Origin: Tribonema minus
Lineage: Eukaryota; Sar; Xanthophyceae; Tribonematales; Tribonemataceae
Length of the DNA stretch: 64,000 nt
NCBI GenBank assembly: GCA_017506865.1
Contig: JAFCMP010000548.1
Coordinates: forward strand, 434,001-498,000
Direction: 5' to 3'
Below the pieces are notes generated by a model, which was not told where the DNA came from, searched no databases, and saw only the letters and a program-made list of their open reading frames with translations. Below are positions 1 to 64,000 of this stretch, piece after piece. The first letter of the stretch is position 1. Every line of letters starts with the position of its first letter. Position numbers and translations under genes: made by a program.

Positions 1-3000
1 TTGTTGACTGCCTCGAAGATGTCGATCTCGCCCGACTGAGGCCAGGCCCCGTAGGCCCACTCTATGGGGAGCATAAAGACCGACGGCCTGCGCCAGCAAT
101 ACAAGAGCACATCACGACGCCACGGGGTGAGGGACTGAGGTTGCTCAGCATGATCACACCGGTTTTTGCGCCTTTTCTCATGCACTGTGTGCCCAGAGGA
201 CAGGCAGGAAGAAAATGGGGGACCTGGCAAAGGTACAGCATCTGACCAACATTGCGCCATGAATTGCAGCGGCGCTAGTGCACATTACCTGCCTTCGGCA
301 GCTCAAGCAAGTGCCCGCCTGCAGTGAATGTCAAGAATGTCAATCACAGTGCTCCTGGATTGGTGCCTGGCTGCCTGCTTTGCAACTTATAATCGCGCAA
401 TGTGTTTGCAACCACGTTCTGTCATTCTGTCATGGGTCATTGTTTACAAGTGCTACATTGCTTGAGGTTGCGGTGGGGTGCGCCAGCGTCCGAGCGGTGG
501 CCTATGTGACGTGGCGTAACATGAAGAACGTGACTCTTGGCCCGTTTACCGCAGACGAAAGAGAGTTTGAGATCAAGGCCGGTAAAAGCAAGCGGACTGT
601 GCGGGTGGCGCGGCGGCTTCCCTGAACGGGGGGGGGAGAGGTGGGGGGGGGGGGAGGAGGGGGGGGGGAGGGGCGTGTTTCCATGTTACATGGGAAGTTA
701 TTCCTCTGTCGTTTGCCCCATCTACCTTGGTGTGGCATGTACACATGACTCTCAGCCTCTGCCGCTGCCGCACCAAGGGAGCTGGGGCAAACAACAGGAA
801 TAATGTCCAATGTAACATGGAAACACGCCCCTTCCAATGCAACCTTCCAATGCAACATGGAAACACGCCCCTTCCCCCCCCCCTCCTCCCCCCCCCTGTT
901 CTGGGAAGCCGCCGCGCCACCCGCAGAGTCCGCTTGCGTTTACCGGCCTTGACCTCAAGTTCACTTTCGTCCGCGATAAACGGGCCGAGAGTCATGTTCT
1001 TCATGTTACGCTCCGTCGCATAGGCCACCGCTCGGAGCAGTAACATCATCTGTTGCATGAGCCTCTCAATGTGCATCAGCACATGTGAACTACAGTACGA
1101 CGGGCAAAGTACAAACAACAGGCCATCAGCAACACTGTGACAGCCGATGCAGTCATGCTATGTTTGACTGGAGCTGGCACTAGTGTGCGCGTCCGACTGT
1201 GTGCTTGCTAGTAGGCAAGTGCCACGCGCCTTATCACTACCGGCGTGCACACCTTGTCAGAGAGGTTGCTCGTGCGTGCAGCACTGACACGCCAAAGCAG
1301 CGAGCATGTGACCACATCAGACTGGGCAGGTGAATGCCACACACGGCTAGGTACTTCAACGTCATGTGGAATGCAGCAATGCTTAGCGAAACAGCCAATC
1401 GTAAGTCAGCAAAACTGCACAGTCTTGAGCTGGGGGACTGGGCACGACAGAGGATTGTGGGTAGGTATGCAGCGGCAGCCGCAGCCTGCGGCAGTCAGCT
1501 GAACTATCAGGAGGTCGCATGACAGGGTGGTGAGTGCAGCAACTGAGGCCGTATTGCGCCATCAAGGCAGCTGTGCACTGCTACATTTGGATGGCGTGCT
1601 TCTGACCAAGCCGATTCCATGATGATGCTCAGGCAATTGTGCGCAATGATCGATCTTCTCTACACAGTGTCGACTCCTTGAATAGAGACCATTGCCTATG
1701 AGCTTGCCACTGACCAGACAGTACGGTCTCTCGATCAAACCAGATTAGTAACCGAAGCGAGCAACAAGCAGGTCAGCAGGGACCAGATGCGTGTGGCACA
1801 ACTGCTGCCGAATGCTGGAGGCAGTCTTGCCCCATCCATGCACAGACCATGGCCTAGACTTCCCTCATCACACGCTTTGTTTGGGCAGCATACTGACAAA
1901 TTATGTGCCCCACGCAGCTCAGCTTGTAGTGCGCACCTGCAAAGGTGTGGACCAATGTGTGGCCAAAAGTGGCTGGGTTGAGGTGTGGACAACAGTGTCT
2001 GGCACACACAAACTTGTGAATGAAAAACAAGTTTTGAAGTACTAGAAAGTATACCATTGCCGCCACTCACCAGGTACCCTGTCCCTTGCACACCTTCATC
2101 CGAATCTCAATGTGCCCATAACTGATACCGTAATCTGCTGTTGTTGTCACCTGCAAACGTCACACGTCAACATTTTATGATGACGACAGCCATGCTTCTT
2201 GCATTCGGTGCGTCATGCGGCGTCAGCTCTGTTTCAGCAGCAAGGTGACTGTTGACCTAGGCATGCATGAGCACAGAATTGAAGTAGTTATCTCACCTCA
2301 ACCAAGCACTTGATCAAATCATGGGCAAGCCTGTCATAAGTACTCCACTTGGCACACAGGGCACCACCATGACACCCCATCATCATTACACACATGCAAG
2401 TTTAAGTGCACAGGAGTCCACAAGAGTCATTGACTACAGTACATCTTCTACTAATACAACACAACTTGCTGTGTATTCAATTCAACGCAATGAACAAGCA
2501 CATTACTGCAGCAATGCAGCATGCTGCCTGTCATCACAAAAAACAGGCTTCGCATCACAGCGATGCTGATGTCAGTCAAACGCTTGACCAAACAGCTACC
2601 ATCACATGCCGGAGCGGCGTACTTTGCACAGCGGCAGCACAGCCTTCAAATGAGGAGACACATAAATTTGGCACACATGCAGCAGCATGCATATTGTAAT
2701 TTTGACAGCATCTCAGGGAGGCCCGTACCTTGCCAGAACTGTATGGCATGCCAAATGTCGACCCGCCCTCCTTGCCCTCAAGCACCTGCGGCAAAGCGCA
2801 TTTCACAGCACGCGTCCGTTTGCGGTGCTGTTAATGTTGTACCACATGGCATGAAGGACAGCCTTCTGCAGACCGATTGCCAGCGCAGTTGAGTTCATTG
2901 GTCTGAGTGATGGGAATGCATCACGCCTCAGCCACATCTGAGAGTCCCTATCAGGGGCGAGTATGTACTGGTGCAGTCCCTGTTGCCTGTCGCTGTGTGT

Positions 3001-4861
3001 CACAGTGGCACTCCTGCCACAGGTGCATACTACGTAGTCTAGTACATGCCTTGTCATAAGCACTGCTGCGGAGCGGGCAGCAAGCGTAGATGGTCAGCTC
3101 GCCAGCGTGATGCGTCGCGCAAATGGTGACATCAGGGAGCCTCAGGCGATAAATGTGTCACTACTTACATGAAGGCTGAGACACTGCAGATATTGGCAGC
3201 CATCCGCCGCATGTCCAGGTGATGCTCAGGCTGAGGCCCAATTAGCATCTGTCAATGGGGTTCACTGCACGCACCCCTGCTTGGGTGAATAATCCCAATC
3301 GAGACGCAATCTGACGGCCAGCGATTCGCCGCTGATACAATCTGCAACTGCCGTGTGCTCTGCTTGCTTCAAGCAACTGCAACGGATTCCATGATGCACC
3401 CAGAGCGCATGTCATGGGATGCCCACACTCACCAGCATCCCGCCTTGTTGAAACACGTTGTCCATTTCGTAGCTCTGCTCCTCATCGTTCACGGCAGGGT
3501 TGTCCACGGATATGTCCCAGCTGCAGTGGCAAATGCAGACCACCAGAATGCAGCAAACAACGTCACCGTGCTTGCTAGTGGTACGCATACATTTCCCAGC
3601 CGATCACCTCAGCAGTTCACACATGATGACATGTCTGTTGGAACACATGCGCAGCAAGACTGCAAACATGAACAGATTACACATCTCCCGCCATGCTGAT
3701 TCTGGCTTTGTTTCTTGTTAACACAAGTCCAGTGCACTGCACTCGTTTTGTGGAGTCGGCCAGCACAACAAAACCGCCACGCTCGCGTCACTGACAACAG
3801 CTGCAGCGCGCACACGTTTGAACTTGATGTATGTGAAGTCGCACATGCTGTGGCCAGCAGTGGCTGTACAGCAGCACGCCTTCGCTTGTCTCTGCTTGCT
3901 CGTGCCTGGTACCGCTTTGCGTTTACCTCTCAAATTTGTGATGGCAAAACAGAAGGGAGGCAATTGTTCTACGCATTGTGCGGTAAAAATCGCCCAAGAG
4001 CGCCACCCCAAGCTTCGGTGCATACTGGTGCATCCATTACGCATTCATTGACAAGAGCGTGTAAGGGGGGGAGGGGCTACCACCGCTGCTCAAGTAGGTG
4101 AGGGGCCTATACTTGAAGACGGTCCGGCTTACACGCATAGCCTTCCTCAATGTTTGCCTGCTAGCAATTGCTACTTGAACTTTTGCGTGCAGCATGCGGC
4201 GCGCGTCTGTGTTGCCCTTAGAGGTAGTGCATGCTCTCATTGCTTATGCAGTGTTTTGTCTGCTTCTGAAAGATATGTTAGCCTGCGCCGGCATTGCTGC
4301 ATCATGCCGTGGTACTGCTTACATGTCTGCATTGATGACGGGGCCCGTGAACTCATCCGCCCACAACAACGGACCCCTCGGCATCTCCAGCAGATCTGGG
4401 CGCAGCACAGGTCCACCAACTGCTGGCGGTAGGACGCGAGCTGCTGCATGTACGTTTCCGCGGTCTGCAGCAGCAGTGGCAGCAAGAGAATCTGCTGCAT
4501 CAGCAGGTCGCGTGCCTCAGCACCAGCAATTCAACTGCACTCTACGTAATACCCTGTGCAGTGCACGCGGTGACATGACGGCAAAAGATCATGACAAACG
4601 ATGCGATCATTCTTGTGAGAGCTATATTTTGCAGGACCCTCTGCAAGGATCTGTGATCTGTGAAAGCGATGCCAGATGCGACAACTCGTCATGCTCGGAT
4701 TACCAACACTGCAGACTTCACATGCGGCCGAACATGCAATCGTGCAGTCAGCTGTTATTGGCGTCACCTGTGCGCTGCGCCACTCGGCGTGGCACTGGAG
4801 CGCTCAGCCCCACCGTGAGCGTCAACGCTGCTAAGAGCAGGTGGAGCTGAAGGCGCGACAT
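1..4861 (-). CDS. GH16-type secreted beta-glucanase/laminarinase, 3' part outside window
   Basis: Exons seen: 4861-4768, 4491-4323, 3520-3433, perhaps 3341-3275, and 88-1, where the gene leaves the window. Exon 1 starts MSRLQLHLLLAALTLTVGLS, a signal peptide, so the product is secreted or enters the endomembrane system. Exon 2 holds LLWADEFTGPVINAD, the family N-terminal W-x-DEF block. Exon 3 reads WDISVDNPAVNDEEQSYEMD, matching the conserved W-to-NxExQxYt stretch. The exon at 88-1 carries MLPIEWAYGAWPQSGEIDIF: the E-I-D-I-x-E active-site motif begins here, with nucleophile Glu in GEIDI. GH16 enzymes hydrolyse beta-1,3/1,4-glucans, which in such algae include the storage glucan laminarin/chrysolaminarin. 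Phases at the first three junctions agree (1, 2, 0). Exons between about 3275 and 88 are unresolved, and the 3341-3275 exon is weak. Substrate is inferred from the family. Confidence 0.8.
487..1035. repeat. Imperfect palindrome with exon-like arms
   Basis: Left arm about 487-733 and right arm about 770-1035 are reverse complements with scattered mismatches; the loop is about 36 bp. Both arms include a G- or C-rich run. The right arm has an extra copy of a 27-bp piece ending in aacacgcccc. Each arm can be read outward-in as a similar peptide (RNMKN-TLGPF then KAGK-KRT--VARRLP), on + for the left arm and on - for the right. It lies between GH16 exons. Confidence 0.85.
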
Positions 4862-6301
4862 GGATCTGCAACAGCAGCTTCCTTGCCACTTTCCGGGGCA
4901 GCACACGATGGCTAAGTGGCACCTATTTTCTTAGCAGTCTGGTGCAGCGATGATGTGTCAAACACGCAATTCGCACTGAAGCGCGGATGCAGCTCCAGTT
5001 CCGCGATAATCTATGATCAAGAAAAGCGCGTTCTCCAAGGTGGGGAAAAAAACGGTTCACTGTATTCCTGGATGAGCACTGTCCCTGCCGGATCTATGAT
5101 AGTAGTTGCCACTGTTGCACCTCATCTGCCTCTTTGCATGTCAAAATCAAAACCAGCGCACCTACCACCCAACATGGAAGTGCGCATGCCTCGGTCAGTG
5201 CGCACCACTGCAACGCAACTCCCACGTGTCATGGCGTAGGATGGCGTCTGTGCAACTCTTCCTCCATATCATCTGTAGTTTGAGTGGCTAGACAACTTGA
5301 GAGCGAACACAGAGTGTGACATAGGTAATGTGTGTATGTAGTTTCCCGTCTTGTTGTCCAGGGGCCAGCCCATGCATTCAAGGGTTAGAATGCACACTAT
5401 GCATAATGTCAAGGCACACCAAAGTTGGATGACAAGTCAGCAAGGCTCGGTCAGTGACCGACTTGTGGTGAAATGTGCGGCATCATGTGCTGCATATGCG
5501 CATGGCGTTCGTTGCGAAAAGGTGCACGGATGCTCCTTTCTTTGATACCACCAGGCCGAACGCACTGTATCAGCACAAAAGCGAGGTGCCACGACCCCAT
5601 CCACATCAGACTCCAGGCACGCATGGTTGTTGACTGGGCACTCAGGACATTGAAATTACAAAGGACACGGCAGTATGAAATAAGAGGCGCGAGTGCAGGT
5701 CTGCCTCTGCTGCGTGCGATGCACTCTCCCAGGTCGACATTAATACCACGCATCAGCGGACGATGTACGCATTACGATTGCGCGCTGTGCATGGCGAAGC
5801 AGCGCTCCGTCAGCACTCCCGTGAACCGCAGATAAGCAGCTTCTGGGATCGAGAAGAATGAGGGTGGCAACGCTCAGCAAATGAGGTTGGCGGGGCCAGC
5901 ATCGAGGGCGAATGGCGAGGTTGGGGTGGTGGGCAATGGGGGGGCTGCCTTGCCGTGATGCAGCGCGCATGCAGCTGCGTTCAAGCAACTTCAACAACGA
6001 GAGGTGCTACCCTGTGGGCGAGAGACGCTCTGCACGTGTGCAGCGCAGCCGCGTGGGCGGGCATGGCGAGCGCGGGCTGTGTCTCCGCGCGCGCACACGT
6101 GGGAGCGGTGAGAAATGCAAGGGGGCAGCGCGCGCACCGGGCAGTGTGTAGGGGGGTGCGCGTTACACCTCTGCCCTGTAGAGCGCAAGCCGGCGTCCGG
6201 GCCGCTGCGGGGGCTGCAGGTCGCAGCCGCACGGCGTCGCCATGTATAAGTGTCATGCTGGCGTCGCCGCGACCGCTGCGACCACTGTGCGCAGCGGGCC
6301 A
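4862..6301. other. Intergenic, no supported gene
   Basis: This is the upstream region of the GH16 gene and the downstream region of the KIX gene. Open frames are short and lack a convincing exon with splice signals or any family match. GC content rises sharply near 5900-6250. No promoter motif could be defined. Confidence 0.5.
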
Positions 6302-8159
6302 TTACGCGGCGCTCTCAGCCTTGCGCTGCTTCTTGGCGGGCGGCAGCGGCGGCGCATCCGCGCCATTCGGCACCGCTGCTGCGGCTTCGCGCTTGACGAC
6401 ATCGCTGCCGCTGCCGCTGCCTCCGCCGCGTTTCCCGCCGCCGCTTCCTCCGGTCCTGCCGCTGCCATCGCTGCCGCTGCTGGCACTGTCGCCGTTGACA
6501 GCAGCGTTTGCGGCATTCAAGTTGGCGGCCTTGCTGCTGTTTGCGGTGCCGCTGCTAGATGCGGCGGCAGCAGCGGCGGCGGTGCTGCCGCGTTCGTTGC
6601 TCACGCTGCCGTCGCCGCCGTCGCCGCCGCCGCCGCCGCCGCTGCGGCCCAGCCGCGCGCCGCGCAGCTGCTCGATCTTCTCCGTGACGCGCTTGTCGTA
6701 CTGGACGCCGGTCTTGAAGTAGTCGAGGCGCGACGGCGCGGACGCAAACAGCCACTCCTCCTCGATGGCGGCCGCCGTCTCGAGCAGCTGCTCAAAGTCG
6801 GCTCTGCACGCGTCCTGTGCGTGTGTAGGTGTGTGGTGGTGGTGGGGGGGTTGGTGGTGGGGGGGGGGGGGGCGACGGGTACGCAGGGAGACCGCAAGGT
6901 GCCTCAACGCGTAAGTTGGTGTATGTTGCGCGTAGCAGAGTGCAGGGGGCGCGGGGGGGGTGGGTGGGTGAGATGGCGTGGGCGCACGCGCAACGGGCAC
7001 GCAGGGAGACGGCGAGGTTCCTCAGCGCGCATGTTGGTACATGTTGCGCGTAGCAGAGGGTGGGCAGTGCGCAGCTGCTGCCCTTAGCGGAGGTCCAGCC
7101 AGCGCCGCATCACCTCGTGACGATCGGACGCTTCGCCGCCACGGCTCATGAGTCTCAGTCAGTCGCAATGAGCATGCGAGCGCATCTCATGCGGGCGCGC
7201 TTTTGCGGATGCGGCAAGTAGTTGCCAAAACGGGAGGCATTTTAAACATATCTTGCTGCCGGTACTGCAGAGCTCGGTGTGGGCCGCAGAAGGCCTGATC
7301 TCAACTTCAAAACCGTGACATGTGCGAACGGGCACCGAAACCACGTTGAACGCCGGGCCATCTGATCAGCTCTGGGCAAATTAGCTGCGGCCTGCAAAGC
7401 AGCGTACTTATGACTCATGTGCACACCTGCAGCAGGTCATCGTGCAGCAAGTGTGCGTCGGCAAGAGTCATGGCGGCGCAGTGCGTTGGGCAGAGGCTCT
7501 AGTGTCTGCGGAATGAACCTTAATGAGGGGTGATACCAGTGAGGAGCTGTGCCTTTGTTGTGCATGCTCTGGCTACCGGGAGCAGTTTGCAAAGGCTGGG
7601 TCTGGGTGGCTACTTCCGATTCTTACCCTGTAAGCAGACGCAATTTTCCTCCGTATCTCCGTTCTGTCCTCGATGGTCAGCCACACGTGCCAGTCGCTGG
7701 TGTAATTCGAGCGAACAGCCTGCTGAGCTTGCCGTTGTTGTTGGTGCTGGTGCTGCTGCTGCTGCTGATGTTGCACAAGTCGTTCCTGATGCTGAGCAGC
7801 CGGCGCACTTGCGCCAAGCCTTTCGCTGCGTGAGGGTGAGGGTATCATATCAGTGACCACGTCCAAGTGTCAAGCACAAGTTCTGTCTGCAGGTGCGCAG
7901 TAATTCCATGACCATCGCGCCATTGAGCTCTTTACACACAACACAGCGGAACAGCGGCTCCCAGATGGAGATTCATGCAGACTCACCTCGCTGACTTCTT
8001 GAGTAACAGGCGCTTGTTCTGAGCAGCACCGGCCGGGCTAGCATCGTGGCTGCCTCGGTGGTGAGCTGCGTTGTCCTTCTCCCTTTTGTTGTCTTTCTGC
8101 AGTGTGGCAGTGGCCAGAGTGGCCAGCTCCTGCAAGCTCTCCATTGCAGGCCTAGGCAT
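6302..8159 (-). CDS. KIX-domain transcription coactivator (MED15/CBP-like)
   Basis: Exons 8159-7987, 7825-7627 and 6814-6302 join with matching phases (2, then 0). The start MPRPAMESLQELATLATATL is chosen because the frame opens there; a second ATG lies five codons on. A Gln/His-rich stretch leads into DWHVWLTIEDRTEIRRKIAS, which resembles KIX helix 1. The last exon gives FEQLLETAAAIEEEWLFASA followed by RLDYF, matching KIX helix 3 of MED15 and CBP (the E--Y-A-S--DY pattern). After the domain comes a Gly/Ser/Ala-rich disordered tail with PPAKKQRKAE, a likely nuclear signal, and a TAA stop. KIX domains bind activation domains and link them to Mediator or acetyltransferases in the nucleus. The loop between helices 1 and 2 is short, so a small exon (candidate near 7152-7087) may be missing. 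The protein is much smaller than MED15, so the exact orthologue is open. Confidence 0.65.
6879..7069. repeat. Tandem repeat in last intron of the KIX gene
   Basis: Two diverged copies of a roughly 120-bp unit, recognisable by acgcagggagac...gcgaggt and by atgttgcgcgtagcagag. A G-rich run precedes them at 6845-6872, forming poly-C in the transcript just upstream of the acceptor at 6815. Confidence 0.7.
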
Positions 8160-9934
8160 GGCAGAGGAGCGTCGAAGAAGCCACTTGAAGCAGCACACAG
8201 CTACCTGCAAAAGGGCTCTGTTGAGCTAGCAAACAAAAAAGAAATTTCGAAGGAAACTTCTTTCTGAGTCAGACACTTACTCGAGCTATGACTCCTGGGT
8301 TCCGAGTACTTTTTTATTCTGCCCCATTGGGGGTTCAGAGAGGCTGCGCTGTACGCGTTATGGGGGCCGTGGCTCGATGTAGCACAACGCAGTGCCTGCC
8401 CCATGCGCTCGCTCCGACATACTGTCCAGCTTCGGTTGAGCGTTGCCCCCGCCGCACCCAACTGCACAGCAAGCGCCGGCGGGCCGCCAATCATTTTGGA
8501 TACCGTCCGCGCCCGGGCGGCACTGCTGAGCACGGCAACGGCGTTCATGTCCTGCACAGACCCTTCACGCGCCTCAGCTCACTGGCAGGCCTTCAAATTG
8601 GCTGAGCTGTGCCGCCATGGCGGTGCCGTCGCATCGCATCGCCCCCAGTAGACCGCACGCAAGCATCTCTCTTCCGCGCCGGACGAGACGGTCCGATGTC
8701 CACCGCCGGCCAAATGCGCGCAGTGCGCGAGATTTTCACAGGCGCCTTGCAGCACACGCATTGTCACCAACATCCTTGGCGCTGTTGCAGCAGAGGTGCT
8801 GACCGATGTCTTTTTTCCTTAAGCAGCATCGCAACTGCGGTCAATACATTGTTGCTTGCTTCAAAGTACATCACCAACGTAGTAGCACACGAACATGTGG
8901 CATGACTGCGGCGGTTTGAACCAGCAGTCAACGGCACCGGCCAGTCACCACGATGGGCGCAACACCTGGATCAGCTCTGTGGTTGACTGCTGAGCCCTGC
9001 CACAGGTGCTCAGCGGGCTGTACTTGAGGTGGAAGCGTGCGAAAAAGCACTTCCAGTCATGCCATTGTTGCGGCGAGAGCCTCTCGTGCAGCTCGGGCCC
9101 TGGGTACCGCTGGTGCGCCAGAAGCCTGCATGAAATGCTGCTTGGCAACCCAACGAAGGGCCAACGTCAGCTGTGATTTGCATGCCACGCACAGCCGGCA
9201 CTGCAAGCGCATTCATGCACACAGGGCACGCGTACCCGCATTGATGGCCTTTGAAAAGCGAACCAACGCGTTTCAGACCTGACGAGCCGCAAGGTGCCTG
9301 CATGTTGATTCAGTACAACTGCGACAATTGCTATTTTGCCACTACCGTGACCTCAGCGCACATGCAACACAATACAGATGCAGAATGCAATCGAACCGCC
9401 AGACAAGTTGATGCGCTGTGCATTCATCCAGCTTAAAGCGCCATTTCAAGGTAAGGTCGGAGAAAGCAGCACAGCGGAGCCGTTGTGCCGCGCAGCGCCG
9501 CTTGCGCTCACGTCAGAGTCATGAGTTAGGGTCACGCGATCGGGGGCGCCGCGCCCCGCACCATCAAGCTGCCCTTCCGACGGCCTGCTTCACGCTGCGC
9601 TGACCACCGCACAGGCGGAGCGTAGCGCCGTCTCTCTCTCTTGGCAGTGATGATCATCATCATCTGTGTAAACCGTGCGCTGTGCCGGAATGACGGCACG
9701 TCAGGACTCACTCTGCGCGCGCCGCCGCTGCTCCACGCGCGACGTTCCCCTAAAGGGGGACAAACACGCCGCCCAAGCGCAGGTTTCATAAGCTGCCAGC
9801 GCGGCGCCAGCACCGCTGATGGCGTGTCAGCGAGCACCGCTTGCCCCAACAACCACGCCACGCACCCCTCGGCGCACGATATTCAGCGGCCGTCCTGAGG
9901 GCGTTGCTGCACGAGACAGGTGCGGCGCGGCGGC
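8160..9934. other. Gap between KIX and RRP43 genes, possible unassigned exon
   Basis: A minus-strand open frame 8557-8284 ends at a good donor (TCGA|GTAAGT at 8283) and reads like protein (VSKMIGGPPALAVQLGAAGA). Joining it to the KIX gene gives a stop in the wrong frame, so it was not merged. Nothing else in the stretch is supported. Confidence 0.3.
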
Positions 9935-12900
9935 TCAAGTGCCGGGGGCAGTTGCCGCAGCGGCGGCGGCGGCGGAGGCGGCGGCGCCGCGCAGCACGGG
10001 CAGCACGCGCTGCGCGTGGCTGCGGCCGAGCGCGAGGGCGCGCGCGAGCAGCGCCGGCGCGACGCACGCGCCGCCGGCCTTGTGCACGGCGCACACGCGC
10101 GCGGCGCCGCCGCCGCCGCTGCCGCCCTTGCCCTCGTCGAGGCTCTGGACGACGGTGAGCGCTGCCGCGACGAGGTCCTCCTCGAGCAGCGACGGGTCGG
10201 CGACGAGCGCGCCCTCGAAGACGCCGAAGGTGAGCGGGAGGGGGACGTGGGAGACAGGCAGGGGGGTGCCCTCTCCTGCGCGGGGGGGAGGGTGGGGGTG
10301 GGGGGAGGCGGTGGTGGTGTGTGGGGGTGAATTTGACAATCCACGCATGGGTGCCAGCAATCATGGTTCCACGCTCTGCGGCGGTCAGACGCGGTCAGTG
10401 AAACCGTGGGGACGAGCGCACAGGCGGGCGGGGGGTTGAAGGAGGGGGAGGTGCAGGTGGGAAGGGGGTGGGATCTGTGTGCTGCACGCACGTGCACGAG
10501 CGTGTGACAGGTGTCTTATGGGCCACGAAGGCGCGGCGCGCTTGGCGCAGCGGCATGGACGACTGCGCGCCTGCGGCGACGCGCAAACTCGCCGCCATCA
10601 GACTTGAGGAGCGTCACAAGGTGAAGATGAGGTGCAGTGTTCACGACGCCAGGAGCGAGAGCCGCTGGCGCCGACGACCTCGCCACTGAGGTTGAGCGCT
10701 GATGACAGCTATGGAGCGAGTCGCAGCGCGAACTGCCGCGACCGACCAAAGCGCAGCAATCGCGGCTGCCGCGGCGAAGTATCGCGCGGCGGTCGAGTTC
10801 TGTGCTGCTTGCGCACGAGCGCGTTCTGCCGTCGCGACGTAGCAGTGGCCGCAATGGCAAGTCAGCACTAGGAATGTGTGCCCGAGGCTACATACTTGCT
10901 TGCACACGAGTAACCAGCAGACTAGGTTACATCAAGACTCTGGTAGCCACTGCAGTACTCCAACATTGTCTGAACCTAAGCCTCTCGCTGTTGTCACTGC
11001 GCACGCGTCACGACCATCGCAACGGCGCACTGACGCACTCAGTGGGAGCCACAGCGCAGCGTCCGCGCCTGCGGCGATGAGCACCTTGCCGTCAGGCACA
11101 CAACTGGCCAATGTTGCCACCTCACAAGTATGTGCAGCTGCATGTAAACAAGTCTCACTGTGAAGGACACGCTTCTGAGAACTTAAAACGCTGCCGACAT
11201 AACATGCGGCGTTACAGTATATGCCAACCGCAGCGCAGCGCAGCGCACGCCTTCCGCGACGAGCACCTGCCGTCATGCATGATCACCATTGCCGACATCA
11301 ACATTGAAGTACGTTTCGCAGTACACACTTCCTTAGAGCACTACCCTCAACACATATGTACGCATATACATGACACATGGCCACACGTACTTGCACTAAC
11401 CTCAAAATATGTAACGCATTTACATAACACATGTACAAGTACAAACAAGAGCTGCATCGCACCTTCGGCGACAAGAACCTCGCCGTCGGGCGTGAGCGCA
11501 ATCGCCGACATCAAATTCAGAGTACATTATACAGTAGACACTTACTTGGAGCACTAGCTTCAAAACATACAACGCATTTGCATAATAATTGTACGTATAC
11601 ACACGAGCGCCAGCACACCTTCTGCGACAAGAACCTCGCCGTCGGGCGTGATCACCGTCGGCGGCAGGCGCAGGCGCAGCAGGCACGCCGCGACGGACAG
11701 CAGCGCGGCGTCGGCGGCGTTGCCCTCGTAGCTCAGGCAGTACATGTCGATGCACAGGCGCCACGCGAAGCGCCGCGCCTCGATGAGGAGGTCCTCGCGC
11801 CGGAACGGCCGCGACGCGGTGAGGACGTCCCTGTGTGCGAGCGCGGGCGGGCGCACGGAAAAGCGGAGGTGATCAGGGGTTGACGTGAATTGCAGCTTGA
11901 CGCGGTGGGGAAAGCGCAGGACAAGAGGGGCACACGCCGTCTGGGGTGGAAGTTTTGCAATTAATGGCGTGCTTGTGCACGTAGCCCCAGGCCTCAAGGA
12001 GGCGGTCTCTGCGCCGGAACGGCTACGACGCGGTGAGAACGTCCCTGAGCGCGTGCGCAGGGGTGGAACCGCAGGCGCTGCGCGTGTTGCGGAGCGTCAG
12101 GCGTCGCCGCCCATGGCGTCAACATGACCGCCGATGATGTGCGGATCGGCGCTGCCAACAACTGCGGTGGCGGTGCCGTGCGCCAGCAGCAGCGGCGCGG
12201 CAACCCATAAGTGCGTGCGTGGTGCACAGCCTGCGCGAGGCCCTTCTTCACACCACAGCGCCACCATGCCAAGCGCAGGCGCCCGCGCAGCTGCGGCATG
12301 CGTGATCCGGCACACGCTAGCGCACCGAAGGGGCGGCTGGCCCTCTGAAGCCGCTCCGGAGTCACGCATCAGCGGGGCATGTCCCGTGCCGCACCCCGCG
12401 TGACGACGCACAGACAGCGCACCCACACCCGCTCGCAGCGTACAAGCGCTGGCTGCAGCGAGAGGGCGGGCGGTCTCAGAGCCGCGCACGAGAAGCGAGC
12501 GCAGCCGAGCGCACTTGGACGCGGGCGCTCACGCAGTAGGTACAAAAGCAAACGACGACCTGAGCTCCCCAATAACCGTGAGCATGAGGGCGAGATAGGA
12601 AAGCGATTCTGACCGTGCACATGCTAGCTCTCCACGCACGCTGCCGCCTCTCTCACCTCATGAGCGCCTCCAGCCTGCGCTGCGCTCGGGACGCTCATGC
12701 AGTCGGCACTGAAGCAAACGACGATCTGAGCTCCCTACACACGAGCATGGGCGAGATACATAACCAGAGCGATTCTGGCTGTGCGCGCGCGCGCATGCCA
12801 CCGCTTCTCTCACCTTATGAGCGCCTCCAGCGCCTGCGCCTGCTCCGACGGGCGGCCGACGGAGAACATGGACGAGCACAGCGGCGTCAGGTGCACGGAG

Positions 12901-13603
12901 ACCTCCACGTCGCCGCAGCCCGGCTCCGCCTGCGAGGGCTGCCCCACCTGCGGCAGGGTCGCCACGTAGGGGGGGGAGGAGTTGAATACTGCGAGTGGCT
13001 GGACATCGGGTTTGGTTTTCAGTGCAGGCTCTGAGCGATGCCACAATGGAGGCTTCGATCTGCAAACTGCGCCGCGGCCAGCGGCCAGGGCAGTTGGCCT
13101 GTACCACGGTGGCTGCTGCCGAGGCTCTTTCAACCTTCACCATACCCCTGGTGGCGACCGGTATGACGAGCGCCACATCACATAATATCTGTAACATCAC
13201 CGTATCACAGCTGTCGCGCGGCTCGGTGCACTGAACACCTGCACCTGCAGTGTGTTGACGGCTACGATCTTGGTGTCACCGAGCGTCACGCGCGACAACC
13301 GAAAGGACTAGCACATGGAAGAAAGTTCACAGTACGCCTGCGCGCGCTCCCAACTTCACTGCGCCTTACGGATCCGACAGCGACGGCGCGGCCACCGACC
13401 TGCAGCGTGATGCCAGTGACGACCTTGGTGTCGCCGAGCGTCACGAGCGCCGACGCCGCGACGTGCGGCGCCGTGAGCACGCCGCAGCTGACGGCGACGT
13501 CGCGCACCTCCTGCAGCCCGCGCCCGTCGGGCCGCACGCCCTCGCTCAGGAACTTGCGGTAGAATGTCTGCGGGTCCAGCTTCTGGAACGCCTCCACCTC
13601 CAT
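9935..13603 (-). CDS. RRP43: Exosome complex subunit Rrp43 (EXOSC8), RNase PH-like
   Basis: Four exons, 13603-13400, 12947-12814, 11830-11619 and 10275-9935, give 296 aa (human EXOSC8 is 276) with consistent phases 0, 2, 1 and a TGA stop. Exon 1 carries FYRKFLSEGVRPDGRGLQEV and ALVTLGDTKVVTGITLQ, the RPDGR start and substrate-fold core of the family. Exon 2 has HLTPLCSSMFSVGRPSEQAQ, matching the L-P-LCSS-F--G-P--EAQ block. Exon 3 has REDLLIEARRFAWRLCIDMY. Exon 4 has LTFGVFEGALVADPSLLEED, and ends with VCAVHKAGGA, the (H/Y)KPGG-like block. Rrp43 is one of six RNase PH-like ring subunits of the RNA exosome, which degrades and trims RNA in nucleus and cytoplasm; the eukaryotic ring is usually inactive and acts as a scaffold. 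The start ATG has a good context (GCCGCCATGG). A Gln codon run lies in frame just upstream, so a longer N-terminus is possible. Confidence 0.93.
11050..11619 (-). repeat. Three echoes of RRP43 exon 3 end plus donor
   Basis: The last 30 or so bases of exon 3 (encoding DGEVLVAEG) and its donor, true border at 11619, recur with borders near 11463, 11251 and 11069. Spacing is about 156, 212 and 182 bp. The nearest copy keeps GT; the other two read GC at that place. Confidence 0.8.
12526..12840 (-). repeat. Tandem echo of RRP43 exon 2 end plus intron start
   Basis: The segment around the exon 2 donor (12814) recurs about 160 bp downstream on the minus strand, near 12655, followed by matching intron sequence (gcaaacgacga-ctgagctccc) in both copies. 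The ALI-R codons and the GTGAG donor are kept. Confidence 0.8.
13245..13300 (-). repeat. Echo of RRP43 exon 1 end plus donor
   Basis: On the minus strand the copy reads VTLGDTKIVAVNTLQ then gtgcag, against VTLGDTKVVTGITLQ then gtcggt at the true exon border (13400). It lies about 150 bp into the intron. Confidence 0.85.
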
Positions 13604-13720
13604 GGCGGCGCCGCGCTGCTGCTGCTGCTGCGGCTGCTGCTGCTGTTGCTGCCGCTGCGCCTGCTGCTGCTGTTTTTGCTGCTGCTGAGGCGGCTGATGC
13701 GGCTGCTGCTGCTGCGCGCC
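13604..13720 (-). repeat. CAG/Gln codon tract upstream of RRP43 start
   Basis: An interrupted CAG-rich run, in frame with the RRP43 ATG when read on the minus strand (…QQQQRGAA-M). It could be 5' UTR or an N-terminal poly-Gln extension from an unseen exon. Confidence 0.6.
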
Positions 13721-15040
13721 GGCAAGAGGCGTCGGAGCTTCTCGTCAGTGCACGCGTGTTTCGGCCTAGCGCCGGGAGCGGTTCTCAGGAGTTACAGCTC
13801 TGCGGTGGCGTAGTGCGGCGCTGCTGCTGCGCACCGCAGGAGTAGGCGACGGGCGCGGCGGCGGCGCGCGCAAGGGGCAGTGTTGACCTACGTTGCATGC
13901 AATGACTGAGCCATGAAGAAGACGTCAAAGCTCTCGCGTGAGTTGACTCGTGTGCTGAGCTAGCGCAGGGGGGGGGGCATGGCATCCTAACCCTCAACAT
14001 GAACCAGCAGCCTGTGAGCAGGACCAAGAGCCCTGCGGGCTGAATGGCCGTTGGCGCCTGCAGAGTCACGATGTGCTCCCAAAACGAGTGAACGATGTGA
14101 GCTGCGATGGCCGTGGTGGGGGCCGAATGCACAACAACGTGCACTGGTCTGTTCTGCAGCAGCACCGGCGATGTCAAGGAGGCACGCAATCTTGGGCCGG
14201 CCGCTGTGCAGCAATGAGCAGATGCAAAAGGCGCCGACATGCATGCACATTGCTTTCCACTCTGGACGGATGTCGGACGGCAGGCAGCAATGCGCTGGCT
14301 CTCACGGTCGCACAGTGCAGGTCTCTGAGGCCAACAGCTTGACGCGGGCTCCTTCTAACAAAAGTGGCTCTTGGCAAGTTGCCGTACGGTTTGATTGATG
14401 CCGAAACTCGCTAGGTATGTGTAGTATACCGTTACGCAAGCAGTGGTGGACTTGTGATGCTGCCGTTGCTGTTGGCAGGTCCCTCTGGTCGTAGCTGCGA
14501 GAGAGATCTCTACCACCACTTTCATCCTGACAGCTCAAACGAATGCAACAAGAGAAGGGTGCCATGTGGTTGCAAGGTCGAGGCAGGAGGCATGTGCTTG
14601 CTACATGTCACACGCTGTTCAGGTAGAAGAAGCTCATGTTGCAGACAGGTGTGCTGGGGGGAAGAAATCAAGTTTTCTCACCTTGGTCTCCGGATTGCCA
14701 GAATCTGCAGTGTGATTATGACCTAGCTACGGCACCCCTGCGACGCGTCCTGCACGCTCCACTCCTGCCTTGGCAACTGCACAGCCTTGTGTCCCACTTC
14801 ACCGCGGCCACCGACTTCAACATCGACTTCAACTAGAATCCCCCCCGAACCCCCCGAGCTCATGAAACGACGTCCATTCTGGGGTCCTGTGGTTCACGTG
14901 CTGCACTGTAGGTGGGCGAAGCGGCTTTGTAACGCAACCGACGGAGAACCTGCAGCTAGCACAACCCAACATACACGGGCAGCACACCTAGTGTCTGGTA
15001 CCGTCGACGAATACTAGGCGGTCCGCTTAACTGCTCGAAC
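13721..15040. other. Divergent intergenic region
   Basis: Lies between the RRP43 start (-) and the coiled-coil gene (+), so it should hold both promoters. No exon with splice signals and a family match was found. A G8 run lies at 13970-13977. No TATA-like or other core element could be fixed with confidence. Confidence 0.5.
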
Positions 15041-16623
15041 ATGAATGCGCGGCCCCCTAGAAGTGAGCCCGCGATTGAAGAGGATGCTGCTGTGCTCAGG
15101 GCTAAGATCGATGCCCTGGAGACTGACCTCTCCAGGCGACAAGAGAGCTACATTCGGCGAGAACGAGCCTACAACCTGCGAGTGGATGAGCTGGAGGAGG
15201 AGGTCAGCAGGCTCAAAGCCGACAGGACAGGGTGGATGAGAGAAGACAAGAACATGCAGAACCTCAAGTCCATGCAGAAAAACATTCTGCACAACGTGGA
15301 ACTAGTCCAAGAAAGGACCGCCACTATCATGCAGGAGCAGGAGAGGGACCTACTGCGGGCGTTCCGTGCGCGATTGTTCGACGTCCAGACCGAGCTCGAG
15401 AAGGAAAAACAGAAGAAAGACGACGGTGCCAGCGTCTGGATAGAGCGGACGCGTAGGATAGAGGCGGAGCTGGAGTGGGCGAAGGAAACCGCGGACAGGC
15501 TTGACAGGTGGGGTTGTAACACAATCAGCACTGAAGTACGACATGTATACGTACTACAATGAGTTGTACGTCGAGTGTGAATGTGTTTAGGCACACGGCG
15601 TACATGGTGGTATCTGGTACTCTTGCATGGTTTGCGCCATGCTGAGGTGAGGTGAAAGACCTGCTTTGATCAGTAGAATGCCAACATGCTGAGTCTCGCA
15701 AACCTGTCGACAGGGTCAACCAGGGCCTCGGCAGGGAGAACGCGCGCCTCAAGGGCCACTTCAAGTCGCAGGAGGAGGACAGGGCCTTCCTCATCAAGCA
15801 GCTCGTCGCCGTCAAGAAGGAGAACACGCTGCTGCGCCAGGACATGGCGTCCATGGACGAGCAGATGCGCCAGCTGCAGGAGCAGGCGCAGGCGACGCGC
15901 TACGAAGGCAGCGGCGCCGCGCGCCCCCTCGCGGCGCGCTACAGCATGCTCGGCGGCGGCGGCTCCGCCGCCGGCGCGGCGCTCACCGCCTCCGCGCCCG
16001 CACTGGGCGCCGCGGCAGCGGCGGCGGCAGGCGGCGGCGGCGGCGGCACGGCAGCGGCGCAGGGCGACATCCGCTACAAGGACATTATTAAGCGGCTCAA
16101 GCGGCTGCTGGACGCGGAGCGCCGCGCGCTGCGGCAGGCGCGTGCTGCGCTCGCCGCGGAGCTGCACGCGCGCACGGAGCTCGAGGCGCTGCTGCGCGCG
16201 GCGGTGGAGGAGGTGCGCGAGGACGTGCGGGCCGCGCAGCAGCGCCGCGCGCTCACGCCACCGGGTGGCAGCGGCGCTCAGCAACGGGGGCTCATGGGGT
16301 CGCGGGGGGGGGCGCGCACGGCAGGCGGCGCAGCAATGGCGGCGACCCTCGGTGCGACGGGGGGCGCCGCGGCGGCGGCTGCTGCGCCGGCGCTGCCGGA
16401 CGTGGCCGTTGCCGATCTCAGCAAGGAGGACAGGGACAGGGTGCTTGAGCTGCTGCTGTCGAAGGAGCGCGTCGTCGCGCTGCTGTACAACAAGACGTTC
16501 CCGACGGGGGAGGCGCAGGCCGCGGTGGCGCTCAAGGCGGACGCCGGCGGCGGCGGCGGCTACGAGCCGCTGTCCATGGCGAATTTGCCAAATTTGTCGG
16601 GGGGGGTGGGGTCGGGGGGGTGA
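15041..16623 (+). CDS. Coiled-coil protein, possibly ciliary/basal body type
   Basis: Exons 15041-15507 and 15714-16623 join at phase 2 (…TADR|VNQGLGRENARLK) and give 458 aa. Residues 15-230 are almost continuous coiled coil rich in E, R, K and Q with heptad leucines, such as YNLRVDELEEEVSRLKA and LIKQLVAVKKENTLLRQDMA. An Ala/Gly-rich linker follows, then a second helical block (DIRYKDIIKRLKRLLDAERR) and a compact motif VLELLLSKERVVALLYNKTF. The ordered blocks around a low-complexity linker recall axonemal or basal-body coiled-coil proteins, but I do not recognise a specific family, so that role is only a suggestion. The end runs through a G-rich stretch to TGA; splicing from GGGG|GTGGGG near 16600 to a further exon cannot be excluded. 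Confidence 0.7.
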
Positions 16624-18260
16624 GGGTTCGCTCGCGCGCGCGCGCCAGCTCGATTGTAAGTAATGTAATCATCAGCGCTAGTTCAAGGATTCTCATGCAA
16701 CGCCGCCTCATGCTCGATGAACCAATGGCTGGCAGTATGCAGAGATGTATGCATGGTGCTCGCCCAGCGCAAGCGTCATGTTAGCAGGAGCTCGAATAGG
16801 TGCCAATGCCTGGCGACAGCTTTGAGTCATGCACGGCCACTTCTGAGCGCACGGGGGGGCAGTGTGCCTGTTGGAATCACACCTCAAACGCTGAGATGGC
16901 TGAGTCCGCAACTGACGGTGTCGGCCCGATGAGTGTCTGGTGCGTGCACGCAAATCAGACATGCATGCAGCTACCCAGCTGCACCATATGCAAGTGTCAT
17001 GTAGCGCGATGACATCCGAGCTGCTCACTGCAACGCACGTCAGCCATGCAGAATGCATGCTCGCTTTCTTGACGCTCGGACTAGTCATGACGGTGTTGTA
17101 CCAGTTGCATGCTGGCACATCATAGACTGTCGGCACTTGCCGAGATGTGCGTAGTCTAATCTCATGGGGGATGCCCGAGACTTGCTTGAAAGTTGTACAC
17201 TGCCTTCCATGCTCCATGCCTGGCATACGCGTCCTGTTGTGGTGAGCACACCTGCCATGCGATGTACACACTGCAAGCGGCAGCAGTGACATGCCTGGCT
17301 GCTACGTGCTCCATGTTTGGCATGCGAATCCACCTGCTTCACCATGGTCACCAGTGTGGCGCAAGCAGAGGGCAGCATGGCTCTTCACCTCTTCCAAACA
17401 GAGTGGTGAGGTCAAGCAAATGCCAGGCAGGCAAGTGCGGCATTGGCGGACACACAAAGACGCTAAAAAAACCTGTTGGAGTAAAATGATAGTGCGTCGT
17501 GCATTGACACCGTAACCACCACCACCACCGACACTCACACGACCACACAACTACTCGGCTGCGGCGGGCACCGAGCGCTGCTGCAGCAAAGCCCTCTCTT
17601 CTGCCGCGTGGCAGCAGACGTGCGCGCCAGCGCCGACCGTCGTCCACAGAGACACATCACTGCGGGTCCTGAGCCGAAGTCAATGACGCTCAGGTCTTGT
17701 GTGGGAGCACACGTGCAGTGTGTGCTGGCATTGCTGCGTCGCCATCTGTCACTGCCGCGGCAAGGCTCGGCGCTTGCCCCCCCCCCCCCCCCCCCCCCTC
17801 ACCACCGCCCCTTTCCCGCTTCTCTTTACCCAGTCACGCGTGACTGAATGCATGAGGTTGGGGGCATGCAGTCGCGCGCCGCAGTGCTGCTTCTGAAAGG
17901 GCAGTGGCGGGGCGGGGGGGCAAGTCTCGTATGCACAGGAGGCCCCTGTGGGACCTGTGAGCTTTCTGGCGTGTTGCCGCGCTCAACCCAAGGCGACAGA
18001 ACAGTCAGCGCGGTGAGCAGACCCTAGTGCGTAACGGGGGTGCACGCGCTCTCGCCCCCTGAACAGGTTCCATAACGCTCGTGAAAGTGGTGGCCACGGG
18101 TCGGAGGGGGCCGACACAGCCATGCGCGTAAATGGCACCGCGTGGCGTGCTCGAAGAAGGGAGCTACAGATGCAGGGGTGTGTTGCAGTAACCCTGCCCC
18201 CCCCCCCCCCCCCTGATGCGCAGTTCGAGACCTTCCGTCTCGAGCACTTGGCTCGGCCCT
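16624..18260. other. Gap between convergent genes, no supported gene
   Basis: The coiled-coil gene (+) and the CPBP gene (-) converge here. A minus-strand frame near 17640-17550 (GAGAHVCCHAAEERALLQQR, then TAG) looks somewhat coding but has no partner exon. Long C runs sit at 17777-17798 and 18196-18213. Confidence 0.4.
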
Positions 18261-21200
18261 TCAGACCCCCAGCAAGGACCCCAGGAAAACGCGGCTGTTC
18301 CACATGCCGTGTATCATGATGGTGACGAGGAGGTTGCCGCTGAGCACGTACAGCAGCGCCCAGACCAGGCCCAGCATGCTGAGGGGGATCATGGCCTGGA
18401 TGGAGAGGTGGTGCGCCTGAGCAGGGGGGGGGGAAGGGGGGGGGTTTGGGGGGGGTCAACAAGCAACCAGAGAAGGCAGGCTGTGGTAATTGCAGGCCCA
18501 TGGTGCACAATCATGGCACAACCCTGAGCACCGCTCAGCATCGCGCAGAGCACTGACGTCGTTTGGTGTGACGCTTGGCGCAGTGCTGTTTGTGGTTGGC
18601 TGCTAAGGAAGGCCAACTTTAAGCGTTGGGAGGCCCTACATCCTGAGCTGTGCTGATGAAGCTGCCACCCGGTGTGCCAAGCATCATAGCATCTGACCGC
18701 GTTTGGTGCCCAACTGAACTTCACGCAAGACTTCTACTTCAACCTTGTGAGCATGAGATCGAAGGCCCACTGGACTCGCCGACAGCATTGCCAATACAAG
18801 GGCAGCTATCAGTCGCGCTCGCGACAGGTACAGCGTCGGCGCGGACAGCAGCATGAAGCCGCAATCAGCACCGCCTGCCATCACGAACGTGATCCACCTT
18901 CACACCACGGATCTGCGTACTTCACCGCCTAAGTTCAAGGCAGACTGAACATCAAGAGCAGCAGCCAGTTGACTCACCACAAAGAGCATCGCCGACACGG
19001 GCACAGCCATGCTACGTGGCAGGTACAGCGTGAGCGCGAGCAGCAGCATGAAGCCGCGGTAGAGAGCCTCCTGCCATCACGACTGCTGTAATCCACCTTC
19101 AAACTACTGATCTGCGAACTTCAGCCTTAAGCCTACAGAAGGAACTGAAGAAGGAATTGAACATCAGGAGCAGTAGCCAGTTGACTCACCGCAAGGAGCA
19201 CCACCGACAGCGGCATGAAGCCACGATACAGCACCTCCTGCCATCATGATGTGATCCATGCTCCAACCACTGATATGCGAACTCACCACTGGTCAAAGTG
19301 GTCAAAGAGTAGTAGCCAGTTGACACACCGCAAAGAGCACCGCCGACACGGGCACCGCCATGCTGCGCGGCAGGTACAGCGTGAGCGCGGGCAGCATGAA
19401 GCCGTGGTACAGCACCTCCTGCCATCACGAATGTGATGCACCTTCACACCACTGACAGCGTACTTCAGCTTTAGAACAACGAATGGACGACACATCAAGA
19501 GTGATACCCCATTGACTCACCGCAAAGAGCACTGCCGACACGGGCACCGCCATGCTGCGCGGCAGGTACAACGTGAGCGCGGGCAGCATGAAGCCGCGGT
19601 ACAGCACCTCCTCCCACCACGGCGCGCTCAGGCACGGCGCAATGGACCCAACCGCCAGCGCCGCCAGGTCGTTGTCCTCGGGGTTGATGATCTTGGCTGC
19701 GGGCATACGGGGGGGGGGGGGGGCGGCGCACGCGGGGTGATTGTTTGCGTGTCAGGGTTACGGTTGAGGCTGCCATATGACCGGTTGCTTCACGGAGATA
19801 TGTACTGTCGAGGCGATAATGGATGGGAGGCTCGGGCGGGGAAATGCAGAGGTCAGCTGCGCGCCATTCAACATGCTCTCCCCCCTGCAGCGCGCGTCGG
19901 CACATCGGGTGGCACCGGAGGACATCATGGTCGCCGCGCTCAGCAACTCGATGCCCGTTGATGCGGTTTCTGGGGGCGAGGCGGCTGTGGTCGTGCCACC
20001 AGAAATGATGGGGGAGCTGCAACACGCTATCTGGCTAGTGCTGCCAGGTCATTGGAAGCTCAGGATACCCAATCTCAGCTGTCGTTCGGGTACGGAAGCG
20101 GGGCACGGTTACTGCCGACATTGCTTGCACGAGTCGCAACCGCATCGCGCGCTCCCCGCTCGCGCTTACTCAGGCCTGTCAGCAAATGAGGGACTGCGGC
20201 ATTGCTCCACCAGACCGCAGCGCGCGCTCGCCCGACCGCGCTGGGCACAAGTCCACGAGCAAACCGAGTCGCTTGTCAGAACGGATGCGAAGCATTGCTC
20301 CGCTGAGCGTAGAGCTCATCTCCGTGCCAGAGATGGACAATCAAGGGACCGAAGTAGACACAAGACTCGCAGCTACTTAGTGCATGTGTTGCTGGCTGCA
20401 TATTTATGCGTATGCAGCAGCGTTCACCAACAACGCTCTCCGTGTCCGGAGGCAGCGGGCAGACAAACTGGTTCAGTCAGAACGGATGCTTATGCTTTGA
20501 GGCATTGCTCAGCAGGTGCAGCAGTGCTCACCGACAACGCTCTCCGTGTCCGGCGGCAGCGGGCAGACAAACTGGTTCAGCAGGTCCGCCATGGTGAAGA
20601 GGAAGCTGCTCGCGTAGTACCCCCCCACCACCCACCACAGCCAGTGCGTGCGCCACTTGATGCGCAGCCACTTGCTCTGTAGAGGGTTGGGGGGGGGGGG
20701 GGGGCATGGGGCACCATAGAGACAACACATGAGGCTTCATGTCACATTGTAAGCATGCTATTCAATGTGACAGTGCAGCAGAGAAGTGGGCGCTCAGATG
20801 ACGCTGTGGACGGTGTGGCTTAGTGTTTCAACGGTCCGAACTGCTGCGTGCACAACACGCTGTCTTGCTGGCGCGTGTGCTGCCGTCGAGAGTGAGCAGC
20901 GCATGTCGCGTACAGGGGACTTCCGCTAGGATTGGTCAAGTCCATATCAAGCGGCCTCTTCAACTTCAACACAGCAAGGCACACGACGCCTATATGCAAC
21001 CTGTACAAGCACCTGCAAGCAGACACCACCACAAGTGCCTGCAATCAATGTAATGTGGTAGGCCATAGGGCCCAAGGCGCAGCGGCAGTGACTCATGATG
21101 TCGCACGAGCGCCGCACTGAAACGCACCTCCTTCGTTCTGAAGAACGGCTTCAGAACGTTCCCCAGGATGGCGCTCCCCGCCAGCACCCACACGAGGTGC

Positions 21201-23570
21201 CCGAGCAGCACCTGCAGCGACCTGTGCATGGCCACCGTCAGCGGCAGCCCCGCCGCCGCCAGACCATACAGCACGTATTCCCACGCGAGCGCTGACCATC
21301 TGAATGGGGAGCGACGCGCAGCAGCGAGCGTCAGCACGACGATACTTCAAGCAAGTGTTGACGCAGCACCGGTGCCGTCAGGTCGTACAGCACGTACTCC
21401 CACGCGAGCGCGGACCATCTGCGAGGGGAGTGGCGCGCAGCAGCGAGCGTCAGCATGACGCTACTTCAAGTGTTGACGCTCCGCCGGTGCAAGGGCACGG
21501 TCAGCGCCGGCAGTTCTGCTGTCAGGCCGTACAGCACAGTATCCCATGCGAGCGCTGACCACCTGAGCAGCAGGCAGCAGCGAGTGTCAGCACGACGCTA
21601 CTTCAAGTGCTGATGCTCCCCCGGTGCATGGGCACGGTAAGCGCCAGCAGTTCTGCTGCCAGGTGGTACAGCATGGTATCCCACGCGAGCGCTGACCATC
21701 TGAACGGGGAGCGGCGCGCAGCACGCGCAGCAGCAAGCGTCAGCATTATGCTACTTAAAGTGATGATGCAACACCTCATGCGATGGTCGTCTGCACAGCC
21801 ATTGCTGGAAAGCGTGCCGGCAGACCTGTGCCTGCGCCGCTGCGGCAGCACAATGCGTGCTGCTGCAGGCACGCTGATGCTGCCGTGGCTTTGAGGATAC
21901 ACGGAGCATCGCTTCATCAACCCCCAGCATTGTCAAACTTGACCTCCGCAGTGCTCGTTTCAGACTTGCTATGATCCAGAAAGCCGTTGTGCTGGTGCAA
22001 CTCGTCACACAAATACAGTCCTCCGAGAAGTTCGCGGTTAGGGTTAGGACTAGGGTCACGATTAGGGCATCGATGGACACAGAAGGCAGCCATCCTGATA
22101 CCGCAATGTGCAGGCACCTCCAGCTGTACTGTGCCAATGCGAGACAGAACGCAGCGCCGCCCTCAACTCAGACTCTGCCGCGCGCTGGCGCCGCTCTCGC
22201 ATCCGCACGCTCAAGCACGCCTACCACCAACAGCTACCGCGCCGCTTCAGCCACGCAGATGCCAGCAATGCACTGCCACATGTCGTTACAGCCACGCACC
22301 CGCTGCAGTAGTACGCGAACCCCAGCAGCATTGCCAGCAGCGGCAGCTTCGCGGTGAGGCTGCGGTCCAGGCTCCACGGAGCGCTGCGCCCGCGCATGAC
22401 TGCTGCCCCTCCCCCTAGCGCCTTGCCTGTCTTGCCCTCCTCACGGCGCAGCAGCAGCGCTCCGACAATCACGCCGAAGCCTGAGGAGCGCAAATGGAAG
22501 CTTGTGTTCGTTGTCATACTGGTGGTGCAACAGGGAAGGACGCTCATGGGCACATGAGAGCAGGCAGAGAGCAAATGCACCAACTGCTGCTGTGTGCTGA
22601 AGCGCGTGTGCACATATTGGACAGCATGTCTCGCTCTAGTGGCCAGGAGAGCTGATGATGCGATGATGCGGCAATGGCTGCGGCACGGCACCGCGCAGCC
22701 TATCAGCGCTGGTATGCTGCAACACAACGCGCTCAATTTGCGCAATGGCAGCAGCGAGCAGTGTCACAGCGCACAGCACTGCTGCTGTCCTGGGTGAGAG
22801 CAGGGTGATAGGCATGAGCGATGCATATGTAGGCTCGCGATTGCAGGCAGCGTTGTGTTCATCATCTACACATGTGCTGGTACAGAACGGCACGCACTTG
22901 AAGCACTGATTGAATACAGGAGCAAGCACAGAAAAATGAGGTGCATGTCTTCTGCAGCTACTTGCAAATGCAACACCACGGCTGCTTCAACACGCAAATG
23001 CTCACCTGCAAGCGTATCCAGACCCACACTCTGGCAGAGGCCATAGTCGTTCGGTATGAGCTGTACTGGGAAGGGAATGCAGTGCTTGGAGAGCACGAAC
23101 ATGTGGAACAAGTACAGCACCAGAGCAACGACGAACTGCGCCCAGGGTTTCATGTTCACGGCCCAGTCCGGTGCCCACTCGGGTGCCCATGCGGGCCTGC
23201 CATCTCCTGCCCCTTCAGGACCGGCCTCCGCTAGTTCGCCGGCAGAGCTTGTGCTGGCCGGCTGCCTCTGTTGTTTCGGTCGTCCTTCGGGATCGCTCTG
23301 ATTTTGTTGTCGAGCCCTCAGGACAGCAGGGTGGTGCTGTTGATGTTGTAACGCTCCATGCCGTCGCGGCAGCTTTTTGAAGCTAAGATGTCGGCGCTGT
23401 CCAGCACGGCTGTCTGGCCTAAACTGCCTGCAAGGGCGCTGGTAAATTGGCGAGGCGGCTCCGGGAGGCAGCGCATGCTGTGTAGAGGGTGGTGCAAAAG
23501 CCGTCGCTCCGCGCCATGATAGCGAAATCAACACCAGCAGCACAATCTGCGGCGCAGGCACTGCACGCAT
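18261..23570 (-). CDS. CPBP-family intramembrane protease with plastid presequence
   Basis: Exons 23570-23006, 22480-22300, 21299-21128, 20676-20532, 19696-19521 and 18416-18261 keep phase at all five joins (1, 2, 0, 1, 0) and give 464 aa. The N-terminus has a hydrophobic signal (IVLLVLISLSWRG) followed by ATA-FAPPS, the Phe-centred cleavage motif of bipartite plastid targeting in secondary red-plastid algae. Several membrane segments follow (FVVALVLYLFHMFVL; LLAMLLGFAYY). Exon 5 carries APWWEEVLYRGFMLP, the EExxxR motif 1 of the CPBP (CAAX protease/ABI) family. Exon 6 carries AHHLSIQAMIP and LLVTIMIHGMWNS, the later His motifs that complete the metal site. The start is the ATG directly before the signal sequence. 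Predicted site is the plastid membrane. In plants some members act in thylakoid biogenesis, but the substrate here is unknown. Confidence 0.9.
18800..19425 (-). repeat. Array of cassette-exon copies of CPBP exon 5
   Basis: Four tandem copies of the 3' half of exon 5 lie downstream of it. Copy A, 19418-19329, is 90 nt and reads EVLYHGFMLPALTLYLPRSM onward. Copy B, 19237-19190, is 48 nt (EVLYRGFMPLSVVLLA). Copy C, 19070-18978, is 93 nt and begins EALYRGFMLLLALTL. Each has a gatggcag acceptor and a GT donor, stays open, and enters and leaves in phase 0. Copy D, from 18874 to about 18800, has lost frame. Confidence 0.88.
20400..20475 (-). repeat. Echo of CPBP exon 4 end plus donor
   Basis: A near-copy of the exon 4 3' end (LLNQFVCPLPPDTESVV codons) with donor lies about 115 bp downstream on the minus strand. 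A third, more decayed copy may lie near 20285-20320. Confidence 0.75.
21340..21760 (-). repeat. Three acceptor-side echoes of CPBP exon 3
   Basis: Upstream of exon 3 (true start 21299) the acceptor and first 45 or so bases of the exon recur with starts at 21418, 21562 and 21699. The piece GATGGTC-GCGCTCGCGTGG is recognisable in each. Spacing is 119, 144 and 137 bp. Confidence 0.85.
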
Positions 23571-23880
23571 ATCCGCTTCCCGCACGCACTCCGTGTACGA
23601 TGATTCAACAGCGACTTGAAGTATTGGGTTGAAGATCGTATCCACATGAACTTGCAGTAGTAGAGGTCGGTAGATCGAAAGGTGTGTGCTGACGATGGAG
23701 GCCGTAAGACGCTTGATCGGACATGTGCAGGAGCATGATCGGTCACATGCGGTCATCACTGCATACCCGGGACACACAAAGGCAGGCGATGCTGGACTGC
23801 TGCCGGCTGAGTGCGGTGGACATGATGCAACCGTCGACTCACGGCAGCGCAGCAGCGACGCCATACCCGCCGCCGCGGCA

Positions 23881-24236
23881 CTAGAACGCGCCACCAATCC
23901 ATGTCGTTCCGACGAGCTCGGTGTGGGAGCAAACTATATGCTGCTGGCCACCGCTGACGACGTCGTCGACATGTGATCTAGCCATGTTTGAGCCATATGT
24001 TTGCTTTGTAATTAAGTGACCACTCACCTCAACGTCGTAGGTGATGGTCAGCTCCTCGCCGCCAACCCACCGCTTGACCCGCCAGAGCTGCTGCAGCCGT
24101 TCGTCCGCTGCCACAGCAGGGCACTGCCGCCACCGCAGAGCATCGCTGGCAGCAGGTGCTCCTTCCGCGTCTACCAGCCCGTGGGCTGTGCAGTACTGGA
24201 CGGTACCGGGCAGCGCGATGTGCACACTGGTAACGC
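23881..24236 (-). CDS. Unrecognised C-terminal exon
   Basis: After an acceptor at 24237 the frame stays open for 118 codons to TAG. It reads TSVHIALPGTVQYCTAHGLV, then LWRVKRWVGGEELTITYDVE, and ends CSHTELVGTTWIGGAF. A strong donor (GAG|GTGAGT at 24027) lies inside, so the second half may be intron. No family is recognised. It lies upstream of the CPBP start on the same strand, and could be the 3' end of a separate minus-strand gene. Confidence 0.4.
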
Positions 24237-24539
24237 CTGCATGCTGCTCCAGTCCTTGCAGCTCGCAGCTGAATAAGCCACTGGCGCGCCAGCGTCGAAG
24301 ACGCCCTCAACGGTAGTCAGGCGGCAAAGGGCCTGACAGAGGCTCACACAGCCGCCTGGTCCACAACAAATGGCACTGCAATCGCGGGTTTCAAGACTTA
24401 AGTGCAGGCGGTCACATCAACCTGCTGCCAGCCACATATCGTATTGCAGTATCAGATTGCGTCGGTGCCTCAGCGTTTCATGACTATGTGCTCGTAGTGC
24501 AGTCTTACACTGGCCTCACGATCACACCTTGGTGCATGC

Positions 24540-24842
24540 ATGAGTACGAACATGACGGCAAGACTTTGTGTAGATGTCGATGAGAGCAATGTCAGCGGCG
24601 GTGATCACGGCTACGTGGTCACATGGTCAGCATCTCTGCGCGGCACTCCGATCAAAAGTGCAAGCCTGAATGCAATCAGAAAGCCAAATGCTACAGGGAC
24701 ATGTACGCTGACGGTGACAGACGGTTCTGGACTTGGTGCGGTGCACAGCTTTGTCATGCAGCATCACAAGCCACTGTACCACCGCCCGACGGGCTGGTCT
24801 ACACGCCCGACGGTCAATGCTACCCAGTGCAGTGTCTCGTGA
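24540..24842 (+). CDS. Possible Ig/PKD-like domain ORF
   Basis: A 100-codon frame contains GYVVTWSASLRGTPIKSASL and TGTCTLTVTDGSGLG, a pattern seen in PKD or Ig-like beta-sandwich repeats (W-x5-G, then G-x-y-x-L-x-V-T-D-x-x-G). There is no partner exon, and an overlapping frame on the same strand is equally open. Treat as tentative. Confidence 0.25.
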   Translation: MSTNMTARLCVDVDESNVSGGDHGYVVTWSASLRGTPIKSASLNAIRKPNATGTCTLTVTDGSGLGAVHSFVMQHHKPLYHRPTGWSTRPTVNATQCSVS

Positions 24843-25020
24843 ATGCCATAAATCTCGAACAAAACCACAAGGGAAGTGCAACGTCAAGTGCACATCTTAA
24901 AGTGCAAAACTGACTGCAAACCAAACCAGTGCTCATTTCAACACCATTCGTGGATGCAGGCTGGCTAGATGATTTTTAGAAACATACACGAGTGTCTCAG
25001 ACAACTCCCCTGGGGCGGCA

Positions 25021-26400
25021 CTAGATGGGGGTCAATGTGATGTGGGCCGTGCTCATGATCGTGGACACTCTGTGCCCTTCACAGATCTGGGGGGTGAAGA
25101 AGGGTGCGCGGTAGATGGCAATACCCAGAGGGAGCGCGTGCTCCATCACAGCGAGGATGTCTGCAAGGCTGTCATGAGGAGTGACGGCGTGATCTTCACT
25201 GTCCTCCCTATTGCTCCAGTGTACGTCATAAAGGTACTCGTCTACATTATCGTCTACCAGTAAGCCATGCTGTATGATGTGTGGCTTCATGAAAAACTTT
25301 GTAGTGTGGGCCTGTGCGAAGTGTGGGTCTTGCATGGAAGCGCACCACGCATCCAGCTCCGCTACCGTTTCGAATCCTACGCTGACGTAGTACAGGGGCT
25401 CTGTGAGCGTCTGCTCAGGCGGCATCTGCGTGGTGCAAGTCACGCCCTCTTCAAAGTGAAGGGTGAACGTGCATGTGAACTGGCCCCACTGCATGACGAG
25501 CGGTGGCGAGCCGGGCTGTAGCTTGCCGCAAGCTATGAACTGAAGCTCCCTGGGCGCGCCTGCGGGCGGATCATACCACATTGCACCGGGGTTGACACGT
25601 CTGAAGACTTCAGCCGGAGGGGGGTCACAACTGCTATCTTCATCGGCACGTCCGATATCACCATGGTCATGGCGACAGCTGTTCAGCACCTCCTCCTCGT
25701 TGCCGTCGGTGCGCGACGCCACCGTCTCGTCAACCACACAGCAGTCGATGCGCAGGCCAAAGTCCACCTCCGCTACGGTGCTGAGCAGGCGCGGGTTGCT
25801 CACGACAAACTCGTAGGCGTCGACGTGCGTGCTCCAGAGGCTGCGTGCTGAGCGCTCGTTGCAGAGCACCACCAGTGGCGCATCTGCCAGTGAGTCTTCG
25901 TCTGCAAAGCGGTGGCTCGCCATGTAGTGCCGATGCTTGACAGTGTTGATGAGGCGTTGAAGGAAGATGCGGGTCTGTGCAGCAGGAACTCGTCCGACTG
26001 CGCCGCCGACTGCGCCACCAACTGGTGGAACTCTGCGACCTCGGCGCGCATGCCCTGCGCCCGCCACAGGCCCAGCGCCTCACGCAGCTCCCGCGTCCCG
26101 CAGCTCCGTGACTCCGCCGGCGTGAGGAGACCAGTCTACATGTAGTGGAGGAGTTCGCTAAACACGTCAGGGTCGCAGTCCATCTACACCGTGCGCAGCT
26201 CCTGTCCGTCCCCGCGCCGCGCTCCGTCGCGCATGGCCGACGTCGCCTTGGCGCACAGTGCAGGCAGCCTGCCGTTCTCCAGCACGTCGCCGCCAACGAC
26301 GAAGGTCCGGTCGGAACCCAAGCACCTGAAGGCAAAGAACTTTGGCTCATCTCCCGCTCTGCCACCTGAAAGTCAATGTTGTGGGTGCTGTAGTCAAAGA
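25021..26400 (-). pseudogene. BTB/T1 (KCTD-like) protein gene with two in-frame TAGs
   Basis: From about 26360 the frame reads FFAFRCLGSDRTFVVGGDVL, then MDCDPDVFSELLHYM and TGLL, then RELREALGLWRAQGMRAEVA. This matches the BTB T1 core, in which D-R-D-P-x-x-F-x-x-I-L-x-Y-L-R-T-G-x-L precedes a helical end. TAG codons stand at 26186-26184 and 26138-26136, the second at the usual Arg of the L-R-T-G motif. Near 25960-26010 the coding frame changes. After that, 26067-25021 is open for 348 codons to TAG, with ordered, low-repeat sequence such as QWGQFTCTFTLHFEEGV and FFMKPHIIQHGLLVDDNVDE. BTB proteins of this kind often bind Cul3. The three lesions suggest a decaying gene, but the long open 3' part argues for recent damage or sequence error. 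Confidence 0.6.
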
Positions 26401-26949
26401 GGTGTGGTAGTGGCGTGCACGTGTGAGGTTGGCGTAGTGCCGTGGTGACGCGCTGAGGTCGGAGCGTAGTGATTTGGTGGCAGTAGGGGCACCAGTGCGG
26501 GCAGCTGCTGCACTAAAGGCACAGAGAGAGAACTCACCTGTGGAGTCAGCCGTGGCATTAGCGCATTTGGCGCGTTTGGTGGCTGGCGGTGGTGGCTCAG
26601 AGTGTATGCCTTCCATAAGCGCTTTTTGTGTGCCGCTGCTGACCCACCTCTCCCCCCAACTCCCAAGCAACAGCCTTTTGTTTCAAACGCAACTTGTAGA
26701 AGTTCATGAAGTGAGTTGAAGTTGGAGTGCTTGACGACACCGCACACGGGCAGCCAGCCAGACAGTGTGTGTGGTGCCTGTCTGGACTGGTCGAGCTGCA
26801 CCCGAGTTGTGTTTCACGCAGATTGGCCCGCTATAGCTGCCTGCGCAGCTGAGAAGCGCCGAGCTGTCGGGCGTAGGTCACACACGTGGCCGTCAGAACT
26901 ACAGTCTCTACAACTGGACGGAGCCGTACAAGGGCTCGTTTGGCTACCT

Positions 26950-27526
26950 TCACCAACACTTGTAGAGACCAGCGAAGACGTCAGCGGGATGCTCGCGAGC
27001 CAAACTACCCCACCGCTCAAAACCTGAGGCAGCTGGTCCTGGAGGGCAGCGCTTCAGCAACTGCTGCACTGACACGTTGACTCTTGGACTCCGTGCATGC
27101 AGCTGTCTTGCATGAATCATGATGTCCGACACCGCACTCCTCAGCTCCGGCAGCAGTCCAGCGCCGCCTGCCTTGTGCCCCGGGTACGGAGTGATTACCA
27201 CGTGTGTGCGACTGCGCATGGTGTGTGCGACCATACTCCTGGGCATTGTCGATCACGCGCCCCACGGCCTCCATCACCCACGTGGGGGCGACAGCACACG
27301 CAGCGCTTTGGGACATGCCGGCGGCATCAGCAGCCTTGCCCTCTCTGGCCACCAAGGCGTCCAGCAGCATGAGGCCATGCTCTTGGCAGACAACTACATG
27401 GCTGCGCTCCCTGTTGCTGAGCCCGGCTAACAGCGTTGGCCAGCGCATGCACAAGTCACAGTCACTGTGCAGCAGCAGCTGAGCCAGCGACCAGTCATAG
27501 GACACCCAATTTCCGATGGAGAACAA
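26950..27526 (-). pseudogene. Unrecognised coding-like segment with a frame change
   Basis: The upstream frame, from 27526, reads SYDWSLAQLLLHSDCDLCMR and DALVAREGKAADAAG. Near 27240 the coding-like frame changes to one reading THVVITPYPGHKAGGAGLLP and ending at a TAG (GLYKCW-stop). No family is recognised. Part of it (about 27110-27205) is repeated in inverse orientation at 23745-23840. It may be a 5' part of the BTB locus or a separate broken gene. Confidence 0.35.
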
Positions 27527-27529
27527 TGG

Positions 27530-28369
27530 TCTGAGGAAAGAAGTCTACACGTTATACAATGGAAATGCGTTTGATTCCTCGGCTTAACGACATGAGATCA
27601 TGTCTGGCAAAGCTCATGAGCGCCTTGTGATCATGTCTTGCTAGCGCCGCTCCCCCGTGTCGTCACAACAAGAGCGCCAAGACCAAAGTGTGCTGGAAAA
27701 CTGTGGCATGATGTCATGATGGTGCCCTTACATCAGCTGCATGTTGTGGAGCATGCGAACCACAATCAGAGGTAGAGTTTTTTTTCGCCCCGGTGACAGG
27801 GGAGCTGGTGTCAGCAACATGCCAGTTGAGGTTGACGTGCCTCAAAATGACAACGTTTAGAAGTAGTCGACTTCGTGTACCGACATTGTCCAAATCATGG
27901 ACATAAACAGTGCAGATGCCGCACAGCGCTCTTGCATGCGTAGAGCCAGGTGTGCGTCAAGTCTGGAAGCACACTGGCAGCACGCCATGATGGTTCGCTC
28001 ATGCAACAGACGTAAGACATGAAAACCGCCAGCTGCCGCACTGTGGCACATAGACTCCAGCATCCATGTTCACATTGTGTGCTTGAAAGCCAAACGACGA
28101 ATGCAGCCTTTCGGATCCATACATTGCACCGTCTCTTCACCATCTTCATCGCCAACTTCAAGAGCAACTTGAAGTCCCCAGGTGCGTAGGAACCACAACT
28201 TCTGGAGCTCACGACCTGGAGCCCGCCAGAACTAGTAGCAGCGCCGGACATATCATTTGCTACATTCTGTAGAAGCGTTCCTCCTTTGCATCTAGCACAG
28301 GACCGCGGAGTTAGCAGCCAGAGCTAGGCGCCACGAAAGCAGGAACGCAGCTCCTGAAAAGCTGTAAGC
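27530..28369. other. Upstream region of ABCF gene
   Basis: No supported exon. A T8 run lies at 27778-27785. The stretch is less GC-rich than the gene that follows and should hold the ABCF promoter and 5' UTR. Confidence 0.5.
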
Positions 28370-30172
28370 ATGCCTTCGAAGAGGGGCAAGAAGGGTAAGA
28401 AGGGAGATGACAGCAGCGATGATGGGGCAGCTTTAGATCCCCTCGCTCATCTCAAAAAGGGAGGCAGAAGAGGTGCAGCAGACAGCGACGATGAGCCTCC
28501 TGCCCAGCAGCAGGGCAAGAAGGCGGGGAAGAAAGGCGCCGCAGGGAAAAAAGGCGCTGCAGCTGCAGCCGACAGCGATGATGAGCCACCTTCGAAACCC
28601 GCAGCCCCTGCTGCACCGGCCGGTGGCGCCAAGAAGAAGAAGGGCGGAAAGAAGGGCAAGCGCGGCGGCGACGACAGCAGCGACGGAGAAGCCCTGGACC
28701 CTCTGGCGCACTTGAAGAAGGCTGGCAAGAAGGGCGCCGCTGACAGCGACGAAGATGATGAGGCTGAGCAACCACCTGCACCAGCGGCAGGCGGCAAGAA
28801 GGCCAGGGGCAAGAAGGGCAAGCAGCAGCAGCAGCAGCAGCACGACTCCGATGCAGATGGCAGGCCTGCCAAGGGCAACAAGGGCGCCGCAGCGGCGATG
28901 CAGCTGAGCGACGATGACGATGACCGAAGCGACAATGACGAGCAGCAGCATTCAGCGCGCTCGTTGTCGCCGCCGCCGCCAAAGGGCGGTAAGAAGCGTG
29001 GCAAGGCGGCGGCGCGGCGCGGCGGCGATGCCGCCAGCGACGACGACGCGGGCAGCGCTGAGCCTCCGCCCAAGCAGCAGCAGCAGCAGCAGCAGGGCGG
29101 AAAGAAGGGCAAGAAGGGGGGACGCAGAGGCGCGGAGCCATCGGACGATGAGGAGGAGGCCGCGGCGCCTCTGCCGCCGGCGAGCAAGGGGAAGGGCAGC
29201 AAGAAGAAGGGCGGCGGCCGCGCCGCTGCGCAGGCCGATGCAGACGACGAGCCGCCAGCTGCCGCCGGGGGCAAGAAGAAAGGCGGCGGACACGTCCTCG
29301 CCATGTCCGACTCAGAGGACGATGAGGAGGAGGAGGAGGAGGAGGTACAGCCGCCCCCATTTGCCGGCAAGGGGAAGGGCAAGGGGGGGAAGAAGGCGGC
29401 TGCGGCAGCGGCGGCGGCATCAGAGTCTGAGGAATCTGAGCAAGAGGCGCCGCGCCGCAAGGGCAAGGGGGGCGGCCCGAAGGGCAAGCAGCAGCAGCAG
29501 CGGGGAGGCGGCGGCGGCGGCGGCGGCAGTGGCGATGAGGGGACGCCGCCCAGGAGCAGCAACGCTCATGCGCTGCAGGCAGCAGCCTTCGCAAGCGACA
29601 GCGATGAAGCCGATTCCGACGCGATGGACGTGGAGGAGCCGGAGGAAGTGGCGCCGCCGCCGCGCAACGGCAAGCAGGGCTCGAAGAAGCAAGACAAGGG
29701 GACGGGCAAAGCTCGTGCAGCGTTGCCATCATCAGACGAGGAGAGCGATGGCGAGGCGCAGGCGGCAGAGGCGGCGGCAGCGCAGCAGCGGCGGCGGCTG
29801 CGGCGGCAGCGGCGGCGGCGGCAGCGGCAGCAGCGGGCGGCGGCAACAGCGACGATGACTCCGCGGCGCAGCGCAAGAAGTCCAAGAAGGACAAGAAGGA
29901 GAAGAAAGAAAAGAAGGAGAAGAAGGACAAGAAGGACAAGAAGAAGAAGCGCAGGGATGAGGACGACAGGGCCTCCTCCGACGAGGCGCCAGCCGCTGCG
30001 GCAGAGGAGCGCAATGGCGGCGGCGGCGGCGGCGACGGCGGCATCGCTGCCGTCACGGAGAAAGTCAGTGCCCTGAGCATCATGCCGCGCGCGCTGCCGC
30101 CGCCGGCCGCGAAGAAGCTGTCCGTGGCGCTGCCGCCGCCGCAGCCGCTCGCGCCGTTGCCGCCGCCGCTGG

Positions 30173-30208
<36 letters not shown>

Positions 30209-33200
30209 TGGAGCCACAAGCGCAGGCGGCAGCAGGTGCCGGCAAGGTGAGCAAAGCCCGGGTGTCGCGGCTCTGGCGCAGGCATATTGGCAGTCTTTGG
30301 CTGCTGTGATGTGTACCACAGACATTCCGCAATTACGGGTGGAATTGAAGTTTGCCCAACGTGCAGTCTGGGACTCGCTCAAGAGCGGTGAGCCTGATAT
30401 ATTCATGGCATGTGATTGGTGATGGCATTGTGTACAGGACGCTTAAAACGCTCGTTGTGCATGCATCGGCGGCGCTTGCAGCGCAAAATTGGCGTTGTGC
30501 TTTTTCACTATTCATCCATGCACGCACGCTCGGCCATTGCGCTGTCAGTAACGCAGTGTTCACGCAGTGCCCATCTGCATGCCATCGCCGGCGTCGCCGC
30601 CGCCGCTGGTCCCCCCTGTCTGACAGAGGGCATCACGAATGCTGACGCGTGTGCCCATGTCACCTGTGGCCGCACCCCGGCCTGTTCGCGCGCCATGTGT
30701 GCCCTTCACATGGATTTTTCTGTGTGCTCTGTTGACACTTTATGTGTGACGTCAAGTACTGTCCTCTGGCCGCCACGTGTCCTCTCCTCAAAATCTTGGT
30801 GTGCCTAGGATGACACTTGTCACGGTGACGTCGAGCGCCGCCCTCTGATAGTGCGACCCCCCCTCTCCCGCGCTCTCTCTCTCTCGCGCGCGCGTGCAGC
30901 CCAAGAAGGAAAAGAAAACGAAGCTGCAGCTCAAGCTGGAGGCGGCGGCCAAGGCGCGGGAGCTGGCGGATGCGGCGGCAGGAGTAGCGGCGCCGCCCGC
31001 AGCAGCAGCAGCAGCAGCTGCGCTGGCAGCAGGAGCGGCAGAGGCGGGAGCAGCAGGGGCTGCCGCCGCTGCGCCAGCGGTGGGTGCCGATGCTGCTGCT
31101 GCTGAGCCTCCGCCACCGGAGCCGGCGGGTCCCACGGAGGAGGAGCTTGCTGCACAGCAGGCCAAGGAGGAGAAGAAGGTGAACAAAGGCTGATGTTGAA
31201 GTTGAAAGGCTGTATTGAAGTTTAAGTTGAAGTGCAGCCAGGGCGCTCGATGCGGAATCCTGGATGGTTCTCTGCTGGCGCTGTGCGTATGGATGACCAA
31301 GCTGCCACCATTGCCTGGCGGCGCATGCAGCGGATATGCATTCGTCATGTAGTCTACATGGGGAAAAAGTAGCAGATATGTGAGTGACATCGAGGCACGG
31401 CATATGAGGGCGGTGAGGATCGATGGCAGTTCAACTTTGAGGTGACCGGCACACAATCTTACAGATTCATCCTGTCCCAAGCAACGCCATCTGAAAACCT
31501 TTGCCCTGCTGGCACCGTGACCTTGCCACCCGTCCATCAGGAGAAGAAGCAGAAGGAGCGCGAGCGGCTGGAGCGCATAGCGGACGAGGACAATGATGAC
31601 GAGTACTACGGCAGCGACCACGAGCTGCGCAACAAGGGCCCCGCGGAGACCCTGGAGCAGGAGGTGGATCGGCTGGTGGCGGAGCAGGAGGCAAGTTGAA
31701 GTTGAAGTTGTTGCCAAGTTGAAATTTGAAGTTGCTGCGCCGGTTGGACGCGTCCTCGTCACTCTGAGGTTAAGGTTGTTGTTGCGCCGGCTGACGTCTG
31801 TATCACTTTGAAGTTGAGGTTGCTGCAGTGGCTGTGGCGTCTGCATCACTGGTTGGTAAACAGGGGTTTCAATTACCTGCACAACTTGTGCAGCAGGAAT
31901 GAAGCATCGTAGACCGCGAAGTCCTGTTTGGAGCAGGGCATGTGAGGCATTTGCGCATAGGGTTAGCTAACCTCACATTGAATACAAACCCCTTCTTTTA
32001 GCCCTAAATCTCACTCAGGAGGCAAGTTTAAGGTGAATTTGTTCCGGCTGGAAGCGTCTGCAACACTTTGAAGTTGAGGTTGTTGCGGTGTCTGGAAGCG
32101 TCTGCATCACTGGTCGCAGAAAATGCGTTGATCATGTGCACACCTCGTGCGGGATCGAGCATCATAGACTGTCAAGGTCTGTTTGGAGCAGGGCGTGTGT
32201 GTGAGGCATCGGCACACGAGACGAGACGCCAACGCACGTCAACTTAACCTGGACCCTGACCTAATTCTAGATAATCTTAACCCTCATTGCAACCTCACCC
32301 CAACCCTAACCTGCGTTGACGCATGATGGGAGCGCCTCACATGTACCAAAGGCAGCGTGGTAGCGTTGAGCGCAGTCAACGGACGAGCCCTTACTTCCCC
32401 TCGCTTGCCCATGAATGTATGCCGCGCGAGGCAGTGTGATGTCACCCCATGGAGGCTGACGGCGGCGGCTGTGCGAGCTTCCAGCCACTTGCCATGCCGC
32501 TGCGGTCATGTGATGTGCAGCCCACAATCGCATCGCTGGCATGACAGCCTCCGTTGAAGCTATGCACACCTTCAATGCTTCACAGTGTGACGCGATGCTG
32601 CGGCGTCGGCGCGCACCGCAAACACGGGCCTGCCGCCGGCATGTACCATGCAGGCAATGGTCGCGTCATCGCATCACCCAAAGTCCAGCGAATTCTACGC
32701 ATGGCCTGATCTCAGCTCACGACTTACAAAGTAGACGACCATCTACACTGTGGCTGACAGTAACGTTGCTCTGTCTGTCGCGCACGCGCAGCCGCCGCAA
32801 GGCTGCGAGTCACGCCGTCGCTGCGCCGTTGCTGCAGCATTGCAGCATTACCGTTGCTGCAGCATTGCAGCATTGCTCAGCCGCCGCCTGCGATGACCGC
32901 CGCCGCGCCACTGTCGGCGTGCGCGGCGTCCGCGCTGCCGCGGGTGGTAGCTGCCATTGCACCACTGCATACGACTACTGCCTGCGCCCATTCCTCAGCC
33001 ATTGGCCATTCCCGCAGCGCTCAATTGTCATCATTCGCACCGACGCGGCAGCGCCACCGTCCGATACCATATTCCTTGCCTCAGTGTGATGCCGCGCCAC
33101 CGTTCAATACCACATACCCGATGACTCAGTGTGATCACTCACTGTGACACTGTATCTGCCTCGCTCGCCGATGCACTCGTGGCTGGGGCGAGCAGGAGAC

Positions 33201-36200
33201 GATGGGCAAGCGACAGCACCATCATATAAGACCTAGCCTCAGCGCGCTGACTCACTGTGACGCTTCGTTTGTCTCGCTCGCGCTGGCACCTGGGTTGCGG
33301 CGCGCAGGAGAATTCGAGCAAGCAATAGCACCACTATAAGACCATGTACCCCTATTCTCAGCGCGATCGCTCACAGTGACGCTGCATCTGCCTCGCTTGC
33401 GGTTGGTACTTGGGTTGCGGGGAGCAGGAGAAGACGGGCAAGAAGGTCAGCGCGCGGCAGCGGAAGAAGCTCGCGCAGGACGTGGAGGCGCGGCGGCGCA
33501 ACGTGGCGAGCGAGCTGGCGGAGGAGGCGGCGCACAGGTGAAAATTCAACTCTAGCCTCAAACTTCAACTCTAGCCGTTCGACATCACAATATGCGTGCA
33601 GCTACTGAAATCAGTGGGGGGCAGCGGCGCAATGTGGCGAGCGAGCTGGCGGAGGAAGCAGCGCACAGGCAAAACTTCAACCATGGTATCAAACTTCAAC
33701 ACCATCATTATGCGTGCAGCTACTGTATATCAGTGGGGGGCAGCGACGGCGCAACGTGGCCAGCGAGCTGGCGGAAGAGGCAGCGCACAGGTGAAAACCT
33801 TTAACCCTAGCCTCAAACTTCAACACAATGCAGCTGTATCAGAGGGGGCGACCAACCCTAGCCTCCTCTCACGCAGCCCTATCAGTAAGGGTGCATATTG
33901 GTTGTGGGGGCAGGTTTGACTTAGGTTTCCAGCCCTGCATAGCCTTGCGCAAGTAGATAGCATCGGGTCTGCAGTGGAGGCCGCACTCAGCTGACACACT
34001 GACTTTGAGCACTGCTCATCATCGCATTTACACACACTGCCCCTCTGCCTGGGGTCATCTGACTTGAGCCTTCTACACGCTGCATGACACGCGCGCTGGC
34101 TGACGAGGTGAGCCGGTATCAATGACATGACGCACGGGGTGTGTGCAGCTTGAACAAGCCCCGGGCATCAGCCCCACGGAGCCTCCAAGTCTTTTTCTGT
34201 CAGACCCCAGTGACACCACAGGTACATTTCAGGCAGCTATACCACAAGTGCGTTCAAAGCGGCAGCACCATTGCAGGACCTGCCGCAGCGCAGCAAAACG
34301 CGCGTTCCGCGAAGCGGCGCGGCTGGAGCCGGCGCGGCGCAGCATTCTCGCTTTGGTGCAGGCACCCACATCCCATTCATACATGCCTCCTCTTTTCTTT
34401 CAGTTGCGCCATCACCGCAGTGCTTGTCGCCATGAGCTACAGCTCTTCTGATCGTGCATGCGGTCACTTGCGCGCCGTTCGCGCGTGCATATTCCACTCT
34501 TATCCTCCGTTTCGTGCGGCGTCGCTCGCCGCGAGTCGCAGCGCAGCGCGGTTCTGACTGTGCTCGGTGCGCAATGATGATGATGCTCCGCCGTGTATGC
34601 GCATGTGCGCAGGGAGGGCGCGCAGTTTGCGTGCAGCCAGAGCGCCGTCAACGAGAACGACCCCACGTGGCAGAACTCGCTGGACGTCATCATACCGCAG
34701 TTCACCATCTCGGCCATGGAGAAGACGCTCTTCAAGGACTCGTCCCTGCAGGCAAGTCTGAGTCCCTTGTGCTACCGCCCGCGCGTGTGTTACGGTGTTG
34801 AACTGTGTGGATTGTTCAAGTCCTTGCACTGTGTGTTACTTGCAGTGTCTGACCTGCCGCGGGCGCGGTGTGGGCGCATTTGCGTTTTGAACATCATCAC
34901 AACGACCCTGAACCACGGGTGAGGGTGAGGGTGAGGGAATAGCCCTACGATTAGGGTTCCAAACCAACCCTAACCAACAATGCGCCCAAGCCTTCAATCG
35001 CAACATGCATGACTTTGTTGTGATTCATGACTCATGTCGCTGCAATCATCTCTTATCGTCTGCTGCATCGATCGAAGTGGTGCCTGCTTGGGTCACGGCG
35101 AGAGCCGCTGTGACCTCGTCAACCTGGCATTGAAGTAGCTTATGAGCATAGATCCAGATGCCATATACATGAGCGGCTACACGGGGCACGCTTATGGTGG
35201 CATGTGCGCCATGCCGTGCGTGCTGTGCCATCAGCATGTGTGCAAATCATTGACTCACCATTCTCCAAAAATCAGCACGCCCTGTCACAGGCTCGCTCTC
35301 TGTGTGTCGCCGCACTCCGCCACTTCAACTGCCGCATGTGACGCCCCCCCCCTCCCCCTCGCCCCCCAATCAGATTGTGCACGGGCGCAAGTACGGCCTG
35401 GTGGGCCCCAACGGCGCCGGCAAGTCCACGCTGCTCAAGATGATCGCCGCCAAGGAGCTGCGTATACCGCCGCGCGTCGACTGCCTGTACGTCGAGCAGG
35501 AGGTCGTCGCGGACGACACGCCCGCCGTGCAGGCCGTCATGAAGGCCGACAAGGAGCGCTGGGCGCTGCTGCAGGAGGAGAGGTGCGTCGCCCGCTTGAA
35601 GTTTCATTGGACGCGGCTGATTTGAAGTTAAGGTAGTGCAGGCGAGTGGTCGCGGACGGTGCGCTCGCTGTCATGAAGGCCGACAAGGAGCGCTGGGTGC
35701 TGCTGCAGGAGGAGAGGTGCATCGCCCGCTTGAAGTTTGTGGACGCAGCCCCTACTTGAAGTTGAGCAGTGCAGGAGGTTACCGCGGACGACGCGCACGC
35801 CGTGCAAGTTGTCATGAAGGCCGCACAAGAGCGCTGGGCGCTGCTGCACAACGAGAGGCTGTGCGTTACTGACACCCATGAACTCATGGACGCGGCTCGT
35901 ACTTCCTTTTCACGCGCAACTGAAAAAGTCGCTCTCAACCCCCCTTCCCTGCCGCCTCCGCCGCGGCGCAGGCGACTGGACCGCGCACTGCGCACAACGA
36001 GTTTGTCTCATTGCGACCATGGAGGGCTCAACCCCCCTCCCCACCCGCCCTCTCTCTTCATCGGTAACCCATTCCCATGTGCAAATTGCCAGTCATTCTG
36101 ACACACAAACACTCACACACACACACCCTCACGTGTCTTCTTGTAGGCGGCTGGACCGCGCGCTGCGCACAAACCCAGATGACGAGGACCTCAACGCGCG

Positions 36201-39200
36201 CCTGCTGTCCGTGCACGAGCGGCTCGCGGCGCTCGGCGCGGACGTCGCCGAGTCGCGCGCGCGCCGCATCCTGCACGGCCTCGGCTTCGACGAGGATATG
36301 CAGGTATGTGTGTTTCTCTCATGAGTACGCCTCGCAGTCATGTGTGTATGCGCACTCACGTCCGCGTGTGAAGACTTATGCGGAGCACATATGCGTGCGG
36401 ACGTCGCCGAGTCGTGCGCGCGCCGCATCCTCCACGGCCTCGGCTTCGACGAGGACATGCAGGTGCGCGCGTTTGCCCATGATAACTGGTACAAGGTGTT
36501 GATGTCGCCGTTGACGGGGTCATGCAAGCGCACGCGCGCAGTGCTCATCCAGTCTAGGGTGTGCAGGCGTCATATTGGCGTCTTCGACGCACAGGTCGCT
36601 GCGTCGCACGCGCGATGGCCTCGGCTCCGACGACGACACGCAGGTGCGCGCGCGTGCTTCTGGTGACTGCGGTGACTGCGCTTCGCAGCGCATACATGTG
36701 CGTACTTGTTTCCAGAAATGTACAGTACTGCATTTGAGGTGCGTCAGAAGTTTACAGGCTTCAACGAGCGCATTTGTGCGTGCGTGTACGAATGTAAAAG
36801 CGGTGCTTAGCGCGAACGACGGCGCGTCTCGCACGCGCGGCATCCTTCGCGACTTCGCCTCGGACGATGACGTGGTTGCTGTGTGTGCGCAGTGCTCATC
36901 CTCGCTGGGGTATGCATGTACTTCGAAGTATGTTTGTAACGCCATCATGTGGGCTTCCTTGGACGCCGCCGCGCCGCGCGTGCAGCCTTAGCGCCAGGGT
37001 TAGTGCTAGTCCTGGCCGTAACGCGTTAGTGTGTACTCGCTCATCCGCCCGCTTCTGTGTGGTGTGAAGACCATCAGTGCTCCGCAGCTTGCATGACGGT
37101 TCAGAGAACGCTTCTGCATGAGGTTGAACTGAGGTGTGCAGAAGCGGCGCACGCATCGCAGACTCGGTCGCGCGCCGCCTGCCATCTTCACAGCTCTGCC
37201 TCTGCGAAAGCTGGCAGGTGGGCATGGTTGGCGTGCATCACCGCACTTGCACCTCAAGTGTGCAACATTCAAAGTTCAAGCAGCTGCGTGCAGGCAGCTC
37301 ACCGGCCCCCATCCTCATGGAACCGCAAGCTTGCGTACACATTGCAGCGCTGACTCAAGGAATAACGCTGCAGACGCCGACGTGATTGGACCATTGCCGC
37401 GCAGAGACGTGACTGGCGGGCAACGCACGCACACGCGTACGGCGATTGCCTGCGAGGTTCGTGTACCCCCACAGGGCCTGGATCTTCGGTGACCCTGACT
37501 CTGACTCTGACTTGGTGTCCCCGCATCGCTGCCGCCGCCGCCGCCCCCACTTGCCAGGTCAAGCCCACCAAGCACTTCAGCGGCGGGTGGCGCATGCGGA
37601 TCTCGCTCGCGCGCGCGCTGTTCATGGAGCCCACGCTGCTCATGCTCGACGAGCCCACCAACCACCTCGACCTCAACGCGGTCATCTGGCTCGACGACTA
37701 CCTGCAGGTATGTACCTACCGCTAACCCAATCTTCAAACTGTAAGTGCATTGACCCCTTAACCCTAGCCCCTGACGGCTAGTGCGCGCGCTTAATGCCAC
37801 CTAGACCTCAACGCCGGCATCTGGCTCGACGACTACCTGCAGGTACCTGCCTACTCCTCACTCAAAGTTCAACTGTAAGTGCATTGACCCCTGACCCCAG
37901 CCCCTGCTAGGCCTAAACCTGAATGCTGCACCCGGGACCACCTCGGCCTTAACGCGGTCATCTGGCTTGACAACTACCTGCAGGTACCTGCCTACCCCTA
38001 ACCCTACCCTTGACCTGCTTACCCCTAACCCTAGCCCTGATGGCGAGTGCTTGCTGTACCTGCCAGCTCGACCTCAAGGCGGGTCATCTGAGCGATGACT
38101 ACCTGCAGGTACACTGCGTAACCGTCACCCTTACTTCAACTGCGAGTGCATGCACTCATCGTACTTTGCACTGATGGCTCCCCCGACAGCGCGGTAATCT
38201 AGTGTGATGATTTCCTGCAGGTGTGCAAGAAGATTCTGCACCTGTTGTGCGCACCGTTGAGAACAGACTCAGTGTGCAGAACAGCAACTGCAGAACAGCA
38301 ATGCGGAACACCTACTCATCCCCATGAGTGCCCATCCCCCCCGCCGCCCTCTTCATCTCGCACACTTTTACTCTCCCCCCTTGCAGCGCTGGAAGAAGGC
38401 GCTCCTCGTCGTCAGAGTCAGTGTGCTGAACAGCAACTTTCTATCTGGAACCCCCCCCCCCCCCCCCCCCTCTCCTCCCGCGCATGGTGACCACCCCCCC
38501 CCTCCCCCCTGCAGCGCTGGAAGAGGACACTTCCTCGTGGTCAGCCACGACCTTTCAAACAGCGTGTGCGAAGAGATCCTCCACCGACTATGTGCATAGT
38601 TGATTAGAGAATCGATGTGCAGAACAGCAGCCTTCTTTCCGGAACCACCACTTGTCAACACGAGTCCCCCCCCCTTCCCCCCCCCCCGCAGCGCTGGAAG
38701 AAGACGCTCCTCGTGGTCAGCCACGACCAGGACTTCCTCAACAGCGTGTGCGAGGAGATCCTGCACCTGGACGACCAGAAGGTGAACCAGTACAAGGGCA
38801 ATTACGACACGTTCAAGGACATGGAGGCGCAGCGGCGCGCGCAGGCCGTCAAGGAGTGGGAGAAGCAGCAGAAGCGCATCGCGTCGCTCAAGCGCTCGGG
38901 CGCGTCCAAGGGCAAGGTAACTGCGCTGCGGCAACTTCAACTTCTGTTTTGTTGTGTATGCTGGTGCCCCCCTAGGTTGAAGTCGGTCAACGGGCGTTTC
39001 AGAAGGGCGCGTCACTCAAGCGCTCGGGTGCGTCTAAGGGCAAGGTGCGTCACCTTTCACTTCAAACCTTCGTCTTACATTTGAAAAACCGGTTATGAGG
39101 ACGCCACAGTAGGTCAGCGTGTGTTTTGAAGCGCATCGCATTGCTCATGCGGTCCGGCGTGTCCAAGGGCAAGGTACCACTGCGCTGCATAAACTAAGTC

Positions 39201-42200
39201 GAAGTTGGCTCTGAAGTTGCCTCAACTCCAACTTTACGTCTCGTGTTTGCGAAGCTGAGGCTAAAGTAGGTGGGCGTGTGTTTTCAAGTGCATCGCGTCG
39301 CTCAAGCGCTTGGGCGCGTCCAAGGGCAAGGTACTGTGCTGCGTCAACTTCAACTTTCCGTCCGTTGTGTTTGTGAAGCTGGTTCCCTCTATGTGAGCTT
39401 AAAGTTGGTTGGCGTGTGTTTTCCAGCGCATCGCGTCGCTCAAGCGCTCGGGGGCGTCCAAGGGCAAGGTATGTAGTGCGCTGCGTCAACTAAGTTGAAG
39501 TTGGCTCTGAAGTCGGCTCAACTTCAGCTTTCCATCTCGTGTTTGCGAATCTCAGGCTAATTAAAGTATGTCGGCGTGTGATTCCAAGCGCATTGTGTCG
39601 CTCAAGCGGTTGGGCGCGTCCGAGGGCATGGTACTGCTGCATCAACTAGTTGAAGTTGGCTCTGAAGTTGACTCAACTTCAACTTTGCGTTGTTTGTGAA
39701 GGTGAGGCTAAGTAGGTCGGCGTGTGTTTTCATGCGCATCGCGCCGCTCAAGCACTCGGGCGCGTCCAAGGGAGGTACTGCGCTGTGCGAACTTGAACCT
39801 CGTGTCTCGCGTTTGTGAAATCGGTTCCCACTGTGTGAGCTTAAAGCTGGTTGGCGTGTTTCAAGCGCATAGCGTCGCTCAGGCGCTCCGGCGCGTCCAA
39901 GGGCAAGGTAACACTGCGGCTGCGTCAACTGAGTTGAAGCTGGCTTCACTTCAACTCTCCGTCTCGTGTTTGTGAAGCTGACCCCCCCTTGGAAGGACGC
40001 TAAAGTATGTGGCAAGCGTTTGGCGCCGCTCAAGCGGATGGGCGCAACCAGGGCCAAAGTACTGCGCTGCGTCAACTTCAATCTTCCATCTCGTGGCTGT
40101 GCAACGGGTTCCCTCTTTGCGAGGACGCTCAAGTAGGTCAGCGAGTATTTTCAAGCGCATACCTCGCTCAAGCGGTCGGGCACTTCAAGGGCAAGTACCA
40201 CTGCGCTGTGTCATCTTCACCCTGTCGGTGAAGCTGGTGCCCCCCTTTGTGAGGAGGTTGAAGTTGGTCAACAGGAGTTTTTCAAGTGCACGGCGTCGCT
40301 CAAGCGGTCAGGCGCGTTCAAAGGCAAGGTAGCATGTCGCCCCCTAGCTTCAGCAATGTCGAAGTAGGGTGTGATGTAAACGCCGGCTTTACATCTGTCC
40401 AGTTCTGAGCGAACTGCATCGGTGAAGCGGTCGGGCGCGTCCAAGGCAAGGTACTGTACTTCTAACTTCAAGACTGTGTCTCCCCTGCCCCTGCACAACT
40501 CAGGCGCTCGCAGTAAAGAAAGTGCGCTCGCGCAAGCCTGGCTTACAACTACTGGCAGTCTTACCCATACCTCTGTCGGAGCGAGACACTACTCAATACT
40601 CGCTACACCGCACAGCACTTCTCCTTACTAATAAAAAAAGCAGTAAAGTTGACACCATCACAGCACTATCACGGGTCATGACCACGGCACTCCATGTGTT
40701 TCTCACTCCCCTCAGCCCACACGATACTGGCGAAAACAAAGAAACACGGCTTCGCACACACTCGCGAGACCACACCGCGGCACTCCGTATTCTCACGCCC
40801 CCTTCGCCCCCCTTTCCCCGCACTTGTTATTCCATGCATACAGGCCGAGGACACTGTGAAGAAGGCGCGGTCGCGCGAGCCCGGCGCCGGCAAGAAGAAG
40901 AAGGACGCCGCCATCGCCACGGGGCAGGAGGCGGTGGACGAGCAGACGCTCGCCAAGCGCCCGCGCGAGTACGTGGTGACGCTCCACTTCCACCCCGTCT
41001 CGCGCCTCACGCCGCCCATCATCGAGGTACACATTCGGTTTCTGCTGGTTTGCACGGTGTGACTCGCCGCTTCCGCTGTGTGTCCGACGCCCACGCCCTA
41101 CACGTCATGCCTACGAACTTGAGGCTGCATACCTGCGTACAGAACGTGGTGACGCTCCACTTCCACCCCGTCTCGCGCCTCATGCCGCCCATCATCGAGG
41201 TATGTCTGTCGTGCTTAACACGGCGTCTGCTGTTGACTCTTGCGCATGCGGTGCACCGTGTGACGGGCGCCGCTTCCACTGAGTGTCCCACAACTGACGC
41301 CTTCGAAGTCATTGAGATCATGTACATACCTACGGTACGCGGCGACGCTCCACTTCCACCCCGTCTCGCGCCCCACGCCCCCCATCCTCGAGGTACATAC
41401 AGCATCTGATGTCGACGTTCTTACCTGAGATGCATGCTGTGACGCGCCGCTACACCGTGTGTCCCATGCCTGACGACCACGGCACTGTACCTACGGTATG
41501 CGCTGGTACTCCACTTCCACCTCGTCTCGCGCCTCGCGCCGCCCATCATCGAGGTACGTGCGGTATCTTCTTGATGCGCGCGACGTGGCGTTCTGTTACT
41601 CGGCGAAATCGTGAGCGCCATCAAAGCGGCGTACATACGTACGGTGGTTTGTTGCTCGTAATTGGGCGCCACTGCCTGCAAGTACGGCCACTTTGCGCTT
41701 CGCGCCCGCCCGCAGGTGCGCGACGTGGCATTCCGCTACTCTGCAAATGCTTTTGTCATTGTGAGCGGCATCAACGTAAGCGCCAACAAAGCCACATGCA
41801 TACGTGCAGTCATCCGGTGCTCACATGTAGGGGTGCTCTTTGTGCGTACATGCCGCTGACTGCATGTACCGCCACTATGCGCTTTGTGCCCGCGCGCAGG
41901 TGCACGACGTGGCCTTCCGCTACTCGACGAACTCGCCCATCATCGTTGGCGGCGTCGACTTTGGCATTGACATGGACTCGCGCGTGTGCATCGTCGGGCC
42001 CAACGGCGCCGGCAAGACGACGCTCATCCGGCTTCTCACGGTGAGCGAGCGCTGCCACAGTGAACCTCTGCTGTAACCCGCTTCTGGCGGTTAAATAATA
42101 GAAGTATTGGATTTGCTACTTCAAGTTATCGGATTTGCTACTTCAAGTAGAAGCATCAGGATGGCAGCAGAATGGCAGCAGGAGACGCTCAACGGGCCGG

Positions 42201-44647
42201 CACGACGACGCTCATCCGTTTCCCCACGGTGAGCCTTGCCACAGTGAAAACCTGTGCTCTATGTAGCCCTTTTTAAGCGATTGCATCAGACTGGGTTTGG
42301 ATACCGTCTTGTTCGCTATCATGGACCGGGTCCAATATTTGCAACAGTTTTAACAGCAGGACCCAAATCATAGATCACCCTTTTAACTGGCCAACCCAAA
42401 ATGTTGGAGTACCTATCATGCAACTGCATCTCAGTAACTTTCGCTGTTCGTGTGTCTTTCAAGAACATCATCATATGACTGTATGCCATGACAATGCAGC
42501 GATTAAATCGGCTGGAAGCATGCAAAAACTGCGAGCACCATACATGCTTGAAGCAACAGAAGCCACAGCCACCAGCATGATCCTGCTGATTGCTGGCAGA
42601 AGGTTTCTGGGCTTTTGAACAGCAACGATCTCGTGAAGCAGGCACTCCATCGCTGATCCCGGCATATGGTTGTGGTTCCTTATGAATCAGGCACCGCGAC
42701 CGCGCCCTCTCTTGCTGCAGCAACAGCTGCAGAGGCAATCCTCGCGCCACGCCAGGACCACTACAGCAACTAATCTCAGTCTGGTGCAACAGGTGTATTT
42801 CGCGTAGAAAGCCAAGAATGCGTTGCCTGCCAGCTTCCACAGCTGCCTCTGCAGCGTCCTTAGCTTTCTTAGGCTTCGTGGGCGGGCCTGCCGTCGTGGG
42901 CCTGCCGCCGCCGCCCTGTTGTTAATTGCCCACGGACGTCAACTTGTCCAAGGTGAGGTTTTTGTTTGTTGAAGTTTGAGTCGAACCGGAAATCACCAGC
43001 GCGCACACTGGGTGTCACAAGCGCCTAGATGTATGCTGGGGTTGTGTTCTGAGGCCGTTCCATATATGGCGGTAACCCTTTTAACTGGCCATCCCAAACT
43101 CGCGGACCCCCCCCCTTTTTACTCTCGTACCGCAAATGTTGGACCTGGTCCATGATATCGAACAAGACGGTACTTCGGGTAGGAGTATGAGAACAGCAGC
43201 AAGCAGACACCCAACCGGACCTGACATGCACCCCCCCCCCCCCCCCCTTGCAGGGCGAGCTGGAGCCCACGGAAGGCGAGATCTGGCGCAAACCCCCCCC
43301 CCCCCCCCCCCCCCCCTCTCCCTCTTACCCACCTGCCTACCTCAAAAGGACGCAGCCGCCTGAACCCCCCCCCCCCCTCCCCCCTCTTCTCCCCCCATGT
43401 TGCGCCGCTGCCAGGGCGAGCTGGAGCCCACGGAGGGCGAGATCCGGCGCAACCCGCGCCTGCGCGCGGGCATCTACAACCAGCACTTTGTCGACCGCCT
43501 GCCGATGGACATCGACCCGGTCGCGTACCTGCGCTCCAAATTCCCGGAGACGACCGACTACCAGAGCGCGCGCAACCTGCTGGGGAAGTTCGGGCTCGAG
43601 GGGCACGCGCACACCATCAAGATGCGGGATCTGTCAGGCGGGCAAAAGGCGCGCGTCGTGTTCTGCGACCTGCAGCTCGCCGCGCCGCACATTCTGTTCC
43701 TGGACGAGCCGACCAACAACCTCGACCTCGAGTCAAGTGAGTGAACGAGTCACGGATGAGTCACGCATCAAGCAAGTGAATGAAGCGTATGCTTTCGAAT
43801 ATAGTGGTAGGCGAGGTCGGGTACGTGTTCTGCGACCTGCAGCTCGCCGCGCCGCACATTCTGTTCCTGGACGAGCCGACCAACAACCTGGACCTCGAGT
43901 CAAGTGAGTGAATGAGTCATGGTAATGAGTCATTGGGGAGACGTGGGTCGTACGGCCACAGGCGTGTGCGGTGATGCGCGCGGGTACGAGTGCAGCGGTC
44001 TCGGGTTTAGCACAACCGACAAGCGCAGCAAAGAAGCGGTGGGCTACTCACTCGTCGACCATACGCGGCTCCTGGTCACGACAGAGCACGCTATGCTAGC
44101 ACAGTGCCACACGGCAGATCAACACAGAGGTGGCGGTCATGCGATTGGTGTCTCGTCTCGCATGCGTGCTCCGATGCACAAACATGAAACGAAATTCTCA
44201 AAACATTTAAACTAAAGGTGTGAAAAGTCTTCAGATTATAATTCTTGCACACGCTTTGCTTGTCCGCCCGCGCGCGTGCGCCGCCTTTTCCTCAACTCGA
44301 CCCGCTCACCCGCTCCCGCGCGCCGCGCTGCCGCCGCGCCGCCGCCGCCGCTGCGCGCAGTCGACGCGCTCTGCCAGGCGATCCGCGAGTTCCAGGGCGG
44401 CGTGGTGGTCATCACGCACGACGCGCGCCTCATCGAGTCCACGGACTGCCGCCTCTGGATCGTCGACGACGCGCGCGTGACGCCGTGGGAGGCGGGCTTC
44501 GCAGACTACAAGGGCCACCTCCTGCGCCAGCTCGAGGCCAAGATGGTCGAGCAGGAGGCGCGCCGCGCCGCCAACATGGCCGCGCGGCAGGCGGCGGCGG
44601 CGCCGCCGGCGGGCGGCGGCGCTGCCGCCGCCGCGGCGCAGCGATGA
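28370..44647 (+). CDS. ABCF1/GCN20-type ribosome-associated ATPase
   Basis: Thirteen exons: 28370-30246, 30900-31178, 31541-31690, 33428-33537, 34613-34751, 35374-35582, 36147-36303, 37558-37707, 38692-38916, 40844-41026, 41900-42040, 43415-43736, 44361-44647. Phases agree from exon 2 on. The first ATP site has [14 protein letters not shown] (Walker A), [15 protein letters not shown] (signature) and [13 protein letters not shown] (Walker B). The second has [25 protein letters not shown] and [27 protein letters not shown] is its His loop. KRPREYVV and [16 protein letters not shown] match the ABCF1 linker closely. ABCF1 binds eIF2 and ribosomes and supports translation initiation in the cytosol; GCN20 relatives act in Gcn2 signalling. 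The N-terminus, about 620 residues of Lys/Asp/Ser/Ala low complexity, is longer than in human ABCF1. Exons 3 and 5 end in GC donors (GCAAGT). Stop is TGA. Confidence 0.93.
29768..29850 (+). other. Frame anomaly in ABCF exon 1 Ala tract
   Basis: The frame from the ATG and the frame that continues to the exon 1 donor ([17 protein letters not shown] onward) differ by one step. The change falls inside a GCG/GCA-rich tract. Either a small intron lies here, or bases were gained or lost in the repeat. Without a change of frame the ORF ends at 30076. Confidence 0.75.
32018..32040 (+). repeat. Echo of ABCF exon 3 GC donor
   Basis: caggaggcaagtt recurs about 335 bp after the true border at 31690, again as GCAAGT followed by GAAGTT-like sequence. 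It lies inside a 1.7-kb intron. Confidence 0.5.
33144..33430 (+). repeat. Two acceptor-side echoes of ABCF exon 4
   Basis: The pattern cag(t)tgacgct-cat-tgcctcgct, then the acceptor and gagaa..gggcaag, appears near 33144-33210 and 33256-33325 before the true copy at 33373-33445. Period is about 112-118 bp. Confidence 0.8.
33595..33795 (+). repeat. Two donor-side echoes of ABCF exon 4
   Basis: Copies of the [15 protein letters not shown] codons plus donor end at 33668 (GC donor) and 33790 (GT donor). The true end is 33537. Spacing is 131 and 122 bp. Confidence 0.9.
35636..35870 (+). repeat. Two donor-side echoes of ABCF exon 6
   Basis: Copies of the [16 protein letters not shown] region end at 35716 (GT kept) and about 35857 (GT shifted by inserted bases). 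The true end is 35582. GAAGTT-type hexamers sit between the copies. Confidence 0.9.
36390..36880 (+). repeat. Donor-side echoes of ABCF exon 7
   Basis: Copies of the [18 protein letters not shown] region end at 36462, 36643 and about 36872, with decreasing identity. A fourth trace lies near 37148-37200. An acceptor-side echo of the same exon stands at 35968-35995. Confidence 0.85.
37790..38222 (+). repeat. Four donor-side echoes of ABCF exon 8
   Basis: Copies of the [12 protein letters not shown] codons plus GT donor end at 37842, 37983, 38108 and 38220. The true end is 37707. Spacing is 135, 141, 125 and 112 bp. The intervening sequence holds telomere-like CCCTAA words. Confidence 0.92.
38221..38640 (+). 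repeat. Acceptor-side echoes of ABCF exon 9
   Basis: Poly-C tract, CAG acceptor and cgctggaagaag-like exon start recur with exon starts at 38387 and 38515 before the true one at 38692. A more decayed copy begins near 38221. All share the tail tgtgcagaacagcaac. Confidence 0.88.
38990..40455 (+). repeat. Eleven donor-side echoes of ABCF exon 9
   Basis: Copies of the [14 protein letters not shown] codons with donor end at 39044, 39173, 39330, 39468, 39630, 39773, 39906, 40058, 40195, 40328 and 40450; the true end is 38916. Spacing ranges from 122 to 162 bp (mean about 140). GT follows in all eleven. They fill most of the 1.9-kb intron. Confidence 0.95.
41140..41560 (+). repeat. Three donor-side echoes of ABCF exon 10
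   Basis: Copies of [17 protein letters not shown] plus GT donor end at 41199, 41392 and 41553; the true end is 41026. Spacing is 173, 193 and 161 bp. Confidence 0.93.
41570..41790 (+). repeat. Acceptor-side echoes of ABCF exon 11
   Basis: Copies of the VHDVAFRYS start occur near 41576-41615 and at 41716 (with CAG acceptor), before the true start at 41900. A donor-side echo of the same exon ends near 42228. Confidence 0.85.
43225..43310 (+). repeat. Acceptor-side echo of ABCF exon 12
   Basis: A C17 run, then ttgcag and GGCGAGCTGGAGCCCACGG start at 43254, repeating the true exon start at 43415. A second C-run follows at once at 43291-43316. Confidence 0.9.
43815..43912 (+). repeat. Donor-side echo of ABCF exon 12 with Walker B
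   Basis: A nearly exact copy of the last 85 or so bases of exon 12, encoding [19 protein letters not shown], with the TCAA|GTGAGT donor at 43903, 167 bp after the true border at 43736. Confidence 0.95.
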
Positions 44648-46158
44648 CGCGCCGGCTGCCGAAGCGGCAGCGGCGCCAGCTGAGGCAGCGGCAGCAGCGC
44701 CGGTTGCAGATGCCGCAGCGGCGGCGGCGTGCTGCGCGCGCCGCCGTAGCTGTGGCGGCGCTCGGGCGCACACGTCTCTTGCTGCTATTGACTCGACAGG
44801 CGCTGGCGCCGCGCTGCACCAAGCGGCGCGCATGTGCGGCTTGCGCAGCATTGCGCGTGTAGTACAGTGTGATGTGAGGTGCCGCCAGCACGGCGCCTGT
44901 CCGCTAGCAGACTGTGTCCGCTCGCGCACGCTCGTAGGGCGCGCTGGTGCCGCTTGTGCTGCTCCTGCTGCACTATGCAGCCGTTCCCACAAGGGTTCAA
45001 GATCATCTGAAGGGCGCCCATTGTAAGGTCCGGTGTGTCGAGCTGCGCGTGTGCTGCCGGTCACTGCTGCACGTCCCGAAGGCCGGTGCGTTGCAACTGC
45101 CGCTGTGCACCAGCGGCGACAGAATGACATGCATCACACAACTCTCAGCACTGCGCCAAACGAATGCATGTGTACCCTGTCCGTTCTGCTGCTTTGCACA
45201 TCATCGGCATGTGTTCATGCCCTTCCGAGGCGTGCGCCCATGCTGCAAGACGTATATACAGCAGACGTGCTAGCATTGCGCCTCTTCGCTTCGCTTGCTT
45301 CCCTATATGTGCTGGGAGGCCATCATTGAATGTTCACCACTTAAATGTACGTCTGAGCGTTCTCATGTGGCAAAAATGGGCTTTGTCTCAGTTACCCGAC
45401 AGAAAGGCCATGCAGTGATGTGTGAACGCCACGCAGCTGCATGCCTGTCCTTTTGTCCTCTTTCAAGCACTCTTTGAATGCCCGCCTACAACTGAATCTT
45501 TCCCAAGCAACTCTCGCATCAACACTCTCGAGGGGTATCTTGTGACATGATGCATGCTATCATTCGCATGTGCCATGTCAGGAGGAGGTGCAAGTATAGT
45601 CCCTGAGTGCAATGTTGAACTACAGCATGCTGCCTATAATGTGGCAGGCCGCCCTGGCATTCATCGTGCGTATGTGCGACACGAGCGAGCATTGTGTTCA
45701 ACACAGGATGACATGTACGCAGTTTGCACGCACCAAGGTGATGGCCACAAAAGAACGCTCTGCGTTTGGCCCAGATCTTGCCAAACGAGAGCACTCATCC
45801 AACAAGCGGCACATGCATGACGAGCAAGCCATCGTCAACAGGTGACTCTGCTTATGTTGCGCACTTTCCCAAAAATAGAATCGTTGCCCAATGTCAAACA
45901 TGGCGGACTGGACTGGACATGATATCACTGTGCATCTTTAAACAACAGAGTATCACCTGTTCCAGTTTTGGTCATTCGACAAATTTGCTCTATGTACATG
46001 GCACGGCACGCCATCGGTGTAAGTAGATGCTGTCTGCAGATACATGGGGACACACACAGGAGACTAAGCGAAAGTAGTCAGCACAGCAAACGAGGGCGTG
46101 CAAGCTGAGGATCGCCAAGTCACCGAATATCAGAGAGACTCTAGTTGATTTCAAACAG
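44648..46158. other. Region downstream of ABCF, no supported gene
   Basis: Short frames only; none shows splice-bounded exons or a family match. Base composition falls toward AT-richer sequence after 45300. Confidence 0.5.
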
Positions 46159-47110
46159 CTAGCTCACATAGCTCCACATCCACTGGAGAGTCACGTGCCC
46201 AACTTCAACTGCACCCTGATGAGCATCAGTTAGCGTGAGGGCCATCAAGTGCTGAGCAGCGCCACGTTTGGACACGAGTTGGACCAGAAGCAGCCACCAC
46301 TGCCTGCTTCCAGCACACTGCCACCACACGGGCGCACACGCCCGGTGGACACCCATCATCCACGCACTTGAAGCAAGGCCAATATTGTGGGCGAGTGACC
46401 TTGCAGGTCATGGGCCTTATTGGGCGTGAAGTTCACGTGCAAACCGTCATAGATCACGAGTACACCAACGCCCCGCCCAGTCGTTACGCCGGGCCAAGCA
46501 GGCTGAACGCGGGGTTCAACAGCGCGGGTGGGGAGATGAATACAGAGTGCCCCCCTCATTGAGGTAGTGCGCCGACACCTACAGGCCCATGATCACTGCC
46601 GCAGCTGCCGCCGAACACTGGCGGCAGCTTCACTCCCGCCCGATCTCATGTGGTTGTGGTGAATACTGCATGGGGCTGGAAAGCCCTTCTTGATGACCAG
46701 GGGTGAATCAGGTGCTGCACGCTTGACGCCAGCGAAGAAGCCAGGGGATGTAACGCGCGTACAAGCCATGCCTGATGCTGGAGGTCCGTGTGGCAAGTCA
46801 CCACCAGCCTGCTTCAGATTGCAGTTGCCAATGCCAACGATGCGCCGTGATCATGCCGTCTGCGCTCGCAACAGTGGTGCCAGACAGGATGTTGACGCTG
46901 ACAGGGCTGTTGACAGGTCACAGCGGACAGTGGCAGTTACAAGAGCCCAATGATGTTCGGCGCCCACAGAGAGAGGTAGTGGACCCTGCCTGCAGAGAGC
47001 AGCGCAGCAGCCGACGACTGCTGCATCTTCGTCTGGAACACTGCCGGACCGCCGCCAGCGTAGAACAAGGCACGGCTCCCACTCAACTCCAATATCACCG
47101 CAGGCGTCTT
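46159..47110 (-). CDS. Possible minus-strand gene, unrecognised
   Basis: Coding-like minus-strand pieces: TPAVILELSGSRALFYAGGG to APNIIG (about 47090-46945), VNILSGTTVASADGMITA (about 46900-46845), PDSPLVIKKGFPAPCS (about 46710-46660) and HLMALTLTDAHQGAVEVGHV ending in TAG at 46159. The order and the blocks weakly recall PfkB-type carbohydrate kinases (a V-V-L-x-x-S-G strand, later V-I-K-K-G), but no clear GAGD motif was found and exon joins were not fixed. Low confidence. Confidence 0.25.
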
Positions 47111-47129
47111 CTCCCTCGCGCCCCCCGCA

Positions 47130-47830
47130 GCGCCGAGATGGGCATTGCAGTGTGGTGCGCGCTCGTGCTCTGCGCGCGGGAAGTGCTGTCGCGCCGTGGC
47201 GACCAGAGAATTCATCCGCGCACAGAGCGCAAGCCGCACACGTGCGCACGCAACGCACTCATCGCCCGACAAAGCGCCGGCGTGCATTACGCGGCCGCAG
47301 TCAGAGAGCGCGCGTGGATGCGCACGTGACTTCATCAGCCGGAAGGAGCCAGGCGCGCGACCCGCCCAAAGAATCGTCGCATGCCACGCGCGCATGCGCC
47401 CCCACCGGCGCTGCCATTCTATTGCACCTCTGTCAGATGTACACGCGTTGCTCCTGCGGGCTGTCGGGCGCGTGCCTCTGCCCGTGCTCTGGACAGGAAG
47501 TGCTGTTGCGCTGTGACAACCAGACAACTCACCCACGCACAGAGTGCAAGACGCGCGCGCGCATGACGCATTGGTCGCCCAACAAAGCGCTGGCGCGCGT
47601 TACGCGGGTCTGCTGCAGTCAGAGATAACGCCTGAATGTGCGGGTGGCTTCATCAGCCGGAAACAGCTAGGCGCGGGTTTCGCTCAAGGTGATGACACTG
47701 CATGCCACGTGCGCATGCGCCCACCAGTGCTGCCGTTCTATCATTGCACCTCTGTGAGTTGTTTACATTGCTGCTGCGGGCCGCGCGCGTGCCTCTGCCA
47801 CGGGCACTTGCGAGGCTGCAGCATTGCACC
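47130..47830. repeat. Tandem duplication, period about 340 bp
   Basis: Units beginning gaagtgctgt-gcgc-gtg and including cgcccaacaaagcgc, ttcatcagccggaa and cattgcacctctgt recur at about 47180 and 47500; the second runs to about 47830. Identity looks near 80 percent. One frame in the second copy reads GGFISRKQLGAGFAQGDDTA. Confidence 0.75.
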
Positions 47831-47949
47831 GATGCCGCCGAAAACGGCTGCTGATGGGGATATGAGCGCTGCAGGCTACCGCAATGGCGGCCGAGCTGAC
47901 CGCCTGCATAGGCGCACGCAAATATCAAAATGGGTGGTCTAGCAGGCTG

Positions 47950-49930
47950 CTGCTCACTTGTCGTTGCGGTTGTTGACTTGAACACTACCGTCAAGATTTT
48001 CTGGTTTGATCAATGTGCATGTGAGCGTCCAACGCAGGGTGCTTCCAAAGAAGTCCACCGCACAGCTTGAAGACATTAGACACTGCGGGATGGCATGTGG
48101 ATGCTCGGGATTGGCGGTTTCTGCAGCTATTGAGATCATGAATGATGGCTTGAAGCCAGAATTGCTGATGAAATTGACAGAACGAATGCGCTTGTGTAGT
48201 AGGGGTAGTAGGAACATACATACAGAACTGTACATGCAAATGAACACAATAACTGCAGTACTGCATGTGCTACAGTAGTAGATGGGGCCAGCAGGCTTGG
48301 GCAGCAGAATTGATGGTGTGCGCATTTTTACATCGTGACGTAGCGTTAACTAGGGATATGCTCAGGTACTCTCTCAGCTGTAAGGTATACCCAGCCACTG
48401 GCTGGCCTGTATGTGCATGTAATGCATGCTTGATAGCAGTAGATGAGTATGCCATCTGACATACAACTGCTTGCATACCAGTATGAGTATGCCATCTGAC
48501 ATACAACTGTGATAAATTGGTAGGGCCATGTACACCTATGAGGTTAGTGATGCGTCAGGCAAAACAGGCTGCATGTTCCTCTAAAGAACTTGACGGTTGA
48601 ACGCGCAACGATGTCAACCGCAGCCTGAATTGTGGCTTTGAGACACATCATCACCCGGTAGTCTTGTCCCTACACACCGAGCTTTTCTGTTGATGGAACG
48701 AGACACAGGACGGTACCTGGCGGCAGGTCGGCCAGCTCTGCGTCGATTTAACGACTTGCAGTATGCGCCAATCTCCCGAGCTCCGTCCGTGCGACATGCA
48801 GAGGATGCCCTCGGCAGTCACCATTGTGCACTCGCAGATCGCCCTCTCTGTAGCCGCTGCTCCTGCTCACAAGCTCCGCTCCGCTCCGCTCTGGCCGCGC
48901 TTGTGTCGAAGCCTTGAACAACCGTACGCGAAACGTGAAGTTCGTTTTTGTTCTAGGGAGGAAAAATTGAAGAATGTTTTGCATCGTTCCTGCATGCTGC
49001 TGCCAGCGCAATGCATGATTCTCGTTCAGCGTCCGGCTACGCAGCATGTTTGTCGGCGCACAGGCTTGCTTCAGCGGCGTCCGACGTCGTTTTTTGGCCT
49101 GAACGAAATCAACTTCAACCCCGTCTGCTGGACGCGACACATGCAGCACACGCACATCGCCGTCGATTGCGGCAGCGCTAGCGCGGTCATCGCGCATCGC
49201 AGTAGGACGCGCCGACCATCCAGCTGCCTCGCGGCAGCCTTTCATGTCCACCGATGCGCGACGCGACTCCCCATCAAATTCATACCCATCATGAGCACCA
49301 GGCGTGCTGACATCACGCGCGACTGTGTGATTGGCATACGACAGAGCAGCTGCGCTGCAACCATTGTTTAGCTTTCAGAACATGCTGCTATAATCTGCGG
49401 CTGGGGCTGATCGTGAAGGAATGAGACTTTGGCGACTCATGATCCGACGCCGCGGCGCTCAACTGGGTGCCGCTTGTGCCACGCACGCCCTTGGGCAGCC
49501 GCCGCCGCATGCTGTCGAGCGCATGCGTCGCATGTGCGTCGGTATCAACCATCGCGATGAAAGACGGTTACAAATTGATGTGGAGACAAGAGCTTGGTTT
49601 TTGGCCGACGGGCTGCTGCACCGGACGAGCGCGTGCGTTGGAAAAACGGCTGCGATGGCCGGTGAGAGCGGTTACCGCACGAGGGCTTTGCCTCCCGTTG
49701 CTCACTTCTCACAGGAACCGCGAGGTAAGCACCACCAGCCCTGCTCCAAGGGCTGCGCGCCCCAAGTTGAAGGTGTAGCGTGTGTCATCATCGATATGAT
49801 GAGCACGCTTGCTTGCCGCGACAGGCGCAGCCTTGGTGACGCTTCGTGGGTGACAACATGCTGTTGACTGCTGCAAGCCAGCCACCCTCACCCCATCCTC
49901 CCGCACTGCTGCTCGTCTGCCTCTCTCGCC
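47950..49930. other. Region with overlapping open frames, no assignment
   Basis: Open frames on both strands overlap at 48748-49371 (+ 202 codons and - 167 codons) and a + frame runs 49421-49867. None shows a family match or clear splice borders, so none is called as a gene. Confidence 0.35.
48443..48509. repeat. 27-bp perfect direct repeat, period 40
   Basis: atgagtatgccatctgacat and the next seven bases occur at 48443-48469 and again at 48483-48509, separated by 13 bp. Confidence 0.9.
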
Positions 49931-51591
49931 ATGACCAGAGCATCGATCGCCTTCCCGAGAGAGACCCTACACCTTTCGAGGTACGTTAGTGTGCGCGCTT
50001 TGAGCGATAGCCAGCTGTACCGTTGAGGCTCCATTGGTCCAACGGGTGCAGAGTAGGTGTGCTGCTGTGCTAGCCTGCACTTGGCCTGCGATGTGCTCAG
50101 CTTAGCCGCATTTTGCGGTCCTTCGCCATCGCGCTGCGTTGCCTCGGGCCAAGTTTGCGCTGAGATCCGCACCTGCCCATGGTACCTGCTGCTCGTTGTG
50201 CAGTCTGTCGGAGCTCATTTGACAGTTGTACAAGCTGGCATGACCACAGTGCATCCTAGCAAGAGCGCCAGCTTCAAGTATCCAGCTCCAATGCACGCAG
50301 TTCAAAGAAGATCTTCGATCGAAAAGTGGTTGCTCTGCTGTGGAACTAGCAGAATGACGATGCTTGTTATTTGCACCATGCAAGAGGCTGATACATCACA
50401 GCATTTTCTCTTGTTACATCTCACTCACACGTTATCTTTGACCAAACCCCTTTCTCATCTATGCACCCCCCACCCCTTCCCACGTGCGCGCCATGCAGAC
50501 TTCCTTCCCCAGTGGACCATGCCGCCTCAGGGTGGCCATCCGCTCCAACACATTCTTCACGGCGTGTGGCGCTTCGTCTCCGGCAGAGACAAGCACACAC
50601 AGCCCTCCACGCGCACTATGCGCGTCTACGAGGTTGTGGCTGTCGGCGCTGACGAGGCCGACACCAGCGCTGCCACCTCAAGCGCCGCGCTGAGCATCAC
50701 CGCCCAGCGCGCGGCCGACAACGAGGACAGCGGCGCCGCCGCCGCCGCCGCCCCAGCGCAGCGCGCCGCTGCCATGCAGCAGGAGCGCTGCGTCATCGCC
50801 CCCGCCACCGCCACCATCGCCAGCACGGAGGCCGTCAACGCGCCTCCGAGCAGCGCCGCCGCCGCCGCCGCCGCTGCCCCAGCGCAGCACGCCGCTGCCA
50901 CGCAGGAGGAGCGCTTCGTCGTCGCCCCTGCCGTCACCGCCATCGCCAGCGCGGAAACGATCAACGCGCCCTCCAGCGGCACCCCCACGACCGTCTCCGC
51001 CAAGACTGTCTCGTGGGCGCCTGTGCTGAGCGCTGCTGCCGCGCAGCAGGACCGCCGCGTCGTCGCCCCCGCCACCACCACCATCGCCAGCACGGAGGCC
51101 GTCGACGCGCCTTCCAGCAGCGCCACCGCCGCTGCCGCCGCCGCCGCCGCCGCCGCCGCCGCTGCCCCAGCGCAGCGCGCCGCTGCCACGCAGGACGAGC
51201 GCTGCGTCGTCGCTCCTGCCGTTACCACCATCGCCGGCACGGAGCCGGTGACCACGCCTCCTAGCAGCATCGCCGCGACCACGCGTGCCGAGGCTGTCGC
51301 ATGCGCCTGCGACGGCGCCGTCATCATCGCGGCTGCCTCCACGGCGAGCGCGTCTGCTGCCGCCTGCGCTCCGCCATCTCCCGCCGTCACTTCTGCGGCG
51401 GTCATCATCGACGAGCTCCCCACCACCACGTCCGCAGCTGTCGCCAACGTCCCTGCCGCCGCCGCCGCCGCCGCAGCCGCTGCCGCCGCCGTGAAGCTCA
51501 CCGACGCTGCCGCACCGAGCGCCGCCGTCACCAACTGTGAGCCGATCGCTACGTCCACTGCGGCCGGCGGCGCCGATGAGCCCGCCGTCAC

Positions 51592-51623
<32 letters not shown>

Positions 51624-52896
51624 TCAGCATGACCGCTGCTGCAGAGGATGGCACCATGGAGCTCATCACCACGCCCTCCGCTGCTACCGCCGCGGCGCTC
51701 TCGAGCTCACGCGGCATGCTGTCGCCAGCGCACGGCTCAGGCGGCGCATTCGCGCCCGCGCGCGGCGGCGCCTGCAGCGCGGCAGTGCGCACCCCTGCGC
51801 GCAGCGCTGCTGCACTGGTGGCAGCGCTCCTCCCCGCCGCGCCGCGCGACGTCGCTTGGAGCCTCGCGTCGGCGCCCGCGTCCGCCGCTCTGCGCGAGGA
51901 CGCCAACAGCGGCGGCGGCAGCAGCAGCGACAGCGACAGCGCCACGAGCTCCCCCTCCATTGACTCCGCGGGGCCGCAAGATGCTGCTGCGGTGGGTCCG
52001 CTGGCCAGACGGCGGCGGCTTGGCGCTGTGGTGACACAGCGAATCAGCGAGCTGCAGGTGCGTGGCTTCGGCAATGGCGCGTTCGTCGGCAGCAGCAGCA
52101 CCGCCACCAGCGCCGGCAGCACCGACGGCAGCACCAGCAGCATCGGCGGCATCGGCAGCACCCACAGCAGCACCGGCAGCATCCGCGGCAGCAGCAGCAC
52201 TGCAGCGCTCAGCACCGCGCCCGTGTTTGAGCAGCAGCTGCACATGGCGGTACTGCAGCGCGTGCGTGTGCTGCCAGACGCTGCAGCAGCGGCGGCGGCT
52301 GAGCCGCTCGCACACGAGGCAGCGGCACCGGTGGCTGCGCTCGGAAGCCCTTTGCCCGCTGAGGATGACGATGACTGCCTGCCGGCAGAGCTGCCACGGC
52401 TCATTGTGGCGCCAATCCCGGCAGCAGCAGCGGCGGCGCCGGCGCCCAGCAGCGCCGCACCAGACGACACCGACGACGACGACGACTGCCTGCCGGCGGA
52501 ACTGCCCCGGCTCTACATGGCACCCCTCCCAATGGCAGTAGCGGCGGCGGCGGCTCTCGGGAGCTTCACAGATGACGATGACGACGACGACGAGTGCCTG
52601 CCGGCGGAGCTGCCGCGCCTCTACATGGCGCCGCTCCTGGCGGCAGCAGCGGCGGCGGCGGCGGCGCCCAGCAGCACCGCATCAGACGACACCGATGACG
52701 ACGACTGCCTGCCGGGCAGAACTTCCGCGGCTCTTCATGGCGCCCCTCCCGATGGCAGCAGCGGCGACGTCTGCGGCGGCGGCTGTGACTGCTGCGCCGC
52801 CAGCGGCCGCGCCGCAGCAGCCCCAGCCCCAGCAGCACCAGCCACAGCAGCAGCAGGAGCTCACGCCGGCCGCGCCTGCGCAGCGCCACACGCACC

Positions 52897-52932
<36 letters not shown>

Positions 52933-53459
52933 CCTGGGACCTCGGCGTTGTCATCACCAGCCTCCTCCACTGCCTCTGCCCCTGGCTCCAGCACCTGGAG
53001 CCGGACGACGCGGAGGCGGCGTGCGGCAGCGCCACCGAGACCTTCGAGGGCGCTGCCGCCGCGCCGCTCCCTCCGCCCGCCAGCCCCCACGGGAGCTTCA
53101 GCACGCCGCCGCGCCCTCGCCGAGCGGCACACATCTCCTCCGCCGGCACCCCGCGCCGCCAGTTCGCGCGCCTCAACGAGACCGCGCAGCTGCCGCCGCC
53201 GGCGGCGGCGGCGGCGGAGCTTGACGTCACCCCGCCGCGCGCGCTCACGCGCTCGGCCCACGCGCAAGCTTCAGCGACGGTGGCATCGCTCAGCGCGTCT
53301 GCAGGCGTCAAGCAGCACGCGCCGAAGCACGCTGCGCCCGAGCGCCAGCGCGCGGCGGAAGACCCGCTCGCCGCTTTCGTCCGCGGCGCCGCCGAGCTGT
53401 GGCAGCAGATCTGCCGCGGCTGGGGCGGCGGCTGCGGCGGCGGCGGCGGCGGCAATTAA
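49931..53459 (+). CDS. Ala/Thr-rich repeat protein of unknown function
   Basis: The main open frame starts at ATG 50519 (ACCATGCC context, just after an acceptor-like cccag) and reads MPPQGGHPLQHILHGVWRFV. A possible upstream exon is 49931-49979 (MTRASIAFPRETLHLS, donor GAG|GTACGT), but its phase does not fit this frame. At 50780-51260 a unit of about 40 residues (ERCVVAPA-TTIAST-AV-AP plus an Ala run) repeats about four times. At 52360-52740 an acidic unit, DDDDCLPAELPRLYMAPL, repeats four times. One extra G at about 52714-52716 in the fourth copy shifts the frame; reading on in the frame the repeat predicts leads to TAA at 53457. The tail has poly-Gln, Gly runs and ordered blocks (WDLGVVITSLLHCLCPWLQH). 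Mostly disordered; no domain recognised. Confidence 0.6.
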
Positions 53460-56038
53460 ATTAATCATCACGTGATGTGGCGCCTCGTCGAGAAGGGCGC
53501 GCGGCTATCGACGACGGCAAGAGACTGAAGAAGACGGACAGCACCTTCTACATGCGGGCATCGCAGCTACGCGCGGGCATCGCAGGCGGCGCGGCGGCAC
53601 GCCAACGAGGTGAGCGCTGCTGAGCACTGCTGCTTCTTGTTCTCTCTGCGCGTTGTCAGCGGTACTGTCAACTTTCACCATCAGCGTTGCGCTTGAGCAG
53701 GTCATCGCACGCCTCAGCGCAGAGCATACTGCGGTACGCATCATTGGTCTTTGATTGTTAGTTAGTGGTGGGTGCATTTTGGTGGGTGTACGCGCTGCGA
53801 GCATCTGCTGCAAAACGTTGCTGCCCGCCATCTGTCGCGCCCGCTGTACTGCTACTTTTGATCAAAGTTGTTGTCAAACGTGCCGCACTGACAGTCCCTC
53901 CTCTTTTTGACCAGTTAAATGTGGCAGTGGGGTATGTATCGCGCCTGTACATCATACCACACCCTGATCAGTGCTGTACTCACGCGTTTTATGAGCTGGC
54001 ACTGACCCTTGTTTGCAGTCGCTGAGATCAAAGCGCGCACTTGCAACTTCAAGTGATTTGGTCAGCGTCTCATGTCACGTCCATTGTGAACTCTGCTGTG
54101 CAGGTCCGGAGTGCTGCAGCAGGCTGCCGCTGTGCCGCTGCCCCCCCCCCCCCATCATCACCTAGCGCTCGGTTTTCAACACCGACACTTCGACACCGCC
54201 TAGAGCGTCCCCAGCTCGAGCAGTAAAGCTCGCTGGTCTCCGACACTTCAACAACGCTTAAGGCGCCCCAGCTTGGAGCCGTAGAGTTTGCTGGTTTCAG
54301 ACAGGATTGGACAAGCATTGGACATTTGACAGTTTGCTGCACCGGTTGTGTGCGCTGGACAGTATTGCAGAATTTGAGGGCGCACTTCTCAACGGTTATG
54401 TGTGTGTGAATGGCAACTTCTTTTGTGCAACGTGGCTCCATCGTTCACATGTCTTTTGTCAGCCATGCTGCTCTTTCATGTGCTGTCCACACGTTGTGCC
54501 TGTTTGCATCTCATGCAGCTGCAGCGCGTTATGCTTGAAGTTGAAGTTGTTGAGAGCATGCATTGTCGCTAGCAGTACGCGTCGATGCACTAGCAGTATG
54601 CTATGTATTTCATTGTCACTAGCAGGACGCGCATTGATGCATGCTCGTGAATGCTTCATCGCAGTGGTGCATACATGGGTGCCTTGGTCTTTTGCACACA
54701 TGTGCATATGCCATACAGTGTGCTGCACAATAGAATTTCCGCCCCTGCCCCTCAAGCAGTAAGCAAGGTACGTTATAACATTGTACCTGGTTTCAGGGCC
54801 CAACAAAACCTTTAGTGCCAAGTTCGTGTCAATCGTATGGTACCCCCGTAAATGTACTACTTAGCATGTGTCCAAGCAGATGTGCTAGGATCAGAGACGC
54901 TTCATCACTCGTTGCGTCACTCGTTGTGAGCCAGGAACAAGGACACTTCGTCGCTTGTTGAACAAGGTTTCAACATAGCAAAAAGTGTTCGCTGCTCAGC
55001 TGACAAAGGCTTCGAAAATAGCAGCAAATATCCGAAGTTGCAGCTGCATTTGAGAGGCGGTTCACACAAACATGTCGGCTGGCAGTGCAACTGCTGCAAC
55101 AAATGTCACGCGTCGAATTTGCCACTGTCATCCACAAACGATCACAACAACACACACAACGGGACAATGGCGCAGGGTGAAGGTCAGATGAATTTGCCCC
55201 GCTTTAAGTGCCGTGTGCTTGTGATCTCATGTGGCCGAGCCGTGTGAGAACGCACACGGCGGCCAAACGTCGCCATCATCAACTTCAACTTCATACCTAC
55301 TGCCCGTCCAAGGACTGAGCATACATTTACGGTTGAGTGCTGCAACGTGCACCAGAGGCGCTCGTCGCCAGGCACTGCATCGGACGACGTTAGCTCAACG
55401 CGCGCAAGCAGGTGCGCCGCTGCCCGCCAGTTCATCTTGAAGATCCCCCGAAACCACCCCAGCGGATTGACACCAGCGGAGGAGCCGAGCATGCAACAGC
55501 AACGCTCAGCAGCGATTACGGAACCACGCATGGCGTTGCAACATGTTCAGCAACCGCCACAGAACGCGCGCCGCGCATATGTAATCCCTCGCTCTGCCCC
55601 CTGTGTCCGCTGGCAACAGGCAAAGCGGGGTGGCGGCGCGAAGAAGCGCGCTGCGAGCTGCGCGCCGCCGCCGTTACTTCACCAAATCTGTGGCGCGGGG
55701 CCAGGCAGCACCAGCCCGCAGGGTGCGCGGCAGTGCAGTGCGGCGACAGGAGGGCAACTCTGCAATGCAAGAGCGACTGTTACGCCCTTGCAGTCTGCGC
55801 ACGGCTGCACGCGCCCCATCTGAAATGCCTCCGCAGAGACCAAGGGGGTGTTGCCGCTGCTGCTGCTGCCGCTGCCTCTCGCCCCTGCCGCTGCCGCTGC
55901 TGCTGCTGCCACAGCCGTCGAACCAGCGACCGCAGCCGCTGGCGGCGCTGCCGCTGCGGCTGTCGCCGCCGCCGCCGCGCGCCGTCGCCGTCGCCGCCAC
56001 CGCCGCCGCGCGCCGCCGCGTGCCGCCGCCGCGGCCGC
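53460..56038. other. Gap with no firm gene
   Basis: A short + exon-like piece at about 53490-53609 (IDDGKRLKKTDSTFYMRASQ, donor near 53610) and a minus frame 55531-55184 look partly coding but are isolated. A C12 run is at 54141-54152. From 55840 to 56038 the sequence is GCC/GCT repeat-like. Confidence 0.35.
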
Positions 56039-59000
56039 CTAGCTGGCCAGCAGGCGCGCGTTGCGCATCTGCAGGAAGCTGTACGAGCGCATCATGCGCT
56101 GCACGATGCTGAGCTGCTGCCCCACGGTGACGATGCCGCGGTCGCCCATGAGCTCGCACAGGTCCTCGTTGAGGTTGTGCAGCTCGTCGCGGCGGAAGCG
56201 GCGCTCGTGGCGCCCCACGAGGCGGCGCACCTGGTACGCCAGCAGCACCAGCTTGCCCTGCGCGGCGGCGGCGGCGGAGGGGGAGGGGGGGGAGGGACGC
56301 GTGATTTCCTGGCGATGCGCAGCCGACTGGCGTATTTCTGCCGCAGCGCGGCGGGGGGGGGGGAGGGGGGGGGAGGGAGGCAAGCAACGCTGGGTGGAGC
56401 GCGGCATATTTGGCGCAGTTCTGCACCAGCTTGCCCTGCACGGACGCGGCGCGGACGCGGCGGAGGGGGTACAACAGCGATGCCTGGCAAAAGCGGCGTA
56501 TACTTCAAGAAACCTCGTAGTTCATCAGACGATGTAGCGCAATTTAGCGCAATTTCAGCGTCGTGACACTGGAGGAGAAGCTGAAGAGTACACTCGTTCA
56601 AGCAACAGGCACGAGCAGGTGATGTAGGTGTCACATAAAAGCCGTTTTGTAGCGTTTGGGTTAGGGTTAGGGTTAGGGACGCTGCGCCTCAACCGCACCA
56701 CTGATCCAAGCAATGCAGTGTTGTTGTTCAGCGGTAGTCATGGCATTCAATGACGCGCCGCCGCCGCCTCATGCACCGGCAGCACCGGCATGCCGCGCGG
56801 GCAGCAGCAGCGGCGGACGCAGAGAAAGGCAGGTGCGCACGCTGGTGCAGAGGCAATGATGCTGCCCGCTGTCGCTGCTCTGTGGCACTTCCTCGATAGA
56901 ATGACTGCAGCTCGCCGCAGCGAAAATAGCACTCCCAGTGCCTAACGAAAGCCGGCGCATCTGTCGCACTACCAGCGGCATCCCGTCTGCCTTGGGAGCA
57001 CAGCAGCCACGGCGCGAGTATATGTGGGGCACTCTACTGTTGCGTCTCGAACTCTCTGGGTTCCGCTGCAGTCATGGCGTATGCGCCCCGCGGTGACGCG
57101 TCAGAGCGTCGCCCTGAGACCGGAAGCTACTCTACCTCTAATAAGCACCTGCTGAGCGACGCGCGCTCCCGGCAACTCACCAGGTCAAGCTCGTCGAGCG
57201 TCTTGAGGTCACCATCGGGGTGCGCGTGTGCGCCGCCGCCGCCGCCGCTGCCGTCGTCGTCCGCTGCTGCTGCGCGGGCTGCCTCTGCCTCGAGCGCTGC
57301 TGCCACGGCGCCCGGCGTGACCTGCGTGCGGCGAGAGCAGAGGTTACGACGCGTAAGTTACGGTTTGCGTCTGCGGCGTCACAGATGGGGCCTTTGGGTT
57401 CTGGCACCGAGCGCGCGCGCGCAGCGGTGCGCTGAAGCAGCTGGTGAAACCGCAGCGTACGTCAGTGAGTGAGGTGACGACGCGATGACGCCCGGCGTGA
57501 CGTGCAGCCTCAGCATTCGCCAGAAGAAGAAGCAGCCGCAGTGATGCAGCAACACACCCTGTTTGCCCTCATTCAGGTTGAGGTTTGGCCAGGCCACTCC
57601 CTTGTCGGCACCTGCGCAATCATAAAATACGCAGCCTGCCCAAAACGACGCCTGAATTGGGCCACGCATTTGCCAAGACCCGGACTGTCCGCCCCTCCCA
57701 CGGCCCCCATCGACCGAGCAAGCGCACCGCAGAGACAGCGCAGCTTCTTCTTTTCTCAGCACCAGGCGACTCTCCGAGCACCCCACTCTACACCTGTGTC
57801 AAGCTGGCAGGCGCTGCCGCGAAACACTGAGGCAGCGGTACGCGTGCACACTGCCCCCCCCACACAAACTGGACAACGGAGAAAAAAAGAACATCGGCCG
57901 CGCTCACCTCCACACGCGGCTGCTGCTGTTGCGGTGGCGGCGGCAGCGGCGGCCGCCCGAGCGCCGCGCCTGTCGCTATTCCTTCCGCCACGCCGTCTGG
58001 CGGCGGCGGCGGCGGTGGCGCGGAGCCTATGGCGGTGAGCAGCGCCGCGGAGCCGTGCGGCGAGCGCGGCGATCGGCAGAACACCGGCGGATACTTGGCG
58101 TCGCCGCCTGCGCAGCAGCAACGCGCGCACCGCACCGGTTTGCATCATGGTGTTTGGTGTACCCGGAGCTGCACTTAACGCAGTCGCGGCGTGGCGAGGT
58201 TGTACAGTATGTAGTGCATGTGTGAGAAATATTGCGCAGAGCACTGCTGAGACATGGGGCGGGAGCCACGCCCTCTTGGCAGGGCACCGGCGGGTACGTG
58301 GCGTCGCCGCCTGCGCGCGGCACCGCAGGGCGCGCAGGCTTTGTCGCGCGCATGTGTCACCGGCGCTGCGCGTCCGCTGCCGGTTGCGGGTGCAATTTGG
58401 CGTGCGCCACAATCGCGTTGCACACCGCTGAGTGGTGGTGGTCAGTACAGAATGAGGGTCAGGGCTGCTGCGTTGCGTGGCGAATGCAGGCATAACCTCA
58501 ACGTCACCTGTGCAGGGCTCGTACCGACAATTGTGCAGCACAGCCATGATCGCCGCGCTGCACGGCTTGATGCGCCGTATGGCGCATTGAGCACAATGAA
58601 CTTGACCTGGACTTGATGAGTCACCCGCACCCTTGCGCGCCCCGTAGTAGCACAGCCCCAACTTTCTCAAAATAAGCAGCCGCTCCAGGCCCAGCATTTT
58701 AAAGCACGTTGAGTGTAACTTCCAACATCAATTGATGACTCCCCCCCCCCCCCCCCCACCCGTAGCAGCGCATCCCCGAGTTCCTCAGGTTAAGCAAGCG
58801 CTCCATGCCGAGGATGGTGCAGCGCAGCGCGATGATCGTTGCGCTGCACGAGTTGACGCGCCGCACGATCAATGAACTTCAACTTCAACTGTATGACCCC
58901 CCCCCCCCCCCCCCCCCCCCCGCGCGGTAGAAGCGCATTCCCGAGTTCCTCAGGTTGAGCAGGCGCTCCATGCCCAGCATCGTGAAGCGCAGCGCGATGA

Positions 59001-62000
59001 TCGTCGCGCTGCGCGACTTGACGCGCCGCACGGCGCAGTGAGTACAGTGAACTTCAACTTCAACTTCAACTTGACGAACTCACCCGCCCCCCCCGCGCGC
59101 GCGGTAATAGCGCATCCCCGAGTTCCTCAGGTTGAGCAAGCGCTCCATGCCGAGGATCGTGAAGCGCAGCGCGATGATCGTCGCGCTGTGCGACTTGCCG
59201 CGCATTACGCACCATGAACTTCAACTTCAACTTCAACTGGACGATATCACCCGCCCCCCCGCGCGCGCGGTAGTAGCGCATCCCCGAGTTCCTCAGATTG
59301 AGCAGGCGCTCCATGCCGAGGATCGAGAAGCGTAGCGCGATGATCGTCGCGCTGCGCGACTTGACGCGCTGCACGGCGCAGTGAGTACAGTGAACTTCAA
59401 CTTCAACTTGACGAACTCACCCGCCCCCCCGCGCGCGCGGTAGTAGCGCATCCCCGAGTTCCTCAGGTTGAGCAGGCGTTCCATGCCGAGGATCGTGAAG
59501 CGCAGCGCGATGATCGTCGCGCTGCGCGACTTGACGCGCCGCACCGCGTAGTACAGCGGGCGCACGGCGTGGTATGCGCCCGCCGCGAGCGCGACGGCGG
59601 GCACCGTCGCCATGACGCGCATGTTGAACTCGTTCTCGTGCATGAGGTCCTGCGGCACGGTTGAAGTGGCGAAAACAAAACCGCACAGTCAAGTGGCGTA
59701 AACAAAACCGCACAGTCAAGTGGCGACAACAAAACCGCACAGTCCCAGTGGCGAAAACAAAACCGCACAGTTCAAGTGGCGACAACAAAACCGCACAGTC
59801 AAGGGGCGGTAACAAAGACCGCACAAGTCAAGTGGCGATAACAAAGACCGCACAGTCAGGTGGCGTCAACAAAACAACAAGCTGTGGTCAGCCAGGGAGC
59901 ACGTAAAGGAGCTAGTAACTACAGGGAGACACATCCGCGGAGCATCCACACGCAGGAGAACGAGAAGGTATAGGCGACACTCTGACCTGAGTCCTGAGGA
60001 GCACGCCGTGAGGAATAGGCAGCAGACCCTGACCCGAGTACAGCATTCCAGCAAACGGCACCAGCACCAGCAAGCAACCCGACATGGGAGACAGCGGCAG
60101 CACCTCACCTCCATGGAGTTGAGGAGGACGAGCAGCTTGGTCTTCATGAACTGCAAGGGAGGGGGGGTGGGGGGGGGGGGGGGGGCATGAGCTCGCGTGC
60201 CGCATATTCCGCAAGCTGTGCCAGAGAGTGGGGGCAAATCCGGTCAGCACCAAGAAGTGCCAGAGTACTACAACACAAGCTGAAGTGATGGGGCGGGGGG
60301 GGGGGGGGGGTCTGTCTACCTTCAAGACACCTGGGAGGGGGGCTGTGTTTGGCTAATCAATGCCCCGTGGCCAGCTCTGCATCTCACCACCTATGCTGTC
60401 TGATTTCCATTTTCAAGCAAGAACCCGGCGGACGCCGCATGGCGCTTCTGCTGCTGCCGCGCACCCTTCCAGGTGAAGCTTCCTCCTCAGCACCGGGGAT
60501 GTGCATGCCGTTGGGCGCGCGCCGCTACGGCAGCGCTCCACCAGCGGCGCGTGCTGAAGCAGTGCTCAGTAGAAATCGCGCTGATGAAGGTAGAAAGATG
60601 CCCACGGATCGGGCGGAGAGGCGGACACTGCGCGCACGCGCTGAGCTAGGAACGGTGCGCACCTGACTCAACTCGGCCCCAAGATGCTGCGGCTCGTGTC
60701 AGAGATCCTCAGTCGCAGCCCCACAACAGTTTGATCTCGGTGACAGGGGCCCGTCAGCAGCAAGGCATCGAGGCGACTAACTGTCAGCGAAAAGCGGCGC
60801 TGCCGCGCGCGTGCATCGCAACCTTCCGACCATGATCACCGACAGCCGATGTTGCAGCTGCCGAGCTGCGGCTTTCGCTTTTGCTACGCACGAGCGGAGG
60901 CGAGGAGCACACGCGCGCCTGCCTTCTTTAACAACGTACCTGGACCTGGATCAGCAGCATGCGCACGATGTCGCCTGCGCGGCGGCACGGCGGCGCAGCG
61001 CACGCAGCAGCGGTTTGCGCACGTGAGCGACGTCACAATGAGGGTTCGGTACCACGTGTATGCCGTACGTATCAAGAGGAACCAGAAAGTGAGGCGCATC
61101 TTGCGCAAACCATTGCAGGGTCGTGGCAACGAGGCAGGCCGCGCAGTTGCCACGGCGACCATGCTGCATGCGTTAGAAGAGCGTGAGCGACGCATGACGA
61201 CAGCACTTGCGTGGTATGTGGATGGCAAGCTCCCCCGTGGACGAGGGGTGTTGGTGGACTTCTGAGAGTTGTGCGAGATGGTGTTGCCTTCAGCATTTCA
61301 CTGCGGCACGTCGCAAATGGGCGGCATGTTGCGTGCGCACGCTGCATACATGGCTTTTTTACGGTGACCTCAAGTTGCCAGGCACCTCATGATCGCTCGC
61401 CAGATACGATGCAGCACGCGGCATCAGGCGGCGGACATCACGCACATCCCCAATGTAGCCAGCATGCCCATACACGTTGTAACTTTGTCTACTCCGATGT
61501 ATGGGCGACGCCGTTCACCCTGCTGAAGCCCATGCCAGTGGCACCTGACATATATGTAGAAGTATACCACTTCTCATGCAGCCAAGCACTGCTCACGCGC
61601 CAGCATCTGTCGCGCCGGCACATTGACCTTCTTACTTCAAGTTTAACTCCTGTCAAACTGTGTCTCACTTGACAAAATAAAGTGCATGGCGGTGACGATG
61701 AGCAATTGCCACTCATACAAGACGGCCCTCATGACCCAGGTTGGCGTTGAGCGCAGGGGCGTCGCACCTTGCTGTGCTACTTCAACTTCAGCTCTATTCT
61801 CTTGCACCTCTCCCCTGATACGATGCGTCACCCCCTGATGCGTCGCGATGTGCCATCCTGCTTCAACTTCAACTGTATTCTCCCTCTCACCAGATCCTAC
61901 TTCAACTTCAACTCTTGCTCTCGCACCAAGATACGATGGACCAGCATGCTCACCGGATACGATGGAGCGCATGGCGGTGACGATGGACTTCTCGTACTCG

Positions 62001-63530
62001 CGCGACACCGTGCTCATGTCCATGTTGGCCACGAGCGCGTCCACGTCGCGCGCCGCCATCCCCGGGTGGCGCTCGCGGATGAACGCCTCGAGCATGCGCC
62101 GCAGGCTCTGCGAGGAGTCGTCGAGCGCGGCCGCATCGTCGATCGTCGCACGCGCGTTGCGGAACAGCTCGTCGTAGATGGCGCGCCCGGGCTGCGAGAT
62201 GTGCTCCGAGACGAACGTGCGCAGGCTCGCGCGCGCGCCGCGCAGCGCGGCGCCGATCTCCGCGCGGCGGCGCTCCGCCGCCATGATGAGCAGCGCCGCC
62301 GCCGGCAGGCCGACGGCGAGGAGGTACCAGTGGCGGCGCGCGAAGGGCGCGGGTGCGCACGCGCCGAGGAGCGCCGACGTCTGCGCGGGGCGCGCCTCCG
62401 CCGCGGAGAGGACGGCGCGCGCGGAGCGCTGTCGCAGGGGGAAGGGGGAGGGGGGGGGGGGGGGGGGGGGGGGGTACGACCAGGTTTGTGTTGAACAGTG
62501 GATGTTCGTTTTGAGAGTCTGTGCAGTGGTGGGTTGTGGCGTCATGCAGATAGGGGTGAGGACGGTGCGGCGCAGACTGCAAGGGTGAGGGGGGGGGGGG
62601 GGGGGGGGGGGCGGGGCAGCCGCGGCAGCGATGCGGCCGCATGTGGGAGCGGCGCACACTGCTGTCGTGAGTTACGAAGCCATGGCGACTGGGCGTGAAG
62701 CCCGCGCCGTCGGCGTATGCGAGAAGCGATTCAGGCACTAACTGCAACCGTAGGTGTTTGCAGCGTAGTCCTGGACTTTGAACTTGTGCCTATTGCATGC
62801 AGAAGGTGTGCAGCAGCCACGGGCAGGCAGCGCGTATTCGTTGCTGCGCACAACATTTGAATTTTGTATGCAATGTGCAAGCGGCAGCGCAGCTGTGCAG
62901 CTGTGCCGAATTGAGCCCACCACCAGCTCACACCTCGCCCCAATCTCTGCGTCAGCGTGAGAGCAAGTGTACCCTACCCGTTGCACACTCTGTACCAGCA
63001 GCGCCTGCACTCAATCCATGTAGCCATGCAACATGCACTCGCGCACACCACGCATAGCTCAGCAAAGGACACTCCCGCACCAAGCAACACGGCACGCCCC
63101 ACCTGCAGGCTGCTGGCGGCGGCAGCCAGCGCGGAAGCATCGCCGCCGCCGCACGCCGCCACCGCCGATGCAGCGTCATCGCCGATTCCGCCGTCGCCGC
63201 AGCCGCCGCCGCCGTCGCGCAGCCGGTGCAGCCGCCCGAGGTGCGCCATGACGATGGCGAGCGCCTGGTGGACCCACGCGTCGAGCGCGCCCGTCGCGTA
63301 CGAGTGGCGCATGCGCGTGATGTGCGCCTGCATGCGGCCGACGCTCAGTATCGTCGCGCGGATGCGCAGCTGGAGCGTGTCGGCGTGCGCCTGCGCGGCC
63401 GCGCGCGCGCGCCACCCCAGCCGCCGCCCCAGCCGCCGCCGCCGCCGCCGCCGCCAGAGCGCCCCCACCACCAGCGCGGGCCGAGCTCGACGTAGTACCG
63501 CAGCACGCCGAGGGGCCACTCCAGACGTGA
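56039..63530 (-). CDS. NCA2/DGS1 family mitochondrial membrane protein
   Basis: Exons 63530-63103, 62428-61954, 60974-60940, 60150-60109, 59649-59421, 58107-57908, 57321-57181 and 56257-56039. Phases agree from the second exon (1, 0, 0, 1, 0, 0). Key blocks: FVSEHISQPGRAIYDELF and VANMDMSTVSREYEKSIVTA; then GDIVRMLLIQVQ; then FMKTKLLVLLNSME; then ENEFNMRVMATVPAVALAAG. These follow the NCA2 domain order (SL-rML, YE, LLIQ-QK-K, NE-N---A--PA). The last exon has ELHNLNEDLCELMGD and SIVQRMMRSYSFLQ, and stops at TAG. Hydrophobic LLAVGLPAAALLIMAA is a membrane span. Yeast Nca2 controls mitochondrial ATP6/ATP8 expression; plant DGS1 sits in the mitochondrial envelope. The Pro/Gln/Ala-rich insert of exons 6-7 is unusual. 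In exon 1 the frame appears to shift in a Gly tract, and the N-terminus is missing; an exon may lie at 64000-63938. Confidence 0.85.
56655..56679. repeat. Interstitial telomere-like TTAGGG run
   Basis: Three full gggtta units in a row plus a partial fourth, inside the last NCA2 intron. Similar CCCTAA words lie in ABCF introns (37760-38035) and near 22030. Confidence 0.85.
58620..59368 (-). repeat. Five donor-side echoes of NCA2 exon 5
   Basis: The last 110 or so bases of exon 5 (SATIIALRFTILGMERLLNL and on) plus donor, true border 59421, recur with borders at about 59251, 59084, 58898, 58757 and 58625. The first copy also has a CAG acceptor (exon 59368-59251, 118 nt). Later copies lose the acceptor and gain C-runs at 58741-58757 and 58898-58921. 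The copies do not keep frame. Confidence 0.93.
59663..59877. repeat. Minisatellite, 27-28-bp unit, about 8 copies
   Basis: Unit aagtggcgaaaacaaaaccg + cacagtc, with small changes between copies, inside the NCA2 intron between exons 4 and 5. It is AT-richer than its surroundings and stays open on both strands because the unit is close to a multiple of three. Confidence 0.95.
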
Positions 63531-64000
63531 CTGCGGGGGGTTTGGGGGGGGGTGTTTCAGTGGTCAGCATTGCTCAGCTCTGTGGGCCGAGGTGCGTGTT
63601 GGTGGGAGGGGGGGGGGCTGGTGTGACGGTTGGTGTCGAGTGCTGGTGCGAGCTGAGTGTCGTGGCGCAGCGCGCTGCAGAGGCACTGCTGGTGCCACAG
63701 CATGTGCGTGGAGGGGACGCAGTCACAATTCGGCGGCGTTTTGCCGGAAAGCATCACAATCCACCTCAGGGGTCATTGAAAAGTCACGCCGAGTGCTGTT
63801 GCCGCCAGCATGGTCCTCAGATGGTGCATTGGTGCAGTGTGCCATGTTTTGAGGAGCGCAGAGCGCATCTTTCATCAGGGGGGGAGTTGCGGCAGTATTC
63901 AGCTATGTTTCCGCCAGCAGTAAGGCCGTACACTGACCTTTTCAAAACCGCAGTCAACCAGAACCTAGCCCGCAAGAACTCCTTGAAGCGTCTTTTGCGA

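Follow-up and report, generated by a model that had tools for sequence, protein, structure and literature searches.

In 2014 Vaughn and Bennetzen reportedly described patch-mediated tandem duplications in rice. Small direct duplications are a known class of mutation, and the copies of exon ends and their splice sites in introns of Tribonema minus that we report here (called echoes in the following) are a variant of it. In mouse cells, breaks from paired nicks give rise to tandem duplications when they are repaired, and CST-guided end-joining of staggered breaks by Pol alpha-primase generates small tandem duplications (PMC8355091). Like echoes, these are direct, local and short and come without a mobile element, and such repair is a plausible maker of echoes. 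That study deals with insertions below 100 bp and with overhangs of 43 and 50 bp, whereas echoes lie about 160 bp apart and are found at many exon borders.

Three further systems resemble the echoes in part. A tandem duplication within or across exon-intron sequence in Drosophila also copied the splice signals (PMC2891723). That case concerns new introns in single genes, whereas here introns were apparently lengthened, repeatedly and in many genes. In the tandem exon arrays of Tetrahymena LRR genes, units of exon plus intron are tandemly repeated as well, but there whole exons of 90 bp were multiplied within one gene family, while here partial exons were left as intron (PMC6564038). Introners, which show a bias to nucleosome linkers, share with echoes the bulk creation of intron sequence; they form dispersed families, whereas each echo is private to its own locus in our sample (PMC9860276). 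In the open-access literature we recognised no description of exon-border echoes as a genome-wide feature, which is weak evidence of absence.

Structure of the ABCF Gene

The window, a stretch of 64,000 nt (contig JAFCMP010000548.1, positions 434,001 to 498,000), contains a gene for an ABCF protein of the ABCF1/GCN20 type (Table 1). Joining of the ten exons that were built by hand gives a single open frame of 640 aa. In a protein search with 7,988 scored candidates, a protein of Chrysoparadoxa australica was at the top of the best 120 listed (72% identity over 96%), followed among the matches listed by Nannochloropsis, Heterosigma and diatoms, while Ectocarpus ranks lower. These matches place the genome with the ochrophyte stramenopiles, probably close to brown and yellow-green algae, rather than with green algae. 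Alignment to six of the 120 listed homologues revealed no echo-sized insertion in the ABCF protein. The gaps are mostly 1–2 aa long; the larger ones (6 and 5 aa) are extra residues in P0001, and a 4-aa stretch that is extra in Tribonema relative to P0004 lies away from exon junctions.

The model of the lysine-rich 5′ part is less certain than the rest of the gene. Its first exon carries an internal repeat (28378-28819; lag 261, 67% identity), a duplication retained in coding sequence. The introns at 31691 and 34752 appear to start with GCAAG (GC donors). One intron harbours an inverted pair of 41 bp (42302-42342 and 43132-43172), which contrasts with the direct echoes.

Exon Borders Are Repeated within ABCF Introns

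For the detection of donor-side echoes, the last 60 bases of an exon together with the first 40 bases of the following intron were searched in the remaining intron; acceptors were treated likewise, and 200 dinucleotide shuffles of each intron served as control. The test covered 11 introns and started downstream of the first exon's donor. Donor-side echoes exceeded all 200 shuffles in nine of them (E_c, E_d and E_f to E_l), with 28 copies in total; at E_c they are almost wholly intronic and include no more than 6 exonic bases. Acceptor-side echoes exceeded the shuffles in six (E_d, E_g, E_i, E_j, E_k and E_l), weakly so at E_j. Self-comparison of the sequence and alignment of the eleven-copy array agree with the shuffle-tested echoes. 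The original prediction had donor-side echoes after exons 3, 4 and 6 to 12, which is an exact match to the nine introns if its exon 3 is the one at 31541-31690. With the same numbering, the acceptor-side echoes that it placed before exons 4, 7, 9, 11 and 12 were all confirmed against shuffles, and a weak extra one precedes exon 10. By eye, a possible fourth donor echo of exon 37558-37707 is seen near 38200.

Table 1. Positions in the window of the ABCF exons, of the echoes at their borders and of one further echo array.
Feature	Position	Strand	Distances or number of copies	Basis or remark
ABCF (ABCF1/GCN20-type), ten 3′ exons	33428..44647	+		reading frame, homology
ABCF exons 1-5 of ten	33428-33537, 34613-34751, 35374-35582, 36147-36303, 37558-37707	+		hand-built
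ABCF exons 6-10 of ten	38692-38916, 40844-41026, 41900-42040, 43415-43736, 44361-44647	+		hand-built
Lysine-rich 5′ part of ABCF, with exons ~30900-31178 and 31541-31690	28370..31690	+		reading frames, predictor; less certain
Weak repeat of intron start after exon 31541-31690	32016..32043	+	331	nearly all intronic
Acceptor-side echoes before exon 33428	33156..33322	+	two: 120, 232	also self-comparison
Donor-side echoes after exon 33428-33537	33614..33824	+	two: 131, 253	TRF period 122
Donor-side echoes after exon 35374-35582	35667..35858	+	two: 134, 275
Acceptor-side echo before exon 36147	35970..35997	+	175
Donor-side echoes after exon 36147-36303	36403..36870	+	three: 159, 340, one older	border unaligned in the older one
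Donor-side echoes after exon 37558-37707	37797..38111	+	three: 135, 276, 401
Acceptor-side echoes before exon 38692	38375..38569	+	two: 177, 305
Donor-side echoes of exon 38692-38916 (E_i array)	39000..40471	+	eleven, ~140 bp apart	GT in 11/11
Weak acceptor-side echo before exon 40844	40513..40542	+		score 30 vs. shuffle maximum 24
Donor-side echoes after exon 40844-41026	41141..41557	+	three: 173, 366, 527
Acceptor-side echoes before exon 41900	41578..41741	+	two: 184, one other	border unaligned in the other
Donor-side echo after exon 41900-42040	42187..42261	+	188
Acceptor-side echo before exon 43415	43251..43294	+	161
Donor-side echo after exon 43415-43736	43824..43932	+	167	95% identity over 109 bp
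Echo array with the donor end of NCA2-like exon 59421-59649	58712..59552	-	period ~170

Some copies of the E_i array share an internal segment that is absent from others, and blocks of several units may therefore also have been duplicated.

Spacing, Orientation and Extent of the Copies

The median distance of the first copy from its border is 159 bp for donors and 168.5 bp for acceptors, and successive copies follow at a median of 161 bp. With 51/62 first copies between 110 and 190 bp, this is the usual spacing that had been predicted. The lag is similar for repeats without contact with a strong exon (median 151.5 versus 162). Within 600 bp, 245 pairs are direct and 7 inverted, which argues for direct duplication rather than hairpin elements and supports the original view that the units span exon-intron borders.

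The exonic part of an echo has a median length of 53 nt (55 for donors, 52 for acceptors). It is longer than 90 nt in six of 97 copies, and at least four of these six belong to one NCA2 donor. Comparison to a uniform length distribution (KS p = 4.5e-9 and 3e-7) counts against random breakpoints, and the medians are still 51 and 52 in exons of at least 200 nt. The 89 curated exons have a median of 240 nt with 4 below 100 nt, the lower tail of this distribution being hidden because curation dropped exons shorter than 60 nt. Neither the 53-nt median nor the indels in the exonic parts, nearly all of which shift the frame, fit tandem exon duplication or mutually exclusive exons, in which the whole exon is copied and the frame is kept.

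Many units appear incomplete. In pairs of at least 90% identity, the aligned length reached at least 0.95 of the lag in 4/44, and two of these four are at one place; a laxer extension rule makes 18/49 first copies complete to within 35 bp. The match stops no more than 6 nt from the splice site in 8/25 copies with an exon identity of at least 0.95. Incomplete units point either to fast loss of the intron part, or to filler between copies, or to a copied piece that often ends at the border. For the units that do not reach completeness, later indels or filler could be the explanation.

Decay and Age Order of the Copies

When adjacent copies were compared, the nearer one was more exon-like in 35 pairs and less exon-like in 13 (p = 0.002), and mean exon identity was 0.933 for the nearest and 0.884 for the farthest copies of 28 arrays. 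Copies nearest to the exon tend to be the youngest, and their greater likeness to it suggests that the working border was the likely template of successive duplications. The decay with distance that had been predicted is thus present as a trend, and as a tendency only: copies 3 and 4 of the E_i array are more exon-like than copies 1 and 2.

The exonic parts of 122 echoes (6,833 aligned bases) contain 635 mismatches and 44 indels, 43 of which shift the frame. Differences between exon and echo amount to 6.2, 6.5 and 15.2% at codon positions 1, 2 and 3, those between two echoes to 11.5, 13.1 and 20.9%. About twice as many differences between echoes at positions 1 and 2 are as expected of independent copies taken from a constrained exon, and synonymous exon changes can explain the additional differences at position 3. 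In the 49/97 echoes with a clearly alignable intron part, substitutions reached 11.7% in the intron part and 7.7% in the exon part, which is close to the ratio of two-lineage to one-lineage change and argues for mostly neutral decay; the 48 echoes that failed the homology test for the intron part lie outside this comparison. Indels are nine times more frequent in the intron than in the exon part of the same 49 echoes. The asymmetry between their exon and intron parts is mainly due to indels, which we presume to reflect fast intron turnover. As judged from the sequences, echo decay appears to be mostly neutral.

Some data stand against full neutrality. Of the changes, 317 are synonymous and 315 nonsynonymous, and 3 are stop changes, while 180, 442 and 12.6 are expected by chance. 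By arithmetic from these classes, synonymous change in the exon lineage is about 1.5 times that of the echo. Changes confined to one echo are also unevenly distributed over codon positions 1, 2 and 3 (83, 95 and 136; p = 0.0005), a bias that can be mimicked when the exon itself changes from one copying event to the next. Echoes may have been under mild or transient constraint, or a few of them may have been swapped with the exon. Intron parts look much further decayed than exon parts (0.73 versus 0.87; 134/139 copies, exon identity >0.6), and identity between echoes is 0.793 for exon-derived and 0.645 for intron-derived parts, the exon part being higher in 58/71 pairs, which is a sign of constraint. 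Such values carry an anchor bias: exon-anchored alignments gave 0.875 for exon and 0.591 for intron (n = 123), intron-anchored ones 0.769 and 0.711 (n = 59). The case for constraint on echoes, which the similarity of the exon parts had suggested, was much weakened by the frameshifts, the codon positions and the split into substitutions and indels. The single-echo codon bias and the few stops are some signs that still allow some constraint.

The same differences bear on the assembly. That haplotypes or reads were joined in tandem to give an artefact is very improbable, considering that up to eleven ordered copies show evolution-like differences (377/635 are transitions), that 20/23 changes in the exon lineage are at third codon positions, that similarity declines with distance, and that contigs reach 2.45 Mb.

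Splice Sites within Echoes

When the anchor was placed clear of the border, GT was present at 43/59 donor echoes (49 with GC included) and AG at 33/39 acceptor echoes. About 42 and 29, respectively, are expected from neighbouring exonic bases, of which 0.84 (donors) and 0.87 (acceptors) were kept. An apparently near-complete retention of the splice dinucleotides (GT/GC in 74/82, AG in 56/57) shrank under this anchor. In a weight matrix derived from predicted donors of this genome, the median score was 5.3 for echo donors, 6.4 for real donors and -1.3 for random GT; by this measure echo donors are good and may be possible decoys.

The original prediction supposed that the copies multiply splice choices, and they might have been retained as alternative or decoy splice sites. 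The strong matrix scores of echo donors would suit this, as would GT throughout the E_i array, AG at slightly more acceptors than expected, the few stops, and exon-derived parts that are more alike among echoes than intron-derived ones. GT at donors is nevertheless near expectation, the frame is not kept, and alignable intron parts differ only 1.5-fold in substitutions. We consider such retention quite improbable, and no clear sign of echo sites being retained for use was detected in these sequences; the frameshifts and the dinucleotide counts lend no support to the supposed role in splice choice.

Echoes in Other Genes

About 0.26 Mb of the 158-Mb genome (554 contigs) were read. At lags of 60–600 bp, 199 direct repeats were found in 210 kb, whereas one dinucleotide shuffle of each piece gave none. 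In the full sample an echo was present at 41/76 donors and 33/85 acceptors compared to 80/509 random noncoding positions; these counts include ABCF, the gene that prompted the analysis, and the CCT genes L024 and L025, chosen for echoes already seen. After removal of these three genes, and of one exon counted twice through the overlapping loci L001 and L003, an echo remained at 24/53 donors and 20/60 acceptors compared to 46/401 noncoding controls (Fisher 2e-8 for donors, 4e-5 for acceptors). By subtraction of the window's other genes as well, some of which the original prediction had named, 20/42 donors and 18/49 acceptors are obtained. The CCT gene L027, which was fetched later and stands outside these counts, has an echo at 1/4 donors, at the unusual distance of 710 bp, and at 0/4 acceptors. 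Two further donors of L027 lie above their own shuffles and below the echo score threshold of 40. Echo load varies between genes.

According to the original prediction, nearly every intron end is echoed. This was too strong, since 44/113 ends carry an echo in the wider sample, while echoes occur in many genes and on many contigs of the ~0.26 Mb read and are not confined to ABCF. Three other genes of the window had also been named; one, NCA2 on the minus strand, was verified by homology, and the remaining repeats lie in predicted genes. Further direct repeats in the window, beyond verified exons, are at 47179-47799 (~317 bp), 21437-21703 (137) and 19168-19621 (139-192; units or lags).

The counts for ABCF rest on the hand-made exons, those elsewhere on borders from a simple self-trained gene predictor that are backed in part by homology. 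Homology was found for myosin (L009), CCT (L024, L025, L027), ABC-type ATPases (L001-L008), the largest subunit of RNA polymerase (L023), GST (L010), NCA2 (window), ankyrin (L011) and WW (L022). Three of the eight proteins searched (those of L013, L014 and a predicted gene on the left of ABCF within the window) had no Pfam match. With a raised exon penalty the predictor recovered 10/10 hand-made ABCF exons exactly at penalties of 10 and 12, and 9/10 at 8. After one more training round, the run from which the other borders were taken recovered 8/10 and called eight echo pieces inside ABCF exons, so that gene prediction is misled by echoes. Outside ABCF, counting was preceded by removal of exons that were below 60 nt or scored below 9 and, where two neighbouring exons were similar, of the weaker one. 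A segment of a Pfam profile matched a second time ~180–420 bp away in a few genes for CCT and kinesin; since echoes are short, such cases are too few for a rate.

Some loci with predicted genes have many repeats per 10 kb (41 in L009, 26 in L013, 28 in window positions 30001-40000) and other loci few, with a total of 4 in the 60 kb of L012 and L015, L016, L017, L018 and L019, and 1 in L023. L012 and L015-L019 have lower GC and few, if any, strong predicted exons, which suggests that the duplication process tracks genes. The GC-poor locus L021, with 6 repeats and no strong predicted exon, fits poorly with this.

The recurrent spacing of ~160 bp could hint at an introner-type or other mobile element that carries its own splice sites. 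No repeat family shared across loci, such as introners would form, was found in the 28 sequences (~0.17% of the genome). Of 20 cross-locus matches in these sequences (E < 1e-8), 16 are due to the overlap of L001 and L003, and the remaining four span just 47-129 bp, one being in ABC coding sequence. Since, moreover, exon sequence is the repeated part, we regard a mobile element as extremely improbable.

Probable Local Duplication Beside a Constrained Exon

We think it probable, although by no means certain, that gene-rich DNA of T. minus undergoes frequent direct local duplication, and that a copy straddling an exon border turns into intron and drifts. Gene-rich DNA would often be hit by direct duplications that mostly leave 110-190 bp between copies. 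Their possible source is repair at staggered breaks or at paired nicks, with filler perhaps inserted between copies. When a duplication straddles a border, the outer splice site would be kept, presumably the one in use, so that the mRNA can stay the same and the inner copy becomes intron. Selection would then hold the exon while the inner copy drifts, and with drift on one side only a border copy should be recognisable for longer than a duplicate within an intron. As a working border is duplicated repeatedly, the newest copy would tend to be nearest to the exon, and introns would lengthen at their ends. Growth of introns by tandem duplication across borders, as the original prediction had it, is in agreement with direct border-crossing copies in many genes and with the tendency to addition on the exon side; the proposed role in splice choice is not supported.

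Echoed ends are 3-4 times as frequent as echoed controls (~0.45 and 0.33 versus 0.11), which exceeds the twofold difference from one-sided decay. The excess may arise because indels remove intron sequence faster, or because borders are preferred targets. Random breakpoints also leave the short exonic part and the many incomplete units unexplained; for both, a filter by splicing or a border-directed mechanism may account. We favour a filter acting on survival, by which copies with more than about 90 nt of exon would be taken for exons by the splicing machinery and purged. Curated exons are rarely shorter than 100 nt. The near absence of echoes from L027 counts against local duplication as the explanation.

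Co-transcriptional splicing complexes, R-loops or a nucleosome positioned on the border are candidates for factors tied to splice sites. Such a factor could set the breakpoint ~50 nt inside the exon, and borders would then be duplicated more often than other DNA. The narrow exonic part, nearly equal for donors and acceptors and unchanged in long exons, speaks for this, together with the youngest copies whose match stops at the splice site, the more than twofold enrichment at borders, and the contact with a strong exon in 8/10 young pairs (at least 93% identity). Copy spacing is also near nucleosome-repeat size. Pairs of the same spacing nevertheless occur without a strong exon (of 130 pairs, 54 within 1 kb of one and 22 farther off). 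For pairs of all ages within 1 kb, the share touching an exon is 0.50 versus 0.40 under random placement, and symmetry between donors and acceptors is unlike a process that follows transcription. Direction of the duplications to borders is therefore unlikely in our view, though worth serious attention. It is likewise doubtful that introns lengthen mainly through a conveyor of border-directed duplications, starting ~50 nt inside the exon, advancing at nucleosome-repeat spacing and leaving dated exon fossils.

Significance and Additional Observations

Lengthening of introns is usually inferred from old and erased events, and here the evidence persists at a third to nearly half of the sampled ends. 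The series of echoes are roughly ordered by age and have a built-in clock, the drifting echo being compared to the constrained exon. They also offer a natural test of the exon-definition idea, as good donor and acceptor copies on exon pieces of ~50 nt are apparently ignored by splicing.

Telomere-like runs (TTAGGG/CCCTAA, at least 2 units) are scattered over the window and L009-L027 (24 in total), and 10-mers of this kind exceed expectation 67- to 91-fold; these runs may mark repaired breaks. The motif TTGAAGTT/AACTTCAA is about 9-fold over expectation on both strands of the window and L009-L025 (128 versus ~14) and by eye is often near donors. The predicted protein of L020, which we take to resemble a D5-type helicase/primase of giant viruses, makes this locus a likely endogenous viral stretch.
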